A stretch of 64,000 nt of DNA, taken from assembly GCA_017525915.1 (NCBI GenBank), contig JAFXSC010000012.1, positions 1 through 64,000 of the forward strand. The letters run 5' to 3'. The DNA comes from Ruminococcus sp. (GTDB lineage: Bacteria; Bacillota; Clostridia; Oscillospirales; Ruminococcaceae). The position numbers and the translations under genes are program-made. Positions 1 to 64,000 of the stretch are shown piece after piece (the first letter of the stretch is position 1; every line of letters starts with the position of its first letter). A model generated the notes under the pieces. The model saw only the letters and a list, made by a program, of their open reading frames with translations, made no database searches and was not told the DNA's origin.

Positions 1-167
1 TCATCGTCGTCATCGTCATCATCGTCAGTGTCGTCCTCTGTATCGGACTGTGTTACGCCTGCCTTGTCCTTGGTCTCACTGTCGCTGCTGTCGCTGTCCT
101 TTCCGCACGAAGCAAGAAGGCTCGTCATCATTGTGGCTGCTGCCAGTAAAGCAATAAGTTTTTTCAT
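1..167 (-). CDS. Lipoprotein, N-terminal part (runs off the left edge)
   Basis: Only the first 55 codons lie in the window. They encode a lipoprotein signal peptide (MKKLIALLAAATMMTSLLASCG, lipobox LLASC), so the mature protein should be lipid-anchored on the outer face of the membrane. A Ser/Asp-rich stretch follows and becomes an almost pure Asp run at the edge. An AGGAGG ribosome site lies just upstream of the ATG. It is the third gene of a tight minus-strand run of lipoproteins, 17 nt after the previous one. Function is unknown; the Asp run could be an acidic linker or a metal-binding tract. Confidence 0.8.
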   Translation of the reverse strand, partial: MKKLIALLAAATMMTSLLASCGKDSDSSDSETKDKAGVTQSDTEDDTDDDDDDDD

Positions 168-184
168 ATTTATTCCTCCTGAAA

Positions 185-826
185 TTATTTAGAACGGGTG
201 AAGGTTATCTTCTCCCCGTCTTTATCGGTTCTTATCATAGTATCACCGTCAAATTCAATGTCGAAGGTCTTGTCACCCTTCTCGTCATTGTGGTGAACTA
301 TGAGCTTGCTCTCCTTCTCATCGAAGGTATAGTCCATCGAGGCATCATAGCTGATATATGTTACGCCCGCAGACCTGAAATCAATGACTGCTTCCAGACC
401 GCTGTCAAGTTCTTTATTGATATCTTCACTCATGTACTCACCGTACATAGTGCTCTTGTCAGAATCGCCGATACGCTCAAAAGAGCATACATCCTTACCG
501 CCGTAGGCAACACTGAGTGTCTTGCCGTCATAGCTGATGTCCTTCATCTCTACGCCCTGGATAGTAAAGCTGTCATCTTTCAGCGACATATACGATGAGA
601 AGTCAACGCTTGCACTGAGTATGAGCTTGCCGTCCTTTTTGAATTCGATATCACCGCTCTCGATCGACAAGCCTGTGCTTCCCAGTTCCTCCGAGAGCTC
701 ATCGAGGGGCATATCCCATTTTCCGATGATACCGGCAGCTTCGTCGTCATCATTGCTGCTTCCGCATGAAACTGCTGAACCGATCATCAGCAAAGAAGCC
801 GCAAATACTGATAACACTTTTTTCAT
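185..826 (-). CDS. Lipoprotein of unknown function, paralogue of the upstream gene
   Basis: 213 aa with a lipoprotein signal (MKKVLSVFAASLLMIGSAVSC) and a strong GGAGG site. The mature part is beta-rich and soluble-looking, opening with IIGKWDMP. The stretch SYDGKTLSVAYGG...FERIG...TMYGEY aligns with TYDGRALVCDAGN...FKRVG...TVYGRF in the upstream gene, so the two are diverged duplicates. I recognise no catalytic motif. The domain resembles small lipocalin-like or DUF-type lipoproteins that begin with a 'GKW' strand; this is a resemblance only. It is probably co-transcribed with both flanking lipoprotein genes (gaps of 23 and 17 nt). Confidence 0.85.
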   Translation of the reverse strand: MKKVLSVFAASLLMIGSAVSCGSSNDDDEAAGIIGKWDMPLDELSEELGSTGLSIESGDIEFKKDGKLILSASVDFSSYMSLKDDSFTIQGVEMKDISYDGKTLSVAYGGKDVCSFERIGDSDKSTMYGEYMSEDINKELDSGLEAVIDFRSAGVTYISYDASMDYTFDEKESKLIVHHNDEKGDKTFDIEFDGDTMIRTDKDGEKITFTRSK

Positions 827-849
827 TCAATTCCTCCTTGGTAAATATG

Positions 850-1581
850 TCAGAATACCGAGTTGTAGTCCTCCAGCTCGAATTTATCCAGAGCTGTGTA
901 TACTCCGACTGTTTCTTTTTCATCTGTGAGCTTGAGCTCGCTCCCCTCACAGCTTGTGATGGTATATACAACAGGTGAAGTCTCACCCTGCATATTTATG
1001 GTGATCTTATTTGATGACGGATCAAATGTATAGGTGCCCTTCTTGTTGTCGATCAGGACAGACTTGCCGCTTGCAACGAAGTATATCTGCGTCTGAGCGC
1101 TTCCGAATTTCTCCTTGCAGCTGAATCTGCCGTAGACGGTCGTCTTGTCCTCAAGTCCGACGCGCTTGAAGGTGATGTCCCTGTTTCCGGCATCGCATAC
1201 AAGCGCTCTGCCGTCATAGGTATACTTGTATTCATTGTCGTCTATCATCAGGTATTCGTCCGAGAGGTTGAGATAATCGGAATAGATTATCTCCTCGTGG
1301 ATATCGACTATACCGGAAGCAGAAAAAGTGAGATACGTCGTACAGAGCTGCTCCGGAGCGCCGTTTCTCTTGCCGTCCTTGAATTTCTGACCTTTGAGGA
1401 ACCACTTCTTGCCGACCACTTCGTCCATGATGCTGGGACCGGCAGGTTCCTCAGTGACATTTGCTGCTGTTGTGTTCTCTGTTGCAGGTTCACTCTGCGA
1501 GCTGCTGCCCGATGCACCGCACGATACGAGCGCAGAGGCCAGCAGGACACCTGCTGAAAAAAGGGCTAACGTTTTTTTCAT
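850..1581 (-). CDS. Lipoprotein of unknown function, first of three in tandem
   Basis: 243 aa starting at MKKTLALFSAGVLLASALVSC, preceded by GAAAGGAA. A longer in-frame reading exists but would put 18 residues before the signal peptide. After the lipobox comes a Ser/Thr/Glu-rich spacer, then a beta-rich domain with KKWFLKGQKFKDG near its start and the YDGRAL/FKRVG/TVYGRF block shared with the next gene. No enzymatic motif is visible. It is the promoter-proximal member of the run of three secreted lipoproteins. Confidence 0.85.
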   Translation of the reverse strand: MKKTLALFSAGVLLASALVSCGASGSSSQSEPATENTTAANVTEEPAGPSIMDEVVGKKWFLKGQKFKDGKRNGAPEQLCTTYLTFSASGIVDIHEEIIYSDYLNLSDEYLMIDDNEYKYTYDGRALVCDAGNRDITFKRVGLEDKTTVYGRFSCKEKFGSAQTQIYFVASGKSVLIDNKKGTYTFDPSSNKITINMQGETSPVVYTITSCEGSELKLTDEKETVGVYTALDKFELEDYNSVF

Positions 1582-1743
1582 AGATATGTTCCTTTCGTAG
1601 ATAAAAGCGGGTGGATTGCAGTTGAAAGATTGCATTTACATTGCAGGAAAATCCGGGTGTGATTAGCTGGTAAAACGAGAACTCTCGGCTTTTGCAGAGG
1701 AAGGTACATAAGGGAACGTGCCGCAGCTGATGGCTCCTGTGCC

Positions 1744-3114
1744 TTATCTTATGGAGCCGACTGTTCTCGGGAAGAGTATAACGTCACGGATATTTGCCAT
1801 ACCCGTTGTGTACATGATGAGTCTCTCGAAGCCGAGACCGAAGCCGCCGTGAGGTACGCTGCCGTACTTTCTGAGGTCGAGGTAATCGCCGTAGGGATCG
1901 AGGCTCATTCCCCTATCCTTCATTGCAGCGAGAAGCTTTTCATAATCATACTCACGCTCGCTGCCGCCGATGATCTCGCCTACGCCGGGAACAAGGAGAT
2001 CGACTGCCGCAACGGTCTTGCCGTCCGGGTTCTGCTTCATATAGAAGGACTTTATCTCCTTCGGATAGTCGGTAACGAATACCGCTTTTTTAAACACCTT
2101 CTCGGAGAGGTATCTCTCGTGCTCGGTCTGGAGGTCGCAGCCCCATTCTACGGGATATACGAAGTTCTCTCCGGACTTCTTCAGCAGTTCGATAGCCTCG
2201 GTATATGTCACTCTGCCGAACTCGTGGGAGATGAGTTCCTCGAGACGTGCTTTAAGTCCCTTTTCAAAATGTGCATCGAAGAAATCTATCTCATCAGGGC
2301 AGGTCTTCAGAAGCTTGCCGATAACGAATTTGAGCATATCCTCAGCAAGCTCGATAACGTCGTCGAGCTCCATGAAGGCTACCTCCGGCTCGATGTGCCA
2401 GAACTCGGCAAGGTGCTTGGGAGTGTTGGAATTCTCGGCGCGGAAGGAGGGACCGAAGGTATATATCTTGCCCATAGCCATTGCAGCCATTTCGCCCTCG
2501 AGCTGACCGGATACAGAAAGACCTGCGCGCTTGCCGAAGAAGTCGTTGGCGTAGTATTCCTCCTCGGTCTTGTACTCGGTGGTGAAGCCGTTTGTAGTTA
2601 CCTGGAACATCTCGCCTGCGCCCTCACAGTCGCTTCCTGTGATGAGCGGAGTGTTCACATAGACATAGTTATGGCTCTGGAAATATTCATGTATTGCAGA
2701 AGCAAGCACTGAACGCACTCTCCATACAGCGTTGAAGGTGTTCGTTCTGCCTCTGAGGTGGGGGATGCTGCGGAGAAATTCAAGTGTGTGGCCCTTCTTC
2801 TGAAGGGGGTAATCCGTAGGAGCATCGCCGAATACAGTGATATCTCCGGGAGTTGTGTTGATCTCAACGGTATTGTTCCTGCCGGCAACGACAGTTCCCT
2901 CAACCTTTACAGATGTGCCGACGCGGGGCTCCTTGAAATCAGCCTCGCCCTTATCAACGACCACCTGTATGTTTTTCAGCGATGTACCGTCATTGAGTTC
3001 GATGAAGGCAACGCTCTTGGAATTGCGTGAGGTGCGTACCCAGCCGCAGACGGTAACTTTACCGCCCACATATTCCTGTGAGCTGATGATCTCTTTGATG
3101 TCGGTGTGTTTCAT
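1744..3114 (-). CDS. asnS: Asparaginyl-tRNA synthetase
   Basis: 456 aa, the usual length for bacterial AsnRS. It charges tRNA-Asn with asparagine in the cytoplasm. An N-terminal OB-fold anticodon-binding domain (about residues 10-105, VTVCGWVRTSRNSKSVAFIELNDG) is followed by a class IIb catalytic core. The core has motif 2 around FRAENSNTPKHLAEFWHIE and motif 3 GGFGLGFERLIMY; the C-terminus is FPRTVGSIR. The start is MKHTDIKEII with GGAAGGAAA upstream; the longer frame would run back into the leader terminator. AsnRS rather than AspRS is supported by overall sequence and by the T-box leader. Confidence 0.97.
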   Translation of the reverse strand: MKHTDIKEIISSQEYVGGKVTVCGWVRTSRNSKSVAFIELNDGTSLKNIQVVVDKGEADFKEPRVGTSVKVEGTVVAGRNNTVEINTTPGDITVFGDAPTDYPLQKKGHTLEFLRSIPHLRGRTNTFNAVWRVRSVLASAIHEYFQSHNYVYVNTPLITGSDCEGAGEMFQVTTNGFTTEYKTEEEYYANDFFGKRAGLSVSGQLEGEMAAMAMGKIYTFGPSFRAENSNTPKHLAEFWHIEPEVAFMELDDVIELAEDMLKFVIGKLLKTCPDEIDFFDAHFEKGLKARLEELISHEFGRVTYTEAIELLKKSGENFVYPVEWGCDLQTEHERYLSEKVFKKAVFVTDYPKEIKSFYMKQNPDGKTVAAVDLLVPGVGEIIGGSEREYDYEKLLAAMKDRGMSLDPYGDYLDLRKYGSVPHGGFGLGFERLIMYTTGMANIRDVILFPRTVGSIR

Positions 3115-3149
3115 TATTATCTTTCCTTCCGTAATATATTCAGGACGAG

Positions 3150-3466
3150 GAAAAACAGAAAGCTCCCGTCCCACAACAGGACGGGAGCGTAATACCCGTG
3201 GTGCCACCTGAATTATCGCAAAAGCGATCACTTTTGAGCCGCTGTAACGTGCGGAAAACGTCTTGCCTACTAAGCTGCGGTATCATCACCGGCACATCCG
3301 GTCGCTTCACAGGCGCTCCGGTATCCAGCCGGCTGCTGTTTTTCCGCACCCTTTCGGTTTGCTGCTCGGGAGTGTTATTCACTCAGGCTCTGATATGCGG
3401 CTCCCACCTTCCCGCACTCTCTGTGAACGATATCCTGCGCTACTTCTCTCCGTCTTCGCATTTCAT
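3150..3466 (-). promoter_or_regulatory. T-box leader controlling asnS
   Basis: The minus strand carries the invariant T-box core AGGTGGCACCACGG (about 3196-3210). It is followed at once by a strong terminator hairpin (GCTCCCGTCC/GGACGGGAGC, 3162-3188) with a T-rich tail, 36 nt upstream of asnS. Uncharged tRNA would pair with the T-box bulge and stabilise the antiterminator. A plausible Asn specifier (AAC) reads at 3374-3376 within the upstream stem region. The core and terminator are certain; the specifier position is a best guess, and the leader start is inferred from the promoter. Confidence 0.9.
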
Positions 3467-3472
3467 AAAAGT

Positions 3473-3501
3473 ATTGTATCACGTTTTTCCGGGATTGTCA
3501 A
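3473..3501 (-). promoter_or_regulatory. Sigma-A-type promoter for asnS leader
   Basis: On the minus strand TTGACA (3496-3501) and TACAAT (3473-3478) are separated by 17 bp, placing the transcription start just upstream of the T-box leader. Confidence 0.85.
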
Positions 3502-3569
3502 GAGCTGAACGAAAATTTTCCGTCCGCCCCTGCATATACAGCCGTGAACTGTCATCAGCAGCCGCCGGT

Positions 3570-5624
3570 TCACATGAAAAACATACTTACACCGTGTTCC
3601 TTGGCATAGCTCTCCGCCTTCTTGCGGTTTATCTGTCTGAGGACCCGGACGGTCTGGCGATGTCCCTTCTTGATCTCATCCATTTTTATATCCGGGTTTT
3701 CAAATTCGGTTATATTGATGGTATAAAGCATCTCACAGCCGGTGAATGCGTCCTCCTTGATGTCCTTGGTCTGCCAGCTGATACGCAGGGTCGAGAGGTT
3801 CTGGCAGCCGTAGAACGCCCAGTTGCCTATCGACTTCACCGTTGAGGGTATAGTTATCGAATCGAGTGAACGGCACCATGAGAACGCACTCTCGCCTATG
3901 GAAGCCACAGAGTCCGATATTACGACCTTTTTGAGGTTGTAGCACTCGGAGAACGCGGAGTTGCCGATGCTCTCGACCGAGCCGCCGATGACCACCCTGC
4001 GGAGTCTCCGGCAGGAGAAGAACGTAAGCTCGTTGATCCTCTGGAGGTATGCCGGGAGCACAATGTTTTCAAGAGCATTGCAGCGTCCGAAAGCACCCTT
4101 GCCGATGCGCCGGATAGATTCCGGGAAATTGATCGTCTTCAGCTTCAGGCATTTAAGGAAGGCGTTCTCACCTATGGATTCAAGGTTGTTGGAAAGCACT
4201 ATCTCCTCAAGCGCAAAGCAGTGGCAGAACGCAAATTTATCAACTATCTTCACGCTGTCGGACATGACTATCTTTCGGAGGGTCTCATTGCCGCGGAATG
4301 CGTATTTTCCGATAACGGTTATCGAATCCGGTATCTTTATAGCCTCGGTAGTGCCTATGTACTTGACGAGAGTGCCCGTTCTGGTATTTATCGCCATATT
4401 GTTGATATCATCGATTACGATATTCTCAACGTCGGCATCCTCGATCTCGCCGAGCTCTTTCAGCTCTGAAACTACCTGCTCCGTGGTCACCTTTGCGGAC
4501 GGCTTTGCAGGTTCGGGCTTCTTCTCAGGAGCCTTCTCTGCCTTGACCGGCTCGGGCTTCTTCTCAGGAGCCTTCTCTGCCTTGACCGGCTCGGGCTTCT
4601 TTTCGGGAGCTTTCTCAGCCTTGGCAGGTTCTGGCTTCTTCTCGGGTGCTTTCTCAGCCTTGGCAGGTTCTGGCTTCTTCTCGGGTGCTTTCTCCGTCTT
4701 GGCAGGCTCGGGCTTCTTCTCGGGAGCTTTCTCAGCCTTGGCAGGTTCCGGCTTCTTTTCGGGAACTTTCCCGTGCTTTCCGTGCCTTCTGTTTTCAAGG
4801 ACTATCTCATCCGGGATATCCTCTTTCTCAGCTTTATGCGCTGCACCTTCGCTCTCGACATATACTACCTCAGTTTCAAGCGCGGACTTTGCAGCGGCTT
4901 CATTCTTTGGCTGATTCTTCTTCTCGGGAGTTTTCTCCGCCTTTACCGGCTCATGCTTCTTCTCCGGGAATTTCACTTCCTTCGGCTCGATACTCCTGAT
5001 GTTCTGTCTGAGTTCTTCAAGGAACGGAGCAGCGGCAGCCATTCCGTTTTTAGGAGCAGCTACAGACTCCTTTATTATAGATGCTATCTCCTCGCTGCCC
5101 TTGGTGTCAACATCAGCGGACAGCGACGGCATGGAGGGCTTTGCCTCCGGCATCATATTTTCGTATTTTTTAGAGCCGGCTTTGAATTCCTGCCTGCTGT
5201 CGGCAGGCTTGGGCTCAGGCTTTTTCGTTTCGGCAGGCTTCTGCTCCGGCCTGGGCTCAGGCTTTTTCGCTTCGGCAGGCTTCTGCTCCGGCCTGGGCTC
5301 AGACTTCTTCGCTTCGGCAGGCTTCTGCTCCGGCTTGGGCTCGGGCTTTTTCGCTTCGGCAGGCTTCTGCTCCGGCTTGGGCTCGGGCTTTTCCGTTTCG
5401 GCAGGCTTCTGCTCCGGCTTGGGCTCGGGCTTTTCCGTTTCGGCAGGCTTCTGCTCCGGCTTGGGCTCAGGCTTTCGTGATTTTGCAGCCCTGAGATTGA
5501 GTTTTACTATCCTTGTCTTGCTGTCGGAAGTCTCAGAATGTTTCCTGTTCTTCTCACACAGCGGACAGGTAGTGTATTTGTCGGAATCATAAAAATGACT
5601 TTCCGGACACTTTACCATCTTCAT
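3570..5624 (-). CDS. Zinc-finger, KPE-repeat and BspA-type leucine-rich repeat protein
   Basis: 684 aa from the ATG, with GGGAGG eight bases upstream; a TTG two codons earlier is less likely. Layout: a small zinc-binding motif with Cys6, His10, Cys20 and Cys23 (CPESHFYDSDKYTTCPLC); six copies of a 14-residue EPKPEQKPAE-type repeat (about 52-136); a charged middle region; seven copies of a 13-residue EKKPEPAKAEKAP repeat (about 284-375); then about nine LRR_5 repeats of 23 residues (IGxxAFxxCxxLxxIxIP pattern). No signal peptide is seen and the N-terminal zinc finger points to the cytosol, unlike most BspA-like surface proteins. The LRR part is probably a protein-binding scaffold; the partner is unknown. 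Confidence 0.9.
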   Translation of the reverse strand: MKMVKCPESHFYDSDKYTTCPLCEKNRKHSETSDSKTRIVKLNLRAAKSRKPEPKPEQKPAETEKPEPKPEQKPAETEKPEPKPEQKPAEAKKPEPKPEQKPAEAKKSEPRPEQKPAEAKKPEPRPEQKPAETKKPEPKPADSRQEFKAGSKKYENMMPEAKPSMPSLSADVDTKGSEEIASIIKESVAAPKNGMAAAAPFLEELRQNIRSIEPKEVKFPEKKHEPVKAEKTPEKKNQPKNEAAAKSALETEVVYVESEGAAHKAEKEDIPDEIVLENRRHGKHGKVPEKKPEPAKAEKAPEKKPEPAKTEKAPEKKPEPAKAEKAPEKKPEPAKAEKAPEKKPEPVKAEKAPEKKPEPVKAEKAPEKKPEPAKPSAKVTTEQVVSELKELGEIEDADVENIVIDDINNMAINTRTGTLVKYIGTTEAIKIPDSITVIGKYAFRGNETLRKIVMSDSVKIVDKFAFCHCFALEEIVLSNNLESIGENAFLKCLKLKTINFPESIRRIGKGAFGRCNALENIVLPAYLQRINELTFFSCRRLRRVVIGGSVESIGNSAFSECYNLKKVVISDSVASIGESAFSWCRSLDSITIPSTVKSIGNWAFYGCQNLSTLRISWQTKDIKEDAFTGCEMLYTINITEFENPDIKMDEIKKGHRQTVRVLRQINRKKAESYAKEHGVSMFFM
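4503..4773. repeat. 39-bp minisatellite inside the LRR gene
   Basis: About seven in-frame copies of a 39-bp unit encode EKKPEPAKAEKAP. Copies differ mainly at synonymous or Ala/Val positions. Keeping the frame suggests recent expansion under coding constraint. Confidence 0.9.
5212..5471. repeat. 42-bp minisatellite inside the LRR gene
   Basis: About six in-frame copies of a 42-bp unit encode EPKPEQKPAETEKP-type repeats with small variations (ETE, EAK, ETK; K/R). It is unrelated in register to the 39-bp array further along the gene, although both give Lys/Glu/Pro-rich stiff linkers. Confidence 0.9.
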
Positions 5625-5708
5625 TGACAAATCCTCCCAAACACTACTTTATGTAAATTTGAACATTAAGCATACGAAATATTAACATTGTGTGAACTCA
5701 ATATTATC

Positions 5709-5737
5709 ATTATAGCATTTTCTCCATAAAAAATCAA
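5709..5737 (-). promoter_or_regulatory. Promoter for the LRR protein gene
   Basis: On the minus strand TTGATT (5732-5737) and TATAAT (5709-5714) are 17 bp apart, about 85 bp upstream of the start codon. The rest of the 5625-5927 gap is AT-rich and shows nothing else recognisable. Confidence 0.65.
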
Positions 5738-5927
5738 TAATTTACCGCACACTATGTTGATTTTTGTTAAAACCTAACATAAAGTAAAATCTTCCGTCTC
5801 CCGAAAGCCCGATAAATCATAGTCCCGCAGTCCGCTCATTGTGCAAATTGTATAAAGCAGTGCTTTTGCCCTCTCGCAGCCGCGATATTACAGTCTGCAT
5901 AAACGCCGGAAAAATATCAAAAACCTA

Positions 5928-5956
5928 TTGCTTTCACGAAATAAATGTGGTATAAT
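5928..5956 (+). promoter_or_regulatory. Promoter for the thiamin operon
   Basis: TTGCTT (5928-5933) and TATAAT (5951-5956) are separated by 17 bp, immediately upstream of the TPP riboswitch. Confidence 0.8.
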
Positions 5957-5962
5957 ATTAAA

Positions 5963-6052
5963 TCAGTGGGGAGCTTGTCGGACAGGCTGAGAGGAAGGTG
6001 TGACCTTCGACCCGTAACCTGATTTGGATAATGCCAACGTAGGGACGCTGAT
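5963..6052 (+). promoter_or_regulatory. TPP riboswitch (THI element)
   Basis: The conserved aptamer elements are all present in order: the closing P1 stem (TCAG at 5963, CTGA at 6048), CTGAGA, and the ACCCGTAACCTGATTTGG...ATGCCAACGTAGGGA block. The aptamer lies directly upstream of thiS and a terminator-like hairpin. It should shut off the thi operon when thiamin pyrophosphate is abundant. Confidence 0.97.
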
Positions 6053-6064
6053 AATTGTAATTCA

Positions 6065-6092
6065 GGGGACTGCGGAGCGCGGTCCCCTTTTT
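6065..6092 (+). terminator. Riboswitch expression-platform hairpin
   Basis: GGGGAC (6065-6070) pairs with GTCCCC (6082-6087) and is followed by TTTTT, giving an intrinsic terminator. The CCCC arm can alternatively pair with the GGGG of the thiS ribosome site (6093-6096), so transcriptional and translational control could both operate. That second mode is inferred. Confidence 0.8.
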
Positions 6093-6105
6093 GGGGAGGT
6101 ATGCT

Positions 6106-6300
6106 ATGGTAAAGGTCAACGGCGAAATGCTCGATATGAACGGAAAGACCGTTGCTGAGTTGCTTATTGCTATGGACACTGACAGCCGGCGCGTTGCTGT
6201 GGAGCTCAACGAGGAAATCGTTCCGAAGGCAAAGTACGGCGAGACTGTCCTCAGCGACGGTGATACCGTGGAAGTGGTGCGCTTCGTAGGAGGCGGCTGA
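6106..6300 (+). CDS. thiS: Sulfur-carrier protein ThiS
   Basis: 64 aa with a ubiquitin-like fold and the obligatory C-terminal Gly-Gly (VVRFVGGG). ThiF adenylates this tail, which then carries sulfur as a thiocarboxylate to ThiG for thiazole synthesis. The start is MVKVNGEM, behind GGGGAGGT; an upstream in-frame extension would enter the riboswitch terminator. First gene of the thi operon, one base before thiF. Confidence 0.95.
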
Positions 6301-6301
6301 T

Positions 6302-6940
6302 ATGGTACTTCCCACAAAAGAGGAGATGTACGCTGCACTGGTCGAACGCCACGGCGCTGAGCTTCAGAAAAAGCTCTCGGCGGCATCAGTCGCGGTATGC
6401 GGTCTCGGAGGGCTCGGCTCGAACATCGCGATTGCGCTTGCGAGAGCCGGAGTGGGACATATCCACATCATCGACTTCGACCGCGTGGATATCCAGAACC
6501 TCAACCGCCAGCAGTATTTTCCGGAACAGCTTGGACTTGCCAAAACCGAAGCTCTCGGCGATACTCTCCGGAGAATAGCCCTTTGCTCGGAGATAACCGC
6601 GGACTGCGTGAAGCTCACAGAGGAGAATATCCCCTCCCTTCTGAGCGGCGAAGACATCATCTGTGAGGCATTCGACAAAGCCGACCAGAAGGCTATGCTG
6701 GTGAACTGTGTACTGGAGAATATGCCGGAGAAATACCTCGTTGCAGGCTCCGGGATGGCAGGCATCGCACCTTCCAATCTCATAACCACAAAGCGCGTGA
6801 CAAAGCGCTTCTACCTCTGCGGCGATGACATGAACGACGTTGAAGATGGTCTCGGACTTGTCTCGGCGAGGGTCATGATATGCGCCGCTCATCAGGCAAA
6901 TGCAATTATCCGGATAATCGCCGGAGAATACGATATATAA
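6302..6940 (+). CDS. thiF: ThiS adenylyltransferase ThiF
   Basis: 212 aa of the E1/MoeB/ThiF superfamily, in the short form common in Firmicutes. The nucleotide-binding glycine loop GLGGLGSNIAIALARAG lies near residue 32, followed by the IIDFDRVDIQNLNRQQY signature with the ATP-contacting Asp and Asn/Arg residues. It activates the ThiS C-terminus with ATP. No CxxC zinc pair is visible, as in other short ThiF proteins. The start is tightly coupled to thiS, with the ribosome site inside its last codons. Confidence 0.93.
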   Translation: MVLPTKEEMYAALVERHGAELQKKLSAASVAVCGLGGLGSNIAIALARAGVGHIHIIDFDRVDIQNLNRQQYFPEQLGLAKTEALGDTLRRIALCSEITADCVKLTEENIPSLLSGEDIICEAFDKADQKAMLVNCVLENMPEKYLVAGSGMAGIAPSNLITTKRVTKRFYLCGDDMNDVEDGLGLVSARVMICAAHQANAIIRIIAGEYDI

Positions 6941-6952
6941 GGAGTATTTGAT

Positions 6953-7726
6953 ATGAACAAGGACGATAAGCTCATTTTAGGCGGACACGAATTCACCTCC
7001 CGTTTCATTCTCGGCTCGGGAAAGTATTCCCTCAGTCTCATCGAAGCGGCTGTGAAATACGCAGGCGCACAGCTCATCACGCTCGCTGTCCGCAGGACTA
7101 ATTCCAAGGAGCATGAGAATATCCTCGACTATATCCCGGAGGGTGTTACCCTCCTGCCGAATACCTCCGGTGCAAGAAATGCCGACGAAGCTGTCCGCAT
7201 AGCAAGACTTGCCCGTGAACTGGGCTGCGGAGACTTCGTTAAGGTCGAGATAATGCGCGATACGAAGTACCTTCTCCCCGACAATCAGGAGACTATCCGT
7301 GCAACGGAGATACTCGCCAAAGAGGGCTTCGTAGTAATGCCCTATATGTACCCGGACCTCAACGCTGCCCGTGACCTTGTGAATGCCGGTGCTGCTTCGG
7401 TAATGCCTCTTGCATCGCCTATCGGTTCCAACAAAGGACTTGCAACACGCGATTTCATACAGATACTCATTGACGAGATAGACCTTCCTATTATAGTTGA
7501 TGCAGGCATCGGACGTCCCTCACAGGCTTGCGAGGCTATGGAAATGGGTGCAGCTGCGGTAATGTCCAACACTGCACTTGCAACAGCAGGCGACCTTCCG
7601 GTAATGGCTGAGGCTTTCAGGCAGGCTGTTGAAGCTGGAAGAAAGGCTTATCTCTCAGGTCTCGGACGTGTACTCACAAGAGGTGCAGCACCGTCAGATA
7701 CGCTCATAGGATTTCTCAGAGACTGA
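6953..7726 (+). CDS. thiG: Thiazole synthase ThiG
   Basis: 257 aa TIM-barrel enzyme that condenses DXP, the ThiH product dehydroglycine and sulfur from ThiS-COSH into the thiazole phosphate. Family hallmarks are [13 protein letters not shown] at the N-terminus, [14 protein letters not shown] and the phosphate-binding [19 protein letters not shown]. Normal length, AAGGAG upstream, 12 bases after thiF. Confidence 0.96.
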
Positions 7727-7734
7727 TTTATTAT

Positions 7735-7895
7735 TAGTCGAGAGTTGAAAGTGGATGGTGGAGAGTTTCTGTATCGCCTTACGGCGATAATATCAAAAAG
7801 GCATCGGAACAACTCTCAATTATCAACCCTGTTTTAGTTGCCGGACGCACAATGTGCGCCCCTACAAGCTATGCACTAACCACTGTAAAGAGGTA
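7735..7895. repeat. Dispersed intergenic repeat between thiG and thiH
   Basis: The 174-bp gap holds GAGAGTTGAAA at one end and ACAACTCTCAATTATCAAC further on, then a GCCGGACGCACAATGTGCGCCCC hairpin-like stretch and GCTATGCACTAACCACT. Similar pieces occur at 10358-10475 and elsewhere. It does not look coding and probably inserted into the operon. Confidence 0.55.
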
Positions 7896-7900
7896 ATAAA

Positions 7901-9154
7901 ATGGATAATAACTACTTTGTGGACTCGGACAAGCTCTCCGATGCCGCACTTGCTAAAAAGCACAGGCTTGAAAGTGATCCTTCGAGCCGTACCGACCACA
8001 TGGCTTACATGGAGGGCATGGAGCGCATAAGCTCCGATATCATGGAAAAAGTCATTTCCGAGATGAACTCCTACGACTACGATTCCTATACCGCTGCGGA
8101 CGTCCGTGCAGCTCTCGCTCACGATAACTGCACCGTCGAGGACTTCAAAGCCCTGCTCTCGCCTGCCGCTGAGCTCTTCCTCGAAAAAATGGCTGAGAAG
8201 GCTCGCCTTGAGACACAGAAACACTTCGGCAACACGGTCTACCTGTTCACTCCGCTGTATATCGCCAATTACTGCGAGAACTACTGCGTTTACTGCGGCT
8301 TCAACTGCTACAACGATATCCGCCGCATGAAGCTCAATATGGAGCAGATAGAGCATGAGATGAAGGTCATCGCGGACAGCGGAATGGAGGAGATACTCAT
8401 TCTCACCGGCGAGAGCCGTGCCCAGAGTCCCGTTGAATACATCGGCGAAGCCTGCAAGCTCGCCCGTAAATACTTCCGCATGGTCGGCATCGAGATATAC
8501 CCCGTAAACACTGACGAATACCGCTACCTCCACGAATGCGGTGTGGACTACGTCACCGTGTTCCAGGAGACATACAACAGCGACCGCTATGAACAGCTCC
8601 ACCTTCTCGGTCACAAGAGAGTGTTCCCCTACCGCTTTGAGGCTCAGGAACGCGCTCTCATGGCTGGTATGCGCGGCGTTGCAGGCTCGGCGCTTCTCGG
8701 ACTTTCCGATTTCCGTAAGGACGCCCTCGCAAGCGCTCTGCATATGTACTACCTCCAGAGGAAGTACCCGCAGGCTGAGATATCGCTCTCATGTCCGCGT
8801 CTCCGTCCCATTATCAACAATGACGAGATAAATCCCCTTGACGTACACGAAAGGCAGCTTTGTCAGGTGCTCTGTGCCTACCGGATATTCCTCCCCTTCT
8901 GCGGTATCACCGTTTCTTCAAGGGAGAGCAAGTCCTTCCGTGACGGCATCGTAAAGATAGCCGCGACCAAGGTCTCCGCCGGCGTTTCCACCGGTATCGG
9001 CGACCACGAGAGCAAGTATACCGGCAAGGAAGCAGATTCCGCTGAAGGCGACGAACAGTTCGAGATAAGCGACGCCCGCAGCTTTACCCAGATGTACAGC
9101 GATATGTCCGGCGAAGGCTTGCAGCCCGTCCTCAACGACTACCTCTATGTCTGA
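7901..9154 (+). CDS. thiH: 2-iminoacetate synthase ThiH
   Basis: 417 aa radical SAM enzyme with the cluster-binding motif CENYCVYCGF (CxxxCxxC) near residue 125. It cleaves tyrosine to p-cresol and dehydroglycine for ThiG. This is the oxygen-sensitive alternative to ThiO, which fits an anaerobe. ThiH-type sequence runs through to the C-terminus (LQPVLNDYLYV). Its end overlaps the tenI start by 8 bases. Confidence 0.95.
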   Translation: MDNNYFVDSDKLSDAALAKKHRLESDPSSRTDHMAYMEGMERISSDIMEKVISEMNSYDYDSYTAADVRAALAHDNCTVEDFKALLSPAAELFLEKMAEKARLETQKHFGNTVYLFTPLYIANYCENYCVYCGFNCYNDIRRMKLNMEQIEHEMKVIADSGMEEILILTGESRAQSPVEYIGEACKLARKYFRMVGIEIYPVNTDEYRYLHECGVDYVTVFQETYNSDRYEQLHLLGHKRVFPYRFEAQERALMAGMRGVAGSALLGLSDFRKDALASALHMYYLQRKYPQAEISLSCPRLRPIINNDEINPLDVHERQLCQVLCAYRIFLPFCGITVSSRESKSFRDGIVKIAATKVSAGVSTGIGDHESKYTGKEADSAEGDEQFEISDARSFTQMYSDMSGEGLQPVLNDYLYV

Positions 9155-9746
9155 TATCATCTGCGTTACGAACAGGAAGCTCTGCGGCGGAGACTTCCTC
9201 GCTCAGATAAGGAAAATAGCAGCCGCACACCCGAAAGCAATTATCCTCCGGGAGAAGGATATGCCCCCGGAGGAATACGCTCAGCTCGCAAAACAGGTCA
9301 TGGAGATATGCGCCGCTTACGGTACAGAATGCATTCTCCACAGCTTTGCAGATATAGCCATTGAACTCGGCGCGGAAGCGATACACCTTCCGCTGCACAT
9401 TCTCAAGGAAATGCCGGAGGAAATGAAGAATAGTTTCCGCATTATCGGAGCCTCCTGCCACTCGGCTGAGGACGCTGCGGAGGCTGAAAGGCTCGGCGCT
9501 TCATACATTACAGCCGGTCACGTTTTTGCTACCGACTGCAAAAAGGGACTGCCGCCGCGCGGACTTGACTTTCTCAGAGAGGTCTGCCGTACCGTACATA
9601 TCCCGGTCTACGCTATCGGCGGTATCACGCCGGAAAATATTAAGGATATACTCTCCTGCGGCGCTGCCGGAGGCTGTATCATGAGCGGACTTATGCAATG
9701 CGAAGATCCGCGCAGAATTATCGGAGGTGAAAGCTTTGTTAAATAA
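9147..9746 (+). CDS. tenI: ThiE-like thiazole tautomerase (TenI family)
   Basis: 199 aa ThiE/TenI-family barrel, more diverged than the next gene. It keeps the phosphate-binding end (VYAIGGITPENIKDILSCGAAGGCIMSG) but has a degenerate substrate region (IILREKDMPPEEY in place of QLREK), as in TenI-type proteins that aromatise the thiazole tautomer rather than couple the two halves. The assignment rests on this pattern and on the pairing with a canonical thiE. The start lies inside the end of thiH, implying translational coupling. Confidence 0.8.
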   Translation: MSDIICVTNRKLCGGDFLAQIRKIAAAHPKAIILREKDMPPEEYAQLAKQVMEICAAYGTECILHSFADIAIELGAEAIHLPLHILKEMPEEMKNSFRIIGASCHSAEDAAEAERLGASYITAGHVFATDCKKGLPPRGLDFLREVCRTVHIPVYAIGGITPENIKDILSCGAAGGCIMSGLMQCEDPRRIIGGESFVK

Positions 9747-10356
9747 GAAGCATCTCAGGCTCTATGCCATTACAGACCGTGACTGCCTTCACGGACGCGA
9801 CCTCGCCGAACAGGTCGAGCTTGCAATTCTCGGCGGAGTTACCTGCATACAGCTCCGCGAAAAGTACATCAGCGACGACGAGCTGCTCGAAAAGGCAAAG
9901 TCCCTTCTGAAGGTCTGCCGTCCATACGGCGTTCCGCTGATAATCAACGACAACTGGCAGGTCGCACTGCGGAGCGAAGCTGACGGCGTCCATGTCGGCA
10001 TCGAAGATGCTCCGGTAGCAGATATAAGGAAGATCGCCGGCGAAGATTTCATCATCGGTGCGACCGCAAAGACCGTCAGTCAGGCACAGTTCGCAGAGGC
10101 TTCCGGTGCGGACTACCTCGGAGTGGGAGCTGTTTTCCCTTCACCGACAAAGAAAAATGCCGTCCGCATAACGCCTGATATCCTGCGCGAAATATGCTCC
10201 GGCGTAAATATACCCGTCTGTGCAATAGGCGGCATCACCAAGGACAACGTCCGCGAGATACTGGGCTGCGGGCAGGCAGGCATAGCCGTCGTCTCCGCAG
10301 TATTCGCTCCCGATGACGTTAAAGCGGCAGCGGAAGAGCTTGCGGCAATGCTCTGA
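9736..10356 (+). CDS. thiE: Thiamin-phosphate synthase ThiE
   Basis: About 206 aa TIM barrel that joins HMP-PP and the thiazole phosphate to give thiamin phosphate. Visible signatures: LYAITDRDCLHGRDLAEQVE, CIQLREK, INDNWQVALRSEADGVHVG, and VGAVFPSPTKKNAV near the C-terminal half. The preferred start is the TTG at 9736, eight bases after GGAGG; a GTG at 9727 overlaps that ribosome site. The gene overlaps the end of tenI by 11 bases. Confidence 0.93.
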   Translation: MLNKKHLRLYAITDRDCLHGRDLAEQVELAILGGVTCIQLREKYISDDELLEKAKSLLKVCRPYGVPLIINDNWQVALRSEADGVHVGIEDAPVADIRKIAGEDFIIGATAKTVSQAQFAEASGADYLGVGAVFPSPTKKNAVRITPDILREICSGVNIPVCAIGGITKDNVREILGCGQAGIAVVSAVFAPDDVKAAAEELAAML

Positions 10357-10357
10357 G

Positions 10358-10475
10358 AAGTTGAAATTTACGATTTTGCCTGACGGCGATGAATTATAAT
10401 ATCCAAATCAGTCCGCATAAGCAAACACCACAGCTTTCAACTCTCAATTCTCAACTCTCAGCTAATTACGCATGA
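10358..10475. repeat. Dispersed intergenic repeat between thiE and thiD
   Basis: The gap runs from GAAGTTGAAA through TGACGGCGATGAATT to TTTCAACTCTCAATTCTCAA and CTCTCAGC. It shares the GAGTTGAAA / CAACTCTCAATT ends and the ACGGCGAT centre with the insert between thiG and thiH. Non-coding. Confidence 0.55.
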
Positions 10476-10494
10476 AAATGTTAGGAGGTTAAAT

Positions 10495-11295
10495 ATGAAA
10501 ACAGCACTGACTATTGCCGGAAGCGACAGCTCCGGCGGTGCAGGCATACAGGCTGACATAAAGACTATGACAATGAACGGCGTTTACGCCATGAGTGCGA
10601 TAACCGCTCTGACTGCCCAGAATACTACTTGTGTCAGGGCAATAAGCGAGGTCAGGCCGGAGTTCCTGAAACAGCAGATAGACGCGGTATTCGAGGACAT
10701 ACGTCCGGACGCCGTAAAGATAGGCATGGTGTCGAATGCGGCACTTGTGGAGGTCATTGCGGAGCGGCTGCGCTTCTACGAAGCCGAGAACATAATAGTT
10801 GATCCCGTTGCCGTGGCTACAAGCGGCTCAAAGCTCAGCTCGACCGAAGCTTATGAGGCTCTGAAGCGTGAGCTCCTCCCGATAGCCGCGCTCGCTACTC
10901 CGAATATACCCGAGGCAGAGCTGCTCTCAGGCATGAAGATAAACAATGAGCAGGACATGGAAGCCGCTGCAAAAGCGATCGTGGAAATGTTCGGCTGCAA
11001 CGTACTTGTCAAGGGCGGTCACGGCATGAGCGATGCGAACGACATACTCCACCGTCTCAACGGTTCGCACCACTGGTTCACCGGCAAGCGCGTGAACAAC
11101 CCGAATACCCACGGCACAGGCTGCACTCTCTCAAGTGCGATCGCTGCGAACATGGCGAAGGGACTTGGTCTTCCGGAGGCTATACAGCGAGCAAAGGACT
11201 ACATCTCCGGCGCTCTCGGCGCAATGCTCTGTCTCGGTCACGGAAGCGGTCCGCTTGACCATATGTTTGACCTGAAAAGTAAATTTGCGGACTGA
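10495..11295 (+). CDS. thiD: Hydroxymethylpyrimidine (phosphate) kinase ThiD
   Basis: 266 aa ribokinase-like enzyme that phosphorylates HMP and HMP-P to HMP-PP. The N-terminal [22 protein letters not shown] and C-terminal [22 protein letters not shown] (anion hole and catalytic region) are diagnostic. GGAGG lies 6 bases upstream of the ATG. Confidence 0.96.
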
Positions 11296-11315
11296 CCGCA
11301 CGAAAGGAATATATT

Positions 11316-12629
11316 ATGAGAAATTACAGCACACAGATGGAAGCCGCCAAAAAGGGCATTATCACTCCCGAAATGGAGGTCGTTGCAAAGAAGGAATACA
11401 TCGAGCCCGAACAGCTCCGTGAACTCGTTGCAAAGGGCGAGGTTGCTATCCCCTGCAACATCAACCACAAGTCCATATCCCCCGAGGGTATCGGCACCCG
11501 TATGCGTACCAAGATAAACGTAAATCTCGGTATCTCCGGCGATGTCAAGAACTACGACATGGAGATGGAAAAGGTAGATATGGCGCTGAAATTCGGTGCG
11601 GAGGCTATCATGGACCTCAGCAACTACGGAAAGACCAACACCTTCCGTCAGGCACTCGTTGCAAAGTCGCCTGCAATGATAGGTACAGTCCCGATGTATG
11701 ACGCTATCGGATACCTCGACAAGGACCTCCTCGAGATAACCGCGAAGGACTTCCTCCGAGTTGTCCGTGCTCACGCTGAAGAGGGCGTTGACTTCATGAC
11801 TATCCACGCCGGTATCAACAAGCGTGCAGTCGAGGCTTTCGTCCGTGACAAGAGAAAAATGAACATCGTTTCACGCGGCGGCTCACTGCTTTTCGCGTGG
11901 ATGGCTATGACCGGCAACGAGAATCCCTTCTATGAGTATTACGATGAAGTTCTCGATATCCTCCGCGAATTTGACGTTACTATCAGCCTTGGCGACGCTC
12001 TCCGTCCCGGCTGTCTTGACGATGCTACCGACGGCGGTCAGATAGCTGAGCTCATCGAGCTCGGCGCACTCACAGAGCGTGCATGGGCTAAGGACGTTCA
12101 GGTAATGGTCGAGGGTCCCGGCCACATGGCTATGGACCAGATCGCTGCAAATATGAAGCTCCAGAAGCGCATCTGCCACAACGCTCCGTTCTACGTCCTC
12201 GGACCTCTCGTTTCTGATATTTTCCCCGGCTACGACCACATTACTTCCGCTATCGGCGGAGCTATCGCTGCCGCAAGCGGTGCGGACTTCCTCTGCTATG
12301 TAACTCCCGCAGAGCATCTCCGTCTGCCGGACGCTGACGACGTTAAGGAAGGCATCATCGCAAGCCGTATCGCTGCTCACGCTGCCGATATCGCAAAGGG
12401 CATCCCCCACGCTATGGACGCCGACAACGCTATGGCTGCCGCACGTCACGCCCTCGACTGGGAGAAGATGTTCGAGATAGCCGTTGACCCGGAGAAGGCT
12501 CGCCGCTACTATGAGAGCACCCCTATCGCTGAGCGACACACCTGCTCGATGTGCGGTAAGATGTGCGCTGTACGCACTACAAATATGATCCTCAACGGTG
12601 AAAAGGTCGAGTTTTGCTCGGAAAGATGA
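11316..12629 (+). CDS. thiC: Phosphomethylpyrimidine synthase ThiC
   Basis: 437 aa radical SAM enzyme converting aminoimidazole ribotide to HMP-P. It is the shorter form lacking the long N-terminal domain, as is usual in anaerobes. The C-terminal [11 protein letters not shown] (CxxCxxxxC) holds the 4Fe-4S cluster, and [14 protein letters not shown] and [20 protein letters not shown] are family signatures. It follows thiD by 20 bases with GAAAGGAA upstream. Confidence 0.97.
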
Positions 12630-12653
12630 TCTTCACAAAAGGAGTTGACCGGT

Positions 12654-13355
12654 ATGCTTGAAGAACTTAAACAGAAGGTGCTTGAAGCCAATCTTATACT
12701 GCCGAAAGAAGGTCTCGTCAAATTCACATGGGGCAACGCCTCCGGCATCGACCGTGAGCGCGGTCTTGTCGTGATAAAACCTTCCGGAGTTGAATACGAT
12801 TCCATGGCAGCTGACGATATGGTCGTTGTGGATATGGACGGAAATACAATCGAGGGAAAGTACCGCCCTTCGAGCGATACCCTTACCCACCTCGAGCTTT
12901 ACAAGGCTTTCCCGGAGGTCGGCGGTGTCGTGCACACCCACAGCAAATGGGCTGTATCTTTCGCGCAGGCTGGCAGAGGTATAATACCTTTTGGTACTAC
13001 GCACGCGGATACGTTTTACGGCGAAGTTCCCTGCACACGCCTCCTTACCCCGCAGGAGATTGCCGGAGAATACGAAAAGGAGACCGGAAGGGTCATCGTT
13101 GAGACCTTCCGCGGAATTGACCCGCTCTCCATACCGGCTGCGCTTGTTTACCGCCACGGTCCGTTCACATGGGGACGTGACTGTATCGAAGCGGTACACA
13201 ATTCCGTTATCCTCGAGGAGGTCGCCTTCATGAACTTCCATTCGCTCATGCTCGAACCCGGGCTCGGCGCTATACAGCGTGAACTTCTTGACAGGCACTA
13301 CCTCCGCAAACACGGAAGCAATGCCTATTACGGACAGTCCACCGGAGATAAATAA
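12654..13355 (+). CDS. araD: L-ribulose-5-phosphate 4-epimerase (class II aldolase family)
   Basis: 233 aa. The aldolase/epimerase fold shows [23 protein letters not shown] at the N-terminus and the zinc-binding [12 protein letters not shown], with a further His in YRHGPFTWG. It should interconvert L-ribulose-5-P and D-xylulose-5-P in arabinose use. The ATG at 12654 has GGAG nine bases upstream; a TTG at 12645 is too close to it. It lies 24 bases after thiC with no terminator between, so it is probably read from the thi promoter, which is unusual for this enzyme. Assignment to araD versus a related sugar epimerase is likely but not certain. Confidence 0.85.
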
Positions 13356-13358
13356 AGA

Positions 13359-13384
13359 AGCCGCACCTTAAGGTGCGGCTTTTA
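13359..13384. terminator. Bidirectional terminator between araD and the xylan enzyme
   Basis: AGCCGCACCTT/AAGGTGCGGCT is a perfect hairpin flanked by A-rich and T-rich sequence on its two sides. It can end both the thi-araD transcript and the convergent gene. Confidence 0.85.
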
Positions 13385-16300
13385 TTATGCAGCTTTGAAG
13401 ACATATCTGAGGAAGTTATACATATGAGGTCTTACAGTATTTCCGCCGTGGTCGCCGTCCGGGATTATCTGCCAGAGGTGCTCGACGCTGTTGGAGGTGA
13501 GTACGTTATGATAGCTTTCCGGGTAAGTTCCGACCGTACCGTCATGCTGTGCTGCGGAAATAAGAATCATATAGGGCTTGGTGGAAGGCTTGAATTCGCT
13601 TTCCTGCTTGAGTGAACCCTCGTGATCCATGAGACCGTCATTGGTCTTGAAGATACCGGGTGCAGGGCAGGCGCCGCCGACATAGCCGTAAACCTCTGAA
13701 CGTGTGATGCCTGTGTAGAGAGCCTCACGTCCGCCCATTGAGAAGCCGGTTATCGCTGTATTCTCCCTGCCGGTCTTGATGGAGTAATTCTCCGCCATGA
13801 AAGGCATTATGCTGTTCTCGAGGTCATCGCGTATCGCATCGTATGCGCGTGAGGACTCATTTGTAAAGCCGGGAGTTGCGGTCGAAGATGTGAACATATC
13901 CGGGAATACGACTATCATCTTTTCAGCCTTGCCGTCAGCGATAAGGTTTCCGAGCATGGTCTGTATCTTCATGCTGTCGTCGAGCATGGAGTTCTGGTTG
14001 CCGAAGATACCGTGCATAACATAGAGCACCGGGTACTTCTCGGAGGCATTATATCCGGGAGGAAGGAGAACATTCAGCCCTTTGGACTTGCCTGCGTCCT
14101 TGGAGTAATAGGTCTTTGACTCTAATTTTCCGTAGTCAACACCGCTCCTCTTTGAGGTAACGGAGCTGTCCTCCTTGATCTTCATATCGTTTGCTATCTG
14201 AGCCATATAATCACCGGTAGGGGTCTTGCCCGCAGTTACGGTCGTAGTAGTGGTGGACTGTGATTTTGTAGTTGTGGTAGTTCCCTGCTCAAACTTCTTG
14301 CTCTTACCGAGGAGGAACTTGGCTATCTGCACCATATCGGCAACGGTATACTCACCGTTTCCGTCAACGTCGGCAGCCTTCAGCACCTTAGCGTTGTTTG
14401 AAGTGCCGGCGAACTGGTTAACGAGGGTCTTTCTCGCAAGTATCATATCGAATACGTCTATCTTGCCGTCGAAGGTCAGGTCGCCGGGGATAACGGTAAA
14501 TCCGGAAGAACCTGCACCGGGAATGACTGTACCGTCAACTGCTGCCGCGATATCGTCAACATAGAAATCTATGCCCTCATCGCCCTCAGTCTCAACGTAG
14601 ATATAGCAGTTCTTGGCGCCCTCGGGGATAGTGAAGCTGGTATTCGCAAGCTGTGTCCACTCGCCCTTTGTAACGGTCTGGGTGTCGATCTTCTTGTAAA
14701 CCGCGTCACCGCCTGCACCGTCGTCATACTGGAGAGTGAAGTGGAAGGTATTGGTCGGTTCGCCTGTTGTGTACTTTACGTTAGCGGAGAAGCTGTAACT
14801 CTCGCCAGCCTTGAACTTGTAGCCGAGAGCCTTTGAAACGCCGTTCCACGCAGCAGTTCTGCCCGAAACGAGCGCAGAAGCAGCACCGTTATAATACTCA
14901 TCGGCCGATTTTGCGACCTTTGCCGCACCTCTGCCCGACCAGCCGTCAGTACCGCTCTCGAAGCCGCTCTGGAAGATATAGGTCTTGTCACCGGCAGCTG
15001 TGCTTCCCTCGCCGTCGAACTGCCACCAGTCAACATTCATGAGGTAGGTGTCAGTGCCTCTGAATACAAAATATACGTCATGCTCACCGCTTGCACCCGA
15101 GATATTGGTCGAGACCTCTTCCCAGTCCTGCCAGCCGCCTGTGCCTGATACACGAAGGACTCCGACTACCGGACCGTCCTTTGCGTCGAGGTGTATCTCC
15201 ATAGTGCCGCCTTCTCCGGCAGCAGCAACGCTTGCCTTGAAGGAGTCAGCGCCTGCACCGAAGTCAACACCAGTGACCCTGACATAGCTGCCGTCCTTGA
15301 TATTACCGATATTCACGCCGCCTTCGCTGCACTTCTCGGTCTTTACGCCCTCGCACCAGTTTATTGTCTCAGCCTCTACCCTCTCGAACGGGTTGAGAGC
15401 CTCTATCTGGTCGGGACCTGATTTTGTGAGCTTCATAACGGGGATAGTACCGTCAGCGTTGAAGGTGAACTCCTCGCACGATGCGCTTCTGTTGTAAGGA
15501 CCACCGCCGGTCAGACCGTTCTTGTGATAGAAGAAGTATGAATGGTCTTTATAATCAATGATACCGCCGTGGGTCGTGAAGCAGTTTGAACCCTGCTGAA
15601 TAGCGCCGCGGTATGTCCACGGGCCTGTGGGTGACGGACCCGTTGCATAGCACTGGCTCTCGCCGCCGTACTCGCTCAGAAACGATGCCCAGATGAGGTA
15701 ATACAGACCGTTGTGCTTGCATATCCACGGACCTTCGCCGTAGGAGGTCTTATGCTCGCCGGCAGGAGGACCGAACTGCTGTGATGTCATATCAAAGCTC
15801 TTTATCTCGCCGTCGAGAGTGACCATGTCCTCCTTGAGCTTTACATAATAGCAGGTAGGATTTCCGAACATGAGCCATGCCTGACCGTCGTCGTCGATCA
15901 TGACAGTCGGGTCGATGTAAGCCCAGTCAGGACCGCACAAAGGCTTTCCGAGGACGTCCTTATATGGACCCTCGGGACTGTCTGCTACAGCAACACCGAT
16001 AGCACGTCCGCCGCCTCCGGGTCCCTGATTAGTTGTTGTGAAGTAGAAGTAATACTTGCCGTTGCGCTCGATACACTGTGAAGCCCACGCATCATTCTTA
16101 CCGCACCAAGAGAATGAGGTGTCCTCAAGTATCCTTCCGTGGTCAGTCCAGTTCTTCATATCCTTTGTTGAGAAGCACTGCCAGCCAGTCATATAGTAGA
16201 AGTCGTTGTTGCCCTCGCGGTCGCAGCCTGTGAATACATAGAGCTCGTCACCGAATACAACAGGTGCCGGGTCTGGTGTAAACGAAGTCTGGACGATAGG

Positions 16301-16390
16301 ATTATCCGCCTTAGCAGTCTCCGGAGCTGTGAAATTGAACGCCGAGACCGCCATGACTGCCGCAAGAGCAGCTGAGATCATCTTTTTCAT
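13385..16390 (-). CDS. Secreted GH43-CBM6-CBM-dockerin-CE1 xylan-degrading enzyme
   Basis: 1001 aa from MKKMISAALAAVMAV, a Sec signal cut near residue 28. Domains in order: a GH43 five-bladed propeller (about 30-330) with catalytic-type Asp in TPDPAPVV, modulating Asp in YIDPTVMIDDDG and acid Glu in SYGEGPW; a CBM6 (about 340-465, opening with FERVEAETINW); a CBM22/CBM4_9-like jelly roll (about 475-630); a type I dockerin with two calcium repeats (GDLTFDGKIDVFDMILARK and ADVDGNGEYTVADMVQIAK, about 640-710); a Thr linker; and a CE1 esterase (about 740-1001) with nucleophile motif GFSMGG and terminal DGDHGG His. It should release arabinose or xylose side units and feruloyl or acetyl esters while docked in a cellulosome-like complex. 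Which substrate each domain prefers is inferred. GAGGGG lies upstream. Confidence 0.93.
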   Translation of the reverse strand: MKKMISAALAAVMAVSAFNFTAPETAKADNPIVQTSFTPDPAPVVFGDELYVFTGCDREGNNDFYYMTGWQCFSTKDMKNWTDHGRILEDTSFSWCGKNDAWASQCIERNGKYYFYFTTTNQGPGGGGRAIGVAVADSPEGPYKDVLGKPLCGPDWAYIDPTVMIDDDGQAWLMFGNPTCYYVKLKEDMVTLDGEIKSFDMTSQQFGPPAGEHKTSYGEGPWICKHNGLYYLIWASFLSEYGGESQCYATGPSPTGPWTYRGAIQQGSNCFTTHGGIIDYKDHSYFFYHKNGLTGGGPYNRSASCEEFTFNADGTIPVMKLTKSGPDQIEALNPFERVEAETINWCEGVKTEKCSEGGVNIGNIKDGSYVRVTGVDFGAGADSFKASVAAAGEGGTMEIHLDAKDGPVVGVLRVSGTGGWQDWEEVSTNISGASGEHDVYFVFRGTDTYLMNVDWWQFDGEGSTAAGDKTYIFQSGFESGTDGWSGRGAAKVAKSADEYYNGAASALVSGRTAAWNGVSKALGYKFKAGESYSFSANVKYTTGEPTNTFHFTLQYDDGAGGDAVYKKIDTQTVTKGEWTQLANTSFTIPEGAKNCYIYVETEGDEGIDFYVDDIAAAVDGTVIPGAGSSGFTVIPGDLTFDGKIDVFDMILARKTLVNQFAGTSNNAKVLKAADVDGNGEYTVADMVQIAKFLLGKSKKFEQGTTTTTKSQSTTTTTVTAGKTPTGDYMAQIANDMKIKEDSSVTSKRSGVDYGKLESKTYYSKDAGKSKGLNVLLPPGYNASEKYPVLYVMHGIFGNQNSMLDDSMKIQTMLGNLIADGKAEKMIVVFPDMFTSSTATPGFTNESSRAYDAIRDDLENSIMPFMAENYSIKTGRENTAITGFSMGGREALYTGITRSEVYGYVGGACPAPGIFKTNDGLMDHEGSLKQESEFKPSTKPYMILISAAQHDGTVGTYPESYHNVLTSNSVEHLWQIIPDGDHGGNTVRPHMYNFLRYVFKAA

Positions 16391-16583
16391 TGGTTTTCCC
16401 CTCCTGATAAATATAATACATCGAAATGTGAACATACTATTTCTTTATACAGATATGTTACCACATTAACATTGTATTTACAACCTATAAAATGAAGATT
16501 AGGTGGATAAATTGCAGTATTTCTATTAATAATACCTTATTACTTTACCCAATGCAAATATTAACTGTCAGCAATCAACAATT

Positions 16584-16614
16584 TAAAAAAAGGGACGGAT
16601 GAACTCCGTCCCTT
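16584..16614 (-). terminator. Terminator of the VTT membrane protein gene
   Basis: AAGGGACGGA/TCCGTCCCTT hairpin followed on the minus strand by a run of seven T. The remainder of the 16391-16583 gap is AT-rich leader of the xylan enzyme gene with no clear promoter. Confidence 0.85.
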
Positions 16615-16625
16615 AATATTGTATT

Positions 16626-17222
16626 TCATTCCTTGACCCAGTTGTTCCGTTTCATCACACTCTTTGAAAGGTATATACCCACTGCAATAAGCACAAGCGA
16701 AACGAAAATGAACAGCGGTTCTGTGAACGCCCTTATCACCGACCTGCTTATCATCACAAGCATCATCAGCATGAACACCTTCGCGGTGCAGAGTGTAACA
16801 AGGTATTTCTTCGTCGGATAGTCAGAAACTCCGAACGCAAAATTCACCAGCGATATAGGCGTGAACGGCATGATTATCATGAGAAACAGCGCCGGTGTGC
16901 TTATGCCCTCTACCCACTTTCTCGCCCTTGCGATATTCGGTCTGCGTTCCGCGATCCTCAGGAACCAGCCTTTCAGCACCTTCCTGAACAGCAGGAACGA
17001 CGCGATGCCGCCGAGCGATGCGCCTATCCATGTGTAGATAAAGCCGAGAAGAGTACCGTATGCCGCTATATTCAGCGCAACGATACCGACAAGCGGCAGC
17101 ATTGGCAGGAAGGATTCAAGGAAGGTCAACGCGATCGGCATGACCGGTCCGAAGTCCCTGAAATAATCAAGTGCCGCTGTCCAGAATTCAATCGTAAATA
17201 ATTCTCTGATCGTTGATCTCAT
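16626..17222 (-). CDS. TVP38/TMEM64 (VTT domain) membrane protein
   Basis: 198 aa from MRSTIRELF, with AGGTGA upstream; a TTG 27 bases earlier is possible but has no good ribosome site. Several hydrophobic segments surround the VTT-type core: FLESFLPMLPLVGIVALN, the Gly-rich GASLGGIASFLLFRKVL re-entrant region, and IIMPFTPISLVNFAFG. The family is related to DedA and is linked to membrane or lipid homeostasis; its transport role here is unknown. Confidence 0.88.
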   Translation of the reverse strand: MRSTIRELFTIEFWTAALDYFRDFGPVMPIALTFLESFLPMLPLVGIVALNIAAYGTLLGFIYTWIGASLGGIASFLLFRKVLKGWFLRIAERRPNIARARKWVEGISTPALFLMIIMPFTPISLVNFAFGVSDYPTKKYLVTLCTAKVFMLMMLVMISRSVIRAFTEPLFIFVSLVLIAVGIYLSKSVMKRNNWVKE

Positions 17223-17434
17223 TGATTCACCTGCTCTCTCTTTTGCCAAATATGTTTGTATCCCCTGCTGCTTCGCCGTGTAAGTCGGCTTGCAGCAATA
17301 TATATTATATCACGACTTGCGTATATATGCAAATATCAGGGCGGAGAAAAATAAACAAACTTTTCCTATCAAATATAGTAATACTGCCAATTGCTGCCGG
17401 TATGCCGCAAAGCGATATTTTTTTCGCAAAACTA

Positions 17435-17463
17435 TTGACATTCACTGCCGTCTGTGGTATAAT
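17435..17463 (+). promoter_or_regulatory. tRNA-Ala promoter
   Basis: Perfect consensus TTGACA (17435-17440) and TATAAT (17458-17463) with 17 bp between, ending 12 bp before the tRNA. Confidence 0.92.
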
Positions 17464-17475
17464 ATTCAAGTACGA

Positions 17476-17551
17476 GGGGCATTAGCGCAGCTGGGAGCGC
17501 ATCACACTGGCAGTGTGGGGGTCAGGGGTTCGAATCCCCTATGCTCCACCA
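17476..17551 (+). tRNA. tRNA-Ala(GGC)
   Basis: 76 nt with encoded CCA. The acceptor stem GGGGCAT/ATGCTCC, D stem GCGC/GCGC, anticodon stem TCACA/TGTGG with loop CTGGCAG (anticodon GGC, reads GCC Ala) and T arm AGGGG/TTCGAAT/CCCCT all fold. Its 3' end is the attachment site of the island that follows. Confidence 0.96.
17529..17551 (+). repeat. attL, 3' end of tRNA-Ala
   Basis: 23-bp direct repeat beginning TTCGAATCCCC and ending CTCCACCA. It comprises the T-loop, the 3' side of the T-arm, and the acceptor with CCA. Identical to 26875-26897. Confidence 0.9.
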
Positions 17552-17616
17552 TTTTTAAGGCTCGGAAACGGCTAAACACGGTCGTTTCCGAGTTTCGTTT
17601 TTTCTAAGAATGTCCG

Positions 17617-17641
17617 CAACCACTTATCAACCACTTGTTTG
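17617..17641. repeat. Candidate integrase arm-type repeats, left end
   Basis: Two copies of CAACCACTT in tandem (CAACCACTTAT then CAACCACTTGTTTG), 65 bp inside attL. A matching pair lies near the right end at 26738-26762. Such paired direct repeats inside both ends are typical arm sites of tyrosine integrases; binding itself is inferred. Confidence 0.6.
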
Positions 17642-17701
17642 TTTTTCAATTTAACCATTTTGGGGTACAGTCCGCAGAGCATTCGCCCTGCGGATCTATT
17701 T

Positions 17702-17914
17702 TTAGTCAATTGTCAGTCCTAAGCTTTCTTTCTCGTGCTCGTCCTCATCTTCGTCTAAACTTGCCGCTTCAGCTTCTGTGCTTTTGTATTCTTCTGTTGC
17801 AGCTTCGTTTGTGAAGCGCAGGGCGTTTGTTATCGCCTCGCAGTTACGAGCTCTCGCTTCCTGAAACATATGGGAATACAGATTCAAAGTAGTCCCCTTG
17901 CCAAATGGTAACAC
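17702..17914 (-). pseudogene. C-terminal remnant of tyrosine integrase
   Basis: The reading frame gives LPFGKGTTLNLYSHMFQEAR...NCEAITNALRF. This is the C-terminal end of phage/ICE tyrosine recombinases, including the active-site Tyr (LNLYSHMF), followed by an acidic tail. The frame is closed by TGA about 15 bases upstream of the listed GTG, so the catalytic Arg/His boxes and the DNA-binding domains are gone. Its place beside attL makes it the likely original integrase of the island. Confidence 0.78.
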
Positions 17915-17949
17915 ACTTTCGTATAGTGATCAAACAACGTAAATACGCC

Positions 17950-19157
17950 TTAAAACAGGCTTCTTTTGTCAGGCAGAGGTTCGTCGATCAGCTTGTAGTA
18001 GATGTAAATATTACGAGGCTGTCCCTCGACGTAGGCATCAAGCGTGATATACTCGATCAGTTCAAGGCACATCTCACGGGTAAGCTCCTGCACATCGTTG
18101 TACTTTCTCAGACGTTCGATGAACAGTTCCACATCTTCCTCGTCCTGCCTGATCGTGGAGAGCGCTTCTTCAAGCTCTGCGACCTCGGCGGACAGCTCCT
18201 TCTGCTCTGCTTCATATTTCGCTATCAACTTCATCGCAACGTCCTCAGATACCTTACCGAGGACTTTGTCTTCATAGATGTTCTGGATGAGCGTATCAAG
18301 CTCCTGCAAGCGATATTTGCCGTCTGTCAGCTTCTTGGTATCAACAGAATGCTTTTCTTCATGGTTTTTTGCTTTACGGGCGAGGAACTTTTTTCTTGCG
18401 CCTTCCTCATCTTTTGCCACAAGACTTGCCATACTGCGAATATCCTCAAGCACGATACGCTCCATTTCTTTCATCTTGATGTAATGACTCGGACAATAGC
18501 GTTTACCGTATTTTAGATACGACGTGCAGTTGAAGTTGTGACGATAGAATTCACGAGGTCCGCCACGCTGATGACGAGTGTTATTCCAACAAAGTCTGAC
18601 CTTGTTTCCGCAGTCCTGGCAATAGATCAGACCGCTGAGATTGGCAACATATCCGTCAGAGTTTCGTTTACCCTGCGACACCGACTGCTCCATTTCACGC
18701 ACTCTGTCCCAAAGTTCCTGAGAAATAATAGGCTCGTGCGTATTCTTCACAACGATCATATCTTCCTCATCATTCTTGATGACCTTGTGGTTCTTGTAGC
18801 TGACAGTTCTTGTGCGGAGCTGAACAAGGTGTCCGAGGTAGGTATAGTTATGAAGTATCTGCCTTATCTGCCGACCTCGATGTAATTACGACCGAAACGG
18901 CTGAGGTCTTTACAGATGATTAAATTCACCTTTCCTGACTGAGCATCGGACAGCAGTCTCTGCACCGCTGGTCTGTCGAAATCCGTGCCGCTCCAACCGT
19001 CATCGACGTAGGTATCCACAAGATTCCAACCCTGCTCTTTTACATACTTGTTGAGGATAAGTTTCTGATTTTCTATTGACAGGGATTCGCCGGCACGCAT
19101 ATCCTCCTGCGAGAGGCGAACGTAAATTCCTGCATTGTAAATGGTCTGCTTTGCCAT
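17950..19157 (-). pseudogene. Large serine recombinase with internal out-of-frame deletion
   Basis: The first part, from ATG at 19157 (GAAAGGAG upstream), encodes the resolvase catalytic N-terminus. It includes YVRLSQEDMRAGESLSIENQ with the catalytic Ser region, YVDDGWSGTDFDRP and ICKDLSRFGRNYIEVG, and stops at TAA near 18864. The second part, in another frame, picks up at IRQILHNYTYLGHLVQLRT and continues through the recombinase/zinc-ribbon region (CQDCGNKVRLCW) to a coiled coil and its end at 17950. Relative to intact TnpX-type transposon recombinases, well over 100 residues between these two points are missing. The junction carries the direct repeat TATCTGCC (18856 and 18865), which suggests slippage or recombination. 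Confidence 0.85.
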
Positions 19158-19197
19158 AGTAACTCCTTTCAGATCAAAGCAGTACCATACCGACATC

Positions 19198-19677
19198 TTA
19201 GTATATTAATGTAACTGTATTTGGTATAGAAATCGATGTCATATTTGAAAAATACTCAATCGCACGACATCCAATACCTGTAATTCCATCTTCAATAATA
19301 ACATTACACTAATTATTGTTTAAGACTGACCACGAAAGACTTCTAATGTTATCACCTGTTATGACGCCATCACCGCTGATATACAGTGTTTTCCCATCGT
19401 ATTTCCATTTGCATCCGTCACCAAATATACCGGTAACTATGTTTGAATCAGTTATTGTAGTTGAAGTAGTAGTTGTAGTTGTTGTTGTAGTAGAAGTAGT
19501 TGTCGAAGTCGTTGTGGTTGTAGTGGTTGTAGTTGATGTACTCGATGTGGTAGTAGTTGTTGTCGTTGAAGTTGTTGTACTTGTTGAAGTAGATGTTGTG
19601 GTCGTTGTCGTAGTAGTAGTCGTAGTAGTGGTGGTAGTGGTAGACAGTTTATCAGTATCCAGAGATCTGTACAACCG
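19198..19677 (-). pseudogene. Truncated Thr-linker / LRR surface protein fragment
   Basis: The frame has no start codon. It begins with about 65 Thr/Ser residues, then GIFGDGCKWKYDGKTLYISGDG, the usual opening of Ruminococcus LRR_5 proteins. A TAG at 19309 follows, after which the same frame continues with an LRR unit (IIEDGITGIGCRAIEYFS...ISIPNTVT) until TAA at 19198. So the gene lacks its 5' end, carries an internal stop, and is cut on the 3' side close to where the recombinase gene begins. It is a remnant of a secreted protein. Confidence 0.75.
19451..19644. repeat. Thr-codon microsatellite
   Basis: An irregular array of GTN trinucleotides on the plus strand (ACN codons on the minus strand) of about 190 bp encodes the poly-Thr linker of the LRR fragment. 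Such tracts are prone to length change. Confidence 0.85.
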
Positions 19678-19745
19678 AATTATGTGATTTAGTCAAGGCG
19701 ATCTATGCCTATGCTGAGATTTTTAAGTAAGAAAGGAAATGTAAG

Positions 19746-19871
19746 ATGGAAAAGAATTATGTTACCCCTGAAATGGAAATTACGGAATTTGAAACAGAAG
19801 ATGTGATCACTACAAGCGATACAAGCGGAAATCCCGCACCAGAACTGCCGGAAATTCCGGACGTGGGATGA
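19746..19871 (+). CDS. Small acidic peptide, EDVIxTS family (41 aa)
   Basis: A 41-codon gene with ATG, an AAGGA site about 10 bases upstream, and its own terminator 20 bases after the stop. It begins MEKNYVTPEMEITEF and continues ETEDVITTS, then a Gly/Pro/Glu-rich tail. The first half matches the peptide at 33034-33132 in 15 or more positions, including YxxPExxIxxFxxEDVIxTS, so both are probably real genes. There is no signal peptide, no Cys, and no obvious maturation enzyme next door. It could be a precursor peptide, a small regulatory protein or a toxin/antitoxin-like product; function unknown. Confidence 0.72.
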   Translation: MEKNYVTPEMEITEFETEDVITTSDTSGNPAPELPEIPDVG

Positions 19872-19890
19872 AATACTTGGTTTCTAACGA

Positions 19891-19925
19891 CAGGCGGCTT
19901 TGTGCCGCCTGTTTGTTGTCTGTTT
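19891..19925 (+). terminator. Terminator of the 41-aa peptide gene
   Basis: CAGGCGGC/GCCGCCTG hairpin with loop TTTGT, followed by GTTTGTTGTCTGTTT. Confidence 0.8.
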
Positions 19926-20415
19926 GCATTTTTACCGGAAAACTGATATAGTAATTATATCAACTCACGGAGGGATATACATGAAACTAACTTGAGCTTT
20001 CTTATCCGCGTTACAAAGGGCGAGCATTACTTAATCAGCACCAGCGATACAACGGAAGCTGTACCACAGCGGCAAATCAGATATGAGACAGTTTGCTATG
20101 CACGTACATGAGATTGCCGGGAATTACTGTAAACCTGAGATCAAGAAATAATGTCAGGTTGATCCATATATAAAAAATGAGCTCCTCCCAATACTGGGAG
20201 GAGTATATTTTGGAATTACTTTCCTTCGTTGATTGCAGCCTGTACCGTAGTTAGGGAGCAGTCGGATTTCAGTCTATAAAAGGCTATATTTCACTACGGA
20301 TTAGATATGACAAAATCCTCCATTGTTAGCAATTATAATGGAATGCTACAAAAACTGGATTGGATTTGAGAAGCAGCAATTACGGCTATCTTTAGCATTT
20401 TCTGATTTTTATCAA
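19926..20415. other. Island spacer without a confident gene
   Basis: About 490 bp. It contains a short broken plus-strand frame (FLIRVTKGEHYLISTS, ending after about 40 codons) with no start, a minus-strand fragment ending SLTTVQAAINEGK near 20220, and a hairpin CTCCTCCCA/TGGGAGGAG at 20182-20203. On the minus strand that hairpin is followed by a T-rich stretch and may end the kinase operon. The fragments look like debris of mobile-element genes. Confidence 0.5.
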
Positions 20416-20751
20416 CTATAGTGCGACAAGCTCATTTGTTTTGCAGATGATCTCGGCGTAAAGCCCTTCGTAATCTCCCGGTATTTTACTCCGAAGCAGT
20501 TCTGTCAACTTATTCAAAGGCTCGGCAACCGGCGTGAGCGCCATGTTATTTACACCGCCTTTAAGTTTATGCGCGATAAAGAACGCCTTTTCGAGATCAC
20601 TTGCTTCAAGTGCTTCTCCGAGTGTACCGGAGGAAATCTCCTGAACGATGATGCCCACGAGCCGAAGATACAGTGCTTCGTTATCAGCACAGCGCGACAG
20701 ACCAGTTTTCGTATCTGCACCGTATTCCTGAAGTTTTTCAACAGTCAGCAT
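20416..20751 (-). CDS. Hpt phosphotransfer protein
   Basis: 111 aa, a single four-helix Hpt domain with the phosphorylated His in AHKLKGGVNNM (near residue 61). It is expected to relay phosphate between the receiver domains of the hybrid kinase and the response regulator of the same operon. Its start overlaps the end of the upstream regulator gene by 7 bases, so translation is coupled. Confidence 0.9.
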   Translation of the reverse strand: MLTVEKLQEYGADTKTGLSRCADNEALYLRLVGIIVQEISSGTLGEALEASDLEKAFFIAHKLKGGVNNMALTPVAEPLNKLTELLRSKIPGDYEGLYAEIICKTNELVAL

Positions 20752-22460
20752 TCGTTTTCCTCCTTTTTCAAAGCCTTGACTATCAGTTTTTCAAAGTCAT
20801 CTTCGGGAAGTGGACGTGAGAAATAATAGCCCTGGATAGTATTGCAGCCCATTGCTTTCAGCTCAGCGTACTGCTCGGCTGTCTCCACGCCTTCGGCAAT
20901 CGTTGGGACTTCAAAGGATTTTGCAAGACCGATCATCGCCTCGAGGAGTCTGGTATCTTTCTGCTCTTTGAAGGCGCTTCGTATAAACTGGATGTCCAGC
21001 TTCAGCGCATCTATCGGCATATCTATCAGCATACTCAAAGAAGAATAGCCGCATCCAAAATCGTCCATTTCGATGAAAAAGCCATGCTTGCGCAGATTTT
21101 TCACTGTTGTGATTATCTGATCGGTCTTTTCCGTATACGCCGACTCAGTGATCTCAAGCAAAAGGTTTTTCGCGTTTAATCCGTTCGTTTTTGTGATATT
21201 CAGGAGCTTGTCCGTCAGTTCCGGATCGTACAGGTTGATGCGTGACACGTTTACAGAGACTGGGAGCGAAATATTCAGGCGCTCCTTCCAGTCTCTGATC
21301 TTTGATGCAGTCTGCGACCAGACATACTGATCAAGCTCCTGAATCAATCCGTTTTTCTCAAATAACGGAATAAAAACACCGGGACTCACCAGCCCAAGCG
21401 TCGGATGTTTCCAGCGAACCAACGCCTCAGCACTGCTTAAAACCGGAACGTCCTGTTCTATATCGAATTTTGGCTGATAGTAAACGACAAACTGCTTTTC
21501 GCGGAGTGCCGCATGGAAACCATCGATCAGCTGTTCTTCAAGGATCTCCGTTTCGCGCATCGAATGATTGAATAAGCCAATCGGAGCGGTAAGATGATCC
21601 CGGGCGGTATCCGCGGCCATTTTCGCTCGATCAAATCTGCGTTCTATATCAACATTTTTATCCGCATTCACGTAAACACCCATTCTGAGACGGACACGGT
21701 TTTCGCTGATACTGTCATCATCCAGACAGGCAGATAAACGGGCGAGTAACGCTTCGTAATTGTCAATATGTTTGCAATACAGCATAAAGGTATCCGCTAC
21801 GCTCCGGCAAACGATGCCGCCTGCTTCATTCACATAGGATGTAGCGTTGTTTGCGATTCGTTTCAGGATCTCATCGCCGCGTGTTTTTCCGTAACGGTCA
21901 TTATATGTGTGAAAATGATTGACATCAAACACGATTGCGTCTGCCGGCGTGTCTTTGTGGTACAGATCGAGCTGTGCGACATAGCGGTAGAAGAATTCTT
22001 TGTTATAAAGTCCGGTCAGCTGATCCCTTTCCGTCAGACGAAGTGTCTCACGATCCTCGGACAACTCGATTATCCGAAGTATGCGGGCGAGGATCACTTT
22101 TGAAGCAGGGTATGGCTTCGGTATAAAATCTATTGCGCCAAGCGTAAGGCATTCCACCTCTGCCTCGTTATCCGCCGTCATCACAATGACGGGAAGACGG
22201 GAGTATCCGGGATCACCTTTTATCCTGCTAAGCACATCAATACCACTAATTCCGGGGAGATTGAGGTCGAGCAGAACGATGCTCAGTGTTTCATACTGCG
22301 CCCGGATGATCTCCAGTGCTTCCTCACCTGTTTCTGCGACTACGATATCATATATATCGCCGAGCGATGCCTTCAGTGTTTCCTGATTGACATAATCGTC
22401 CTCGACAAGCAAGATGCGTCTTCTTTCTTCGGATATACTGAAAAAGTTATTAGCAGTCAT
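20745..22460 (-). CDS. Response regulator with degenerate GGDEF and EAL phosphodiesterase domains
   Basis: 571 aa. Receiver domain (about 14-135) with the acidic pair VEDD, phosphorylated Asp in VLLDLNLPG, and KP in DFIPKPYP. GGDEF domain (about 145-300) whose active-site motif reads RSVADTF instead of GGDEF, so it should not make c-di-GMP. EAL domain (about 315-560) with AEALVRW, ITESAYTE, MDDFGCGYSS and LKLDIQFIR, all expected in an active phosphodiesterase. It should therefore degrade c-di-GMP under control of phosphorylation. Third gene of the operon, with GAAAGGAG upstream. Confidence 0.93.
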   Translation of the reverse strand: MTANNFFSISEERRRILLVEDDYVNQETLKASLGDIYDIVVAETGEEALEIIRAQYETLSIVLLDLNLPGISGIDVLSRIKGDPGYSRLPVIVMTADNEAEVECLTLGAIDFIPKPYPASKVILARILRIIELSEDRETLRLTERDQLTGLYNKEFFYRYVAQLDLYHKDTPADAIVFDVNHFHTYNDRYGKTRGDEILKRIANNATSYVNEAGGIVCRSVADTFMLYCKHIDNYEALLARLSACLDDDSISENRVRLRMGVYVNADKNVDIERRFDRAKMAADTARDHLTAPIGLFNHSMRETEILEEQLIDGFHAALREKQFVVYYQPKFDIEQDVPVLSSAEALVRWKHPTLGLVSPGVFIPLFEKNGLIQELDQYVWSQTASKIRDWKERLNISLPVSVNVSRINLYDPELTDKLLNITKTNGLNAKNLLLEITESAYTEKTDQIITTVKNLRKHGFFIEMDDFGCGYSSLSMLIDMPIDALKLDIQFIRSAFKEQKDTRLLEAMIGLAKSFEVPTIAEGVETAEQYAELKAMGCNTIQGYYFSRPLPEDDFEKLIVKALKKEENEC

Positions 22461-22474
22461 AACGATGCTCCTTT

Positions 22475-23764
22475 CTATTCAAAGCTCCCATACATTGCAA
22501 TGGCTTCATCTGCGGTAAGCTCCCCTTTACCAACCTTGAATGCCGCGACACGGATCTGCACCGTGAGCGGATCGGTGATTCCAAGCATTTCCGGTGAAAT
22601 AATGCGATCAGACGGTACCTGACCGAAGGGAGCGTAAACCGAATCAAAGGACAAATCCGTAGTAGGCGTCATCAGACGCTTCAGGGATGCCATATTATTC
22701 AGCTCTTCTTTTGTGATCAGAAATCTCATAAATTCATTTGTCATATCCAGATGATCGCAGTTCTTGTTGACGGAGAACTCGATGGAGGGACTGTCAATGA
22801 AGTATCCGCCGTCATCTGTCAAAGGGATCGGTGAAAATGTATATGCGAAAGGCGCATTGGTAAACGCTTCTGACTGGCTTTCCCGCTTCTTCGTGCCGGA
22901 TACAGTATCCGCCGTACAGATCATCATCGGAACATCTCCTTCAAAGAAACGCAGGATCACCTGGGTGTAGTTATCTTCAATTTCATCACACGCATTGAGA
23001 TCGATACATCCGTTTTGGATCAGCTGTTCAACAGTTTTCAGCGCCGGACGCATATATTCTCCTGCCGCAGGATCTAATGCATTCGCAAGTTTAAGGGATT
23101 CCGGGTCCGATGAAAGTGTGGCTGCAAACGCCGGATAAGCGACCGTGTTCATAAAACAGCCGGAGGACTTGAGACTGTAACCCATCATCGGACTGGTGTA
23201 CCCTTTATTGCGGAGTGTTTCGCACACTGACAGAAGCTCTGTCCATGAGGTAGGGACGTTGAGCCCTTCTTTTTTAAACAGATCGTTGTTTACCAGCATA
23301 CCATAAGTTCTGGAAAAAACCGGTACCATCACCACGCGGTCTTCTGCATCATGGTTGATCAGACCGGAGCGAATACAATCAAGATCCAGAGACAGAGCAG
23401 GGTCAGAAAGATCCTCCGCAAGCTCAAACACCGAATCGTATTTTTTGTTTCCTTTCATCCCGCCATTAGAGAAGAAAATATTTGGCTGGTCATTCCCTTG
23501 CAACGCCATTGCTATCGTATTGTTATAGTCATCCAGCTTCACATAGCTGAGCCGTACATTCGGATATACTTCGTTGAACCTGTCAAATTCCGCTTCCAAT
23601 GCTTCAAAGTTATCATAGCTTCCCGCTACTGTGATGCTGCAGCTGGTATTTGTATCGAGATGCGGAGCAAATCCGGCGGCGGATTTTTCATCCGTTTTGC
23701 TGCCGCATGCCGTCAGGGATACAGCTATGATTATAGCTGAAATCATGCAGGATAGCTTTTTCAT
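22475..23764 (-). CDS. Extracellular solute-binding lipoprotein (ABC family 1)
   Basis: 429 aa with lipoprotein signal [20 protein letters not shown] and a type 2 periplasmic-binding fold of the sugar-binding family: [27 protein letters not shown] at the N-terminus and [32 protein letters not shown] in the hinge region. There is no permease or ATPase gene nearby. It sits between the sensor kinase and the regulator, overlapping the kinase stop by 4 bases (ATGA), so it probably serves as a ligand-binding partner for the kinase rather than for transport. The ligand is unknown; a sugar or oligosaccharide is the family norm. Confidence 0.9.
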
Positions 23765-26298
23765 ACCTTTTTTTCCTCCTTAATTCTGCGAATCTCTTTG
23801 ATTACGAGTTTAATGTCTACTGGTTTTGAGATATGTCCGTTCATACCGGCGTTTAGACATTCGGTGATGTTTTCGGAAAATGCATCCGCTGTCATGGCGA
23901 TGATAGGAATGGATGCCGCCCACGGATCATCCAGCGCACGGATATTCTTAGTGGCATCGAGCCCGTTCATCTCCGGCATTTGTATATCCATAAAGATCAG
24001 ATCATAGCTTCCTTCTGATGCTGATCTCATTTTTTCTACACAGATACGTCCGTTTTCAGCGCGTTCTGAGTTGATTCCGTACATACCGAGAAGAGCTGAA
24101 ATAACTTCCCAGTTGACATCAAAATCCTCTGCGATCAGGATGTTCATTCCATGCAGATCAGAATAGTCATTCTCCGGTTCAGCGGATTTTGCACCTGTGC
24201 CGAGAACATCGTTGATTGTATCGTAAAGCGTTGAGCGAAACAACGGCTTGCTGATGAAAGCGTTTGCACCTGCTTTCTTCGCGGCCCCCTCAATATCCGT
24301 TCTGTCATAAGCGGAAATCAACAGGATTGGGATGTCCGGCGAAACCGTCGAACGAATGCGGCGCGTCATTTCGATGCCGTCGATATCAGGCATTTTCCAG
24401 TCGAGTATCACAATGCTGTAATCCTGTTCAGTTTCGTGACGATGCGTAATCATTTCGAGCGCTTCGGACGCACTTCCTGTACAGTCAGCAGTCACTCCGA
24501 GTGACTTGAGCGTATCGGCTGCGGTTTCCAGCAGGATCGGATCATCATCCACGATCAGGACATCCAGCGGCTCAAGCACCATATCTTCTCTTTGCCGTTC
24601 CGCAATCGGAATATCCAGTGTTACGGTAAATGTTGTTCCTTTTCCAAGTTTGCTCTGGCAGTCGATCGTACCTTCCATTAGATCGACCATTTGTTTTGTG
24701 ATGGCAAGTCCGAGTCCGGTTCCCTGAATGCTGTTCACACGACTGTCTGTCTGGCGTGAAAACGGATGATACATATTCTCCATATACTTCGGACTCATGC
24801 CGATGCCGGAATCGGATACGATATAGGTCAGCTGCACGCATCCGGGTTTCTTGCTTTCATCCTCATGCATATCCACGCTGACATGACCGCCGGGTTCTGT
24901 ATATTTGATGGCGTTGGATAGGATGTTGATATAGATCTGATTCAACCGAAGCTGATCGGCGTAGAAATATTCTTTTTCCATCCGATTGATCCGGAAGTGA
25001 AAGTCGATGTTCTTTTCCTTTATCATCGGCTGGGAAATGTTCACGAGATTTTCCACTGCCTCGACGATAGAGAAGGTCTGCGGGCAGAGGTTCAGTTTTC
25101 CACTTTCAACCTTGGAAATATCAAGGATATCATTGATTAGAGTGAGCAAATGATTGCTCGCCAGCGTAATCTTTTTCAGATTCTCTCTGACTAATTCGGT
25201 ATCATCGAGATTCTTTTTCATAATCGTCGTAAGGCCAATGATCGCGTTCATCGGCGTTCGTATATCATGGGACATCGTAGAAAGAAAATCGGTTTTTGCT
25301 TTGTTTGCCGATGCCGCTTCTCTTGCCGCTGCATGAAGCTTCTGATTGAAGTAAAGCATAACTGTCAGATCAAACACAAACAGGATCAGAAGACCGACTG
25401 AAACAATTCCGACCAACAGCCAATTTTCAGTGTTGACGCTCAGCTCATTCATCGGCATAAAGCTGAGAAGCACCCATTCCGCTTTTGAAGCGATCGGAGT
25501 ATACGCGAGAATACATTTCTCACCGCGGGAATTACGCATAGAAAACGAACCGGTCGAAGAAGTGATTTTTTCAAAAAGCTCCTGTGCGGCAGCAGTATCA
25601 CCAGCATTGTAAGACTTGTAAAACTCAAAGAAATTAGAATTTTTGAATGAATGATCCTTGATGATATAATTGCCGTCTGCATCGATCATGGAAAGCTCAG
25701 CGTTTTCATACTCTTCCTGTGGGAAGACCCATTTCTGCTCCAGTTCTGTGATCGGCAGTACCCGCAGCAATACGGCGTCCTGAAGCCCACCGGTTTCGGA
25801 ATTGTGCAAAGTAATTAAATTGCAGAATGCCAGTGATTGTTCGCCGTTGACCGGATTAGTATAAGCTCGGGAAATATTGATAGATTCCCCGATTTCAGAA
25901 ATCCAGCTCACATCGTTAAGAAGATCCATCCGCTTATATGAAACGGTATAATCGTTGAAGGTATCTTGATTTGCTTTTGTAGATAGCCCGGACAATGTAT
26001 CAAGATACACAATATGTGCAGATGCATTTGGCAGCACATGAGAGATCCGGATGAAGGAAACGGCTTCGTCAATTGTCATGTTCCTGCTGTTGATATATCG
26101 TGCCCATACATCGCAGATGCGCTGTTCGCCCTCCAGATAATTCTCGGTGACTCGCTCCATCGCAATCGTGGTATTTTCAAAGTGTTCTATCTGGCTTTGC
26201 GCGGTGTTTTGACTCTGAAGTTTGGAATATAGAACCACAAAGAACAGCATAGCGATCATAATGAACACGTTGACAATTATGATCCATTTTTTATTCAT
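23761..26298 (-). CDS. Hybrid sensor histidine kinase with two receiver domains
   Basis: 845 aa from MNKKW; an ATG 18 bases further upstream is also possible. TM1 (about 4-25), an extracellular sensor region of about 270 residues, TM2 ([21 protein letters not shown]), then HisKA with phospho-His in [18 protein letters not shown]. The ATPase domain has the N box [11 protein letters not shown] and G boxes SDSGIGMS and GTGLGLAI. Receiver 1 has VDDD and the phospho-Asp in [12 protein letters not shown]. Receiver 2 has [13 protein letters not shown] and KPVD, with AEDFD as its acidic site. Together with the Hpt protein it forms a His-Asp-His-Asp relay ending at the EAL regulator. First gene of the four-gene operon. 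Confidence 0.93.
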
Positions 26299-26471
26299 AT
26301 CGCATTCTGCTCCCATCTAATTAAACTTCCTTCTATGCCTCTTAGCGATAGCTGTTTCGGGTGCTTATATCTGATTAACGATAATGACAGTCAACTTACG
26401 TTTCTTGCCAAATACGTTAAAGAACATGATATTGAAAAATCATATATAGCATGATTAAATCTTATATAGTA

Positions 26472-26500
26472 ATAGTATCATTTTAATTGAATAAAGTCAA
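26472..26500 (-). promoter_or_regulatory. Candidate promoter of the kinase operon
   Basis: On the minus strand TTGACT (26495-26500) and TACTAT (26472-26477) are 17 bp apart, about 175 bp upstream of the kinase start, inside an AT-rich stretch. Confidence 0.5.
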
Positions 26501-26737
26501 ATACATTTTGTTAACAATGTGTATGCTTGTATTTTTTTGTATGATTATACAATTCTAAAATATGTATGTTGTATAATGCGACAAGATAAAAAAGCTTTAA
26601 AGCGTTATATTTCAATTGCAGTATCGTAATTGCTTATTATCTGAACAATTTGGGCAATAAAATGACAATATAAAAGCCCCACAGCCGAAGCTATGAGGAC
26701 TCAGGTGTTTTAATCAGGTAATATAAACACGCCTTTT

Positions 26738-26762
26738 CAACCACTTGTTTACCACTTATTTG
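26738..26762. repeat. Candidate integrase arm-type repeats, right end
   Basis: CAACCACTTGTTT followed by ACCACTTATTTG, matching the pair at 17617-17641. It lies about 110 bp inside attR. Between here and attR, CTAAACACAGCCGTTTTCTCG also resembles CTAAACACGGTCGTTTCCGAG from the left end (about 17569-17592). Confidence 0.6.
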
Positions 26763-26874
26763 TACTAAAAACTGTCAAAAGCCGCTTGAAGTCAATAAGG
26801 CTCAAATCGTAAAAAACCGCTAAACACAGCCGTTTTCTCGTTTTAATAAGAGGTGCAGAAAGGCTCGTGCTCAA

Positions 26875-26897
26875 TTCGAATCCCCTATGCTCCACCA
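26875..26897 (+). repeat. attR copy of the tRNA-Ala 3' end
   Basis: 23 bp identical to the end of tRNA-Ala. The preceding bases (GTGCTCAA) do not match the rest of the tRNA, so this is not a tRNA gene but the second junction of the island. Confidence 0.9.
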
Positions 26898-26902
26898 ACG
26901 GA

Positions 26903-26941
26903 AAAAGCCTATGTTTAGCCAAAAACATAGGCTTTAATTTT
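26903..26941 (+). terminator. Ancestral tRNA-Ala terminator, now at the island's far end
   Basis: AAGCCTATGTTT / AAACATAGGCTT hairpin followed by TAATTTTTT, starting 5 bases after attR. A hairpin so close behind a tRNA 3' end is what one expects for the original tRNA-Ala terminator. The rest of the 26299-27057 gap is AT-rich with no gene. Confidence 0.7.
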
Positions 26942-27049
26942 TTATAATTTTGCTTTGAGCGGCAGAAAGTGCAATATTTCCGTTAGATTTCCGTTGCAGA
27001 TACCGGGGACTGCTTATTGCTGCCACAAATAACGAAGCAATCACACAAT

Positions 27050-27086
27050 GAAAAAAGGAGGCTCTCTGTCTGTCACGGAGAGCCTC
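27050..27086 (-). terminator. Terminator of the partner-switch/GGDEF operon
   Basis: GAGGCTCTC/GAGAGCCTC hairpin (27058-27086) followed on the minus strand by CTTTTTT. It lies 175 bp after the diguanylate cyclase gene, in a gap with no other feature. Confidence 0.75.
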
Positions 27087-27260
27087 AGTCTGTCAATAAA
27101 CCTATATTCGGGACGTTGAGGAAGCCGTCCACCTACAAATATATTTACTTAGAATAGCCGGAATGCAGGGGAGGATGCCCGCATCAGCCCTTGCTTGACA
27201 TTGCAAATAGTCATATTATTCAGTACACTTAATGGCATTGGCATTTACAGCAGCTTTTTC

Positions 27261-28448
27261 TTATGTATTCAGGTGTGAGGTCTGACCCTTTTCCTTGCGG
27301 GCTTTTTTGTCAAGATACATCTTAGCGTCCGACTGTTTGTAAAGCTCATCGTAGCTGAAACTGCCCTCGCCGTATTGCAGACCGAGCGCCATTACACAGT
27401 AAACGCCGCCCTCAGCGTTGAGCTTTTCAAGGGCATTCTCCCACTTGTCAGCGATAGCATTTGCCTCGTCTTCGGTAACATCAACAGCGACCATAATGTA
27501 CTCATCTCCGCCCATTCTGAAACCGAAAACCTTGTCCGAAACGACTGCGCGTATGCTTTTGGCTGCTTTGACGATAAGCTCATCACCGTATTCGTGACCG
27601 TAGGTATCGTTTATATGCTTAAGATTGTTCACGTCAAAATTGAATATTGCAATAGTTGAAGGATCGCCGAAATTGTCTGCCTTCATGGCAAGATACTTGC
27701 CCTTGTTGTAAAGACCGGTGAGCCTGTCGTGCTCGCTCTCATAGACTATTTTCTCACGCAGTATGCTGTTCTCGATGTACAGGCTCAGCACGTTGTAGGC
27801 TGAAATATCAAGGAGATTGTCAAGCTTCAGCGAGGGAGTGACCTTTGCGAAAACGCTGTACCTCCTGTCCTCAGTCTTTGACGATAAGAAACAGTGATAG
27901 CTGCCGTGTCTCTCGTTGCGTCTGAAAGCAAACAGCGCTTCCGTTTCATTGCTGTATTCAAGCCGTGACCTTGCAGTTGTGCCGATGTAAACGCTCTTTG
28001 TGATATAGCCGTCAGTCTCAGTGTACATCACAAGTTCCTTCGCGCTGCAATAGTCCGCAAGAACCGGCAGGAACGAATCGTATGAACCTGACATTATTTT
28101 CATTATCCTTGACTGGAAGTCCGAAATGTCCGCAACATTCTTGGTATATCCGAGAGTTTCCTTAACAAGCATCGAATACTCGGTAATGTCAGTGAAGTGG
28201 CAGCACACATAGTTTTTGCCCTCGTATTCTATGACCATACGGCGCACTTTTAAATTGACACGCTGCTCGATGTCGAGAAACTCCCATTCGTCCGCATCAT
28301 CGTGACCGGAGTTCATATCCTCCAGAATATCGTCAGTTGAATATGGAAAAAATTCGCTTTTCCAGACAAGCTTTCCGTCAATATCCGTCACTATGATATG
28401 CTCTTTTTCGAGTGCAAAAAAGCTGCTGATAATATTGTCGATAAACAT
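27261..28448 (-). CDS. Diguanylate cyclase (GGDEF) of the partner-switch operon
   Basis: 395 aa from the ATG, with GAGGTG six bases upstream; a GTG three codons earlier overlaps that site. The N-terminal part (about 1-210) shows a PAS-like beginning (LEKEHIIVTDIDGKLVWKSEFF) and a less clear second sensor region. The C-terminal GGDEF domain has DVNNLKHINDTYGHEYGDE and the active site FRMGGDEYIMV, so cyclase activity is expected. No transmembrane segment, so it should be cytosolic. It is the last gene of the STAS-phosphatase-kinase operon (10-nt gap), suggesting c-di-GMP production is under or beside partner-switch control. Confidence 0.92.
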   Translation of the reverse strand: MFIDNIISSFFALEKEHIIVTDIDGKLVWKSEFFPYSTDDILEDMNSGHDDADEWEFLDIEQRVNLKVRRMVIEYEGKNYVCCHFTDITEYSMLVKETLGYTKNVADISDFQSRIMKIMSGSYDSFLPVLADYCSAKELVMYTETDGYITKSVYIGTTARSRLEYSNETEALFAFRRNERHGSYHCFLSSKTEDRRYSVFAKVTPSLKLDNLLDISAYNVLSLYIENSILREKIVYESEHDRLTGLYNKGKYLAMKADNFGDPSTIAIFNFDVNNLKHINDTYGHEYGDELIVKAAKSIRAVVSDKVFGFRMGGDEYIMVAVDVTEDEANAIADKWENALEKLNAEGGVYCVMALGLQYGEGSFSYDELYKQSDAKMYLDKKARKEKGQTSHLNT

Positions 28449-28458
28449 TGCCTGCACC

Positions 28459-28872
28459 TCATTTACTGCAATTTTTCCTGATAGTCAGGATATTTTTTCC
28501 GTCCTTGTACTCATAACTCACAAAGTCCATACTCTTTTTGACTATAAGAAGACCAAGACCGCCTATCGGTCTGTCCTCAAGAGGGAGAGAAGTGTCAGGA
28601 TCCTCATTTGCAAGGGGATCGTACTGTTTTCCGTTGTCAATGAAAGTCACCTCGACCGTCAGCGGTTCATTCAGCACATCGACACGGACCGTTGCATATC
28701 CAACGTCAGGCTTGTAGGCATAATGCACGATATTGGTGATAAGTTCATCTACCGCAACATCAATAGCCACCTTTTCTCTCATTCCGCAGCCGTATTCTTC
28801 AAGCTGTTCATCGACAAAATCAATGACAGTATCAACATTTTCAGGTGTAGCTATAATTGTAAGCTCTTTCAT
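28459..28872 (-). CDS. Anti-sigma-factor-type serine kinase (RsbW/SpoIIAB-like ATPase)
   Basis: 137 aa from MKELTIIATPENV, behind GGAGG at ideal spacing. GHKL ATPase fold: N box VAVDELITNIVHYAY, G1-like VTFIDNGKQYDPL, G2 RPIGGLGLLIVKKSMD. Such proteins phosphorylate a STAS antagonist and bind a sigma factor or another output protein. One base separates it from the phosphatase gene. No sigma factor is encoded nearby, so its bound target is open. Confidence 0.9.
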   Translation of the reverse strand: MKELTIIATPENVDTVIDFVDEQLEEYGCGMREKVAIDVAVDELITNIVHYAYKPDVGYATVRVDVLNEPLTVEVTFIDNGKQYDPLANEDPDTSLPLEDRPIGGLGLLIVKKSMDFVSYEYKDGKNILTIRKNCSK

Positions 28873-28873
28873 A

Positions 28874-30814
28874 TCACACGCCTCCAAGATACCTTATGCA
28901 GAGCATAGTAATGTCATCTGATTGTTCAGCGTCCGCTGTAAATCTGTTCACATCTGCTGTCACAGCATTGCATATCTCAGCTGCGGCGCAGTTCTCATCG
29001 TTTGTGTCAGGAATATTTTCCCCGAAAGAAAGCTGTTCTTTCAGTCTTGTTTCGCCGTATAGCTCCTCGTCCTTGTTCATAGCCTCGGTAACGCCGTCAG
29101 TGTAAAGGTAGAGAATATCTCCTTTATGCAGCTGAACAGTATGCTCCTGATACTTCATACCCTCCATTAATGCAAGCATAAGACCGGGCTTGAGAGAAAG
29201 GTACTCAGCCTTTCCGTTATGTATCAGTACGGGCGGATTGTGACCTCCGTTAGCCGCACGGACCATTCCTGTATTAAGATCAAGGTAGCCGAGCCAGACC
29301 GTAACGAACATCTCAGCATCGTTGCCTTCACAGAGCTTATCATTAGCGGCAGCCAATACCTCTGACGGTGACAGACCGCTTCCGGCAAGGCTTTTTATCA
29401 CAGCCTTGGCGGTCATCATAAACATTGCGCCCGGGATACTCTTTCCGGAAACATCAGCTATCAGAAAGCCGAGAGTATCACCATTCAGCATAAAGAAATC
29501 GTAGAAGTCTCCGCCGACTTCCTTTGCAGCCTTCATGCTTGCGTAAAGCTCAAATTCAGTTCTGTCAGGGAACGGCGGAAATACTGACGGCAGTGCAGAG
29601 CTTTGTATCGCCTTTGCAACTTCAAGATCAGCATCGATGCGGGCAGCCGCCTCAGCGATATACTCTTTCAGCTTGTCAACAGTTGTGTTAATATCTGTGG
29701 ACAGTGCGTCAAATTCCTGAGTATCACGCACCTCGACCCTTTCATCGAGGTTGCCGCTCGTGATCTCGGCAAGTGAAGCATTGACAGCACTCAGCTTCTT
29801 CACAACAGTACGCTTTATCAGCAGTCTCACCGTAAAGAACAGTACGGTGAATATCACCAGTTCAACAATGATCAGGAACTTCATCATCGTATCCACCGTG
29901 GAAAGTGCCTCATCAACCGGATACAGACTGTATACGAACAGATAATTGCTTACAGATGAGACCGTATAGTAATATTCCTTGCCCCAGAATGTTCCCTTGC
30001 CCTGTATGTAGGACATCTCATCTTCGTTTTCACCAATATTCTGTGATGTGTGGATAGTTTCAACAGTGACGCGGCTGCTGTCCTCACTGAAGAACTCGTC
30101 TATGAGTTCAGAGTGGGGGATCTCGGATAAGAATTCCGCATCGGTGCTTGCTGAGGTAAGTACACGTTTGGTCTGGTCTGCAAGAACGATAAATCCGTTC
30201 TGTCCGATATGTCTGTTTGTTGCTTCTTCCGCGCCCTGGATTATCATTGTTACATTATACTCTTCCGGATCGACACCCATAAACAGAAAACCGCATTTTT
30301 TAGGTATCGAAAGAACGCAGTAGTACAGCTCTGTTTTTCCGTCAAGGTCAAGTGCAGGCTTCTGTGTCATACCTCCGCTTGAATACTCATCCTTGTATCT
30401 GCCAAACTTATAATAGGCATCTATGAGTTCATCTATCTCCGGTATTTCACGGAGGCTACGTCCTATGTATTCCTCAGAGCCGGCAGCGGTGATCGTTCCG
30501 TTATCATCGGTGAGATAAACGAATGGCACTGCTGACTGGAGGAGTTTATCTTTCAGGTCTCCGTTTTCATAGTCCTGATAATACTGAACCATATCCGGAT
30601 TCTGGGTATAATACTCACCTGTCTTTGAATAGATCTCTTCCGAAACGTCAAAGGCGTTCTGCTTAACGAGCTCAAAAGCACTGTTTCTGGCAGACGTATA
30701 GAGAATTGCAAACGAAAACGCACACGAAATAACAAACGCTGCAATGACAGCGACGAGCAGTTTCAGAGTTATCACCCATGATATGCTCCTGCTTTTCTTC
30801 ATAGTTTTTCCCAT
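28874..30814 (-). CDS. Membrane PP2C-type serine phosphatase (RsbU/SpoIIE family) with sensor and HAMP
   Basis: 646 aa. TM1 (about 12-35), an extracellular dCache-like sensor of about 275 residues, TM2 (MMKFLIIVELVIFTVLFFTVRLL), a HAMP stretch with a coiled segment, and a SpoIIE-type PP2C domain from about residue 395. The PP2C domain includes AKAIQSSALPSVFPPF, EVGGDFYDFF and FLIADVSGKSIPGAMFM with metal-binding Asp residues, and LYLYTDGVTEAMN. It should dephosphorylate the STAS protein in response to an outside signal. The start overlaps the STAS stop (TAATG); an ATG four codons later is the alternative. Confidence 0.93.
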   Translation of the reverse strand: MGKTMKKSRSISWVITLKLLVAVIAAFVISCAFSFAILYTSARNSAFELVKQNAFDVSEEIYSKTGEYYTQNPDMVQYYQDYENGDLKDKLLQSAVPFVYLTDDNGTITAAGSEEYIGRSLREIPEIDELIDAYYKFGRYKDEYSSGGMTQKPALDLDGKTELYYCVLSIPKKCGFLFMGVDPEEYNVTMIIQGAEEATNRHIGQNGFIVLADQTKRVLTSASTDAEFLSEIPHSELIDEFFSEDSSRVTVETIHTSQNIGENEDEMSYIQGKGTFWGKEYYYTVSSVSNYLFVYSLYPVDEALSTVDTMMKFLIIVELVIFTVLFFTVRLLIKRTVVKKLSAVNASLAEITSGNLDERVEVRDTQEFDALSTDINTTVDKLKEYIAEAAARIDADLEVAKAIQSSALPSVFPPFPDRTEFELYASMKAAKEVGGDFYDFFMLNGDTLGFLIADVSGKSIPGAMFMMTAKAVIKSLAGSGLSPSEVLAAANDKLCEGNDAEMFVTVWLGYLDLNTGMVRAANGGHNPPVLIHNGKAEYLSLKPGLMLALMEGMKYQEHTVQLHKGDILYLYTDGVTEAMNKDEELYGETRLKEQLSFGENIPDTNDENCAAAEICNAVTADVNRFTADAEQSDDITMLCIRYLGGV

Positions 30815-31116
30815 TATACAGGTTCAATATCAAGCACATCAGCCATTCCCGTGAACGTGAACACGTCCATGACCGGCTGAGAAACATTGATTATCTTCAT
30901 ACTGCCCTGCTTACGCATAACCTTTGCAGCGGACATAATGACACGAAGTCCGGCTGAAGCCATATATTCAAGCTGTTCAAAGTCGAAGACAAGCTCTGTT
31001 ATTCCTGAGATATTGCTTTTTACAGCAGCTTCAAGCTCAGGGGCAGCGGTCGAGCCAAGCTTGCCCTCTGCTGAAATGACAAGCTTTGAGCCGTCCTTGT
31101 TTGTGTTTACTGTCAT
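30814..31116 (-). CDS. STAS-domain anti-anti-sigma factor
   Basis: 100 aa single STAS domain (RsbV/SpoIIAA type). The switch serine lies in FEQLEYMASAGLRVIM. Its phosphorylation by the RsbW-like kinase and dephosphorylation by the RsbU-like phosphatase of the same operon should set the output. First gene of the operon, with GAAAGGA upstream. Confidence 0.92.
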   Translation of the reverse strand: MTVNTNKDGSKLVISAEGKLGSTAAPELEAAVKSNISGITELVFDFEQLEYMASAGLRVIMSAAKVMRKQGSMKIINVSQPVMDVFTFTGMADVLDIEPV

Positions 31117-31171
31117 AGTTTCACAGTCCTTTCAATTCCAATTTTACAGCAGTATTGATTGAATAGGGGAA

Positions 31172-31206
31172 TAACTGCCATAGTTCTTACTCTCAGCCTT
31201 TAGCCT
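31172..31206. repeat. Short dispersed repeat, CAGCCTTTAGCC type
   Basis: CTTACTCTCAGCCTTTAGCCTTTGGCTGACGG in the leader of the STAS operon resembles the CAGCCTTCAGCCTTTAGC stretch at 59290-59325. Non-coding. Confidence 0.4.
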
Positions 31207-31263
31207 TTGGCTGACGGCATCATATTGATCTCTTCTCTGATCCGATAAAGCATGGTTTATAGT

Positions 31264-31292
31264 ATTATACCACGTTTTGGCGGAATTTTCAA
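31264..31292 (-). promoter_or_regulatory. Promoter of the partner-switch/GGDEF operon
   Basis: On the minus strand TTGAAA (31287-31292) and TATAAT (31264-31269) with 17 bp between, giving a leader of about 145 nt before the STAS gene. Confidence 0.75.
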
Positions 31293-31312
31293 GTGCGCCG
31301 GAGCAAGTGAGC

Positions 31313-31375
31313 GGTAAGCAGTGCATAGTTATTAGCTGCCGGCAGCTTTATTGGATACGTCCGCATAAGCATCAA
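31313..31375. repeat. Dispersed repeat, AGTGCATAGTTATTAGC type
   Basis: GCAGTGCATAGTTATTAGCTGCCGGCAGC followed by GTCCGCATAAGC. It resembles pieces at 7835-7895, 42001-42034 and 50776-50835. A CCCCTGGC/GCCAGGGG hairpin (31447-31465) lies further on; the rest of 31293-31474 shows nothing recognisable. Confidence 0.45.
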
Positions 31376-31474
31376 TTGCAGCAGATATTTTAACTATTAT
31401 ATCACTGGAGGTTTTACTTTTCCACTCATAGCTAAAGCTTTTTGAACCCCTGGCAGAGCCAGGGGGGGTCGAGA

Positions 31475-31517
31475 TACAAAAAGTCCTCACAGCCGAAGCT
31501 ATGAGGACTCTGTTTTT
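31475..31517. terminator. Bidirectional terminator next to the trkA remnant
   Basis: AGTCCTCA (31482-31489) pairs with TGAGGACT (31502-31509), with an inner AGC-CGAA-GCT stem-loop, A-run on one side and T-run on the other. A partly decayed copy of the same core lies at 26681-26702 in the island's right part. Confidence 0.75.
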
Positions 31518-32154
31518 TATAATGCTTTTTGAATATCTTTCATATTTCCAAGAATAAGCATAGCATCATCAGAATTCAGCACCATATCAGGTGTAGGAAG
31601 AACCAGCTGATCCTTAATTCGCACTGCGATTACATTCAGATTGTGCTTTTTTCGTATGTCAAGCTCGGCTATCGACTTGCCGCACCATGCTTTCGGCACA
31701 CAGACCTCATAGATATTAAGATCATGATCAAGCTGTAATACATCAAGAATATCGTCTGAGGCTTCCTTTGTTGCAAGCCTTATAGCGGTATGCTTTTCCG
31801 GATATACAGTTTCGTCAGCTCCGTTACGAAGGAGAAATTTCTCCTGCACATCGTTCTGAGCCCGGGAAATTACTTTTTTAGCTCCGAGATCTTTCAGTAA
31901 AGCAGTGGTTTCAAGTGAATCCTGAAAACTGTCACTTATCGTAACCATACATACATCAAAATCACGGATCCCGAGCGAGCTCATAAAATCTGCATTTGTA
32001 CTGTCGCCTATCTGAGCGTTTGTTACATACGGCAATATTGCATTTACACGTTCCTCATTGCTGTCAATTGCCATTATCTCACAGCGAGCTGTGACATACG
32101 CTTCGCTATATGTATACCAAACTGACCTGCACCGATTATCAAAACTGATTTCAT
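31517..32154 (-). pseudogene. TrkA-type potassium-uptake regulatory protein, frameshifted
   Basis: The minus strand from ATG 32154 (AAGGAG upstream) reads MKSVLIIGAGQFGIHIAKRM, the Rossmann NAD-binding start of TrkA/KtrA, then hits a stop after 26 codons. One missing base near 32085 would join it to the 185-aa frame EIMAIDSNEERVNAILP...DFMSSLGI, which continues through the RCK-N and RCK-C domains to 31517. Full length would be about 211 aa, normal for KtrA. With its partner trkH truncated, true decay is more likely than a sequencing error, but the latter cannot be excluded. Confidence 0.85.
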
Positions 32155-32175
32155 ATTTCTTCTCCTTTATAATTA

Positions 32176-32911
32176 TTATCCGACAGCGACTTTTTCTTGT
32201 GGAAGTCTTGAGATGTCATTATTTGACGCGAATGCAGCATATATCAGCGTCAGGCCGCCCACTCTTCCTGCAAACATAAGTATCATAAGAATAATATGCG
32301 AAGATAAAGAGAGCGAAGTGGTGATCCCGAGTGTCAGTCCTGCCGTTCCGAGTGCAGAACCTGTTTCAAACAAGCAGCTTGTAATCGGCAGGGATTCTAT
32401 AATACTTACCGCGATGCCTGTTGAAAGGAAAAGTGAGATATACATAAACAGTATGGCACCTGCGGTATGGATAGTGTCAGTGGGTATCCGGCGCTTAAAG
32501 CATTCGACATCGTTCTTCCGTCTGTAAACACTCAATGCCGAGAGATACAATACAGCTACGGTCGAAGTCTTCATACCTCCGGCAGTTGAACCGGAACATC
32601 CGCCTATAAGCATAAGTACAGTCATAAGCATCGCACTTGGTTCACTCATAACGGAAAAGTCAGCGGTATTGAAGCCTGCCGTTCTTGTTGTTACGGACTG
32701 GAATGAAGAATGAAGCATCCGCTCTTTCAACGGTTCATCTGAGTATTCTGCAAAAAAGAAGAATATAGCAGGCAGAATCAACAGTATCGCCGTTGTGAAG
32801 AGCACGATCTTAGTCTGTAAACGATACTTTTTGAAATGATGACGATGCTGAATAACATCATCCCATGTCAGGAAACCGATACCGCCGGTTATGATAAGCA
32901 GCGGTCGCATA
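32176..32911 (-). pseudogene. TrkH/KtrB potassium-transporter subunit, 5'-truncated
   Basis: The frame contains the last 240 or so residues of TrkH/KtrB: RPLLIITGGIGFLTWDDVIQ, the selectivity-type loop SVTTRTAGFNTADFS, LIGGCSGSTAGGMKTSTVAVL, and the last pore repeat FETGSALGTAGLTLGIT. Family members are about 440-480 aa, so the N-terminal half is missing. Homology stops at about 32907, just inside a 12-bp perfect hairpin (32917-32946). Lies 21 bases before the frameshifted trkA in the same direction. Confidence 0.85.
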
Positions 32912-32916
32912 ACAAG

Positions 32917-32946
32917 AATAAGGCTCTCTGCACGGAGAGCCTTATT
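32917..32946. terminator. Hairpin at the trkH truncation point
   Basis: AATAAGGCTCTC/GAGAGCCTTATT, perfect 12-bp stem with 6-nt loop. It marks where trkH similarity ends and resembles the GGCTCTC/GAGAGCC terminator at 27058-27086. Confidence 0.6.
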
Positions 32947-32993
32947 GCTTCTACACTTTGTTTGCGTTGTTACAGAGCTTTGATCCTGCAAAA

Positions 32994-33032
32994 AACAGCC
33001 GATGGACTATTTAAAGTTCATCGGCTGTTTCA
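32994..33032 (-). terminator. Terminator after the 32-aa peptide gene
   Basis: AACAGCCGATG / CATCGGCTGTT hairpin directly following the peptide's stop codon on the minus strand. The T-run is weak, so it may also act as an RNA-protecting end. Confidence 0.65.
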
Positions 33033-33033
33033 A

Positions 33034-33132
33034 TCACTTTAATTTGTCGTCTTCAAGAAGAGTGGAAGTAGCTATCACATCTTCTGAATCAAATGCGATT
33101 ATCTGTATTTCCGGTGAAGTATATTTTTCCAT
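33034..33132 (-). CDS. Small peptide, EDVIxTS family (32 aa)
   Basis: 32 codons from ATG 33132 with AAGGA nine bases upstream. The sequence begins MEKYTSPEIQIIAF and continues DSEDVIATS with a short charged tail LLEDDKLK. The first 23 residues match the 41-aa peptide at 19746-19871 in pattern, while the tails differ. It lies 69 bases after the stop of the giant surface protein gene on the same strand and just before a hairpin, so it is probably co-transcribed with it. No Cys and no signal peptide. A conserved head with a variable tail is the layout of leader/core precursor peptides, but no modification enzyme is adjacent; the function is unknown. Confidence 0.72.
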   Translation of the reverse strand: MEKYTSPEIQIIAFDSEDVIATSTLLEDDKLK

Positions 33133-33201
33133 TGGTGATATTCCTTTCTTGACGGATTCAATAACGTTCAACGTCCGCAGAATAATGCGGAGCTCCTCCA
33201 C

Positions 33202-36200
33202 TTACCAGTTGTTAGAAGGCTGATAGATGACCGGATCTACTTCCTGATGCTTATCTTTGTACGCCTGCACAGCTTCGCCATATTTTACGATAGCAGTTGC
33301 CACATTTCTGAGATCATCGTTCTGTGTAGAAGCTATCATTCTCTTTGCATAAGTGAAGACGCCGTACTTTATCTCTGCATAATCATCAGGATCAGAAACG
33401 GACTCTGCTCGCACCACTGGCATCTGGCAGAACTGTGTCGGCAAAATGCCCCTGAAGCATACAGTACATACATTGCCGTTCTGCACCGCTTTGGCAGTGG
33501 TACCATTAACTGTGAAGCGATAGTCCTTCTTGGATTTACCGTCAGCGATCTCGAACTTCACGATCAAAGTGATGTATGAAGAGATCGAGAGGTTTGCAGT
33601 GACGGCTTCGACAGTAGTTCCGTTATTATTAATAACTGCATCATACTCTTCTCCGACATTCACTGCTACATTGCCGAGAGGCATACCGAGCTGATTGTTA
33701 ATGCACTTTTCATCCGGTTCTCCGGCATACTTCTGAAGATATCCGGCGTAATTCATAACCGCCTTTACCAGATCAACAGTCTCCTCATCGAGCGAATCGT
33801 TCTTCAGCAGCTCTTCAAAATAAGTCCTGAGACTGTAATTGAGCACTGAACCGCTCCTTCCGTCAGAGTAGCTGATCTGAGCCGTTACGGACGTTGAAAC
33901 GTTAACAAGGTCTATCTTGCAGCTGAATGAGTACAGATTGCCTTCAGTCCTGATCGCATCAGACAGTTTTACAGTCTGAACGCTGCCGTCCTCAAAAGTG
34001 AACTTCATTTCTGCATTCTTGTCGCTGATTGCAGAAGGACTGAGAGATACCAAGAGGTTAAGCTTATATTCGCTGTCAATAGTAACGCTTGCAAATGTAA
34101 ATGCGTCGCGGCCGTTCTTCAGTTCTCCGCACAATTTGCATATTCCATGCGAGTTGAATTCATGATGAATGTCTGCATAGTAAATATGTGCGCCTGCTTC
34201 TGCACCGGCAGTAAAGGGCTCAAACGGAGTATCGTGATACTCGTCAGCGTACCAGCCGTTTATCGGGCAAGAATCATTTCCTATATCGGGCAGAGAATCA
34301 ATATTGGTTCCGGGGCTGACCTGAATGAGCTCAGTTCTGCCCTCCCAGTAATTCAGAAGGATGTTTACTTTAAGGTCATGCTCAGTTTCGCTGTAATCAC
34401 AGATCTCGCCCTCAGCAACGAACGAACAGCCTTCCTTGACAGTGGTATGTGTACCGGGTGCAATGATAACTGTGATGAAATCCGGAATAGTTACGTTTGT
34501 GGTTATGCTGATATTTCCGAACAGAGTCATTGTAGTGGGCTCACCGGCTGCTGCTGCATCAGCAATAGCACCTCTTACGTCCTGATAGCATTCGCCGTTT
34601 GCAAGCATAGCCGTTGCAGAACTATGAATATTCTTTGCATTAATGAGCTGACCGCATTCTTTGCAGACGCGTACAGCGGTACCATTTTCTCCGTTTGCCG
34701 GAACGTCCAGCACATACCAGTCGCCGGAACAATCATGAGACTCGAAACTGTGTATCGGGTAATCAATGACATAGCCGTCGTCATATTCAATATGCACTAA
34801 AGCATCTCTGTTTCCTTCCAGTGCTTCGATTGAAAGAACTGCATCTCCGGTGACGCAAATTGAGCCGTCCTCATATGTCTCAAACTCGCCCTCAATAACG
34901 CCGATATTAAAACCACTGTTCTTGGCGTTGAAGAAGGTTTCTCCTTCAATGCTCCTGAGTTCTACTCTTGCTGTGATCGAGTCAGACGTCTGATGAAGTA
35001 CAGCGATACACTCGCCGTTAATGTTGTATGCATTATCATAAGAACCGGACATTCCGCAGTAGCTCCAGACACTCATAAGGAATCTTGCATAGTCGGAAAG
35101 CTCTTCCGGGTCGAGGTCTGTGCCAAAGTCGCTGATAAGGTGTTTTTCGGCACCGACGGTCTGATAAACGTCATCTCCATTACAATTCCTGAGTGCGAAG
35201 CTGAGCGCCTCCTTATCCATTGCGCGGAAATAGTGGCTGGTGTTCTTCTGATTCAGTTCATTGGGAACATCACCGACTATAAGTTCATACGGGATTTTAG
35301 TGTCGGAACCTGTCAGAGTGACTGCCGGTGTTCTCTCCAGAATGCTGTAATACGGGAGATCGCAGAGAAATGCGTTATAGAGATCCGAGCAGAATTTAAC
35401 TGTCTTCAGCCACGGAGTTGAACCTAATGCACTTGTCAGAACGGTAACGTAAGATTGATTATTCATGCGTGCAATTTCCTTCATGAAGAATTCTTTGCAG
35501 ACATCGTTGACATCGAATGTGATCTGAACGCTTTCACCAGGCAGGATATTAGGAATGTGGACAAGCTGCTCACCGTTAACGCACTTGACCATCCTGCTAG
35601 TTACAATGTCATAAGAAGTACCGCCGGCGTTGATGTAACGGACAGTAACAGTTCCCTGTTCGATATCCCTGAGCTTGTAATCAAGATCATAAATAGGCTT
35701 GTCAGATACATTTTTTAAGATAATATCTATCGGATACTGCTCTTCAAGGGAAGCAGAACCCGGAAGCTCGACGTTCATTTTCAGTGCATCAGCTGCATAG
35801 ACGTGCAGGTCGTCTTTACAGTTGAAGGGATACGAGAACTCGTCGCCTTGATATACACCGCTCAAAAGTACGCCGATATTGTAGGTACCGGTCTTATCAG
35901 CTCTGAGATACCAGTGAATATCAGATACAGCAGACGGAGCAAGATCAGCCAGTTCCTGTGTCTGTTCGCTGTTGCAGAGAGTGAGACCATCGGGAACATC
36001 AAGGACCGCCTTGCAGTCCTCAAGTGTTTGATTGTTCTTATTTATAACGATGAACTGGACATCATAGAATTCTTTGAGCCACTTTGATTCACCGTAGGTG
36101 ACGATGTACATTTCTACGTCTTCGTTCTCACAGCGGCTGACACTCGCTCCGAGCTCCGGAATGTAGACCGGCTCACTCGGATGATATGAATGCGGATCTG

Positions 36201-38775
36201 TATCAATCAGGACAGGATTGCTGTGCGGAGGCGTGATATAAACGTTTTCCGCAACAACGACACCGGAAGGATCGACAACATTATAGGTATTGAGAGTAAC
36301 TCTTTCAGCATCATAGACCATTTCGACCTCATAGTTGAAGACATGGTAATTATCATCAACTGAAATGTCAATGCCTGATGCTACGATATCCTCCATCGTC
36401 ATCGGTGTAACAGTCATTTCGCCGTCAACGTTGAGACGGTGAGGCTGTTCAAGTTCCTCCGGCAGATCGGGAACATATTCTGTTACGACCGGAGCAAAAG
36501 GAGCTCTTGTAGTTGTCGTAGTCGTAGTCGTCGTAGTAGTAGTGGTAGTTGTTGTAGTAGTTGTTGTATAGGCAGGGTCATAGTGATTGCACTTTCTGCC
36601 TGTGTTCCTGTCAATATTCTGGCAGTAGCCGGAAGTGTCGTGGTTATGACCGGTCGCAAGCTCTCCGTCTTCGCCTCTGTCGAAGAGGTCCGGAGACTCA
36701 TACTCGCAGTTCGCGCACTTCTTGTTCCAGCGCTCGTTCTCGGTGCAGGTTGCCCTTCTGACAACGCGGCCCCAGACAATTTCATGCTCAACAGTGAGCG
36801 TCCTGCCGGACATTGCACTATCATTGGTGTAAATGGTCTCACCCTGCGGATTTGAAGGGCTGCAAGAGTGATTCTGAACATAGTAGTAAACTCTATTATC
36901 ATTGCCGAGATGCGGTAATGCTTCGCCGTTTTCAAGATCCTGAGACCATGCGCTGCCCATTGTGTACGCAATTGCACCGCTTGCAAACTCATCATCAGAA
37001 GCACCGAAATAGTTTTCATTCTCAGTAAGGATGAAAACATTCGATACACGGGAATCTTGATTGCCGAGATCGAAGAGCTTTTCAGTACCGGTTCCTGCAA
37101 AATAGGAAGAAGTGAAATTCGACGACGTTACATCATAAAGCAGACCTGCTGCATAATCACCGCTGACAAAAGCGGTACTGTAGACGTTAGTTACTGTCGT
37201 GCCATCTTTCGCAGTCGCTGCGATAGATGCAACCTTTGCATCTGATGTAAAGCTGGAATTCTCGATACCGAGATCCTTGACAGTCGCGCCGTTCAGGATG
37301 TTGAAGAGACCGCCTGCTTCGGTGCTGTTGAAGTTAATACCGCTGATCGTATGGTTCTTACCATCAAGCACGCCGGAGTATTCGCTGATCGGAGTCCATT
37401 CGAGATCGTCGGCAGCATTCGCGTTCATGTTCATGTTGAAGCGGATGTCGTTTACAAGGTCTATGTTAACATTATTTGCAATATCGCCGCTGTTGATGTT
37501 CTTTGCAAGCCACATGAGCTGTCCGGCGTTTCTGACCTCATATCTGATATTGCCGTTTTCGGAGAAGCTATGCGGCTCCTGGAAGAAGATCGGCGACTCA
37601 GAAGTGTGGTCATCTCCAAGCGGACAGCTGCTGCCGCCGTAGCAGATACCCTCAGCGTTGAATGCGTGTTTCTTGAAAATATGGATATCGCCGATAGCGA
37701 AGATCACGCTTTTCTCAATTGTCACACCTGCCGGAATATTCAGACCTTCCCACGAATATGCAATACCGGAGTCATAGCCGATATTGTAATCTGACTGCGT
37801 GTGGTCACTCCATGCATTAGCGTTTCTTTCGCCGTAGTAACCCCACCAGCAATTTGCATCCTCCGGAAGGGAGAGCATGAAGATATTGTCCCCGCCGTCG
37901 CGCATCTCCAAATTTTTGACATTGTAATCCACAAAGTTTTCTGCATTCAGCAATGTATAATCATCTGAATACGCATATATTGCAGCACGGTCATTTCCTC
38001 CGATCTGAACGTCCGCGGTACTTGCAATAGCGAAACCATCAATATCTTCATCTGAACGATTCTGGATATAATAGGAGACCTTTGTATACAGATTGTCTTC
38101 TAGGTTATCAGAAATATTGCCGTAGCAATCGCAGAAAGAGAATACCGGCGTTACGACAAGACCTCCATTTATATTAAATGTTGCCTTGTTTTCGTAGTGG
38201 GTGATACTGCCTCGATAGTTTCCGATTTTATAGAGGATATCGTATCCGTGGTCTGACCAGGTTGTATTCAGAGAACCGTTGTTTCCTTTGAAATCGTAGA
38301 AGTTGGAGTGATTCAGATAGTTCACAAGGCCGGAATACGGATTTGTTCTTTCAGTGTAGTCATACTTCCATGAGGCATAATAAGTGGTATCAGCTTCAAA
38401 CTGCTCCATGACAGTGCCGCCTGCATCTGTCCAGCCGGCAAATACGAGACCTGACAGCGCCGGTGCTTCCGGCAGCGGCGTATATGCAGGATCGTTGGTA
38501 TCCTTCAACACTGCAACTCCGTCGGTCACGGCGAATTTCTCATCGTCCAGTGAGCCGCCGTTCAGGTCAAATCTGATCGATGTGGAAGTGACATCAGGTA
38601 CCTTCTGAACTCCCGGATCGTACGGATCGACAGGAGCAACAGAACCGCCGCTCTCCCCGTCTGCCTCAGCGTAGGAGGTCAGAATTGTTCCCGTAAGGCA
38701 GGTTGGCATCATCCCTGCAATTACCGTCAGCGATGTGACGGCTGACAGTATTTTGTTGAATTTAGAGTGCTTCAT
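33202..38775 (-). CDS. Giant secreted surface protein with Thr linker
   Basis: 1857 aa from MKHSKFNKILSAVTSL (AAAGGAATT upstream), with a signal peptide cut near residue 37. Recognisable parts: an InlB/Listeria-Bacteroides-type repeat (about 60-130, IRFDLNGGSLDDEK...FAGWTDAGG); a domain resembling GLUG/beta-helix repeats (about 410-580, GVLDGKNHTISGINF, GGLFNILNGATVKDLGIENS); a Cys-rich stretch (CTENERWNKKCANCEYES); a linker of about 20 Thr (736-755); Ig-like or CARDB-like segments; and a C-terminal module seen in other Ruminococcus surface proteins (LRNVATAIVKYGEAVQAYK). No LPxTG, dockerin or transmembrane anchor is seen. It may be an adhesin or scaffold; role unproven. Confidence 0.88.
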   Translation of the reverse strand: MKHSKFNKILSAVTSLTVIAGMMPTCLTGTILTSYAEADGESGGSVAPVDPYDPGVQKVPDVTSTSIRFDLNGGSLDDEKFAVTDGVAVLKDTNDPAYTPLPEAPALSGLVFAGWTDAGGTVMEQFEADTTYYASWKYDYTERTNPYSGLVNYLNHSNFYDFKGNNGSLNTTWSDHGYDILYKIGNYRGSITHYENKATFNINGGLVVTPVFSFCDCYGNISDNLEDNLYTKVSYYIQNRSDEDIDGFAIASTADVQIGGNDRAAIYAYSDDYTLLNAENFVDYNVKNLEMRDGGDNIFMLSLPEDANCWWGYYGERNANAWSDHTQSDYNIGYDSGIAYSWEGLNIPAGVTIEKSVIFAIGDIHIFKKHAFNAEGICYGGSSCPLGDDHTSESPIFFQEPHSFSENGNIRYEVRNAGQLMWLAKNINSGDIANNVNIDLVNDIRFNMNMNANAADDLEWTPISEYSGVLDGKNHTISGINFNSTEAGGLFNILNGATVKDLGIENSSFTSDAKVASIAATAKDGTTVTNVYSTAFVSGDYAAGLLYDVTSSNFTSSYFAGTGTEKLFDLGNQDSRVSNVFILTENENYFGASDDEFASGAIAYTMGSAWSQDLENGEALPHLGNDNRVYYYVQNHSCSPSNPQGETIYTNDSAMSGRTLTVEHEIVWGRVVRRATCTENERWNKKCANCEYESPDLFDRGEDGELATGHNHDTSGYCQNIDRNTGRKCNHYDPAYTTTTTTTTTTTTTTTTTTTTRAPFAPVVTEYVPDLPEELEQPHRLNVDGEMTVTPMTMEDIVASGIDISVDDNYHVFNYEVEMVYDAERVTLNTYNVVDPSGVVVAENVYITPPHSNPVLIDTDPHSYHPSEPVYIPELGASVSRCENEDVEMYIVTYGESKWLKEFYDVQFIVINKNNQTLEDCKAVLDVPDGLTLCNSEQTQELADLAPSAVSDIHWYLRADKTGTYNIGVLLSGVYQGDEFSYPFNCKDDLHVYAADALKMNVELPGSASLEEQYPIDIILKNVSDKPIYDLDYKLRDIEQGTVTVRYINAGGTSYDIVTSRMVKCVNGEQLVHIPNILPGESVQITFDVNDVCKEFFMKEIARMNNQSYVTVLTSALGSTPWLKTVKFCSDLYNAFLCDLPYYSILERTPAVTLTGSDTKIPYELIVGDVPNELNQKNTSHYFRAMDKEALSFALRNCNGDDVYQTVGAEKHLISDFGTDLDPEELSDYARFLMSVWSYCGMSGSYDNAYNINGECIAVLHQTSDSITARVELRSIEGETFFNAKNSGFNIGVIEGEFETYEDGSICVTGDAVLSIEALEGNRDALVHIEYDDGYVIDYPIHSFESHDCSGDWYVLDVPANGENGTAVRVCKECGQLINAKNIHSSATAMLANGECYQDVRGAIADAAAAGEPTTMTLFGNISITTNVTIPDFITVIIAPGTHTTVKEGCSFVAEGEICDYSETEHDLKVNILLNYWEGRTELIQVSPGTNIDSLPDIGNDSCPINGWYADEYHDTPFEPFTAGAEAGAHIYYADIHHEFNSHGICKLCGELKNGRDAFTFASVTIDSEYKLNLLVSLSPSAISDKNAEMKFTFEDGSVQTVKLSDAIRTEGNLYSFSCKIDLVNVSTSVTAQISYSDGRSGSVLNYSLRTYFEELLKNDSLDEETVDLVKAVMNYAGYLQKYAGEPDEKCINNQLGMPLGNVAVNVGEEYDAVINNNGTTVEAVTANLSISSYITLIVKFEIADGKSKKDYRFTVNGTTAKAVQNGNVCTVCFRGILPTQFCQMPVVRAESVSDPDDYAEIKYGVFTYAKRMIASTQNDDLRNVATAIVKYGEAVQAYKDKHQEVDPVIYQPSNNW
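36508..36568. repeat. Thr-codon microsatellite in the giant surface protein
   Basis: About 20 consecutive Thr codons on the minus strand (GTN trinucleotides on the plus strand), the inter-domain linker. Confidence 0.9.
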
Positions 38776-38890
38776 TTTCAATTCCTTTCTGTTTCTGGCA
38801 ACGCCATATTTATTATATACGCAGCAGTTATAACCCACGGCATCATAATAACCATTTAACATACCAGCCGTGAATTATTACAGACAATTA

Positions 38891-38919
38891 ATTATAACAC
38901 ACGGTTATTCTTTTGTCAA
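38891..38919 (-). promoter_or_regulatory. Promoter of the giant surface protein
   Basis: On the minus strand a perfect TTGACA (38914-38919) and TATAAT (38891-38896) with 17 bp between, about 115 bp upstream of the start. Confidence 0.85.
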
Positions 38920-39044
38920 TGGTTTCTGCACCGTTTGTGTGTAGGATTGCAAGAGATGTGAGGCAATTTACAAAAAGCGCAGCGGAGCAGCATATAACAG
39001 CCGGTAGGGTCAGAATTGGCGGAAGATGTGTATACCGACCGAAA

Positions 39045-39070
39045 CAAAAACAGACTGCCGGTTGGCAGTC
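39045..39070 (-). terminator. Terminator of the suf operon
   Basis: GACTGCC/GGCAGTC hairpin followed on the minus strand by TGTTTTTG, 9 bases after the sufBD stop. The gap 38920-39044 shows nothing else. Confidence 0.75.
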
Positions 39071-39078
39071 CGCTTTCA

Positions 39079-40005
39079 TTATTTCAGGAATCCGTTGATG
39101 ATCTGCTCCTCCGCTTCCTGCTCGGTCAGTCCGAGAGTCATCAGCTTGATAAGCTGTTCGCCCGCGATCTTCCCAATAGCGGCTTCGTGAACAAGCTGTG
39201 CGTCCACGCTGTTGGCTTCAAGCGAGGGAACGGCAAGTATCCTGCCGTTGTCCATGATGATAGAATCGCACTCGGTATGACCGCTGCAGGCGGCATTTCC
39301 AAGAACGCAGAGGTCGAGCTTCTGATAGCTGTCATCTCTCGCAACGGAGCGTGAAACTACGTCTGCACTTGAACCGTCCTCGTTCAGCATGACCTTGTAC
39401 ACGCTTACGGCATTCTGCTGACCGTGCGTCATCAGCCTTTCACGGACTATCAGCTTTGCATCCTGCTTCAGTTCGGCAAGAGTTGTGCGGTGCGTGGAGT
39501 CAACTCCCTTTATCTGCACCATCTCCATTTCCACCGTGCTGCCCTCGCTGATGTATACCTCTGTCACAGGATTAAGTATACGCTTTCCGCTTCCGTCACC
39601 GGAGCCGTAATGCTTTTCGACGTAACGGACCTTTGAATTATTCCCGACAAAGAAGCGATGAATACCGTCATGTTCGCTGTCCTGCGTGCCGCAGTTGTCG
39701 ATACCGCAGCCTGCAACTATCAGCACGTCGCAGTTATCGCCGATGTAGAAATCGTTGTAAACCGTTTCCTTCATACCGCTTTCGCTCAATACAACAGGGA
39801 TATGAACGCTCTCGTTCACGGTCCCGTCCTTGATGCGGATATCTATCCCGCTGCCTTCTGTTTTGGTCTGAATATCTATATTTGCCGTTGTATTCCTGCC
39901 GACAGACTTTCCGTTCGCGCGGATATTGTATGCTCCCTCCGGAACATCATGAAGCTCTGCTATCTCCTGTAAAAGCCTGCGCTGAACTGCATTTATCTCA
40001 GACAT
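39079..40005 (-). CDS. SufB/SufD-family Fe-S assembly protein, short single form
   Basis: 308 aa with the SufBD beta-helix core: VRYVEKHYGSGDGSGKRILNPVTEVYISEGSTVEM and HTRT-like THRTTLAELKQDAKLIVRE, then GHTECDSIIMDNGRILAVPSLEANSVDAQLVHEAAIGKIAGEQL near the C-terminus. Canonical SufB is about 465 aa, so this is the short form found with only SufC in many anaerobes (minimal SUF, SmsB-like). It builds Fe-S clusters with the neighbouring ATPase and starts one base after sufC ends. No sufS or sufU is next to it. Confidence 0.9.
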   Translation of the reverse strand: MSEINAVQRRLLQEIAELHDVPEGAYNIRANGKSVGRNTTANIDIQTKTEGSGIDIRIKDGTVNESVHIPVVLSESGMKETVYNDFYIGDNCDVLIVAGCGIDNCGTQDSEHDGIHRFFVGNNSKVRYVEKHYGSGDGSGKRILNPVTEVYISEGSTVEMEMVQIKGVDSTHRTTLAELKQDAKLIVRERLMTHGQQNAVSVYKVMLNEDGSSADVVSRSVARDDSYQKLDLCVLGNAACSGHTECDSIIMDNGRILAVPSLEANSVDAQLVHEAAIGKIAGEQLIKLMTLGLTEQEAEEQIINGFLK

Positions 40006-40006
40006 A

Positions 40007-40747
40007 TCATTCGCCTTCTTCCTCTATTTTCGGGCAAGTGCCCTTTGCAAATCCACTGCCGATTATCTCAGGCAGTATTTCTTCCTTTGCGCCGTGCTTT
40101 GAGATCCTGCCGTCAGCCAGCACAATGATCTCATCGGCAATATTAAGGATACGCTCCTGATGTGATATTACGACAACAGACATATTTCTCTCATTGCTTC
40201 GCATATTTTCGAATATACGGATAAGATTCTTGAAGCTCCAGAGGTCTATGCCTGCTTCGGGTTCATCGAATACGGCAAGCTTGACGTTTCTTGCGAGAAC
40301 GGTCGCGATCTCGATACGTTTCAGCTCACCTCCCGAAAGAGAAGCGTTGACCTCGCGGTTGATATAATCCTTTGCACACAGTCCGACCTCGGAGAGATAA
40401 CTGCACGCTTCGGAGACCGTAAGTGTCTTTCCTGCGGCTATTCGCAGCAGGTCCAATACCGTTATTCCCTTGAAGCGGACAGGCTGCTGAAAAGCAAATC
40501 CGATACCGAGCTTCGCCCTTTCAGTGATGGTCTTTCCGGTAATATCTTCGCCGTCAAGTAGCATCTGACCTTCCGATGGCTGTTCGATGCCTGCGATCAG
40601 CTTTGCAAGCGTGGACTTTCCTCCGCCGTTAGGTCCCGTTATAACAACAAATCTGTTGTCGGGGATAGTCAGGCTGATGTCCCTGATGATCTCCTTATAG
40701 CTTCCGGTGCTTTCCGCACCGAAGCTGATGTTTTTAAGTTCCAGCAT
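40007..40747 (-). CDS. sufC: Fe-S assembly ATPase SufC
   Basis: 246 aa ABC-type ATPase. Walker A ITGPNGGGKSTLAKLIAG, Q-loop GFAFQQPVRF, signature ASLSGGELKRIEIA and Walker B LAVFDEPEAGIDLW mark SufC. It powers the SufBD scaffold. The start is MLELKNISFG, with GGAGG upstream; the 14-residue extension of the open frame has no ribosome site. Confidence 0.94.
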   Translation of the reverse strand: MLELKNISFGAESTGSYKEIIRDISLTIPDNRFVVITGPNGGGKSTLAKLIAGIEQPSEGQMLLDGEDITGKTITERAKLGIGFAFQQPVRFKGITVLDLLRIAAGKTLTVSEACSYLSEVGLCAKDYINREVNASLSGGELKRIEIATVLARNVKLAVFDEPEAGIDLWSFKNLIRIFENMRSNERNMSVVVISHQERILNIADEIIVLADGRISKHGAKEEILPEIIGSGFAKGTCPKIEEEGE

Positions 40748-40865
40748 TGTTGCTGCCTCCTTCACAATTCGCAAGTTCGATCTCTTCATTCATTGACCTT
40801 ACTTCATGATAATAGTATATCACAGACAGAATGGATTGTCTGTTGCAACGGCAACAATCCGACGT

Positions 40866-41945
40866 TCAGACCGCACTGCCGCCGCATCTGAAATAGCGTT
40901 CAAAACGCACCTTCCCGGCTTGCCGCATCTTCACCGCAGTCTCGTCCGAAATGTGTATCAGTGTTTTCTCATAACGGCACTGAAACGCGGAGACCTCCCC
41001 TTCGCTGCCGGTCTCGAGCTTGTTCAGGCAGCCGCAGGAATGCAGGCAGCGCTTTCTGAGGGGACACTCACGGCATGGAGCCGGCGGCTGATAGCGTATT
41101 GCAAGCTGAGCACACTTTTTCCGCGAAATGCCGTCAAATACGTTGCCGACACAGTATTGCTCATCGCCGATGAACTGATTGCAGGCGTAGATATTACCGT
41201 CCGGAGCGACCGGCATCTGATTGAAGCCAAGGTGACACCTCTCGTTGATGTCCCTGCCTTCGAGCGCTCCGCGTATCTTGCTTTCAACAGGACTGAAATA
41301 GAAAGGCTCACCTGAAAGAAGACATTCCGCGTAAAACTCTGCCGCCTCCGCAAGCTGAGCGAACAGTTTTTCCTGTGCCGCTTCGTCCCACGATACTTTA
41401 TTTCCGTACGCAGGAACAGCGTTGATATTCCTGAATCCAAGTCCGTAAAGGTATCTTACAGAGGCGGCAAGCTTCTCCACAGCCTGAGGAGCTGCGGTCA
41501 TCATTGCAGTTGTCCCCGGCATGACCGCAAGCAGACGCTTTGCGGCAGCTTCAACATCAGTCAGAGTGCCTGCGCCGTCCCTGTATTTCCGGCAGACATC
41601 CTGCATCAGTCCGTCAAACGAAATCCCTGTCTCCATTTTTACGCTTGCTGCACGGGCGAGCAGCCTTTCGGAGAGAAGCGTACCGTTTGTGGTCATACGG
41701 TAGTATACAGGCTTTCCGGTCTCAGCGGAAAGAGCCGCGCAGGTATCCATAGCATCGAAGATGAGATCCTCGCAGAGCAGAGGCTCTCCGCCGAAAAAGC
41801 AAAGCCCCGAATGTGCGCCCTCTGAAAACGCGAGCCTGCACGCAGCGTGAAGGACCTCCGGCGTCATGGTCTCAGCGCGTTTATCCTGTGTGCAGTAGGT
41901 GCAGTCCATATTGCAGCCGTCAGTCAGATGCAGGGTAAGATTCAT
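40866..41945 (-). CDS. Radical SAM/SPASM-domain protein
   Basis: 359 aa from MNLTLHLTDGCNMDCTYCTQ, with GAGGTGG upstream. The CxxxCxxC cluster motif is at residues 11-18. A SPASM-type C-terminus with many Cys (CNQFIGDEQYCVGN, CRECPLRKRCLHSCGC) binds further Fe-S clusters. The FFGGEPLL and TNGTLLSE motifs place it with sulfatase-maturase and RiPP-modifying enzymes. No sulfatase is adjacent. The only short peptide genes I can see in the window are the two EDVIxTS ones, 8 and 21 kb away, so the substrate is open. Confidence 0.88.
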   Translation of the reverse strand: MNLTLHLTDGCNMDCTYCTQDKRAETMTPEVLHAACRLAFSEGAHSGLCFFGGEPLLCEDLIFDAMDTCAALSAETGKPVYYRMTTNGTLLSERLLARAASVKMETGISFDGLMQDVCRKYRDGAGTLTDVEAAAKRLLAVMPGTTAMMTAAPQAVEKLAASVRYLYGLGFRNINAVPAYGNKVSWDEAAQEKLFAQLAEAAEFYAECLLSGEPFYFSPVESKIRGALEGRDINERCHLGFNQMPVAPDGNIYACNQFIGDEQYCVGNVFDGISRKKCAQLAIRYQPPAPCRECPLRKRCLHSCGCLNKLETGSEGEVSAFQCRYEKTLIHISDETAVKMRQAGKVRFERYFRCGGSAV

Positions 41946-42000
41946 AATAACCACCTCTTTTATATTGTAGCACACAGCCGGAGATTTTTCAATCCATAAT

Positions 42001-42034
42001 CAGTGGTTAGGTCTTAGTTATTAGTTATTAACTA
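42001..42034. repeat. Dispersed repeat, TTAGTTATTAGTTATTAAC type
   Basis: CAGTGGTTAGGTCTTAGTTATTAGTTATTAAC just upstream of the zinc-ribbon operon promoter, similar in style to 31313-31375 and 50776-50835. Confidence 0.4.
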
Positions 42035-42035
42035 C

Positions 42036-42064
42036 TTGCAATTCCGCTTAATAAGTGATATAAT
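42036..42064 (+). promoter_or_regulatory. Promoter of the zinc-ribbon/GGDEF operon
   Basis: TTGCAA (42036-42041) and TATAAT (42059-42064) with a 17-bp spacer, 32 bp before the start codon. Confidence 0.8.
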
Positions 42065-42096
42065 TATAGCAATAAATCACTGAAAGGACGGTCTGT

Positions 42097-42693
42097 ATGT
42101 CTGATATTGAACGTATAGTCTGCGGAGCAGTAGCGCGGACTTTTCCCGACGGCAGGGTCACTCAGGAGGACTATTACGAACTGCTCGTCACCAATGAGCA
42201 TGAAGCTTCTCTTAACCACCGTAAAAACGGCAATGACGATCGGTACACCCTCGATGAAACCGAGCTTGAGACCGCTCTTGAGGAAATAGAAGCACTCGTT
42301 GCCGCAAATCCCGATGTCAAGCCTTATCCTGAGCAGGTCCCGCTCGTGAGCACGGTATTCTTCCGCGGCGGCACCGAGAAATACGCTCCGAGAGATGAAC
42401 TCTCGCAGATATTGGAAAACATGATGCTCCTGCAAAAATACAGCTCCATGGACCTCCAGCCGCAGGGACTTGTCGCAGCCCCTTCAACAGCAAACGGCTT
42501 CTTCGGAATGGGTATGCTCATGCAGCCACCTCCGCAGCCTGCTGAACCTATGCCAATGCTTCAGGGGCTCGTTGCAGCCGATCGTCCCCCTGTGCCTGAT
42601 GCCGCAGAGGAATGGGAATGCCCCTCCTGCGGTCACATGAATACCGGAAAATTCTGTGCGGAATGCGGTACGCCCAAGCCGCAGAAAGGATAA
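42097..42693 (+). CDS. Zinc-ribbon protein of unknown function
   Basis: 198 aa. The N-terminal 120 residues are acidic and mixed alpha/beta. A Met/Pro/Gln-rich linker follows, and a C-terminal zinc ribbon CPSCGHMNTGKFCAECGTPKP. The N-terminal plan (RIVCGAVARTFPDGRVTQEDYYEL...) resembles that of the next gene (RIVTCGRMTFCLPNGNMNRADLFSL), suggesting an old duplication. No enzymatic motif; possibly an adaptor. First gene of a three-gene operon. Confidence 0.85.
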   Translation: MSDIERIVCGAVARTFPDGRVTQEDYYELLVTNEHEASLNHRKNGNDDRYTLDETELETALEEIEALVAANPDVKPYPEQVPLVSTVFFRGGTEKYAPRDELSQILENMMLLQKYSSMDLQPQGLVAAPSTANGFFGMGMLMQPPPQPAEPMPMLQGLVAADRPPVPDAAEEWECPSCGHMNTGKFCAECGTPKPQKG

Positions 42694-42697
42694 TATC

Positions 42698-43723
42698 ATG
42701 GCTGATATCCGTATCGTTACCTGCGGAAGAATGACCTTCTGCCTGCCGAACGGCAACATGAACAGGGCTGACCTGTTCTCCCTCTATTACTACAAGGAAA
42801 ACGGCGCTGTCATTGCATTTCACGCCAGTGACAGGGCCCACACGCTCAAAGCCGGCGATACCCTTCTGCGCGACACACTCTCCGCGATAAACAAGCTTAT
42901 CGCCGATGCTTCGGACTGTCCATGCGAAAAACGTCCGTTTTTCAACGAGGTCTACATGGACGACTCCACCTATCGCTATGTACCGCGCGAGAAGCTCTAT
43001 GAGCTTCTGGAAAAACTTTACAGGTCTGCTGAACAGAATAACAACTGGCACGAACTGCCTGCACCTGCCGGTGTAGTTCCGATGATGCCAAAGCCGCCGA
43101 AGCCTGAGATACAGGCTGTCGATCTGGACGATGAAGGTCAGCATTTCCGCCTGAAAGTGAACGGAGACAGCGCAAGGCTGGACGTAGTTTATCCGACCGG
43201 AGAAGTGGTCTTCTATAAGTTCCCGGTATCGCACAAGGCTTTCCGAAGATTTGAATCCGTCGCCCCCATGCTGAGATTATCTGACACCGGCACCACGAAT
43301 CACAGGCATGAGATAACCTATGCCGACGGTACTAAATCCATTGCGGACAAGGTGAAGCTGCTCACGCTTATTACTGATTTGCAGACAGGGCTTGAAGATG
43401 ACACTGAGAATGTTGAGACCGGACAGCTGTCCCCTCCAACGACATTGCAGGGCGCGGTGATAGCACCGATTCAGAATAACTGCATGATGGGACTTACCGG
43501 CGGAACGGTGCCGTTTACGTCTCCTGCCGCTCCTCCTGCACCTCCTGCCGCGAAGGCTTCCCTGAACGACGACGGCTCATGGAACTGTTCCTGCGGAACA
43601 AACGGACTGACCTCCAGATTCTGTTACAGCTGCGGTGCCGCAAAGCCGGTAACCTGGAAGTGCAGCTGCGGAGCCGAGAATACTTCAAAGTTCTGCAATA
43701 ACTGCGGCAAACCGCGGCCGTAA
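42698..43723 (+). CDS. Protein with two C-terminal zinc ribbons, unknown function
   Basis: 341 aa from MADIRIVTCGRM, with AAAGGA upstream, 4 bases after the previous stop. The N-terminal domain is like that of the upstream protein. A second soluble domain (about 150-230) and a Pro/Ala-rich linker lead to two zinc ribbons: CSCGTNGLTSRFCYSCG and CSCGAENTSKFCNNCG. The pair may form a heteromer. Its role is unknown, although the operon places it with a GGDEF-like sensor. Confidence 0.85.
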   Translation: MADIRIVTCGRMTFCLPNGNMNRADLFSLYYYKENGAVIAFHASDRAHTLKAGDTLLRDTLSAINKLIADASDCPCEKRPFFNEVYMDDSTYRYVPREKLYELLEKLYRSAEQNNNWHELPAPAGVVPMMPKPPKPEIQAVDLDDEGQHFRLKVNGDSARLDVVYPTGEVVFYKFPVSHKAFRRFESVAPMLRLSDTGTTNHRHEITYADGTKSIADKVKLLTLITDLQTGLEDDTENVETGQLSPPTTLQGAVIAPIQNNCMMGLTGGTVPFTSPAAPPAPPAAKASLNDDGSWNCSCGTNGLTSRFCYSCGAAKPVTWKCSCGAENTSKFCNNCGKPRP

Positions 43724-43775
43724 GCGCTGATCTTACGATAATGGATGCCAACTATCTTACAAGGGAGGGACGGTC

Positions 43776-45557
43776 ATGCAGGAATTCCTCAATGAGAAAA
43801 TGTACAGCATCGGAAGGGCAGTCGTTGACGGCAGCCTCCACACCCAGAGCGCCGACGAAAAGTTTTTCAGCTACTTCGGAAACGACGTTATTTATTCGAT
43901 AAGGCGTACCATTGACGATGAGGACTATCCCCGCATCGCCGACTGCATAAAGAATGCCGACACTAATATCCCCAGTAAGACCGTTATCCGTATGAAGGGA
44001 CTGAACGGCTATCTGCGCTGGATATCTGCAACAGTCCGCAGACTTCCCGGCGTGTCTGGCGAGCCGCTTTACAGCATATCCTTCAGCGATGTTTTCTCCC
44101 TCGAAGCCCTCGCTTACAGCCGTGAACGGTCGCTGTCCGAATACCGCAACTTTCTCAGTCTCATCAGTGACCTCGCATTTGATTACTCCTTCGAGACTAA
44201 AAAGCTTCGTATCTATATGTTCAGCTGCTTCCGCGAGATTCCCCTCGTTAACGAGGAACTCGAAAGCTGGCGGCTCGGCTGCATAAGCTCCGGTTTTGTC
44301 ACCTCGCGTTACATCGAGACCTTCAACACACTTTGCAGAGATATCCGGAGCGGCGTTTACCGCTTCGACTATGAGATAGAGACCTCCGCCCTCACTCAGG
44401 GCAGAGCGCGTGAGCTGTGCCTTTTCCGCGGCATCACGCTGTTTGACGACCCGGACGCAAAAAGGGTCTGCGGCACAATCTCAGTCATAAGCTCGCGTCA
44501 GAAAAGCAAGGACGTCAACCTTGCGCTCGAAGCCAACAAGGACTCCCTCTCCGGTCTGCTCAACAAGCGCGCAGTCAGTGCCTTCGCCGAGGAGATGATA
44601 GCCTCCAAGCCTTCCTGCAACGTAAACCTCGTTATCCTCGACATCGACGACTTCACCGGCGTCAACAACAGCTACGGGCATTTGTTCGGTGACGAGGTGA
44701 TATACACCATCGCCGTCATCATCAGGAACGAGATAGGTACGCGCGGATTTGCAGGCAGGATAAGCGGCGGCGGCTTCCTGATAGTCCTTGAGAACACCCG
44801 TGACGAGGAAGACCTCCGCAGTGTTCTCCGGGCGATACGTTCCAAGACCGAGGCAGCTTTTTCCGACCGTTTTGAGAACTTCCGGCTTACCTGTTCAATG
44901 GGCATCTCAACATATCCCGTTGACAGCACCGACTACAACGAGCTGTTCATGCAGGCGGACAAAGCCCTGTTTATCGCGCAGGAAAAGGGCAGGAACCGCT
45001 ATGTCATCTACGATATCAACAAACACGGTCCTGTTGAAAAGGACGCCGAGAAGAAGATAGTCTACCTAAGCCGCAAGGACGGCGCTTCCGAGAAGCTGAG
45101 CTTTGCCGGACAGCTTGCCGAGAGCCTTGTATTCGGACGTCTGCCGGACATCTCCGTCCTCCTTGAACAGATTCGCACACAGTTCGGTATCGACGATATA
45201 TGTGTGTTTGCAGGCAATGACATGGGGCTTATCCTCAGCTGCGGCAACGCCTCCTCGAAGAACGCCTCCTACCTGTTCACCAACCGCTATACTGAGCATT
45301 TTTCCGGCGACGGTATATTCGTCATCGACAACGTTGACGAGCTCGAAGGCAGGGACGACAACGCATTTTCGCAGCTTTCTGCCCAGAACATCGGCGGAGC
45401 TGTGCAGTACCTCATGACGGAGGACAGCATGATAAAGGGAATGATATCGTTCTGCTATATATCGCGCTTCAAGAAGTGGTCAGTGTCGGACATCAACTAT
45501 TTTGCGATAATCGGGCGCATCATAACGGCGCTCCTCAAAAAGCAGGCGTACATCTGA
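43776..45557 (+). CDS. Degenerate GGDEF-domain signalling protein
   Basis: 593 aa without membrane segments; GGGAGG upstream. A PAS-like N-terminus (about 1-120), a second sensory region (125-245), a GGDEF-type domain (about 250-420), and a C-terminal GAF-like region (about 450-590). The GGDEF domain shows VILDIDDFTGVNNSYGHLFGDE, but the active site reads GRISGGGFLIVLEN, with Gly in place of the catalytic Glu/Asp pair. It is probably not a cyclase but may bind c-di-GMP or GTP as a sensor. Confidence 0.9.
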   Translation: MQEFLNEKMYSIGRAVVDGSLHTQSADEKFFSYFGNDVIYSIRRTIDDEDYPRIADCIKNADTNIPSKTVIRMKGLNGYLRWISATVRRLPGVSGEPLYSISFSDVFSLEALAYSRERSLSEYRNFLSLISDLAFDYSFETKKLRIYMFSCFREIPLVNEELESWRLGCISSGFVTSRYIETFNTLCRDIRSGVYRFDYEIETSALTQGRARELCLFRGITLFDDPDAKRVCGTISVISSRQKSKDVNLALEANKDSLSGLLNKRAVSAFAEEMIASKPSCNVNLVILDIDDFTGVNNSYGHLFGDEVIYTIAVIIRNEIGTRGFAGRISGGGFLIVLENTRDEEDLRSVLRAIRSKTEAAFSDRFENFRLTCSMGISTYPVDSTDYNELFMQADKALFIAQEKGRNRYVIYDINKHGPVEKDAEKKIVYLSRKDGASEKLSFAGQLAESLVFGRLPDISVLLEQIRTQFGIDDICVFAGNDMGLILSCGNASSKNASYLFTNRYTEHFSGDGIFVIDNVDELEGRDDNAFSQLSAQNIGGAVQYLMTEDSMIKGMISFCYISRFKKWSVSDINYFAIIGRIITALLKKQAYI

Positions 45558-45614
45558 GCTTGTCAGTATAATTAAAAAAGCCGCACATAAGCAGGACGCT
45601 GATATAGAAATTTT

Positions 45615-45657
45615 ACGCCATAGTATTTCTGACAATCAGTCGGAAGTACTATGGCGT
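45615..45657 (+). terminator. Long inverted repeat after the GGDEF gene
   Basis: ACGCCATAGTA (45615-45625) and TACTATGGCGT (45647-45657) form a perfect 11-bp stem around a 21-nt loop. It is followed by TTTCTATTG, so termination would be weak. It may instead be a remnant of a small repeat element. Confidence 0.45.
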
Positions 45658-45662
45658 TTCTA

Positions 45663-45691
45663 TTGACAATACAACGATGCACTGCTATAAT
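45663..45691 (+). promoter_or_regulatory. Promoter of the acetyltransferase gene
   Basis: Perfect TTGACA (45663-45668) and TATAAT (45686-45691) with 17 bp between, 36 bp before the ATG. Confidence 0.88.
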
Positions 45692-45727
45692 TGTTACTAT
45701 CATAAATCTGATTTTACGGAGGCAAGA

Positions 45728-46168
45728 ATGATAATACCTGTAAACGAACAGAATATAAAGGATGCCGCAAATATCCATTCTATATCCTGGAGAGAATCAC
45801 ATAGAGATTTTTGTACTCCGGAATTTATAGAGCTCCATTCACCAGAACGACAACTGAGGTATATACGTGATAAGATGAATAAAGGAACCAAGTTCTTCAT
45901 ACTTGAAGATGAAGATCCTGTGGGTGTCGTTTCTGTAACAGACAGCTTGATCGAAGATCTTTATGTCCTCCCGGAAAAGCAGAATATGGGATATGGAACG
46001 AAATTGCTTCTGTTTGCAGTCGGTCAATGTCCGAATACTCCCTCATTATGGATCCTTGAGAACAACGTAAATGCGGAAAGGCTTTATTGCCGTATGGGCT
46101 TTACGAAAACCGGTAGGAGCAATGCGATTACCGATAAACTCGCTGAGATCGAACTGGTATTGGGATAG
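45728..46168 (+). CDS. GNAT-family N-acetyltransferase
   Basis: 146 aa from MIIPVNEQNIKDAANIHS with GGAGG upstream. The acetyl-CoA-binding region is IEDLYVLPEKQNMGYGTKLLLFA (Q/RxxGxG/A type), followed by LWILENNVNAERLYCRMGF, the usual C-terminal GNAT motif. The substrate cannot be told. Single-gene unit with its own promoter; codon usage looks more AT-rich than its neighbours, which may hint at transfer. Confidence 0.85.
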   Translation: MIIPVNEQNIKDAANIHSISWRESHRDFCTPEFIELHSPERQLRYIRDKMNKGTKFFILEDEDPVGVVSVTDSLIEDLYVLPEKQNMGYGTKLLLFAVGQCPNTPSLWILENNVNAERLYCRMGFTKTGRSNAITDKLAEIELVLG

Positions 46169-46208
46169 ATAAATCTTTATTTATCTTATCAGTCGCATAA
46201 AATATAAT

Positions 46209-46238
46209 GCCCCCGAGCATTTTGAAATGCTCGGGGGC
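46209..46238. terminator. Terminator between the acetyltransferase and rplA
   Basis: GCCCCCGAGCATTT/AAATGCTCGGGGGC, a very stable hairpin between convergent genes. The sequence after it on the minus strand (ATTATATTTT) supports termination of the ribosomal operon. Confidence 0.8.
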
Positions 46239-46286
46239 AAAACTTCTATTCAGGTATCAGCATTAACGTGCGGCTTTCTTGTTTCA

Positions 46287-46982
46287 TCAAACTCCGTACT
46301 TTGCAGTAGCAACCGGAACTCCGGGACCCATAGTAGAAGTTACTGTGCAGCTCTTGAGGTAAGTACCCTTTGCAGCAGCAGGCTTTGCCTTTACGATAGC
46401 TTCCATAAGTGTAGCGAAGTTCTCTTCGAGCTTAGCAGCACCGAATGAAGCCTTGCCGATCGGGCAGTGAATGATGTTGGTCTTGTCGAGACGGTACTCG
46501 ATCTTACCAGCCTTAGCCTCTGTTACAGCCTTTGCAACATCGGGAGTAACTGTACCAGCCTTCGGGTTCGGCATAAGTCCGCGGGGTCCGAGAACCTTAC
46601 CGAGACGGCCTACGAGGCCCATCATGTCGGGTGAAGCAACAACTACGTCGAAGTCCATCCAGTTTTCCTTCATGATCTTGTCAACGAGATCCTGACCGCC
46701 TACATACTCAGCGCCGGCAGCCTGAGCAGCCTCATACTTGTCCTCCTTGCAGAATACGCAAACGCGAACTGTCTTACCTGTACCGTTAGGGAGAACAACA
46801 GCACCTCTTACCTGCTGGTCAGCGTGACGTGAATCAACGCCGAGACGCACATGAGCCTCGATAGTCTCATCGAACTTAGCCTTTGCATTCTTGCAGACGA
46901 GATCAAGAGCCTCTGTGGAATCATACTGCTTTGCATAATCAACAGCCTTTGCGCTGTCAACATATTTCTTGCCGTGTTTCAT
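46287..46982 (-). CDS. rplA: Ribosomal protein L1
   Basis: 231 aa of normal length. Signatures: [27 protein letters not shown], the [25 protein letters not shown] block that is diagnostic of L1, and [11 protein letters not shown]. It binds 23S rRNA at the L1 stalk and usually represses its own mRNA. The 117-bp gap to rplK contains an inverted repeat around CCGGGTACAATAATCCCGG on the minus strand, which could be part of such control (inference). Confidence 0.97.
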
Positions 46983-47099
46983 TATATTTCCTCCTATTTA
47001 AGTGGTAATACCGGGATTATTGTACCCGGTTAGCGGAATTTTCCTCCCACCAATAGAACTCTGAACGGGACTGTGTCCCTTCATCATTCAATAATTTGA

Positions 47100-47525
47100 T
47101 TAGTCAACAACTACAACGCCCATTGAACGAGCTGTACCAGCGATCATGCTCATAGCTGCCTCGAGTGAACCTGCGTTGAGGTCAGGCATCTTTGTCTCTG
47201 CGATCTTCTGGATCTGTTCCTTAGTGATATTTGCGACCTTGGTCTTGTTCGGAACACCTGAACCGCTCTCGATATTGCAAGCCTTCTTGATGAGGACTGC
47301 TGCGGGAGGAGTCTTGGTGATGAAGGAGAATGAACGGTCTGCGTATACAGTGATAACAACAGGGATTATCATACCGATCTCGTTCTTTGTTCTCTCATTG
47401 AATTCCTTTGTGAATGCCATGATGTTTACGCCGTGCTGACCGAGTGCCGGACCAACAGGCGGTGCAGGAGTAGCCTTTCCTGCTGCGATCTGAAGCTTAA
47501 TGTAGCCAACTACTTTCTGTGCCAT
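47100..47525 (-). CDS. rplK: Ribosomal protein L11
   Basis: 141 aa from [18 protein letters not shown] upstream. [24 protein letters not shown] and [19 protein letters not shown] are the L11 landmarks. It forms the GTPase-associated centre with 23S rRNA. The open frame extends 13 residues further upstream, without a ribosome site. Confidence 0.97.
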
Positions 47526-47636
47526 GTATTCGCACCTCCATAAATGTGGTAAATGGCGAGGCAAGAATTATTTTACCTCTCCCACTGAAGTCTCTGCGGA
47601 CTTCGTTTTGACCTTTGGGATACAGCCTGTGCTGTA

Positions 47637-48164
47637 TCAGTCCTCCACTGTAACTACCTGACTGATAGGAAGTGTAGTGGGGGTCTCGCGGCCGAACATT
47701 GAGACCAGAAGGTCTACCGTGCGGTCCTCGAGGTTGATGTTCTGAACGATACCGATGAAGCCGTCCATAGCGGTACCCGAGATCTGAACTCTGTCGCCGA
47801 CCTTGAAATTGACCTCGACCGAGGAAACATCAATGCCGAAGAGCTTCATAACCTCCTCCTCAGTGAGGGGAGTGGGCTCGGAAGCCGGACCTACGAAGCC
47901 TGTGCAGCCTCTGGTATTTCTTACTACATACCATGAATCATCTGTAACGATCATCTTGACAAGAACGTAACCGGGATAGGTCTTGCGTTCGATGTCTTTA
48001 GTTTTTCCGTCGGTGATCTCGCTCACCTTTTCTGTGGGAACTCTAACTTCCTGAATGAGATCGTGGAGCTTACGGTTTTCAACGACCTTCTCAATATTCT
48101 GGGCGACCTTGTTTTCATAGCCTGAATAGGTGTGGATAACATACCACTTAGCCGTTTCCGACAT
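47637..48164 (-). CDS. nusG: Transcription antitermination factor NusG
   Basis: 175 aa: N-terminal NGN domain (KWYVIHTYSGYENKVAQNIEK, PGYVLVKM, VRNTRGCTGFVG) and C-terminal KOW domain (FKVGDRVQISGTAMDGFIGIV). It binds RNA polymerase and couples it to Rho or ribosomes. Located between secE and rplK as in most bacteria. Confidence 0.97.
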   Translation of the reverse strand: MSETAKWYVIHTYSGYENKVAQNIEKVVENRKLHDLIQEVRVPTEKVSEITDGKTKDIERKTYPGYVLVKMIVTDDSWYVVRNTRGCTGFVGPASEPTPLTEEEVMKLFGIDVSSVEVNFKVGDRVQISGTAMDGFIGIVQNINLEDRTVDLLVSMFGRETPTTLPISQVVTVED

Positions 48165-48191
48165 ACTGATCCTCCTTAGACTTCCTTTAGA

Positions 48192-48572
48192 TTAGTGATA
48201 GATAGCGCGGAACAGTGCAAGGAATCCCTCGTCGAGCGCACCGACAACGGCTGCTGACAGTACAATAACTCCGACAACTACGGAAGTATTGTTTGCGACC
48301 GTTTTCTTTGTGGGCCATACGACCTTCTTGAATTCGATCTTGAGGTCCCTGAACCACTTGCGGATCTTACCGGGCTCCTTCTTTTTAGAAGCCTGCGAGC
48401 TCTCCTTTGCTTTCTTGGGGGCAGACTTAGCCGTTTCCTTGGCTTCCTTAGCGGCAGCCTTGGCGTTTTCCTTTTCCTCTTTCAAAGAATCCTGTACTGC
48501 TTCTTCAGCAGTGTCCTTGACTTCTTTCAGAGAATCCTGAACCTTTTCCTTCTTGGAAGAGTTTTTAGCCAT
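48192..48572 (-). CDS. secE: Preprotein translocase subunit SecE
   Basis: 126 aa. An unusually long Lys/Glu/Ala-rich N-terminal extension (about 65 residues, repeated KE..KDTAEEAVQDSL) precedes the conserved amphipathic helix (FRDLKIEFKKVVWPTKK) and a single membrane span (TSVVVGVIVLSAAVVGALD). Typical short bacterial SecE is about 60-70 aa. Confidence 0.94.
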   Translation of the reverse strand: MAKNSSKKEKVQDSLKEVKDTAEEAVQDSLKEEKENAKAAAKEAKETAKSAPKKAKESSQASKKKEPGKIRKWFRDLKIEFKKVVWPTKKTVANNTSVVVGVIVLSAAVVGALDEGFLALFRAIYH

Positions 48573-48590
48573 TAGAAATGCTCCCTCCGA

Positions 48591-48740
48591 TCACTTGGTT
48601 TCCTTGTGAAGAGTGTGTTTGCGGCAGAACTTGCAGTGTTTCATCATTTCGATTCTGTCCGGGTCATTCTTCTTGTTCTTCTTGGAAACATAGTTGCGCT
48701 GCTTGCATTCGGTACAAGCCAAAGTAACCTTTACTCTCAT
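48591..48740 (-). CDS. rpmG: Ribosomal protein L33
   Basis: 49 aa read directly from the minus strand. It starts [21 protein letters not shown] and ends [16 protein letters not shown], with four Cys in two CxxC pairs (zinc-binding L33 form). GGAGG is upstream. First gene of the secE-nusG-rplK-rplA operon. Confidence 0.96.
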
Positions 48741-48840
48741 ATCGGCACCTCCTGAATTATTACTTCCTCCGGCATAGCGGAGGTAGGTTGTTTGCCTCCC
48801 TCATGGGGCAAAAAAATAATACCCCAAACGAGGTATAATT

Positions 48841-48869
48841 ATTATATCACATTATTCCGGGCTTGTCAA
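48841..48869 (-). promoter_or_regulatory. Promoter of the rpmG-secE-nusG-rplKA operon
   Basis: On the minus strand perfect TTGACA (48864-48869) and TATAAT (48841-48846) with a 17-bp spacer, about 100 bp before rpmG. Confidence 0.9.
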
Positions 48870-48974
48870 GCCTTTTTTGCATTTTTTGCTGTTTGAGCCG
48901 CTGACTTGCAGGGACGGATATTATCCGTCCTCTGCACTGCTGCTATTTGGATCACCGGGAGCGGTGTCCCCTGC

Positions 48975-49919
48975 TCACTTCTTTAAGTTAGCCTTTACGG
49001 TCTTAACAATATTCTCAGCGGAAAGTCCGAACTCCTTCAGAAGGTCAACAGCCGGACCGGAGTGACCGAATTCGTCGTTCACGCCTATCTTCACTACCCT
49101 GACGGGACAGCACTCAGTTACAGCTTCAGCAACAGCCGAGCCAAGTCCGCCTATGATGCTGTGCTCCTCTGCGGTAACGATAAGACCTGTCTCCTTAGCG
49201 CACTTGCAGATGAGCTCCCTATCAAGCGGCTTGATGGTGTGGATATTCACTACTCTTGCGGAAATACCGTCAGCTTCGAGAACTTTTGCAGCTTCGAGAG
49301 CCTCATTGACGAGAAGTCCGGTAGCCACGATAGTCACATCTTTTCCGTCACGGAGAGTAACACCCTTGCCTATCTCGAACTTATAGGTCGCCGCGTCGTT
49401 GATGACCGGCACTGCAAGACGTCCGAAGCGCATATATACCGGACCGTTGAAGTCGAGGGCAGCTTTCACGGCAGCCTTTGCCTCAACATCGTCGCAGGGA
49501 TTGATAACAGTCATGCCGGGGATAGTCCTCATGAGGGCAATATCCTCGTTGCACTGGTGGGTTGCACCGTCCTCACCAACGGATATACCTGCGTGAGTAG
49601 CACCTATCTTCACATTGAGGTGGGGATAGCCGATGGAATTGCGGACTATCTCATATGCTCTGCCGGCAGCAAACATTGCAAAGGTCGAAGCAAAGGGTAT
49701 CTTTCCGCAGGAAGCAAGTCCTGCCGCAACGCCCATCATATTTGCCTCAGCGATACCGCAGTCGAAGAAGCGCTCCGGGTGAGCCTTCTTGAAAATGCCT
49801 GTCTTGGTGGCAGCAGCGAGGTCAGCATCGAGGACAACGAGGTCTTTATACTCAGCTGCAAGGTCTCTGAGAGCCTCACCGTAGCTCTCTCTGGTAGCCT
49901 TCTTGATAACATCTGCCAT
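48975..49919 (-). CDS. Transketolase, C-terminal subunit
   Basis: 314 aa from MADVIKKATRESYGEAL. Pyrimidine-binding domain (VVLDADLAAATKT, ERFFDCGIAEANMMGVAAGLA, TFAMFAAGRAYEIVRNSI, THAGISVGEDGATHQ) and the transketolase C-terminal domain. Together with the preceding gene it makes the split transketolase of Clostridia, serving the non-oxidative pentose phosphate pathway, where pentoses from xylan and arabinan enter. Confidence 0.95.
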   Translation of the reverse strand: MADVIKKATRESYGEALRDLAAEYKDLVVLDADLAAATKTGIFKKAHPERFFDCGIAEANMMGVAAGLASCGKIPFASTFAMFAAGRAYEIVRNSIGYPHLNVKIGATHAGISVGEDGATHQCNEDIALMRTIPGMTVINPCDDVEAKAAVKAALDFNGPVYMRFGRLAVPVINDAATYKFEIGKGVTLRDGKDVTIVATGLLVNEALEAAKVLEADGISARVVNIHTIKPLDRELICKCAKETGLIVTAEEHSIIGGLGSAVAEAVTECCPVRVVKIGVNDEFGHSGPAVDLLKEFGLSAENIVKTVKANLKK

Positions 49920-49923
49920 AGTC

Positions 49924-50763
49924 TTAGTCCTCCAATCCTGCAAGCTGAGCCCTGAGCTCTGACATTGCCTGTTCATACTGTTCCTTGTTAGGCGCTGCAC
50001 CATGCCAGCTTACCTGATTTTCCATGAAGGAAACGCCCTTGCCCTTTACGGACTTCTGGATTATAGCGACAGGCTTTCCCTTTACGGTATCAGCCTCCGC
50101 GAAGGCAGCCTCTATGCTGTCGAAATCGTGGGCATCCATAGTTATAACGTGCCAGCCGAAAGCGGCGAACTTGTCTGTGATGGGCTCGGGAGAGCATACC
50201 TCGGTTATCTTGCCGTCGATCTGGAGACCGTTGTTGTCAACAACAGCGATGAGGTTATCGAGCTTGTAGTGAGCTGCGAACATTGCAGCCTCCCATACCT
50301 GACCCTCCTCGATCTCGCCGTCGCCGAGAACGGTATATACTCTGTAAGACTTATTGTCGAGCTTTCCGGCAAGAGCCATTCCGCAGGCAGCGGAGATGCC
50401 CTGTCCGAGTGAGCCGCTGGACATATCTATACCGGGGGTATGGATACAAGGGTGTCCCTGAAGCATAGCACCGATGTGACGGAGGGACTTCAGTTCCTCC
50501 TCAGGGAAATATCCCTTCTGTGTAAGCACCGCATAGAGCGCAGGAGCAGTATGTCCCTTCGAGAGCACGAAGCGGTCTCTGTCAGCGTCCTCAGGAGCCT
50601 TCGGATCAACGTTCATTCTGTCAAAGTACAGATAGGTCAGTAGATCGCTTATTGAGAGCGAACCGCCGGGGTGTCCCGATTTAGCGTTATAGGTGCCTTC
50701 AATAACGCCCATTCTGACCTTGCAGGCTGTTTTCTGCAATTCCTTTTTTGTTTTAGCGTCCAT
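49924..50763 (-). CDS. Transketolase, N-terminal subunit
   Basis: 279 aa thiamin-pyrophosphate-binding half: SGHPGGSLSISDLLTYLYF, LSKGHTAPALYAVL, DMSSGSLGQGISAACGMALAGK, and the TPP/Mg motif LGDGEIEEGQVWEAAMFA...VVDNNGLQ. The downstream subunit starts 4 bases after its stop, so both are made together. Confidence 0.96.
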   Translation of the reverse strand: MDAKTKKELQKTACKVRMGVIEGTYNAKSGHPGGSLSISDLLTYLYFDRMNVDPKAPEDADRDRFVLSKGHTAPALYAVLTQKGYFPEEELKSLRHIGAMLQGHPCIHTPGIDMSSGSLGQGISAACGMALAGKLDNKSYRVYTVLGDGEIEEGQVWEAAMFAAHYKLDNLIAVVDNNGLQIDGKITEVCSPEPITDKFAAFGWHVITMDAHDFDSIEAAFAEADTVKGKPVAIIQKSVKGKGVSFMENQVSWHGAAPNKEQYEQAMSELRAQLAGLED

Positions 50764-50775
50764 AATTACCTCCGG

Positions 50776-50835
50776 GTTATATATTAGTTTTTAGTGCTTA
50801 GTGCATAGTGCTTAGCTGCGCTGTCCGCTTGCGCG
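50776..50835. repeat. Dispersed repeat, TTAGTGCTTAGTGCATAGTGC type
   Basis: TTAGTGCTTAGTGCATAGTGCTTAGC followed by a CCGCTTGCGCGGGC hairpin. It lies between the lipoprotein and transketolase genes and shares its style with 7835-7895 and 31313-31375. Confidence 0.5.
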
Positions 50836-50847
50836 GGCAGATCTGGA

Positions 50848-52140
50848 TCAGCCATTGAATACTATCTCGGATATACAGGTGTCGCTGTACTTCGAGCGCG
50901 AGGAATCAACGTCCTTTATCACAAAATCATAGCAGTCCCACTGGATATAGCCAACGGGTATCGACCTTCTGTATCTCGTATTGTAATTCGTCGGCAGATA
51001 ATACGTCATATCCTTTACGCCCTCCGGCGCGATGTCCATAGCGAGCGGACGGCAGTTCTTGTAGAAGCCTTCCTCGCTCGTCATAAGTCCGCCATATACC
51101 GTGATAAACTTACATTCCATAAGCCTTGATGACCTGAGCGTCACCGACTGGTCTATGCCGACATCGGTCGAGCCCTCGCACCAGCAGGTGTCGAGCCTTC
51201 CGTCTATCAGATTGGCGGGACCGTAGGTGTACTTTATCCCATTATAAGTGATATCATCATGGGATGACGATGCGCTCGCCGAAAAGTCCGAGGTATCTAT
51301 CCTCGGGGAATAGATAATGCTTATAACCCTGAGCTGCGGGTCATAGGTCTTTATGTCAGCAGGAGCAATATCTCTCGACCCGCCGCCTGCGATACGGCCT
51401 GCGTCTACTGCTTTCTTTATCGCATCGGTATACTCGAAGTGCAGTCCGACTATGCAGTCATTATTGTAGATGTTGAGATAGTAATAAGCCACGGACGAGG
51501 GCTCATAGCAGACCGTCTGTCCGAGATCGCTGACGTGTACCGGGAAGTCGCCGATTATCTTAGCGCAGTCGCTGTACTTCATGCCGACCCTGAATTCATC
51601 GAAAACACCGCTGCTGTAATTGATCTTTATGACCTTATTACTGCTCTTTGCGGCTTTCTCGCGTATTTCGGCGTACTTGTCATTCGGGAAGCCGTCCTCG
51701 TTCCAGTAGGAGTCCCATGTATGATCCTCGAAGCTGAAATCAACGTCAGGGAGCTTCTTGTAGTTGTAAATGCGGTAGTGTCCCATCATGCCGTCAGAAT
51801 AGATCTCATAGCCGCTTCCGAGCAGCTCCGCTATATCGGAAACAGACATACCTATCATATCAGATGCGTCTATACATATCTCTCCCGAATCCCCGGGAAC
51901 AGTCGCAAGCTCGCTCGGCTTCTCGGTAGTAGTCTCGGTTCTCTGCGAGATACCGCCGCTCTTACCTGTTTCGGGCTCAGTCTGAGCCTCGGTCGTATCC
52001 TCAGCCGTGATATCCTCGATCTCGTCCGATGCGGCAGGTATACCGCTTTCGCTGTTATCGTCCTCGGTGTCTCCGCAGGCAGTCAGCAAAGTGCCGGCAA
52101 GCCCGAGCGAGAGTATCATTGCGATAATTCTTTTATTCAT
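50848..52140 (-). CDS. Lipoprotein with C-terminal discoidin-like domain (paralogue 1)
   Basis: 430 aa with lipoprotein signal MNKRIIAMILSLGLAGTLLTAC and a Glu/Thr/Ser-rich spacer. Then comes a domain resembling the N-terminal part of its paralogue (MSVSDIAELLGSGYEIYSDG, GMKYSDCAKIIGDFP), then a C-terminal beta-sandwich (YTYGPANLIDGRLDTCWCEG..FITVYGG..GFYKNCRPLAMD). The sandwich resembles NADase-type or F5/8-type glycan-binding domains. It should sit on the cell surface and may bind a carbohydrate or protein; no catalytic motif. Confidence 0.88.
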   Translation of the reverse strand: MNKRIIAMILSLGLAGTLLTACGDTEDDNSESGIPAASDEIEDITAEDTTEAQTEPETGKSGGISQRTETTTEKPSELATVPGDSGEICIDASDMIGMSVSDIAELLGSGYEIYSDGMMGHYRIYNYKKLPDVDFSFEDHTWDSYWNEDGFPNDKYAEIREKAAKSSNKVIKINYSSGVFDEFRVGMKYSDCAKIIGDFPVHVSDLGQTVCYEPSSVAYYYLNIYNNDCIVGLHFEYTDAIKKAVDAGRIAGGGSRDIAPADIKTYDPQLRVISIIYSPRIDTSDFSASASSSHDDITYNGIKYTYGPANLIDGRLDTCWCEGSTDVGIDQSVTLRSSRLMECKFITVYGGLMTSEEGFYKNCRPLAMDIAPEGVKDMTYYLPTNYNTRYRRSIPVGYIQWDCYDFVIKDVDSSRSKYSDTCISEIVFNG

Positions 52141-52154
52141 ATTTCCCTCCCCGT

Positions 52155-53411
52155 TCAGCCGTTGAATTTTATCTCGGATATGCAGGTGTCCTTGTAGGTC
52201 ACGCCGTTCTCATTGACCTGCGTTATCCCTATGCTTATCTCGTCGCCCTGCGCGTATGGTATCGCCCTTCTGTAAGGCTGATCGAAGTCAGTCAGGAGCA
52301 CATACTCACTGCCGGGCTCGTTATGCCAGAAAATAGAGACCCTCTCGGGACGGCAGTTCTTGTAGAAGCTTTCCTTATCGGAAAGAAGTCCGCCGTAAAT
52401 GGTAACGAAGCGCATATTTGCGAGGTCAGGGTTGAAAATGTAGATATACTGTCCCATGCCCGGATCGTTCTCTCCCTCGCACCAACAGGTCGAAAGGTCG
52501 CCGTCAAAGGTATTCTCAACACCGTAGGTATAGGTCTTTCCGTTATTGGTTATATCCTTCAGCTGTGAGGAGCAGTTTGTAGTTGTCTTTCTGTTGTTTA
52601 TGTCTATCTCAGGGGCATAGATAACGGAGATGAGCGCAAGCTTCGGGTCATACTTCTCCATTTCGCCTGCGAGTATATCGCAACACTTGCCGAGGTTATA
52701 CTTTCCCTCGTTGAGATTGCGGTCAAGCTCACCTGTAAGCTCGAAGTGAAGTCCGACTATGCAGTCCTTATTGACATTACTCTTATAATAGTACACCAGC
52801 GAAGCCGGAGCACCGCACATGGTCGAACCCATATCGCCTGCGCTTGTCGGGAACGCTCCTATTATCTCCGCGCAGTCCGAATAGAGCATTCCGACCGTGA
52901 AGTCATCGACCTTTCCGTCGGTAATGTTTATCTTGGTTATCTTTGCGGTACTGTTTGCAGCGCCGCTGAGTATCGCGGAATTGTCACCGTTTTCGTTCCA
53001 CTGACCGTCCCACTGGTGGTCGGTGAAGAAAAACTCAGTGCTTTCGAGCGCATCGGTATTGTAAAGGACGTATGTGCCGGCACCTGCGTCTGTGTCTATT
53101 TTGCAGTCGTCGCCAAGGTATTTCACAACGTCACCGGCAGTTGAACCGATCATCTTATTAGCGTCGAAATCCGTTATCTTCTCCGGCGAAGTCGGAACGG
53201 CGATAGTTGCCTTTTCCGTAGTGGTCTGCTTTTCGGTAGGAGCTTCGGTGGAAGCCTGTGAATCAGACGTCTCATCCGACGAAGCCTCTGTGTCCTCAGT
53301 TGAAACGGAAGCAGCAGTGTCCTCAGAGCTGTCAGCATCATCACCGCAGGCAGTAAGCATACTACACATTACCCCGAGTGCAGCGGCAAGCGCAATAAGT
53401 TTCCTGTTCAT
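52155..53411 (-). CDS. Lipoprotein with C-terminal discoidin-like domain (paralogue 2)
   Basis: 418 aa from MNRKLIALAAALGVMCSMLTAC. Collinear with the downstream gene: Thr/Ser/Glu spacer, IGSTAGDVVKYLGDDCKIDTDAG, GMLYSDCAEIIGAFPTSAGDMG, NKDCIVGLHFELT, and C-terminal YTYGVENTFDGDLSTCWCEGE..FVTIYGG..SFYKNCRPERV. The last residues (DTCISEIKFNG) are almost the same in both. The 14-base gap makes them one transcript. Tandem duplication with marked divergence. Confidence 0.88.
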   Translation of the reverse strand: MNRKLIALAAALGVMCSMLTACGDDADSSEDTAASVSTEDTEASSDETSDSQASTEAPTEKQTTTEKATIAVPTSPEKITDFDANKMIGSTAGDVVKYLGDDCKIDTDAGAGTYVLYNTDALESTEFFFTDHQWDGQWNENGDNSAILSGAANSTAKITKINITDGKVDDFTVGMLYSDCAEIIGAFPTSAGDMGSTMCGAPASLVYYYKSNVNKDCIVGLHFELTGELDRNLNEGKYNLGKCCDILAGEMEKYDPKLALISVIYAPEIDINNRKTTTNCSSQLKDITNNGKTYTYGVENTFDGDLSTCWCEGENDPGMGQYIYIFNPDLANMRFVTIYGGLLSDKESFYKNCRPERVSIFWHNEPGSEYVLLTDFDQPYRRAIPYAQGDEISIGITQVNENGVTYKDTCISEIKFNG

Positions 53412-53442
53412 GGTATACCCCTTTCTGCCTGAAATCGGCATT

Positions 53443-54018
53443 TCATTTCCTTATATCATAGAGCTTTTTGTATACATACCCTCCGCGCAGGAATTTTTCC
53501 CCCGGATACGGCGAAGGTATTGCAGATGAAGTAATGTATTCGCCATCGACCGTGATGAACCACTGTTTGCCGCCTTCCTCGGCGAGGTAGTAGGTCTCGC
53601 CGGCGTTTGCGAGCTGGTCATAAATATGAATCGTGCCGGCACCGATAATAAAATCGGCGATTCACTCCTTCTTGCTGAGCTTTTTTCGGCGGAACAGCGC
53701 CCATATATGCTCAGCCACTGGGAATTTTGCACCTGCACAGGCGTCCTTAGTGCTTCTTTCGCTGCCCTTTGGCTTATAATCCGAAAGGTCGATGTGCTCG
53801 CGCAGCACGTTCATCGCCCCCTCCTCCGGACTGAGGAGCTCGTCGATGCTTACGTTGAGCAGGGCTGAGATCGCCCTGATATTCTCAATATCCGGCATTC
53901 CCTTCCCGGTCTCCCACTTGGTGACAGCCTGCCGCGAAACGCAGAGCTTCTCAGCGAGCTGCTCCTGCGACAGTCCTGCATTGTTTCTTGCCTTCCTTAA
54001 TTTTTCTGAAAATGTCAT
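53443..54018 (-). pseudogene. XRE-family regulator interrupted by in-frame TGA
   Basis: From ATG 54018 (GGAGGGAT upstream) the first 118 codons encode an XRE helix-turn-helix (KARNNAGLSQEQLAEKLCVSRQAVTKWETG) and a linker ending RRKKLSKKE. A TGA at 53662-53664 follows, and then the same frame continues for 72 codons with IADFIIGAGTIHIYDQLANA and TYYLAEEGGKQWFITVDG before a final TGA. Related full-length regulators that I recall have Trp at this position (KKLSKxEW), so TGG to TGA is the simplest explanation. The truncated product could still bind DNA. Listed as pseudogene, but the first 118 codons may be expressed. Confidence 0.75.
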
Positions 54019-54131
54019 AGTGATCCCTCCGCATAAAAAGTCCGGTTATCCGGCTGCTTTTATTATGCATCAACGGCACAGAAAAGGCAAGAATATATGT
54101 GCTTACATCGCTGCTACTTTGCGTAGCATGG

Positions 54132-54950
54132 CTATTCTACGCCGTTTATAAGCTTATCTATCAGCTCGGCGACCGCGCCCTCCTCGTTGGTCTTTTCAAG
54201 GACGAGCCCTGCGGCAGCCTTGACGGTTTCCTCGGCATTTGCCGGACAGGCACCGAGGTCAGCCGCCTGTATCATCTCAACGTCGTTGTCGAAGTCCCCG
54301 ACGGACACGAAGGTATATCCCTCAAATCCCGGCAGACTGCGGTATTCTGTCAGCGCTGAGCCCTTGCTCACGCCCTCCGGGAGCATTTCCCAGAACATAT
54401 CCGACGAACGCACAAAGCTGACATTCTGCCAGTTCATGCGGTTCAGGAGTATCTCAAAATAATCCATATCCTCGGGAGACATTGCGAACAGGACTTTCAG
54501 CCAGCCGCCGTCCGGGATATCTTCAAGCTCCGCGTAATCCGGAACTATATTGCACAGCTTCGTGTGAAGCTTCTGGTAATCAGTATTGCTGAACACATAT
54601 GTAGCATCTGCCCTGAGAACCTCACCGCCGATATGCGGCATTTCACGAAGTATAGCCTCTGTGATGCTCCTTGCCGTATCGGGCAGAGGGTGTAAACGGA
54701 GAGTTTCACCGGTCGTGTAGTCGTGAATCGCAGCGCCGTTATACATTATAATAGGGTATGGCAGGTCTATCAGCGCACGATATTGCTCAAAGGACTGTAT
54801 CGTCCTTCCGGTCGCAACGGTGAATTTTCCGCCGAGTGCGGTAAAGCGTTCTATCGCGGCACGGTCGGTATCGGATATCTCCTTCCTGCCGTTGAGCAGG
54901 GTGCCGTCCATGTCGCTGAGCAGGATAACTTTGGTTATATCTTCAAACAA
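54132..54950 (-). CDS. HAD-superfamily (Cof-type) phosphatase
   Basis: 272 aa from a TTG start with AGGAGG upstream; the ATG-less frame leaves no better choice. Motif I LLSDMDGTLLNG, motif II-region FTVATGRTIQSF, and the C-terminal acidic motif VSVGDFDNDVEMIQAA with Lys in GVSKGSALTEY upstream. Cof-type enzymes dephosphorylate sugar phosphates or cofactors; the substrate is not predictable. Third gene after lspA and rluD, about 10 bases from the latter. Confidence 0.9.
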   Translation of the reverse strand: MFEDITKVILLSDMDGTLLNGRKEISDTDRAAIERFTALGGKFTVATGRTIQSFEQYRALIDLPYPIIMYNGAAIHDYTTGETLRLHPLPDTARSITEAILREMPHIGGEVLRADATYVFSNTDYQKLHTKLCNIVPDYAELEDIPDGGWLKVLFAMSPEDMDYFEILLNRMNWQNVSFVRSSDMFWEMLPEGVSKGSALTEYRSLPGFEGYTFVSVGDFDNDVEMIQAADLGACPANAEETVKAAAGLVLEKTNEEGAVAELIDKLINGVE

Positions 54951-54960
54951 TGTGCTCCTC

Positions 54961-55872
54961 CTACATCTTTTCAAGCTTCCGCAGCACTGCCTGAAAATAC
55001 TCCGGCAACTCGCTCGAAAACTCCATGTAATTCCCTGTTGACGGGTGGATAAAGCCTATTTTACGCGCGTGAAGGCACTGTCCATCAAGCCCCTTGTACG
55101 GCTTTCCGTAAACATCGTCGCCCATGACGGGGTGCCCGATGTACGCCATATGTACCCTTATCTGGTGAGTGCGCCCTGTCTCGAGCCTGAGCCTCAGGTG
55201 AGCATAGCCGCCGTACTGGCGGAGCACCTCGTAGTGAGTGACGGCATTCCTCGAATTTTCGGCAGTTACGCACATTTTCTTCCGGTCGGTCTTATGCCTT
55301 CCGATAGGCGCGTCAACGGTGCCGGACTGCTCCTTCATCACACCTGTAACGACAGCTTCATACTCACGCGTGAAGCTGTGTACCTTTATCTGCTCGGCAA
55401 GCTTCAGGTGAGCCGCGTCATTCTTCGCAACAATGAGCAGACCGCTGGTATTCTTGTCTATACGGTGGACGATACCCGGCCGTATAACGCCGTTTATCCC
55501 GGAAAGGCTGTCCCCGCAGTGGTGAAGCAGCGCATTCACAAGCGTTCCGTTGTAGTTGCCGTGCGCCGGATGAACGACCATCCCCTTCGGCTTGTTCACG
55601 ACAAGCAGGTCGGCGTCCTCATAGACAATATCGAGGGGGATATCTTCCGGCACGGCGTCCATAGGCTCCGGATCGGGTATCTCGACTTCGATGCTCTCGC
55701 CGCCACGGAGCTTCATATTCTTTGCGGCAGGTCTGCCGTCCGCAATGACAGAGCCCTTCTCCATGAGGGACTGCACCGCCGATCTCGTCAGAGCAATATT
55801 GTCCGAAATATACTTGTCAGCGCGTGTTCCGGAAGCCTCCGCAGGAACGGTGAGCGTTACTTTCTCACTCAT
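54961..55872 (-). CDS. rluD: RluD-type 23S rRNA pseudouridine synthase
   Basis: 303 aa from MSEKVTLTVPAEA. N-terminal S4 domain (RADKYISDNIALTRSAVQSLMEKGSVIADG), catalytic motif GIVHRIDKNTSGLLIVAKN with the nucleophilic Asp, and RLETGRTHQIRVHMAYIGHPVMGD. It isomerises uridines in the large-subunit rRNA; whether the target is the RluD or another RluA-family site is inferred. Overlaps the end of lspA by 8 bases. Confidence 0.92.
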   Translation of the reverse strand: MSEKVTLTVPAEASGTRADKYISDNIALTRSAVQSLMEKGSVIADGRPAAKNMKLRGGESIEVEIPDPEPMDAVPEDIPLDIVYEDADLLVVNKPKGMVVHPAHGNYNGTLVNALLHHCGDSLSGINGVIRPGIVHRIDKNTSGLLIVAKNDAAHLKLAEQIKVHSFTREYEAVVTGVMKEQSGTVDAPIGRHKTDRKKMCVTAENSRNAVTHYEVLRQYGGYAHLRLRLETGRTHQIRVHMAYIGHPVMGDDVYGKPYKGLDGQCLHARKIGFIHPSTGNYMEFSSELPEYFQAVLRKLEKM

Positions 55873-56395
55873 TGCTCTCAGCTCTGCTTTCACTGGCGGC
55901 AGCCTTTTCAGCCTCCGCCTTTTTTGCCTTTTCTATCTTTGGCTCAATGAATATTCCGTAATACAGCAGCATTCCGAATGCAACTGTGACGTAGATATCA
56001 GCAACGTTGAATATGGCAAATTTAAACAGCTTTATGTCGAACATATCCACGACGTAGCCCTGACGGATACGGTCGATGATGTTGCCCACACCACCCGCAA
56101 CGAACAGTGCGATCGACCATGCAAGGACCTTTGAGCGGTTCATCAGCTTGTAGAGACAGAAAAGTCCTGCGATGAGAGTTATCGCTGTGAAGCCGATGAG
56201 GAACCACTTCTGCCCGGACATACTTCCGAAAATAGCGCCGTCGTTTTCGAGGTAGGTAAGGTCGATAACCTTGAAGTCCCCGAAATGTATGAACCGCATA
56301 CTTCCCTCAGCTTTAAGGGAGTGAACAGCCCAGTATTTCACGAGCTGATCGAGTCCGACCAGCAGAATCATCGCTGCTGAAAGCAGTATCGCCAT
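55865..56395 (-). CDS. lspA: Lipoprotein signal peptidase
   Basis: 176 aa membrane aspartyl protease (signal peptidase II) with four hydrophobic spans. It has the catalytic Asp boxes GGVGNIIDRIRQGYVVDMF and FNVADIYVTVAFG, and the N-terminal LVGLDQLVKYWA motif. It matures the many lipoproteins, six of them in this window. A short Lys/Glu/Ala-rich tail follows the last span. Confidence 0.96.
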   Translation of the reverse strand: MAILLSAAMILLVGLDQLVKYWAVHSLKAEGSMRFIHFGDFKVIDLTYLENDGAIFGSMSGQKWFLIGFTAITLIAGLFCLYKLMNRSKVLAWSIALFVAGGVGNIIDRIRQGYVVDMFDIKLFKFAIFNVADIYVTVAFGMLLYYGIFIEPKIEKAKKAEAEKAAASESRAESNE

Positions 56396-56457
56396 ATATC
56401 TATCCTTTCAAATAATACGCCTGCCGCCCCATACAGCAGCAGGCAATATAGTACAAA

Positions 56458-59235
56458 TTACAGCTCGATAGCTGCCGCACATCTCTCGCAGAGAGTGGGG
56501 TGAGCATGGTTTGTGCCAACGTACTTCGAGTAGCACCAGCAGCGCTCGCACTTGTCACCGTCAGCCCTTGCGACCTCGAACGAAGTCTCGCTTCCGGAAT
56601 TTTCGACCTCAACGCCTGATACGATAAGGATATCCTTCAGGTGGTCAGCGAGTGCAGCAAATCTGTCGTAGTCCGCATCGCTGCTCTTAATGATTATCTT
56701 AGCCTCGAGAGACTTACCGATGGTCTTGGCATTTCTTGCCTCCTCGAGAACCTTGTTTACAGCCTCGCGGGTGCTATAAATGAAGTTCCACTTCTCAATG
56801 AACTCGTCACTGAACGAGATACCACTCTTTTCGGGCATCTGGTTGAGGAAAACACTCTCCTTGTCATCATCGGAAGAGTGCGGCATGAACTGCCAGATCT
56901 CCTCAGCGGTGAACGAAATGATAGGTGCAGCAAGCCTTGCAACAGCACTCAGAATACGGTACATAGCGGTCTGAGCGGCACGGCGGAAAACTGAATCCTC
57001 CTTCTCGCAGTAGAGCCTGTCCTTGATAATGTCAAGGTAGAAGTTGGACATATCAATTACGCAGAAGTTGTGTATAGCATGGAAAGCAATGTGGAAATCG
57101 AACTCCTCATAGCCCTCCTTGACCTTGTCGATGAGGGTGTCAAGGCGCATAAGTGCCCATTTATCGAGCTCTGTGAGCTGATCGTCGGACACGCTGTCCT
57201 TATCGGGATCGAAGCCCTTGCCGTTGCCGAGGTTACCGAGAATGAAACGTGCAGTGTTCCTTATCTTCTTGTAGGCATCGGAAAGCTGGCTGAGAATTGG
57301 CTTGGATATACGGATATCGCTGTGATAATCCGAAGAAGCTACCCACAGACGGAGGATATCAGCGCCGTATTGGTCTGTTATCTCGTTGGGAGCGATGCCG
57401 TTGCCGAGGGACTTGTGCATAGCCCTGCCCTCGCCGTCAACGACCCAGCCGTGGGTGCATACTGCCTTGTAGGGGGCAGCTCCCTTGTATACAACGGACG
57501 TGAGGAGTGAGGACTGGAACCAGCCTCTGTACTGGTCAGCACCTTCAAGATAGAGGTCAGCCGGCCAAGTAAGGCTCGGGAAGTCGTCGCCTTCCATGAC
57601 AGAGGTGTGGGAAACGCCGCTGTCGAACCATACGTCCATGATGTCGTATTCCTTGGTAAATTCGCCGCAGCCGCACTCGCACTTCACACTTGCAGGAATG
57701 AACTCAGAGGGCTCCTTAGTCCACCATGAGTCGCTGCCCTCCTTACGAAAGAGATCGGCGATAGCAGAAATAGTCTCGTCGGTGATGATCGGCTTGCCGC
57801 AGTCCTTGCAGTAAACAACGGGTATCGGAACGCCCCATGTTCTCTGACGTGAGATACACCAGTCGCTTCTGTCGCGTACCATGCCCTTGATGCGGTCCTC
57901 GCCCCAGTCGGGAATCCACTTTACGGACTCGATAGCTTTGACAGCCTCTTCCTTGAAGCCGTTTACCGAGCAGAACCACTGCTCAGTTGCTCTGTATATG
58001 ATAGGGCTGTTACATCTCCAGCAGTGCGGATACTGGTGGACGATCTTCTGAGTAGCGAGCATTGCGCCGAGCTCTGTGAGCTTGGCAGCGATAGCCTTGT
58101 TTGCCTCGTCTGTGTCAAGACCAGCGAACTCGCCTGCTTCCTCAGTCTGCCTGCCCTTATTGTCAACGCAAACGATAATGCCGATATCATCGTACTTCTT
58201 GCAGACCTCGAAGTCCTCAACGCCGTAGCCGGGAGCGGTATGTACGCAGCCGGTACCGCTTTCGAGAGTAACGTGGTCGCCGACGATTATCGGTGACGGA
58301 CGGTCATAGAGGGGGTGCTTTGTCTTCATTCCCTCGAGCTCTGCGCCTGTGAAGCAGCCCTCAGTGGTATACTCAGTGATACCGGCAGTCTCCATAGTTG
58401 TGCGGACGAGCTCCTCCGCCATAACATAGTATTCATCACCAACATGAACGAGGGTATAGTTGTACTCCGGACCGAGGCAGATAGCAAGGTTGCCGGGGAT
58501 AGTCCATGTGGTAGTAGTCCAGATAACGAAATATATCTTTGAGAGGTCAAGTCCCATACCGGCAAAGATGCCCTTGTCGTCGGTAACATTGAACTTCACA
58601 TAGATAGAATAGCAGGGATCGTTGGAATACTCGATCTCAGCCTCAGCAAGAGCGGTATTGCAGTCCGGGCACCAGTAAACGGGCTTGAGTCCCTTGTACA
58701 TATAGCCCTTCTTTGCCATAGCGCCGAAGACCTCGACCTGACGTGCCTCATAAGCCGGACGGAGAGTGAGGTAGGGGTAGTCGTAATCGCCGATAGTACC
58801 CAGTCTCTTGAACTGCTTCATCTGGTTGTTGACGTGTGTCATTGCGAAATCGTGGCAGTGCTTTCTGAGCTCTGTGGGCGGGATAGCGCCGTCCTTGACG
58901 CCGATAGCCTTCATAGCCTTCAGCTCGATAGGGAGACCGTGAGTGTCCCAGCCGGGAACGTAGGGAGCACAGAATCCGCTCATATTCTTATACTTGACGA
59001 TGAAATCCTTGAGGGTCTTGTTAAGGGCGGTACCGATGTGTATCTCGCCGTTAGCGTAGGGAGGTCCGTCGTGAAGGATATAGGACTTCTTGCCCTTATT
59101 CTTCTCGATCATTTTGTAGTAAAGTCTCTGACTTTCCCATTTTTCAAGGGTCTCAGGCTCTCTCTTGGGCAGATTTCCGCGCATCGGGAATTCTGTTGCC
59201 GGTAAATTCAAGGTATTGTTATAATCCTGTGCCAT
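56458..59235 (-). CDS. ileS: Isoleucyl-tRNA synthetase
   Basis: 925 aa from MAQDYNNTLNLP. Class I motifs HIGH-like HDGPPYANGEIHIGTALN and KMSKS-like AMHKSLGNGIAP, an editing domain, the anticodon-binding C-terminal domain, and a terminal zinc site (CERCWCYSKYVG...LCERC). Normal length for the bacterial type. The GGAGG site lies 30 bases upstream of this ATG with a small hairpin (TGACGC-TTTT-GCGTCA) between them. A TTG at 59256 is the alternative start, so the N-terminus is uncertain by a few residues. No T-box is visible upstream. Confidence 0.95.
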   Translation of the reverse strand: MAQDYNNTLNLPATEFPMRGNLPKREPETLEKWESQRLYYKMIEKNKGKKSYILHDGPPYANGEIHIGTALNKTLKDFIVKYKNMSGFCAPYVPGWDTHGLPIELKAMKAIGVKDGAIPPTELRKHCHDFAMTHVNNQMKQFKRLGTIGDYDYPYLTLRPAYEARQVEVFGAMAKKGYMYKGLKPVYWCPDCNTALAEAEIEYSNDPCYSIYVKFNVTDDKGIFAGMGLDLSKIYFVIWTTTTWTIPGNLAICLGPEYNYTLVHVGDEYYVMAEELVRTTMETAGITEYTTEGCFTGAELEGMKTKHPLYDRPSPIIVGDHVTLESGTGCVHTAPGYGVEDFEVCKKYDDIGIIVCVDNKGRQTEEAGEFAGLDTDEANKAIAAKLTELGAMLATQKIVHQYPHCWRCNSPIIYRATEQWFCSVNGFKEEAVKAIESVKWIPDWGEDRIKGMVRDRSDWCISRQRTWGVPIPVVYCKDCGKPIITDETISAIADLFRKEGSDSWWTKEPSEFIPASVKCECGCGEFTKEYDIMDVWFDSGVSHTSVMEGDDFPSLTWPADLYLEGADQYRGWFQSSLLTSVVYKGAAPYKAVCTHGWVVDGEGRAMHKSLGNGIAPNEITDQYGADILRLWVASSDYHSDIRISKPILSQLSDAYKKIRNTARFILGNLGNGKGFDPDKDSVSDDQLTELDKWALMRLDTLIDKVKEGYEEFDFHIAFHAIHNFCVIDMSNFYLDIIKDRLYCEKEDSVFRRAAQTAMYRILSAVARLAAPIISFTAEEIWQFMPHSSDDDKESVFLNQMPEKSGISFSDEFIEKWNFIYSTREAVNKVLEEARNAKTIGKSLEAKIIIKSSDADYDRFAALADHLKDILIVSGVEVENSGSETSFEVARADGDKCERCWCYSKYVGTNHAHPTLCERCAAAIEL

Positions 59236-59280
59236 TTTCACGCGAGCATGACGCAAAAGCGTCAGCTCCTCCTTTCAAGC

Positions 59281-59395
59281 TTATATTCTGCCGCCAGCCT
59301 TCAGCCCTCAGCCTTCAGCCTTTAGCTTTAATTCTGAATTCGGAATGCGTAATTCGGAATTGTGGTGTCCGGCTTACGCCGGACAAATCTGAATA
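59281..59395. repeat. Dispersed intergenic repeats upstream of ileS
   Basis: GCCTTCAGCCCTCAGCCTTCAGCC, then AATTCTGAATTCGGAATGCG with AATTCGGAATT, then the hairpin GTCCGGCTTACGCCGGAC. Three short repeat modules back to back, non-coding, of the same kind as those in the thi operon. Confidence 0.5.
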
Positions 59396-59403
59396 ATTCA
59401 AAC

Positions 59404-59949
59404 TCAATCTAAAGCAACTGCTGCTGCGATCTCCTCAGCTGTTTCGGGCTCATAGCCGACTGCTTCCTCAAATGTCTCAGGCATAGAGGAAATGAGTTCG
59501 AGGTGGCTCTTGTACATATCGAACAGGCTCTTCTTGAACTCGGAAACCTGATTCTGAGCTTCCTTGAGCGCGTCCTTCTCGCGGGCGATCTCCTCGCGGT
59601 TGCGCTCCATAGCCTCTGCGTGCTGACGGACAGCCTCGTCCTCGAGCTCGGCAGCCTTAGCCTGAGCCTCAGCGATGATAGATTCAGCCTTCTCATTAGC
59701 CTCAGCAATGACCTGATGTCCCTGCTTCTGAGCGCCGAGAAGAGCGTCCTTGAGGGCGTCCTCGTCCTTCATATACTCTCTTACCTTGTCAGCGAGTATC
59801 TGTATCTTGTTGTTAGCCTCAGCGCGTTCGCGCTCCATTTCATCGAGTTCAGCCTCGAGCTGTGAAAGAAATTCGTCGATCTCCTCCTGCTTGTAACCGA
59901 AGGCAGCCTTCTCGAATCTCTTGTTTCTTACGTCCTTTGAAGTTATCAT
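59404..59949 (-). CDS. divIVA: DivIVA-domain cell-division/polarity protein
   Basis: 181 aa from MITSKDVRNKRFEKAAFGY, GAGGTG upstream. The N-terminal DivIVA membrane-curvature motif (FEKAAFGYKQEEIDEFLSQLEAEL) is followed by a long coiled coil (about 25-150) rich in Glu/Ala/Lys. It targets division septa or poles. Last gene of the sepF-ylmH-divIVA set. Confidence 0.93.
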   Translation of the reverse strand: MITSKDVRNKRFEKAAFGYKQEEIDEFLSQLEAELDEMERERAEANNKIQILADKVREYMKDEDALKDALLGAQKQGHQVIAEANEKAESIIAEAQAKAAELEDEAVRQHAEAMERNREEIAREKDALKEAQNQVSEFKKSLFDMYKSHLELISSMPETFEEAVGYEPETAEEIAAAVALD

Positions 59950-59960
59950 TTCGTTCACCT

Positions 59961-60719
59961 CTAAATATATTTGCGAATATCTATGTGTATGCGGCCCTTT
60001 CTGGTCAGACCGTCTATACCGTTAAGAATAAATCTGCCGAAGCCCCTGACCGAGAGGATATCCCCCTCCTTCAGCTCATGCGAAACGGAAGCTGTCGGAA
60101 AGTGGTTTACCTCCACCCTGTCGGAGCGTATCAGAGCCGCAGCCTTTTCGCGGCTGATATTAGCCGCAAGGCTCACAATGCAGTCCAGCCGCAGCGAAGC
60201 GACGGTACCGCTTATATCCTTGAATTCCTGGACCGTATCAAGGCAGAACTCCTTGTCATCGCTTATCCTGACGCCGACCCTGCCTATCTTTGTGACAGAC
60301 GAAGCAAGCGCCTTTGCAGCGACAACAGTGACAAAGGTCTGTGCCATGCCCTCGCCGACGATGATATCCCCGATCACCTCGCGTTTTACCTGCTGAGCCA
60401 TGAAGGAGCCGAGCACATCACGGTGCGTGAGCTTATCCTCTTTGCGGTAGGTCATGGTAAGGCATTTCATGGGAAAGCACTCCGCGGCATAGTCCCTGCA
60501 ATACTCCGGAAAGACCGTGAGCATTCTCCTCCTCGCGTCCTCATAGCCGCCATAGAGGATATACCCAGAATCGCCGGCATTGCGTCCGAGCCACTGTTCT
60601 GCGGCGGCACACTGATGCTCGTCAAGGAACGGGGAGTATACCGGAGCTCCGCAGCGTTCACAGCGTTCGGTCATATCGCTGAGCCTTGCCTCAAAAAGCC
60701 TGTCCTCGGGAGTGTTCAT
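59961..60719 (-). CDS. ylmH: YlmH-type S4 RNA-binding protein
   Basis: 252 aa. The middle domain (FPEYCRDYAAECFPMKCLTMTY, THRDVLGSFMAQQVKREVIGDI) and the C-terminal S4 domain (SREKAAALIRSDRVEVNHFPT) are those of YlmH, encoded between sepF and divIVA in Firmicutes and linked to ribosome quality control. The N-terminus has a CxxC (ERCERCGAPVYSPFL). Start overlaps the sepF stop by one base. Confidence 0.9.
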   Translation of the reverse strand: MNTPEDRLFEARLSDMTERCERCGAPVYSPFLDEHQCAAAEQWLGRNAGDSGYILYGGYEDARRRMLTVFPEYCRDYAAECFPMKCLTMTYRKEDKLTHRDVLGSFMAQQVKREVIGDIIVGEGMAQTFVTVVAAKALASSVTKIGRVGVRISDDKEFCLDTVQEFKDISGTVASLRLDCIVSLAANISREKAAALIRSDRVEVNHFPTASVSHELKEGDILSVRGFGRFILNGIDGLTRKGRIHIDIRKYI

Positions 60720-61201
60720 CAGATGAATACGCCGTTGTTCTCCAGCTCACCCACAAGGTCTTCGCCAATGAAGCCTACGTTGTAAGGAGTGATGATATAT
60801 GTGAGATTGGCAACAGGCTTGAGGCTGCCGCCGTTAGCGTAGGCAACGCCTACGAGGAAGTCGATTATCCTTCTCTTGTTCTCAGGAGAAGCAGTCTCAA
60901 GGTTGAGAACGACAGTCTTCTTTGCGATGAGATGATCTGCGATCTGCTTAGCATCTGTGAAAGCAGAGGGCTTTACGAGAACGACCTGAAGCTGGGCAGT
61001 GGTCTGGATATTTACGACCTTGTTCCTTCTGCCGCTGGGAGTATCTCCGGCAGGAGCAGCCGAAACGGGAACATCCTCGGGCTCAGGGCGTGTATAGCCG
61101 CCGGGTCTTTCGCTGGGTGCACGCATGGGCATATCGGGCTCTTCAAAATCATCATCGTCTGAGGCAAAGAAAAAATCCTTGATTCCGTCAAAAAGTTTCA
61201 T
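60719..61201 (-). CDS. sepF: Cell division protein SepF
   Basis: 160 aa from MKLFDGIKDFFFASDDDD, AAGGAG upstream. The N-terminal amphipathic membrane-binding helix, an acidic/Pro-rich linker and the C-terminal core (VNIQTTAQLQVVLVKPSAFTDAKQIADHLIAKKTVVLNLE) are typical. It anchors FtsZ rings. The upstream 35-residue extension of the frame has no ribosome site. Confidence 0.94.
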   Translation of the reverse strand: MKLFDGIKDFFFASDDDDFEEPDMPMRAPSERPGGYTRPEPEDVPVSAAPAGDTPSGRRNKVVNIQTTAQLQVVLVKPSAFTDAKQIADHLIAKKTVVLNLETASPENKRRIIDFLVGVAYANGGSLKPVANLTYIITPYNVGFIGEDLVGELENNGVFI

Positions 61202-61302
61202 ATAATACTCCTTCTCCGCACTTTTGTTTTTTATTTTTCTGCCGGCAAGCAATGCGGGCATTGCCGGACTTTTAGAGCTGTACCAAGCCGTTCCCGTGCG
61301 GC

Positions 61303-61995
61303 TCACGCCTTGGCGGGATAGCTTCTTGCGCCGAACAGTCCCGTTCCTACCCTGACGAGAGTAGAGCCGTGGAGGACAGCCGCCGCATAGTCATGGGTCA
61401 TGCCCATAGAGAGCACGTCCATCGGGAAGCTTTCGGAGAGCCTGTCATAGAGCTCCTTCATTCTTCCCAGGAAAATATCGCTGTCAGTCGGCGGAGGAAT
61501 GGTCATCAGCCCTCTCAGGCGGACGCCCTCCGTATTCGCAGCCGCTTCGAGCAGAGGTCTCAGCTCATCGGGGGAAACTCCGCTCTTGGAGTCTTCGCCG
61601 CCGATATTGACCTCGCAGAGAATATCCATAGTCCTGCCGTTCTTCACGGCGAGACGGCTTATCTCGGCAAGGAGCCTTTCGCTGTCCACAGACTGTATCA
61701 TGCTGACATCATTGATTATATATTTGACCTTGTTGGTCTGCAAATGGCCGATGATATGCACCTCGGCAGACTTGTCATAGCTGTCCTTCTTTGAAAGGAA
61801 CTCCTGCACACGGTTCTCGCCGAGAAGGTCTATCCCCTGTGCTATCGCACGGTTCACAAGCTCCGGATCGACCGTCTTTGTGACAGCCATGAGCCTTACC
61901 TCATCGGGAGCCCGTCCGGCTCTGGCGCAGGCTTCGCTTATATTTCCGCGTATACGTTCGATATTCGCATCAATAAAGTCCGGACTGCCGGTCAT
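61303..61995 (-). CDS. yggS: PLP homeostasis protein (YggS/PROSC family)
   Basis: 230 aa from MTGSPDFIDANIERIRG, GAAGGTG upstream. Alanine-racemase-like barrel with the PLP lysine in LMAVTKTVDPE, plus HIIGHLQTNKVKYI and GMTHDYAAAV for phosphate binding. It controls free pyridoxal phosphate. Starts one base after the membrane protein gene ends. Confidence 0.94.
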   Translation of the reverse strand: MTGSPDFIDANIERIRGNISEACARAGRAPDEVRLMAVTKTVDPELVNRAIAQGIDLLGENRVQEFLSKKDSYDKSAEVHIIGHLQTNKVKYIINDVSMIQSVDSERLLAEISRLAVKNGRTMDILCEVNIGGEDSKSGVSPDELRPLLEAAANTEGVRLRGLMTIPPPTDSDIFLGRMKELYDRLSESFPMDVLSMGMTHDYAAAVLHGSTLVRVGTGLFGARSYPAKA

Positions 61996-61996
61996 A

Positions 61997-63250
61997 TCAA
62001 TCAACACCTTCGATCATAATATCATCATACAGTGCAAGGTAGCTGCTGTCGCCGATATGCTCAAGCGACGAGAGAACATAGTCGCTGCCCTCGTATATGA
62101 CATCTATCTTCTTGAATTCGATCTTTTCACCGTTGAGGACATACACGCCCTTATAGGTAACGTCGGTAGAAACGGCATTCTCACCCTCGCCCTTCGTGAC
62201 CTCCTCGTTGACAAAGCGTATAGCCTCACGCGGAACCTTGAGACCGCGGTAGGTGCCTCTCACAAGCTCGATGTTCTCGCATCTGTGCTGGACGAGCTCG
62301 CTGTTGAACTCGCGGCAGGCAAGAATGAGAACGGCTCTTTTGGGGTCACCGTCATCGCGTATATCCTTAACCTCGGCGGAGAATATCTCCGGGCTCGATT
62401 CGGGTCTTATCCTTACATAGTCGCCGACCTTGTACTCCTGACGGGAGTTGTCCACAACGCCTGCAAGATACCAGTTATAGCCGGTAATAAGCTTTCCGAC
62501 GATCTTCGGATCATCGAGCCTTGTATCAGTGACAGCCTCGATCTCGTCGGCAGTAATGGACGTGAGCGAGCTTTCTGTGAGCTTCTGCTCATAACCGTCG
62601 CAATAGCTGACGAAGTATGACGGCTTCGGCGAGGCAACGGTCTCTATCGGCTTTGCAGCCTCACGGCTGAGCTGATCGAGGCGGCTGCGGATATCGATTA
62701 TCTGCTGGCTGAAATCGCTGACCTCGCTGGTTATTATCTGATATGTACTCATTCCGACGATGAGCTCGTCCTTCACGGATTTTACGCCCGGAAGGTCCAT
62801 TTTATCGCGGGCGAAAAGGAATTCTCGGTAATTCTGGGCTATGCTCGCAGAAAGCTCAGCTGGCTGGGCAGATTCTCTGGTACCGGGATTCTGTATCTTC
62901 TGGAGGATGGCAAGCTCCTTTTCGAGCCTTGCCTTCTCACGGTTGCGGCTTATCTGGGAATCGTCCGCATAAGCAACAGCTATCGTACTTCCGCTGCCGA
63001 GCTTTCCGCCGTCAGCGACGCTGTAACTGAGCACTCCCATGCCGCTGTAAGAAACAGGGGTCTCGTCCCTTATGAAAACGCCTCTGAACTCAGCTGAGGC
63101 GACCGCCTCGGAGATAAGAGCGCTTTCGGTGTCGCTGTCACGGTTTTTAAGATTATAGATAACGCTCACGAAGATAACGAGGAACAGCACAATGACTGTA
63201 TTTCTCAGTATCTTCACCAGCGCATTGCTCTCGGTTCCGGAAAAGCGCAT
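61997..63250 (-). CDS. HlyD-like membrane-anchored protein of the division cluster
   Basis: 417 aa. One N-terminal membrane span (ILRNTVIVLFLVIFVSVIYNL), then a lipoyl-like hairpin domain (VLSYSVADGGKLGSGSTIAVAYAD), a coiled coil (about 95-200) and beta-barrel parts (VGDYVRIRPES, PREAIRF), as in HlyD/periplasmic adaptor proteins. Gram-positive homologues sit upstream of yggS/sepF in Clostridia without a matching ABC transporter. Its role, perhaps in the envelope or division, is not known. Confidence 0.88.
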   Translation of the reverse strand: MRFSGTESNALVKILRNTVIVLFLVIFVSVIYNLKNRDSDTESALISEAVASAEFRGVFIRDETPVSYSGMGVLSYSVADGGKLGSGSTIAVAYADDSQISRNREKARLEKELAILQKIQNPGTRESAQPAELSASIAQNYREFLFARDKMDLPGVKSVKDELIVGMSTYQIITSEVSDFSQQIIDIRSRLDQLSREAAKPIETVASPKPSYFVSYCDGYEQKLTESSLTSITADEIEAVTDTRLDDPKIVGKLITGYNWYLAGVVDNSRQEYKVGDYVRIRPESSPEIFSAEVKDIRDDGDPKRAVLILACREFNSELVQHRCENIELVRGTYRGLKVPREAIRFVNEEVTKGEGENAVSTDVTYKGVYVLNGEKIEFKKIDVIYEGSDYVLSSLEHIGDSSYLALYDDIMIEGVD

Positions 63251-63262
63251 TCAGATCACACC

Positions 63263-63502
63263 TTATTCGCTTTTTTCGCTCGCGTCGAGTATAGAAACAG
63301 GTCTTACAGGGATAATTGTGGAAATAGCGTGCTTGTAAACGAGCTGCTGCTTTCCGTCGCAGTCAAAGATAGCGACATAGCTGTCGAAGCCTCTGACCAT
63401 TCCCTTGAACTGGAAACCGTTTGTGAGGATTATTGTTACCATTATCCTGTCTTTTCTGCACTGGTTGAGAAATACGTCCTGAAGATTTAACGCCTTGTTC
63501 AT
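63263..63502 (-). CDS. hfq: RNA chaperone Hfq
   Basis: 79 aa from [17 protein letters not shown]. Sm1 motif [25 protein letters not shown] and Sm2 motif [15 protein letters not shown] are clear. It forms a hexamer that pairs small RNAs with mRNAs. Downstream of miaA as in most bacteria, with GGAG upstream. Confidence 0.96.
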
Positions 63503-63598
63503 ACACATTCTCCTGTCTTTGATTATTCGGCTGATGAGCCGCTGTGTATATCTCCGCACATTTCTGTCATGAAACAGAAATACACACAATACATTATA

Positions 63599-64000
63599 TC
63601 ATATATTCCAAAAATTTGCTATACATTTTTGTGATTTTTCTGAAATTTCGTTGAATTTAGTAAATTCATCCAAAATAATCCACTGGATGCGGTCATTTTT
63701 TCTAAACCATGTAAGCTGACGCTTGGCGTAACGGCGCGTTTCCTGCTGAATTTTCGCTATACACTCCGCGAGCGGCTGCTCACCGCGGAAACAGGGAATG
63801 AGTTCCTTGTAGCCTATCGCATTGGCGGAGGTACGCATTCCGCCACTCTCCCAGAGTGACCTTGCCTCCTCGACGAGCCCGTTTTCAGCCATTATCTCCA
63901 CGCGGCGGTCAATCCTGCGGTAAAGCGCAGCACGGTCGGCGTAATTCAGACCTATTATCAGCGAATCGTAGGGGCTTTCCTCCAGCCTGCTCTCAGCCTT
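63599..64000 (-). CDS. miaA: tRNA dimethylallyltransferase MiaA, C-terminal part (cut by the window edge)
   Basis: 134 codons of the C-terminal half: YDSLIIGLNYADRAALYRRIDRRVEIM, then ANAIGYKELIPC and TRRYAKRQLTWFRKNDRIQWI, all MiaA landmarks. It adds the isopentenyl group to A37 of tRNAs reading UNN codons. The ATP-binding N-terminus is beyond the right edge. Hfq follows it directly. Confidence 0.95.
   Translation of the reverse strand, partial: KAESRLEESPYDSLIIGLNYADRAALYRRIDRRVEIMAENGLVEEARSLWESGGMRTSANAIGYKELIPCFRGEQPLAECIAKIQQETRRYAKRQLTWFRKNDRIQWIILDEFTKFNEISEKSQKCIANFWNI

Follow-up and report, generated by a model that had tools for sequence, protein, structure and literature searches.

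Short head-and-tail peptides beside secreted proteins in Ruminococcus: probable precursors of a dispersed RiPP pathway of the linear polyphosphorylated peptide type

Background

Genes for HprK-like and PqqD-like proteins are found as a pair in the HPr-rel-A and SynChlorMet cassettes. The described system closest to the genes reported here is that of the linear polyphosphorylated peptides (LPPs), RiPPs encoded by the gene set lppA-K-B-S-D-N and published in May 2026 (Popov et al., PMC13381572; statements about LPPs here refer to the text of that paper). LPP precursors carry the motif YxxPxVLxHQxIxFETxxS, whose YxxP part is bound by the RRE; cleavage after F-E-T is the work of a SipW-like peptidase, and Ser3 of the core receives several phosphates from the kinase. 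The final product and the biological role are stated there as unknown. An earlier note on the present DNA had held that peptides of its kind have no described function, which no longer applies to the family, now published, and still applies to its role.

That DNA (the window) is a stretch of 64,000 nucleotides from a Ruminococcus sp. (assembly GCA_017525915.1, contig JAFXSC010000012.1, positions 1 to 64,000). It contains two short genes, P1 and P2, which we compare below with the LPP system and with other described gene sets.

Results and discussion

Two short genes with a conserved head

P1 (33034-33132, minus strand) encodes the 32-residue peptide MEKYTSPEIQIIAFDSEDVIATSTLLEDDKLK, and P2 (19746-19871, plus strand) the 41-residue peptide MEKNYVTPEMEITEFETEDVITTSDTSGNPAPELPEIPDVG. 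The earlier note had rightly put the two genes on opposite strands and given their translations a shared head, YxxPExxIxxFxxEDVIxTS; the distance between them, given there as 14 kb, is 13.4 kb. The ribosome site and hairpin that it assigned to each gene were also recovered: AG-rich ribosome-binding sites precede both starts (AAGAAAGGAA, read by eye), a terminator-like hairpin with a U-run directly follows P1 (32992-33031, minus strand; -22.8 kcal/mol, z -7.2), and another terminator-like hairpin follows P2 (19889-19913, plus strand; one found by the scan, 0.3 expected). The consensus terminator scan did not list the P1 hairpin and listed two others nearby. A hairpin at once after a short ORF would suit a cis-acting leader ORF (attenuator), whose translation controls transcription termination; the ORF, however, usually stands after the large gene rather than before it, and its amino-acid sequence is kept across 79 different head DNAs, so that we regard attenuation as very improbable.

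Neither peptide matched a family in Pfam or NCBIfam, and the string EDVITTS had no occurrence in the literature searched. A tblastn search with P1 and the head profile define a family, with 12 members in the source genome (3.09 Mb, 67 contigs). P2 is found at E 0.012 by the single-sequence search with P1 and at E 5e-12 by the profile, which recovers the same 12 at E 6.5e-15 to 8.8e-12 (next match E 3), all 12 heads, P2 included, being rows of that profile. The earlier note had proposed such a profile search, and it finds homologues beyond the source genome, in 34 of the 59 other genomes of our genus sample (heads at E <= 0.01 in 35 of 60 with the source genome included, and up to 14 heads in one genome). 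Ten of 125 genera, with 15 of 197 genomes, have the head in a family-level sample; as the phylum-wide search found it in the source genome alone (1 of 299), the EDVIxTS form has a narrow distribution.

The heads have a mean pN/pS of 0.26 (3081 pairs of the 79 different head DNAs, with pS near saturation), and 114 closer pairs give 0.098/0.368; the amino acids of the head are therefore conserved by purifying selection, a second point on which the note had sought evidence. Among 100 heads, counted without selecting on the positions concerned (these counts replace those from 91 heads, whose pattern fixed several positions), Tyr1 is found in 97, Pro4 in 87, Phe11 in 99, Asp or Glu at position 12 in 92, and a small residue (N/A/T/S/C) at position 13 and the last Ser in all. 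P2 does lie between decayed neighbors, as a chance ORF or the decayed end of a larger gene might; this explanation is refuted by the 12 copies in one genome, the conservation over many species and the purifying selection, and we give it practically no credence. Three loci (L159 and L175, minus strand; L228, plus strand) hold two or three precursors each, with similar heads and different tails.

Secreted partners upstream of the peptides

The P1 unit is intact, with an intact partner gene and the terminator-like hairpin. The partner, a protein of 1886 residues with a signal peptide and a Thr linker (33202-38862, minus strand), has its stop 69 nt ahead of the P1 start; it matched no Pfam family above cut-off, and its C-terminal tandem domain is common to 53 further partners (of 82 in total). 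P1 had been placed directly after this giant surface protein before, and adjacency of this kind proves to be the rule across the family. About 2 kb upstream of the partner, on the same strand, lies a radical SAM/SPASM protein gene (40866-41975, minus strand) with no observed tie to P1, whose product best resembles peptide maturases (PapB family, E 2.6e-50, below cut-off).

For nine of the 12 peptides of the source genome, a large gene on the same strand ends no more than 69 nt before the start; the exceptions are P2 and its paralogue on contig C41, both with remnants only, and a copy of P1 on contig C31. Over the genus and family loci, 82 of 100 heads have before them, on the same strand and ending no more than 120 nt away (median gap 18 nt), an ORF of 100 residues or longer; a few of the ORFs counted are no real partners (an antisense ORF at P2, a kinase gene at L067, a lipoprotein at L093 and a 166-residue ORF at L095), and 18 heads are without a qualifying ORF. 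When a home-made signal-peptide rule was applied to the 78 upstream ORFs whose start is intact, 65 looked Sec-secreted; among other ORFs the rule picked 83 of the 447 with 150 residues or more (p 1e-28) and 49 of the 227 with 300 or more (p 2e-22). This background was drawn from the genus loci only, through a simple longest-ORF caller, and the partners from loci of both genus and family. The rule replaced a more permissive one, under which 311 of 563 background ORFs were positive. That most precursors adjoin one secreted protein each is a rule, not a coincidence.

The tandem domain of the partners ('...NYGxAAQxYF...KALYLYxQAA') is present in 54 of 82 partners versus 9 of 447 other ORFs, a contrast that is partly circular because the profile was seeded from partners; some of the nine resemble truncated partner copies. 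It has no convincing relative in Pfam or the PDB. Eight partners were scanned, with LRR/DUF285, the Listeria-Bacteroides repeat, GH5 cellulase and transglutaminase among the matches; two had a DPBB match just below cut-off and look expansin-like by eye, and two others had no match.

The decayed surroundings of P2

At P2 the partner and RRE genes have decayed, and the P2 ORF itself is intact. Directly upstream is a remnant of a partner C-terminus (ELCDLVKAIYAYAEIFK, then a stop; 19677-19730, plus strand), for which tblastn with partner C-termini gave a best true match of E 0.002, the IFK and stop being read from the sequence. Downstream, a remnant of a PqqD/RRE gene (19989-20051, plus strand) is 76% identical over 21 residues (E 4e-8) to the intact RRE beside the C41 paralogue, and the DNA at 19748-20050 is 80.7% identical over about 305 bp to that locus (L021). 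The remnant makes the statement in the earlier note that no modification enzyme is adjacent somewhat inexact, and with the enzymes encoded in trans that statement no longer counts against a precursor; P2 could be served in trans. The Thr-linker fragment that it had set beside P2 is indeed a neighbor, and requires one correction: the ORF (19309-19674) is on the minus strand, opposite to P2.

Recombinase-like genes, belonging to one cluster, occur near P2 (17950-19196, minus strand) and near other family peptides (L015, L080 and L102), and may act as movers of peptide units. Elsewhere in the window are a gene for a 1016-residue secreted protein (13385-16435, minus strand), by eye glycoside hydrolase-like with dockerin-like repeats, a Thr linker and an esterase, and a run of thiamine biosynthesis-like genes (6302-12629, plus strand; by eye ThiF, ThiG, ThiH, two ThiE-like, ThiD and ThiC).

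Enzyme genes that co-occur with the head

An HprK-like kinase was found in 30 of the 35 head-positive and in none of the 25 head-negative genomes of the genus sample (p 5e-12), and a PqqD-type RRE in 29 and none, respectively (p 1.5e-11), with p values that ignore the shared ancestry of the genomes; within the 34 best assemblies the kinase is in 20 of 23 head-positive and 0 of 11 head-negative genomes. Four of the 35 head-positive genomes gave neither match: G005, G016, G023 (66% complete) and G032, in which the sole head match holds an internal stop. A scan of named genomes confirmed the kinase at no fewer than 568 places, of which the best 80 were kept, many of them ending at contig ends; these are mostly from Ruminococcus, R. 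flavefaciens strains included, with others from, for example, Hespellia stercorisuis. Among these best 80 of at least 568 loci, an RRE is present in 67, the peptidase in 62, the exporter in 58, the NTP transferase in 44 and the head in 32; the gene order HprK-RRE-SipW/S24-like peptidase-ABC-NTP transferase is complete in 23, and the head occurs in 17 of the 38 with long flanks.

In the source genome the set is divided among contigs: C42 carries the kinase (single copy), the peptidase and the exporter, C37 one of the two RRE genes, behind a Thr-rich lipoprotein, and C41 the other RRE and the NTP transferase behind a peptide much like P2. The C41 copy is the sole one of the 12 peptides seen beside intact machinery genes. 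Since the enzymes are encoded on these three contigs, most precursors, among them P1, must be served in trans; one shared enzyme set probably modifies, trims and exports the peptides of the family. Because many precursors lie far from the enzymes, cluster-based genome mining would miss them.

The co-occurring kinase and RRE genes, the clustered peptidase, exporter and nucleotidyltransferase genes, and the Tyr/Pro part of the RRE-binding motif kept in the head lend good support to the comparison with leader/core precursors that the earlier note had drawn; the lack of Cys and of a secretion signal, which it counted against this comparison, loses its force, since LPP precursors as described in the text of PMC13381572 need neither. 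A different possibility is that the peptides stay unmodified, are made right after the secreted partner and serve it as small adaptors or chaperones, in which case the RiPP genes would be unrelated to them; the tight same-strand linkage (82 of 100, median gap 18 nt) and the single peptide of 12 beside intact machinery would allow this. We consider this unlikely, given that the kinase and RRE co-occur with the head in the genus sample, that heads are present in 32 of the best 80 of at least 568 kinase loci, and that the head keeps the residues for RRE binding and F-E-T cleavage of the LPP leaders described in the text of PMC13381572.

Assignment of the individual enzymes varies in strength. The Walker A motif of the kinase, SGTGKST, is invariant in 11 sequences save for one near-invariant position; matches to curated HprK models were weak and below cut-offs, and among PDB sequences the kinase profile found weak matches only (HprK 1ko7 at E 0.81). 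One RRE scanned, from L082, matches Pfam PqqD (PF05402) above cut-off, one NTP transferase matches PF14907 (1e-41) and one exporter has ABC_membrane and ABC_tran domains, the last two enzymes both being encoded in the source genome. The S24-like peptidase has Pfam and NCBIfam matches below cut-off and an ambiguous position for the catalytic Asp; Ser is conserved in 61 of 61 sequences and His in 60 of 61, with a spacing of 39 residues between them in the reference sequence, the Ser count being partly built in because the 61 were chosen by an [ST]-containing motif and one match without it was dropped. In a phylum-wide sample the kinase was found in 8 of 378 genomes (E 1e-12); outside the genus it occurs also in other cassettes, and without an EDVIxTS head being found (head in 1 of 299 phylum genomes).

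The best PDB matches of the RRE profile are the lasso RREs TfuB1 (1.5e-5) and TbiB1 (0.012). A YxxPx[L/I/M] leader, a discrete RRE, HprK and an NTP transferase are also common to lasso clusters, as far as the texts of PMC10368454 and PMC7533575 describe them, and the peptides could accordingly be lasso peptide precursors. We dropped this reading, now scarcely credible to us, on the B2 leader peptidase PF13471, which is absent from the source genome and present in 2 of the 60 genus-sample genomes; nor was a cyclase gene noticed beside heads when the neighbors were viewed by eye.

In a few loci a radical SAM/SPASM protein gene lies 5' of the kinase (L082:9140-10504 and L087:9367-10746, both plus strand; L202). 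The heads of L082 and L087 have a variant form, YxEAELEI, with Ala in place of Pro, which suggests a sub-type with extra chemistry. A small SAM methyltransferase gene stands within the cassette at L100 (1926-2609, minus strand; scanned) and at L082 (11923-12594, plus strand; similarity by eye).

Variable tails and Thr-rich lipoproteins

The tails are 6 to 22 residues long (mode 7), acidic and rich in Pro in the first 80 members, and their composition is associated with partner type. Behind tandem-domain partners the Gly fraction is 0.075, versus 0.177 elsewhere (p 0.001; 38 of 5000 permutations of the labels within genomes are as extreme), and the motif [PNL]E[TLIV] is present in 24 of 41 tails behind tandem-domain partners versus 5 of 27 others (p 0.001). 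This test is post hoc, with 81 of 82 rows parsed and L108, L109, L062, L099, L090 and L094 set apart by hand; the non-tandem group is not made up of true partners alone, and the tail motifs, partner types and lipoprotein motif were all chosen after looking at sequences. GLP tails go with three expansin-like partners in three genomes (two with a DPBB match, one by eye), and tails ending in E[ST]SIH with two partners that look metalloprotease-like by eye (no Pfam match). A weaker tail pattern, E[LIVFM] followed one or two residues later by P, occurs in 10 of 90 and is not clear of chance (matched by 9 of 1000 shuffles). Joint inheritance alone could explain the match between tail and partner.

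An end of the type [LFIVW][PS]xxP is found in 18 of 24 Thr-rich small lipoproteins versus 4 of 30 other small lipoproteins of the loci, and, by a rough rule, in 13 of 96 peptides. At L108 the lipoprotein and the downstream peptide both end in PIELPLVPLR, and at L111 and L206 a single open frame runs through lipoprotein, head and tail. A motif-bearing lipoprotein-like ORF lies directly upstream of 9 of 80 kinase genes (best 80 of at least 568) and of 5 of 67 RRE genes, where one of the five looks spurious (L237) and one is a fusion (L206); given these low counts, the lipoprotein is a minority feature.

A proposed pathway and its meaning

Taken together, we think it quite probable that an LPP-type RiPP pathway acts in trans on about 12 scattered precursors and that P1 and P2 are among them. 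RRE binding, phosphorylation, cleavage and export are predicted here by homology with the enzymes in the text of PMC13381572. Since the gene set is shared with LPPs, the head would correspond to a leader plus the conserved start of the core, and the tail to the variable part of the core. The border after F-[DE]-x, which we adopt through the LPP paper, is a possible, predicted one; it combines the F-E-T cleavage motif in the text of PMC13381572 with the F-[DE]-small residue pattern of our heads, and P2 itself reads F-E-T ahead of EDVITTS. It would divide P1 into a leader MEKYTSPEIQIIAFDS (33085-33132) and a core EDVIATSTLLEDDKLK (33037-33084), both on the minus strand, and P2 into a leader MEKNYVTPEMEITEFET (19746-19796) and a core EDVITTSDTSGNPAPELPEIPDVG (19797-19868), both on the plus strand. 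A border after the final Ser, our first reading, by analogy with Thr(-2) of lasso leaders, is also possible; aligning the head Ser with the LPP Ser of the published text instead moves the cut site elsewhere.

In the LPP-type pathway that we favor, the Tyr, the Pro and the hydrophobic residue of YxxPE[ML] would bind the PqqD-type RRE, and the HprK-like kinase would phosphorylate a Ser, likeliest the one that closes every head. The SipW/S24-like peptidase would then cut after F-[D/E]-small residue to give a core of EDVIxTS plus the variable tail, which the ABC exporter would secrete and to which the NTP transferase may attach a further group. Outside the cell, the core would act with the secreted protein encoded just upstream, its tail matched to that partner. 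The gene order is naturally read as pointing to joint action of core and partner, a proposal that is drawn from association and unproven. More tentatively still, and with some doubt on our part, the cores might be partner-specific surface peptides for docking, anchoring or maturation, with a tail matched to the upstream protein (tandem-domain/LRR, expansin-like, metalloprotease-like or beta-type), and the Thr-rich lipoproteins with the same kind of tail might display an equivalent epitope at the membrane.

If this is true, one RiPP machinery serves a dozen surface proteins, and RiPPs can be parts of surface assembly rather than antibiotics or pheromones. In Ruminococcus, named R. flavefaciens strains included, the LPP-like machinery seems to serve many precursors, and the linkage to secreted partners hints at a purpose for peptides that have had no role assigned, which makes the role of LPPs directly testable.

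Comparison with known systems

Matches of the genes described here to the HPr-rel-A and SynChlorMet models (NCBIfam TIGR04352, TIGR04249 and TIGR04353) fall far below the curated cut-offs. Paeninodin-like phosphorylated lasso peptides share the [Y/W]xxP leader, discrete RRE, HprK kinase, NTP transferase and ABC exporter; they differ in that PF13471 is absent from the source genome, the peptidase here is of another family and no cyclase was noticed by eye. In DAG-RiPPs, the RiPP-lipoprotein hybrids of a preprint (PMC12636315), a precursor is naturally joined to a lipoprotein signal, as at L111 and L206; as far as the text of that preprint goes, an MNIO enzyme recognizes a C-terminal motif there, whereas here the genes are RRE and HprK and the head lies inside the protein.

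The LPP system, as set out in the text of PMC13381572, is the closest. It has the same enzymes in the same order (HprK, discrete RRE, SipW-like peptidase, MsbA-like ABC transporter and NTP transferase), does not require lasso enzymes, and has precursors with a conserved N-terminus (YxxP...F-E-T...S) and a variable C-terminus; the peptidase Ser-His spacing of 39 is that of LppS (S29/H68). The motifs differ: YxxPE[ML]x(4)F[DE]xEDVIxTS here lacks the VLxHQ of YxxPxVLxHQxIxFETxxS and has a Tyr-Phe spacing of 10 rather than 13, and a cut after F-[DE]-x would place the candidate Ser at position 7 of the core, in contrast to position 3 in LPPs. The hosts are Ruminococcus here, and a Paenibacillus and other Bacillota (Bacilli mapped) for LPPs. 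The precursors here are scattered, up to 14 per genome, beside Sec-secreted proteins and Thr-rich lipoproteins, whereas those of LPPs number one to three per cluster and lie, in Bacilli, in capsule loci.

The dispersal of precursors and their linkage to secreted partners are absent from the text of PMC13381572, whose main part has no word beginning with Ruminococc, Clostridi, lipoprotein or secreted and whose supplements may name Ruminococcus members. At two loci from other Bacillota (L303 and L304), homologous cassettes adjoin short ORFs near the published LPP motif, for example YSKPEITHEEEIEFETAIS, which were sought with a loose YxxP...F[DEQ] pattern, and at L297 a cassette adjoins an intermediate form of the head, found by the head profile. 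Judged by their sequences, these forms appear to bridge the Ruminococcus heads to the published LPP motif.
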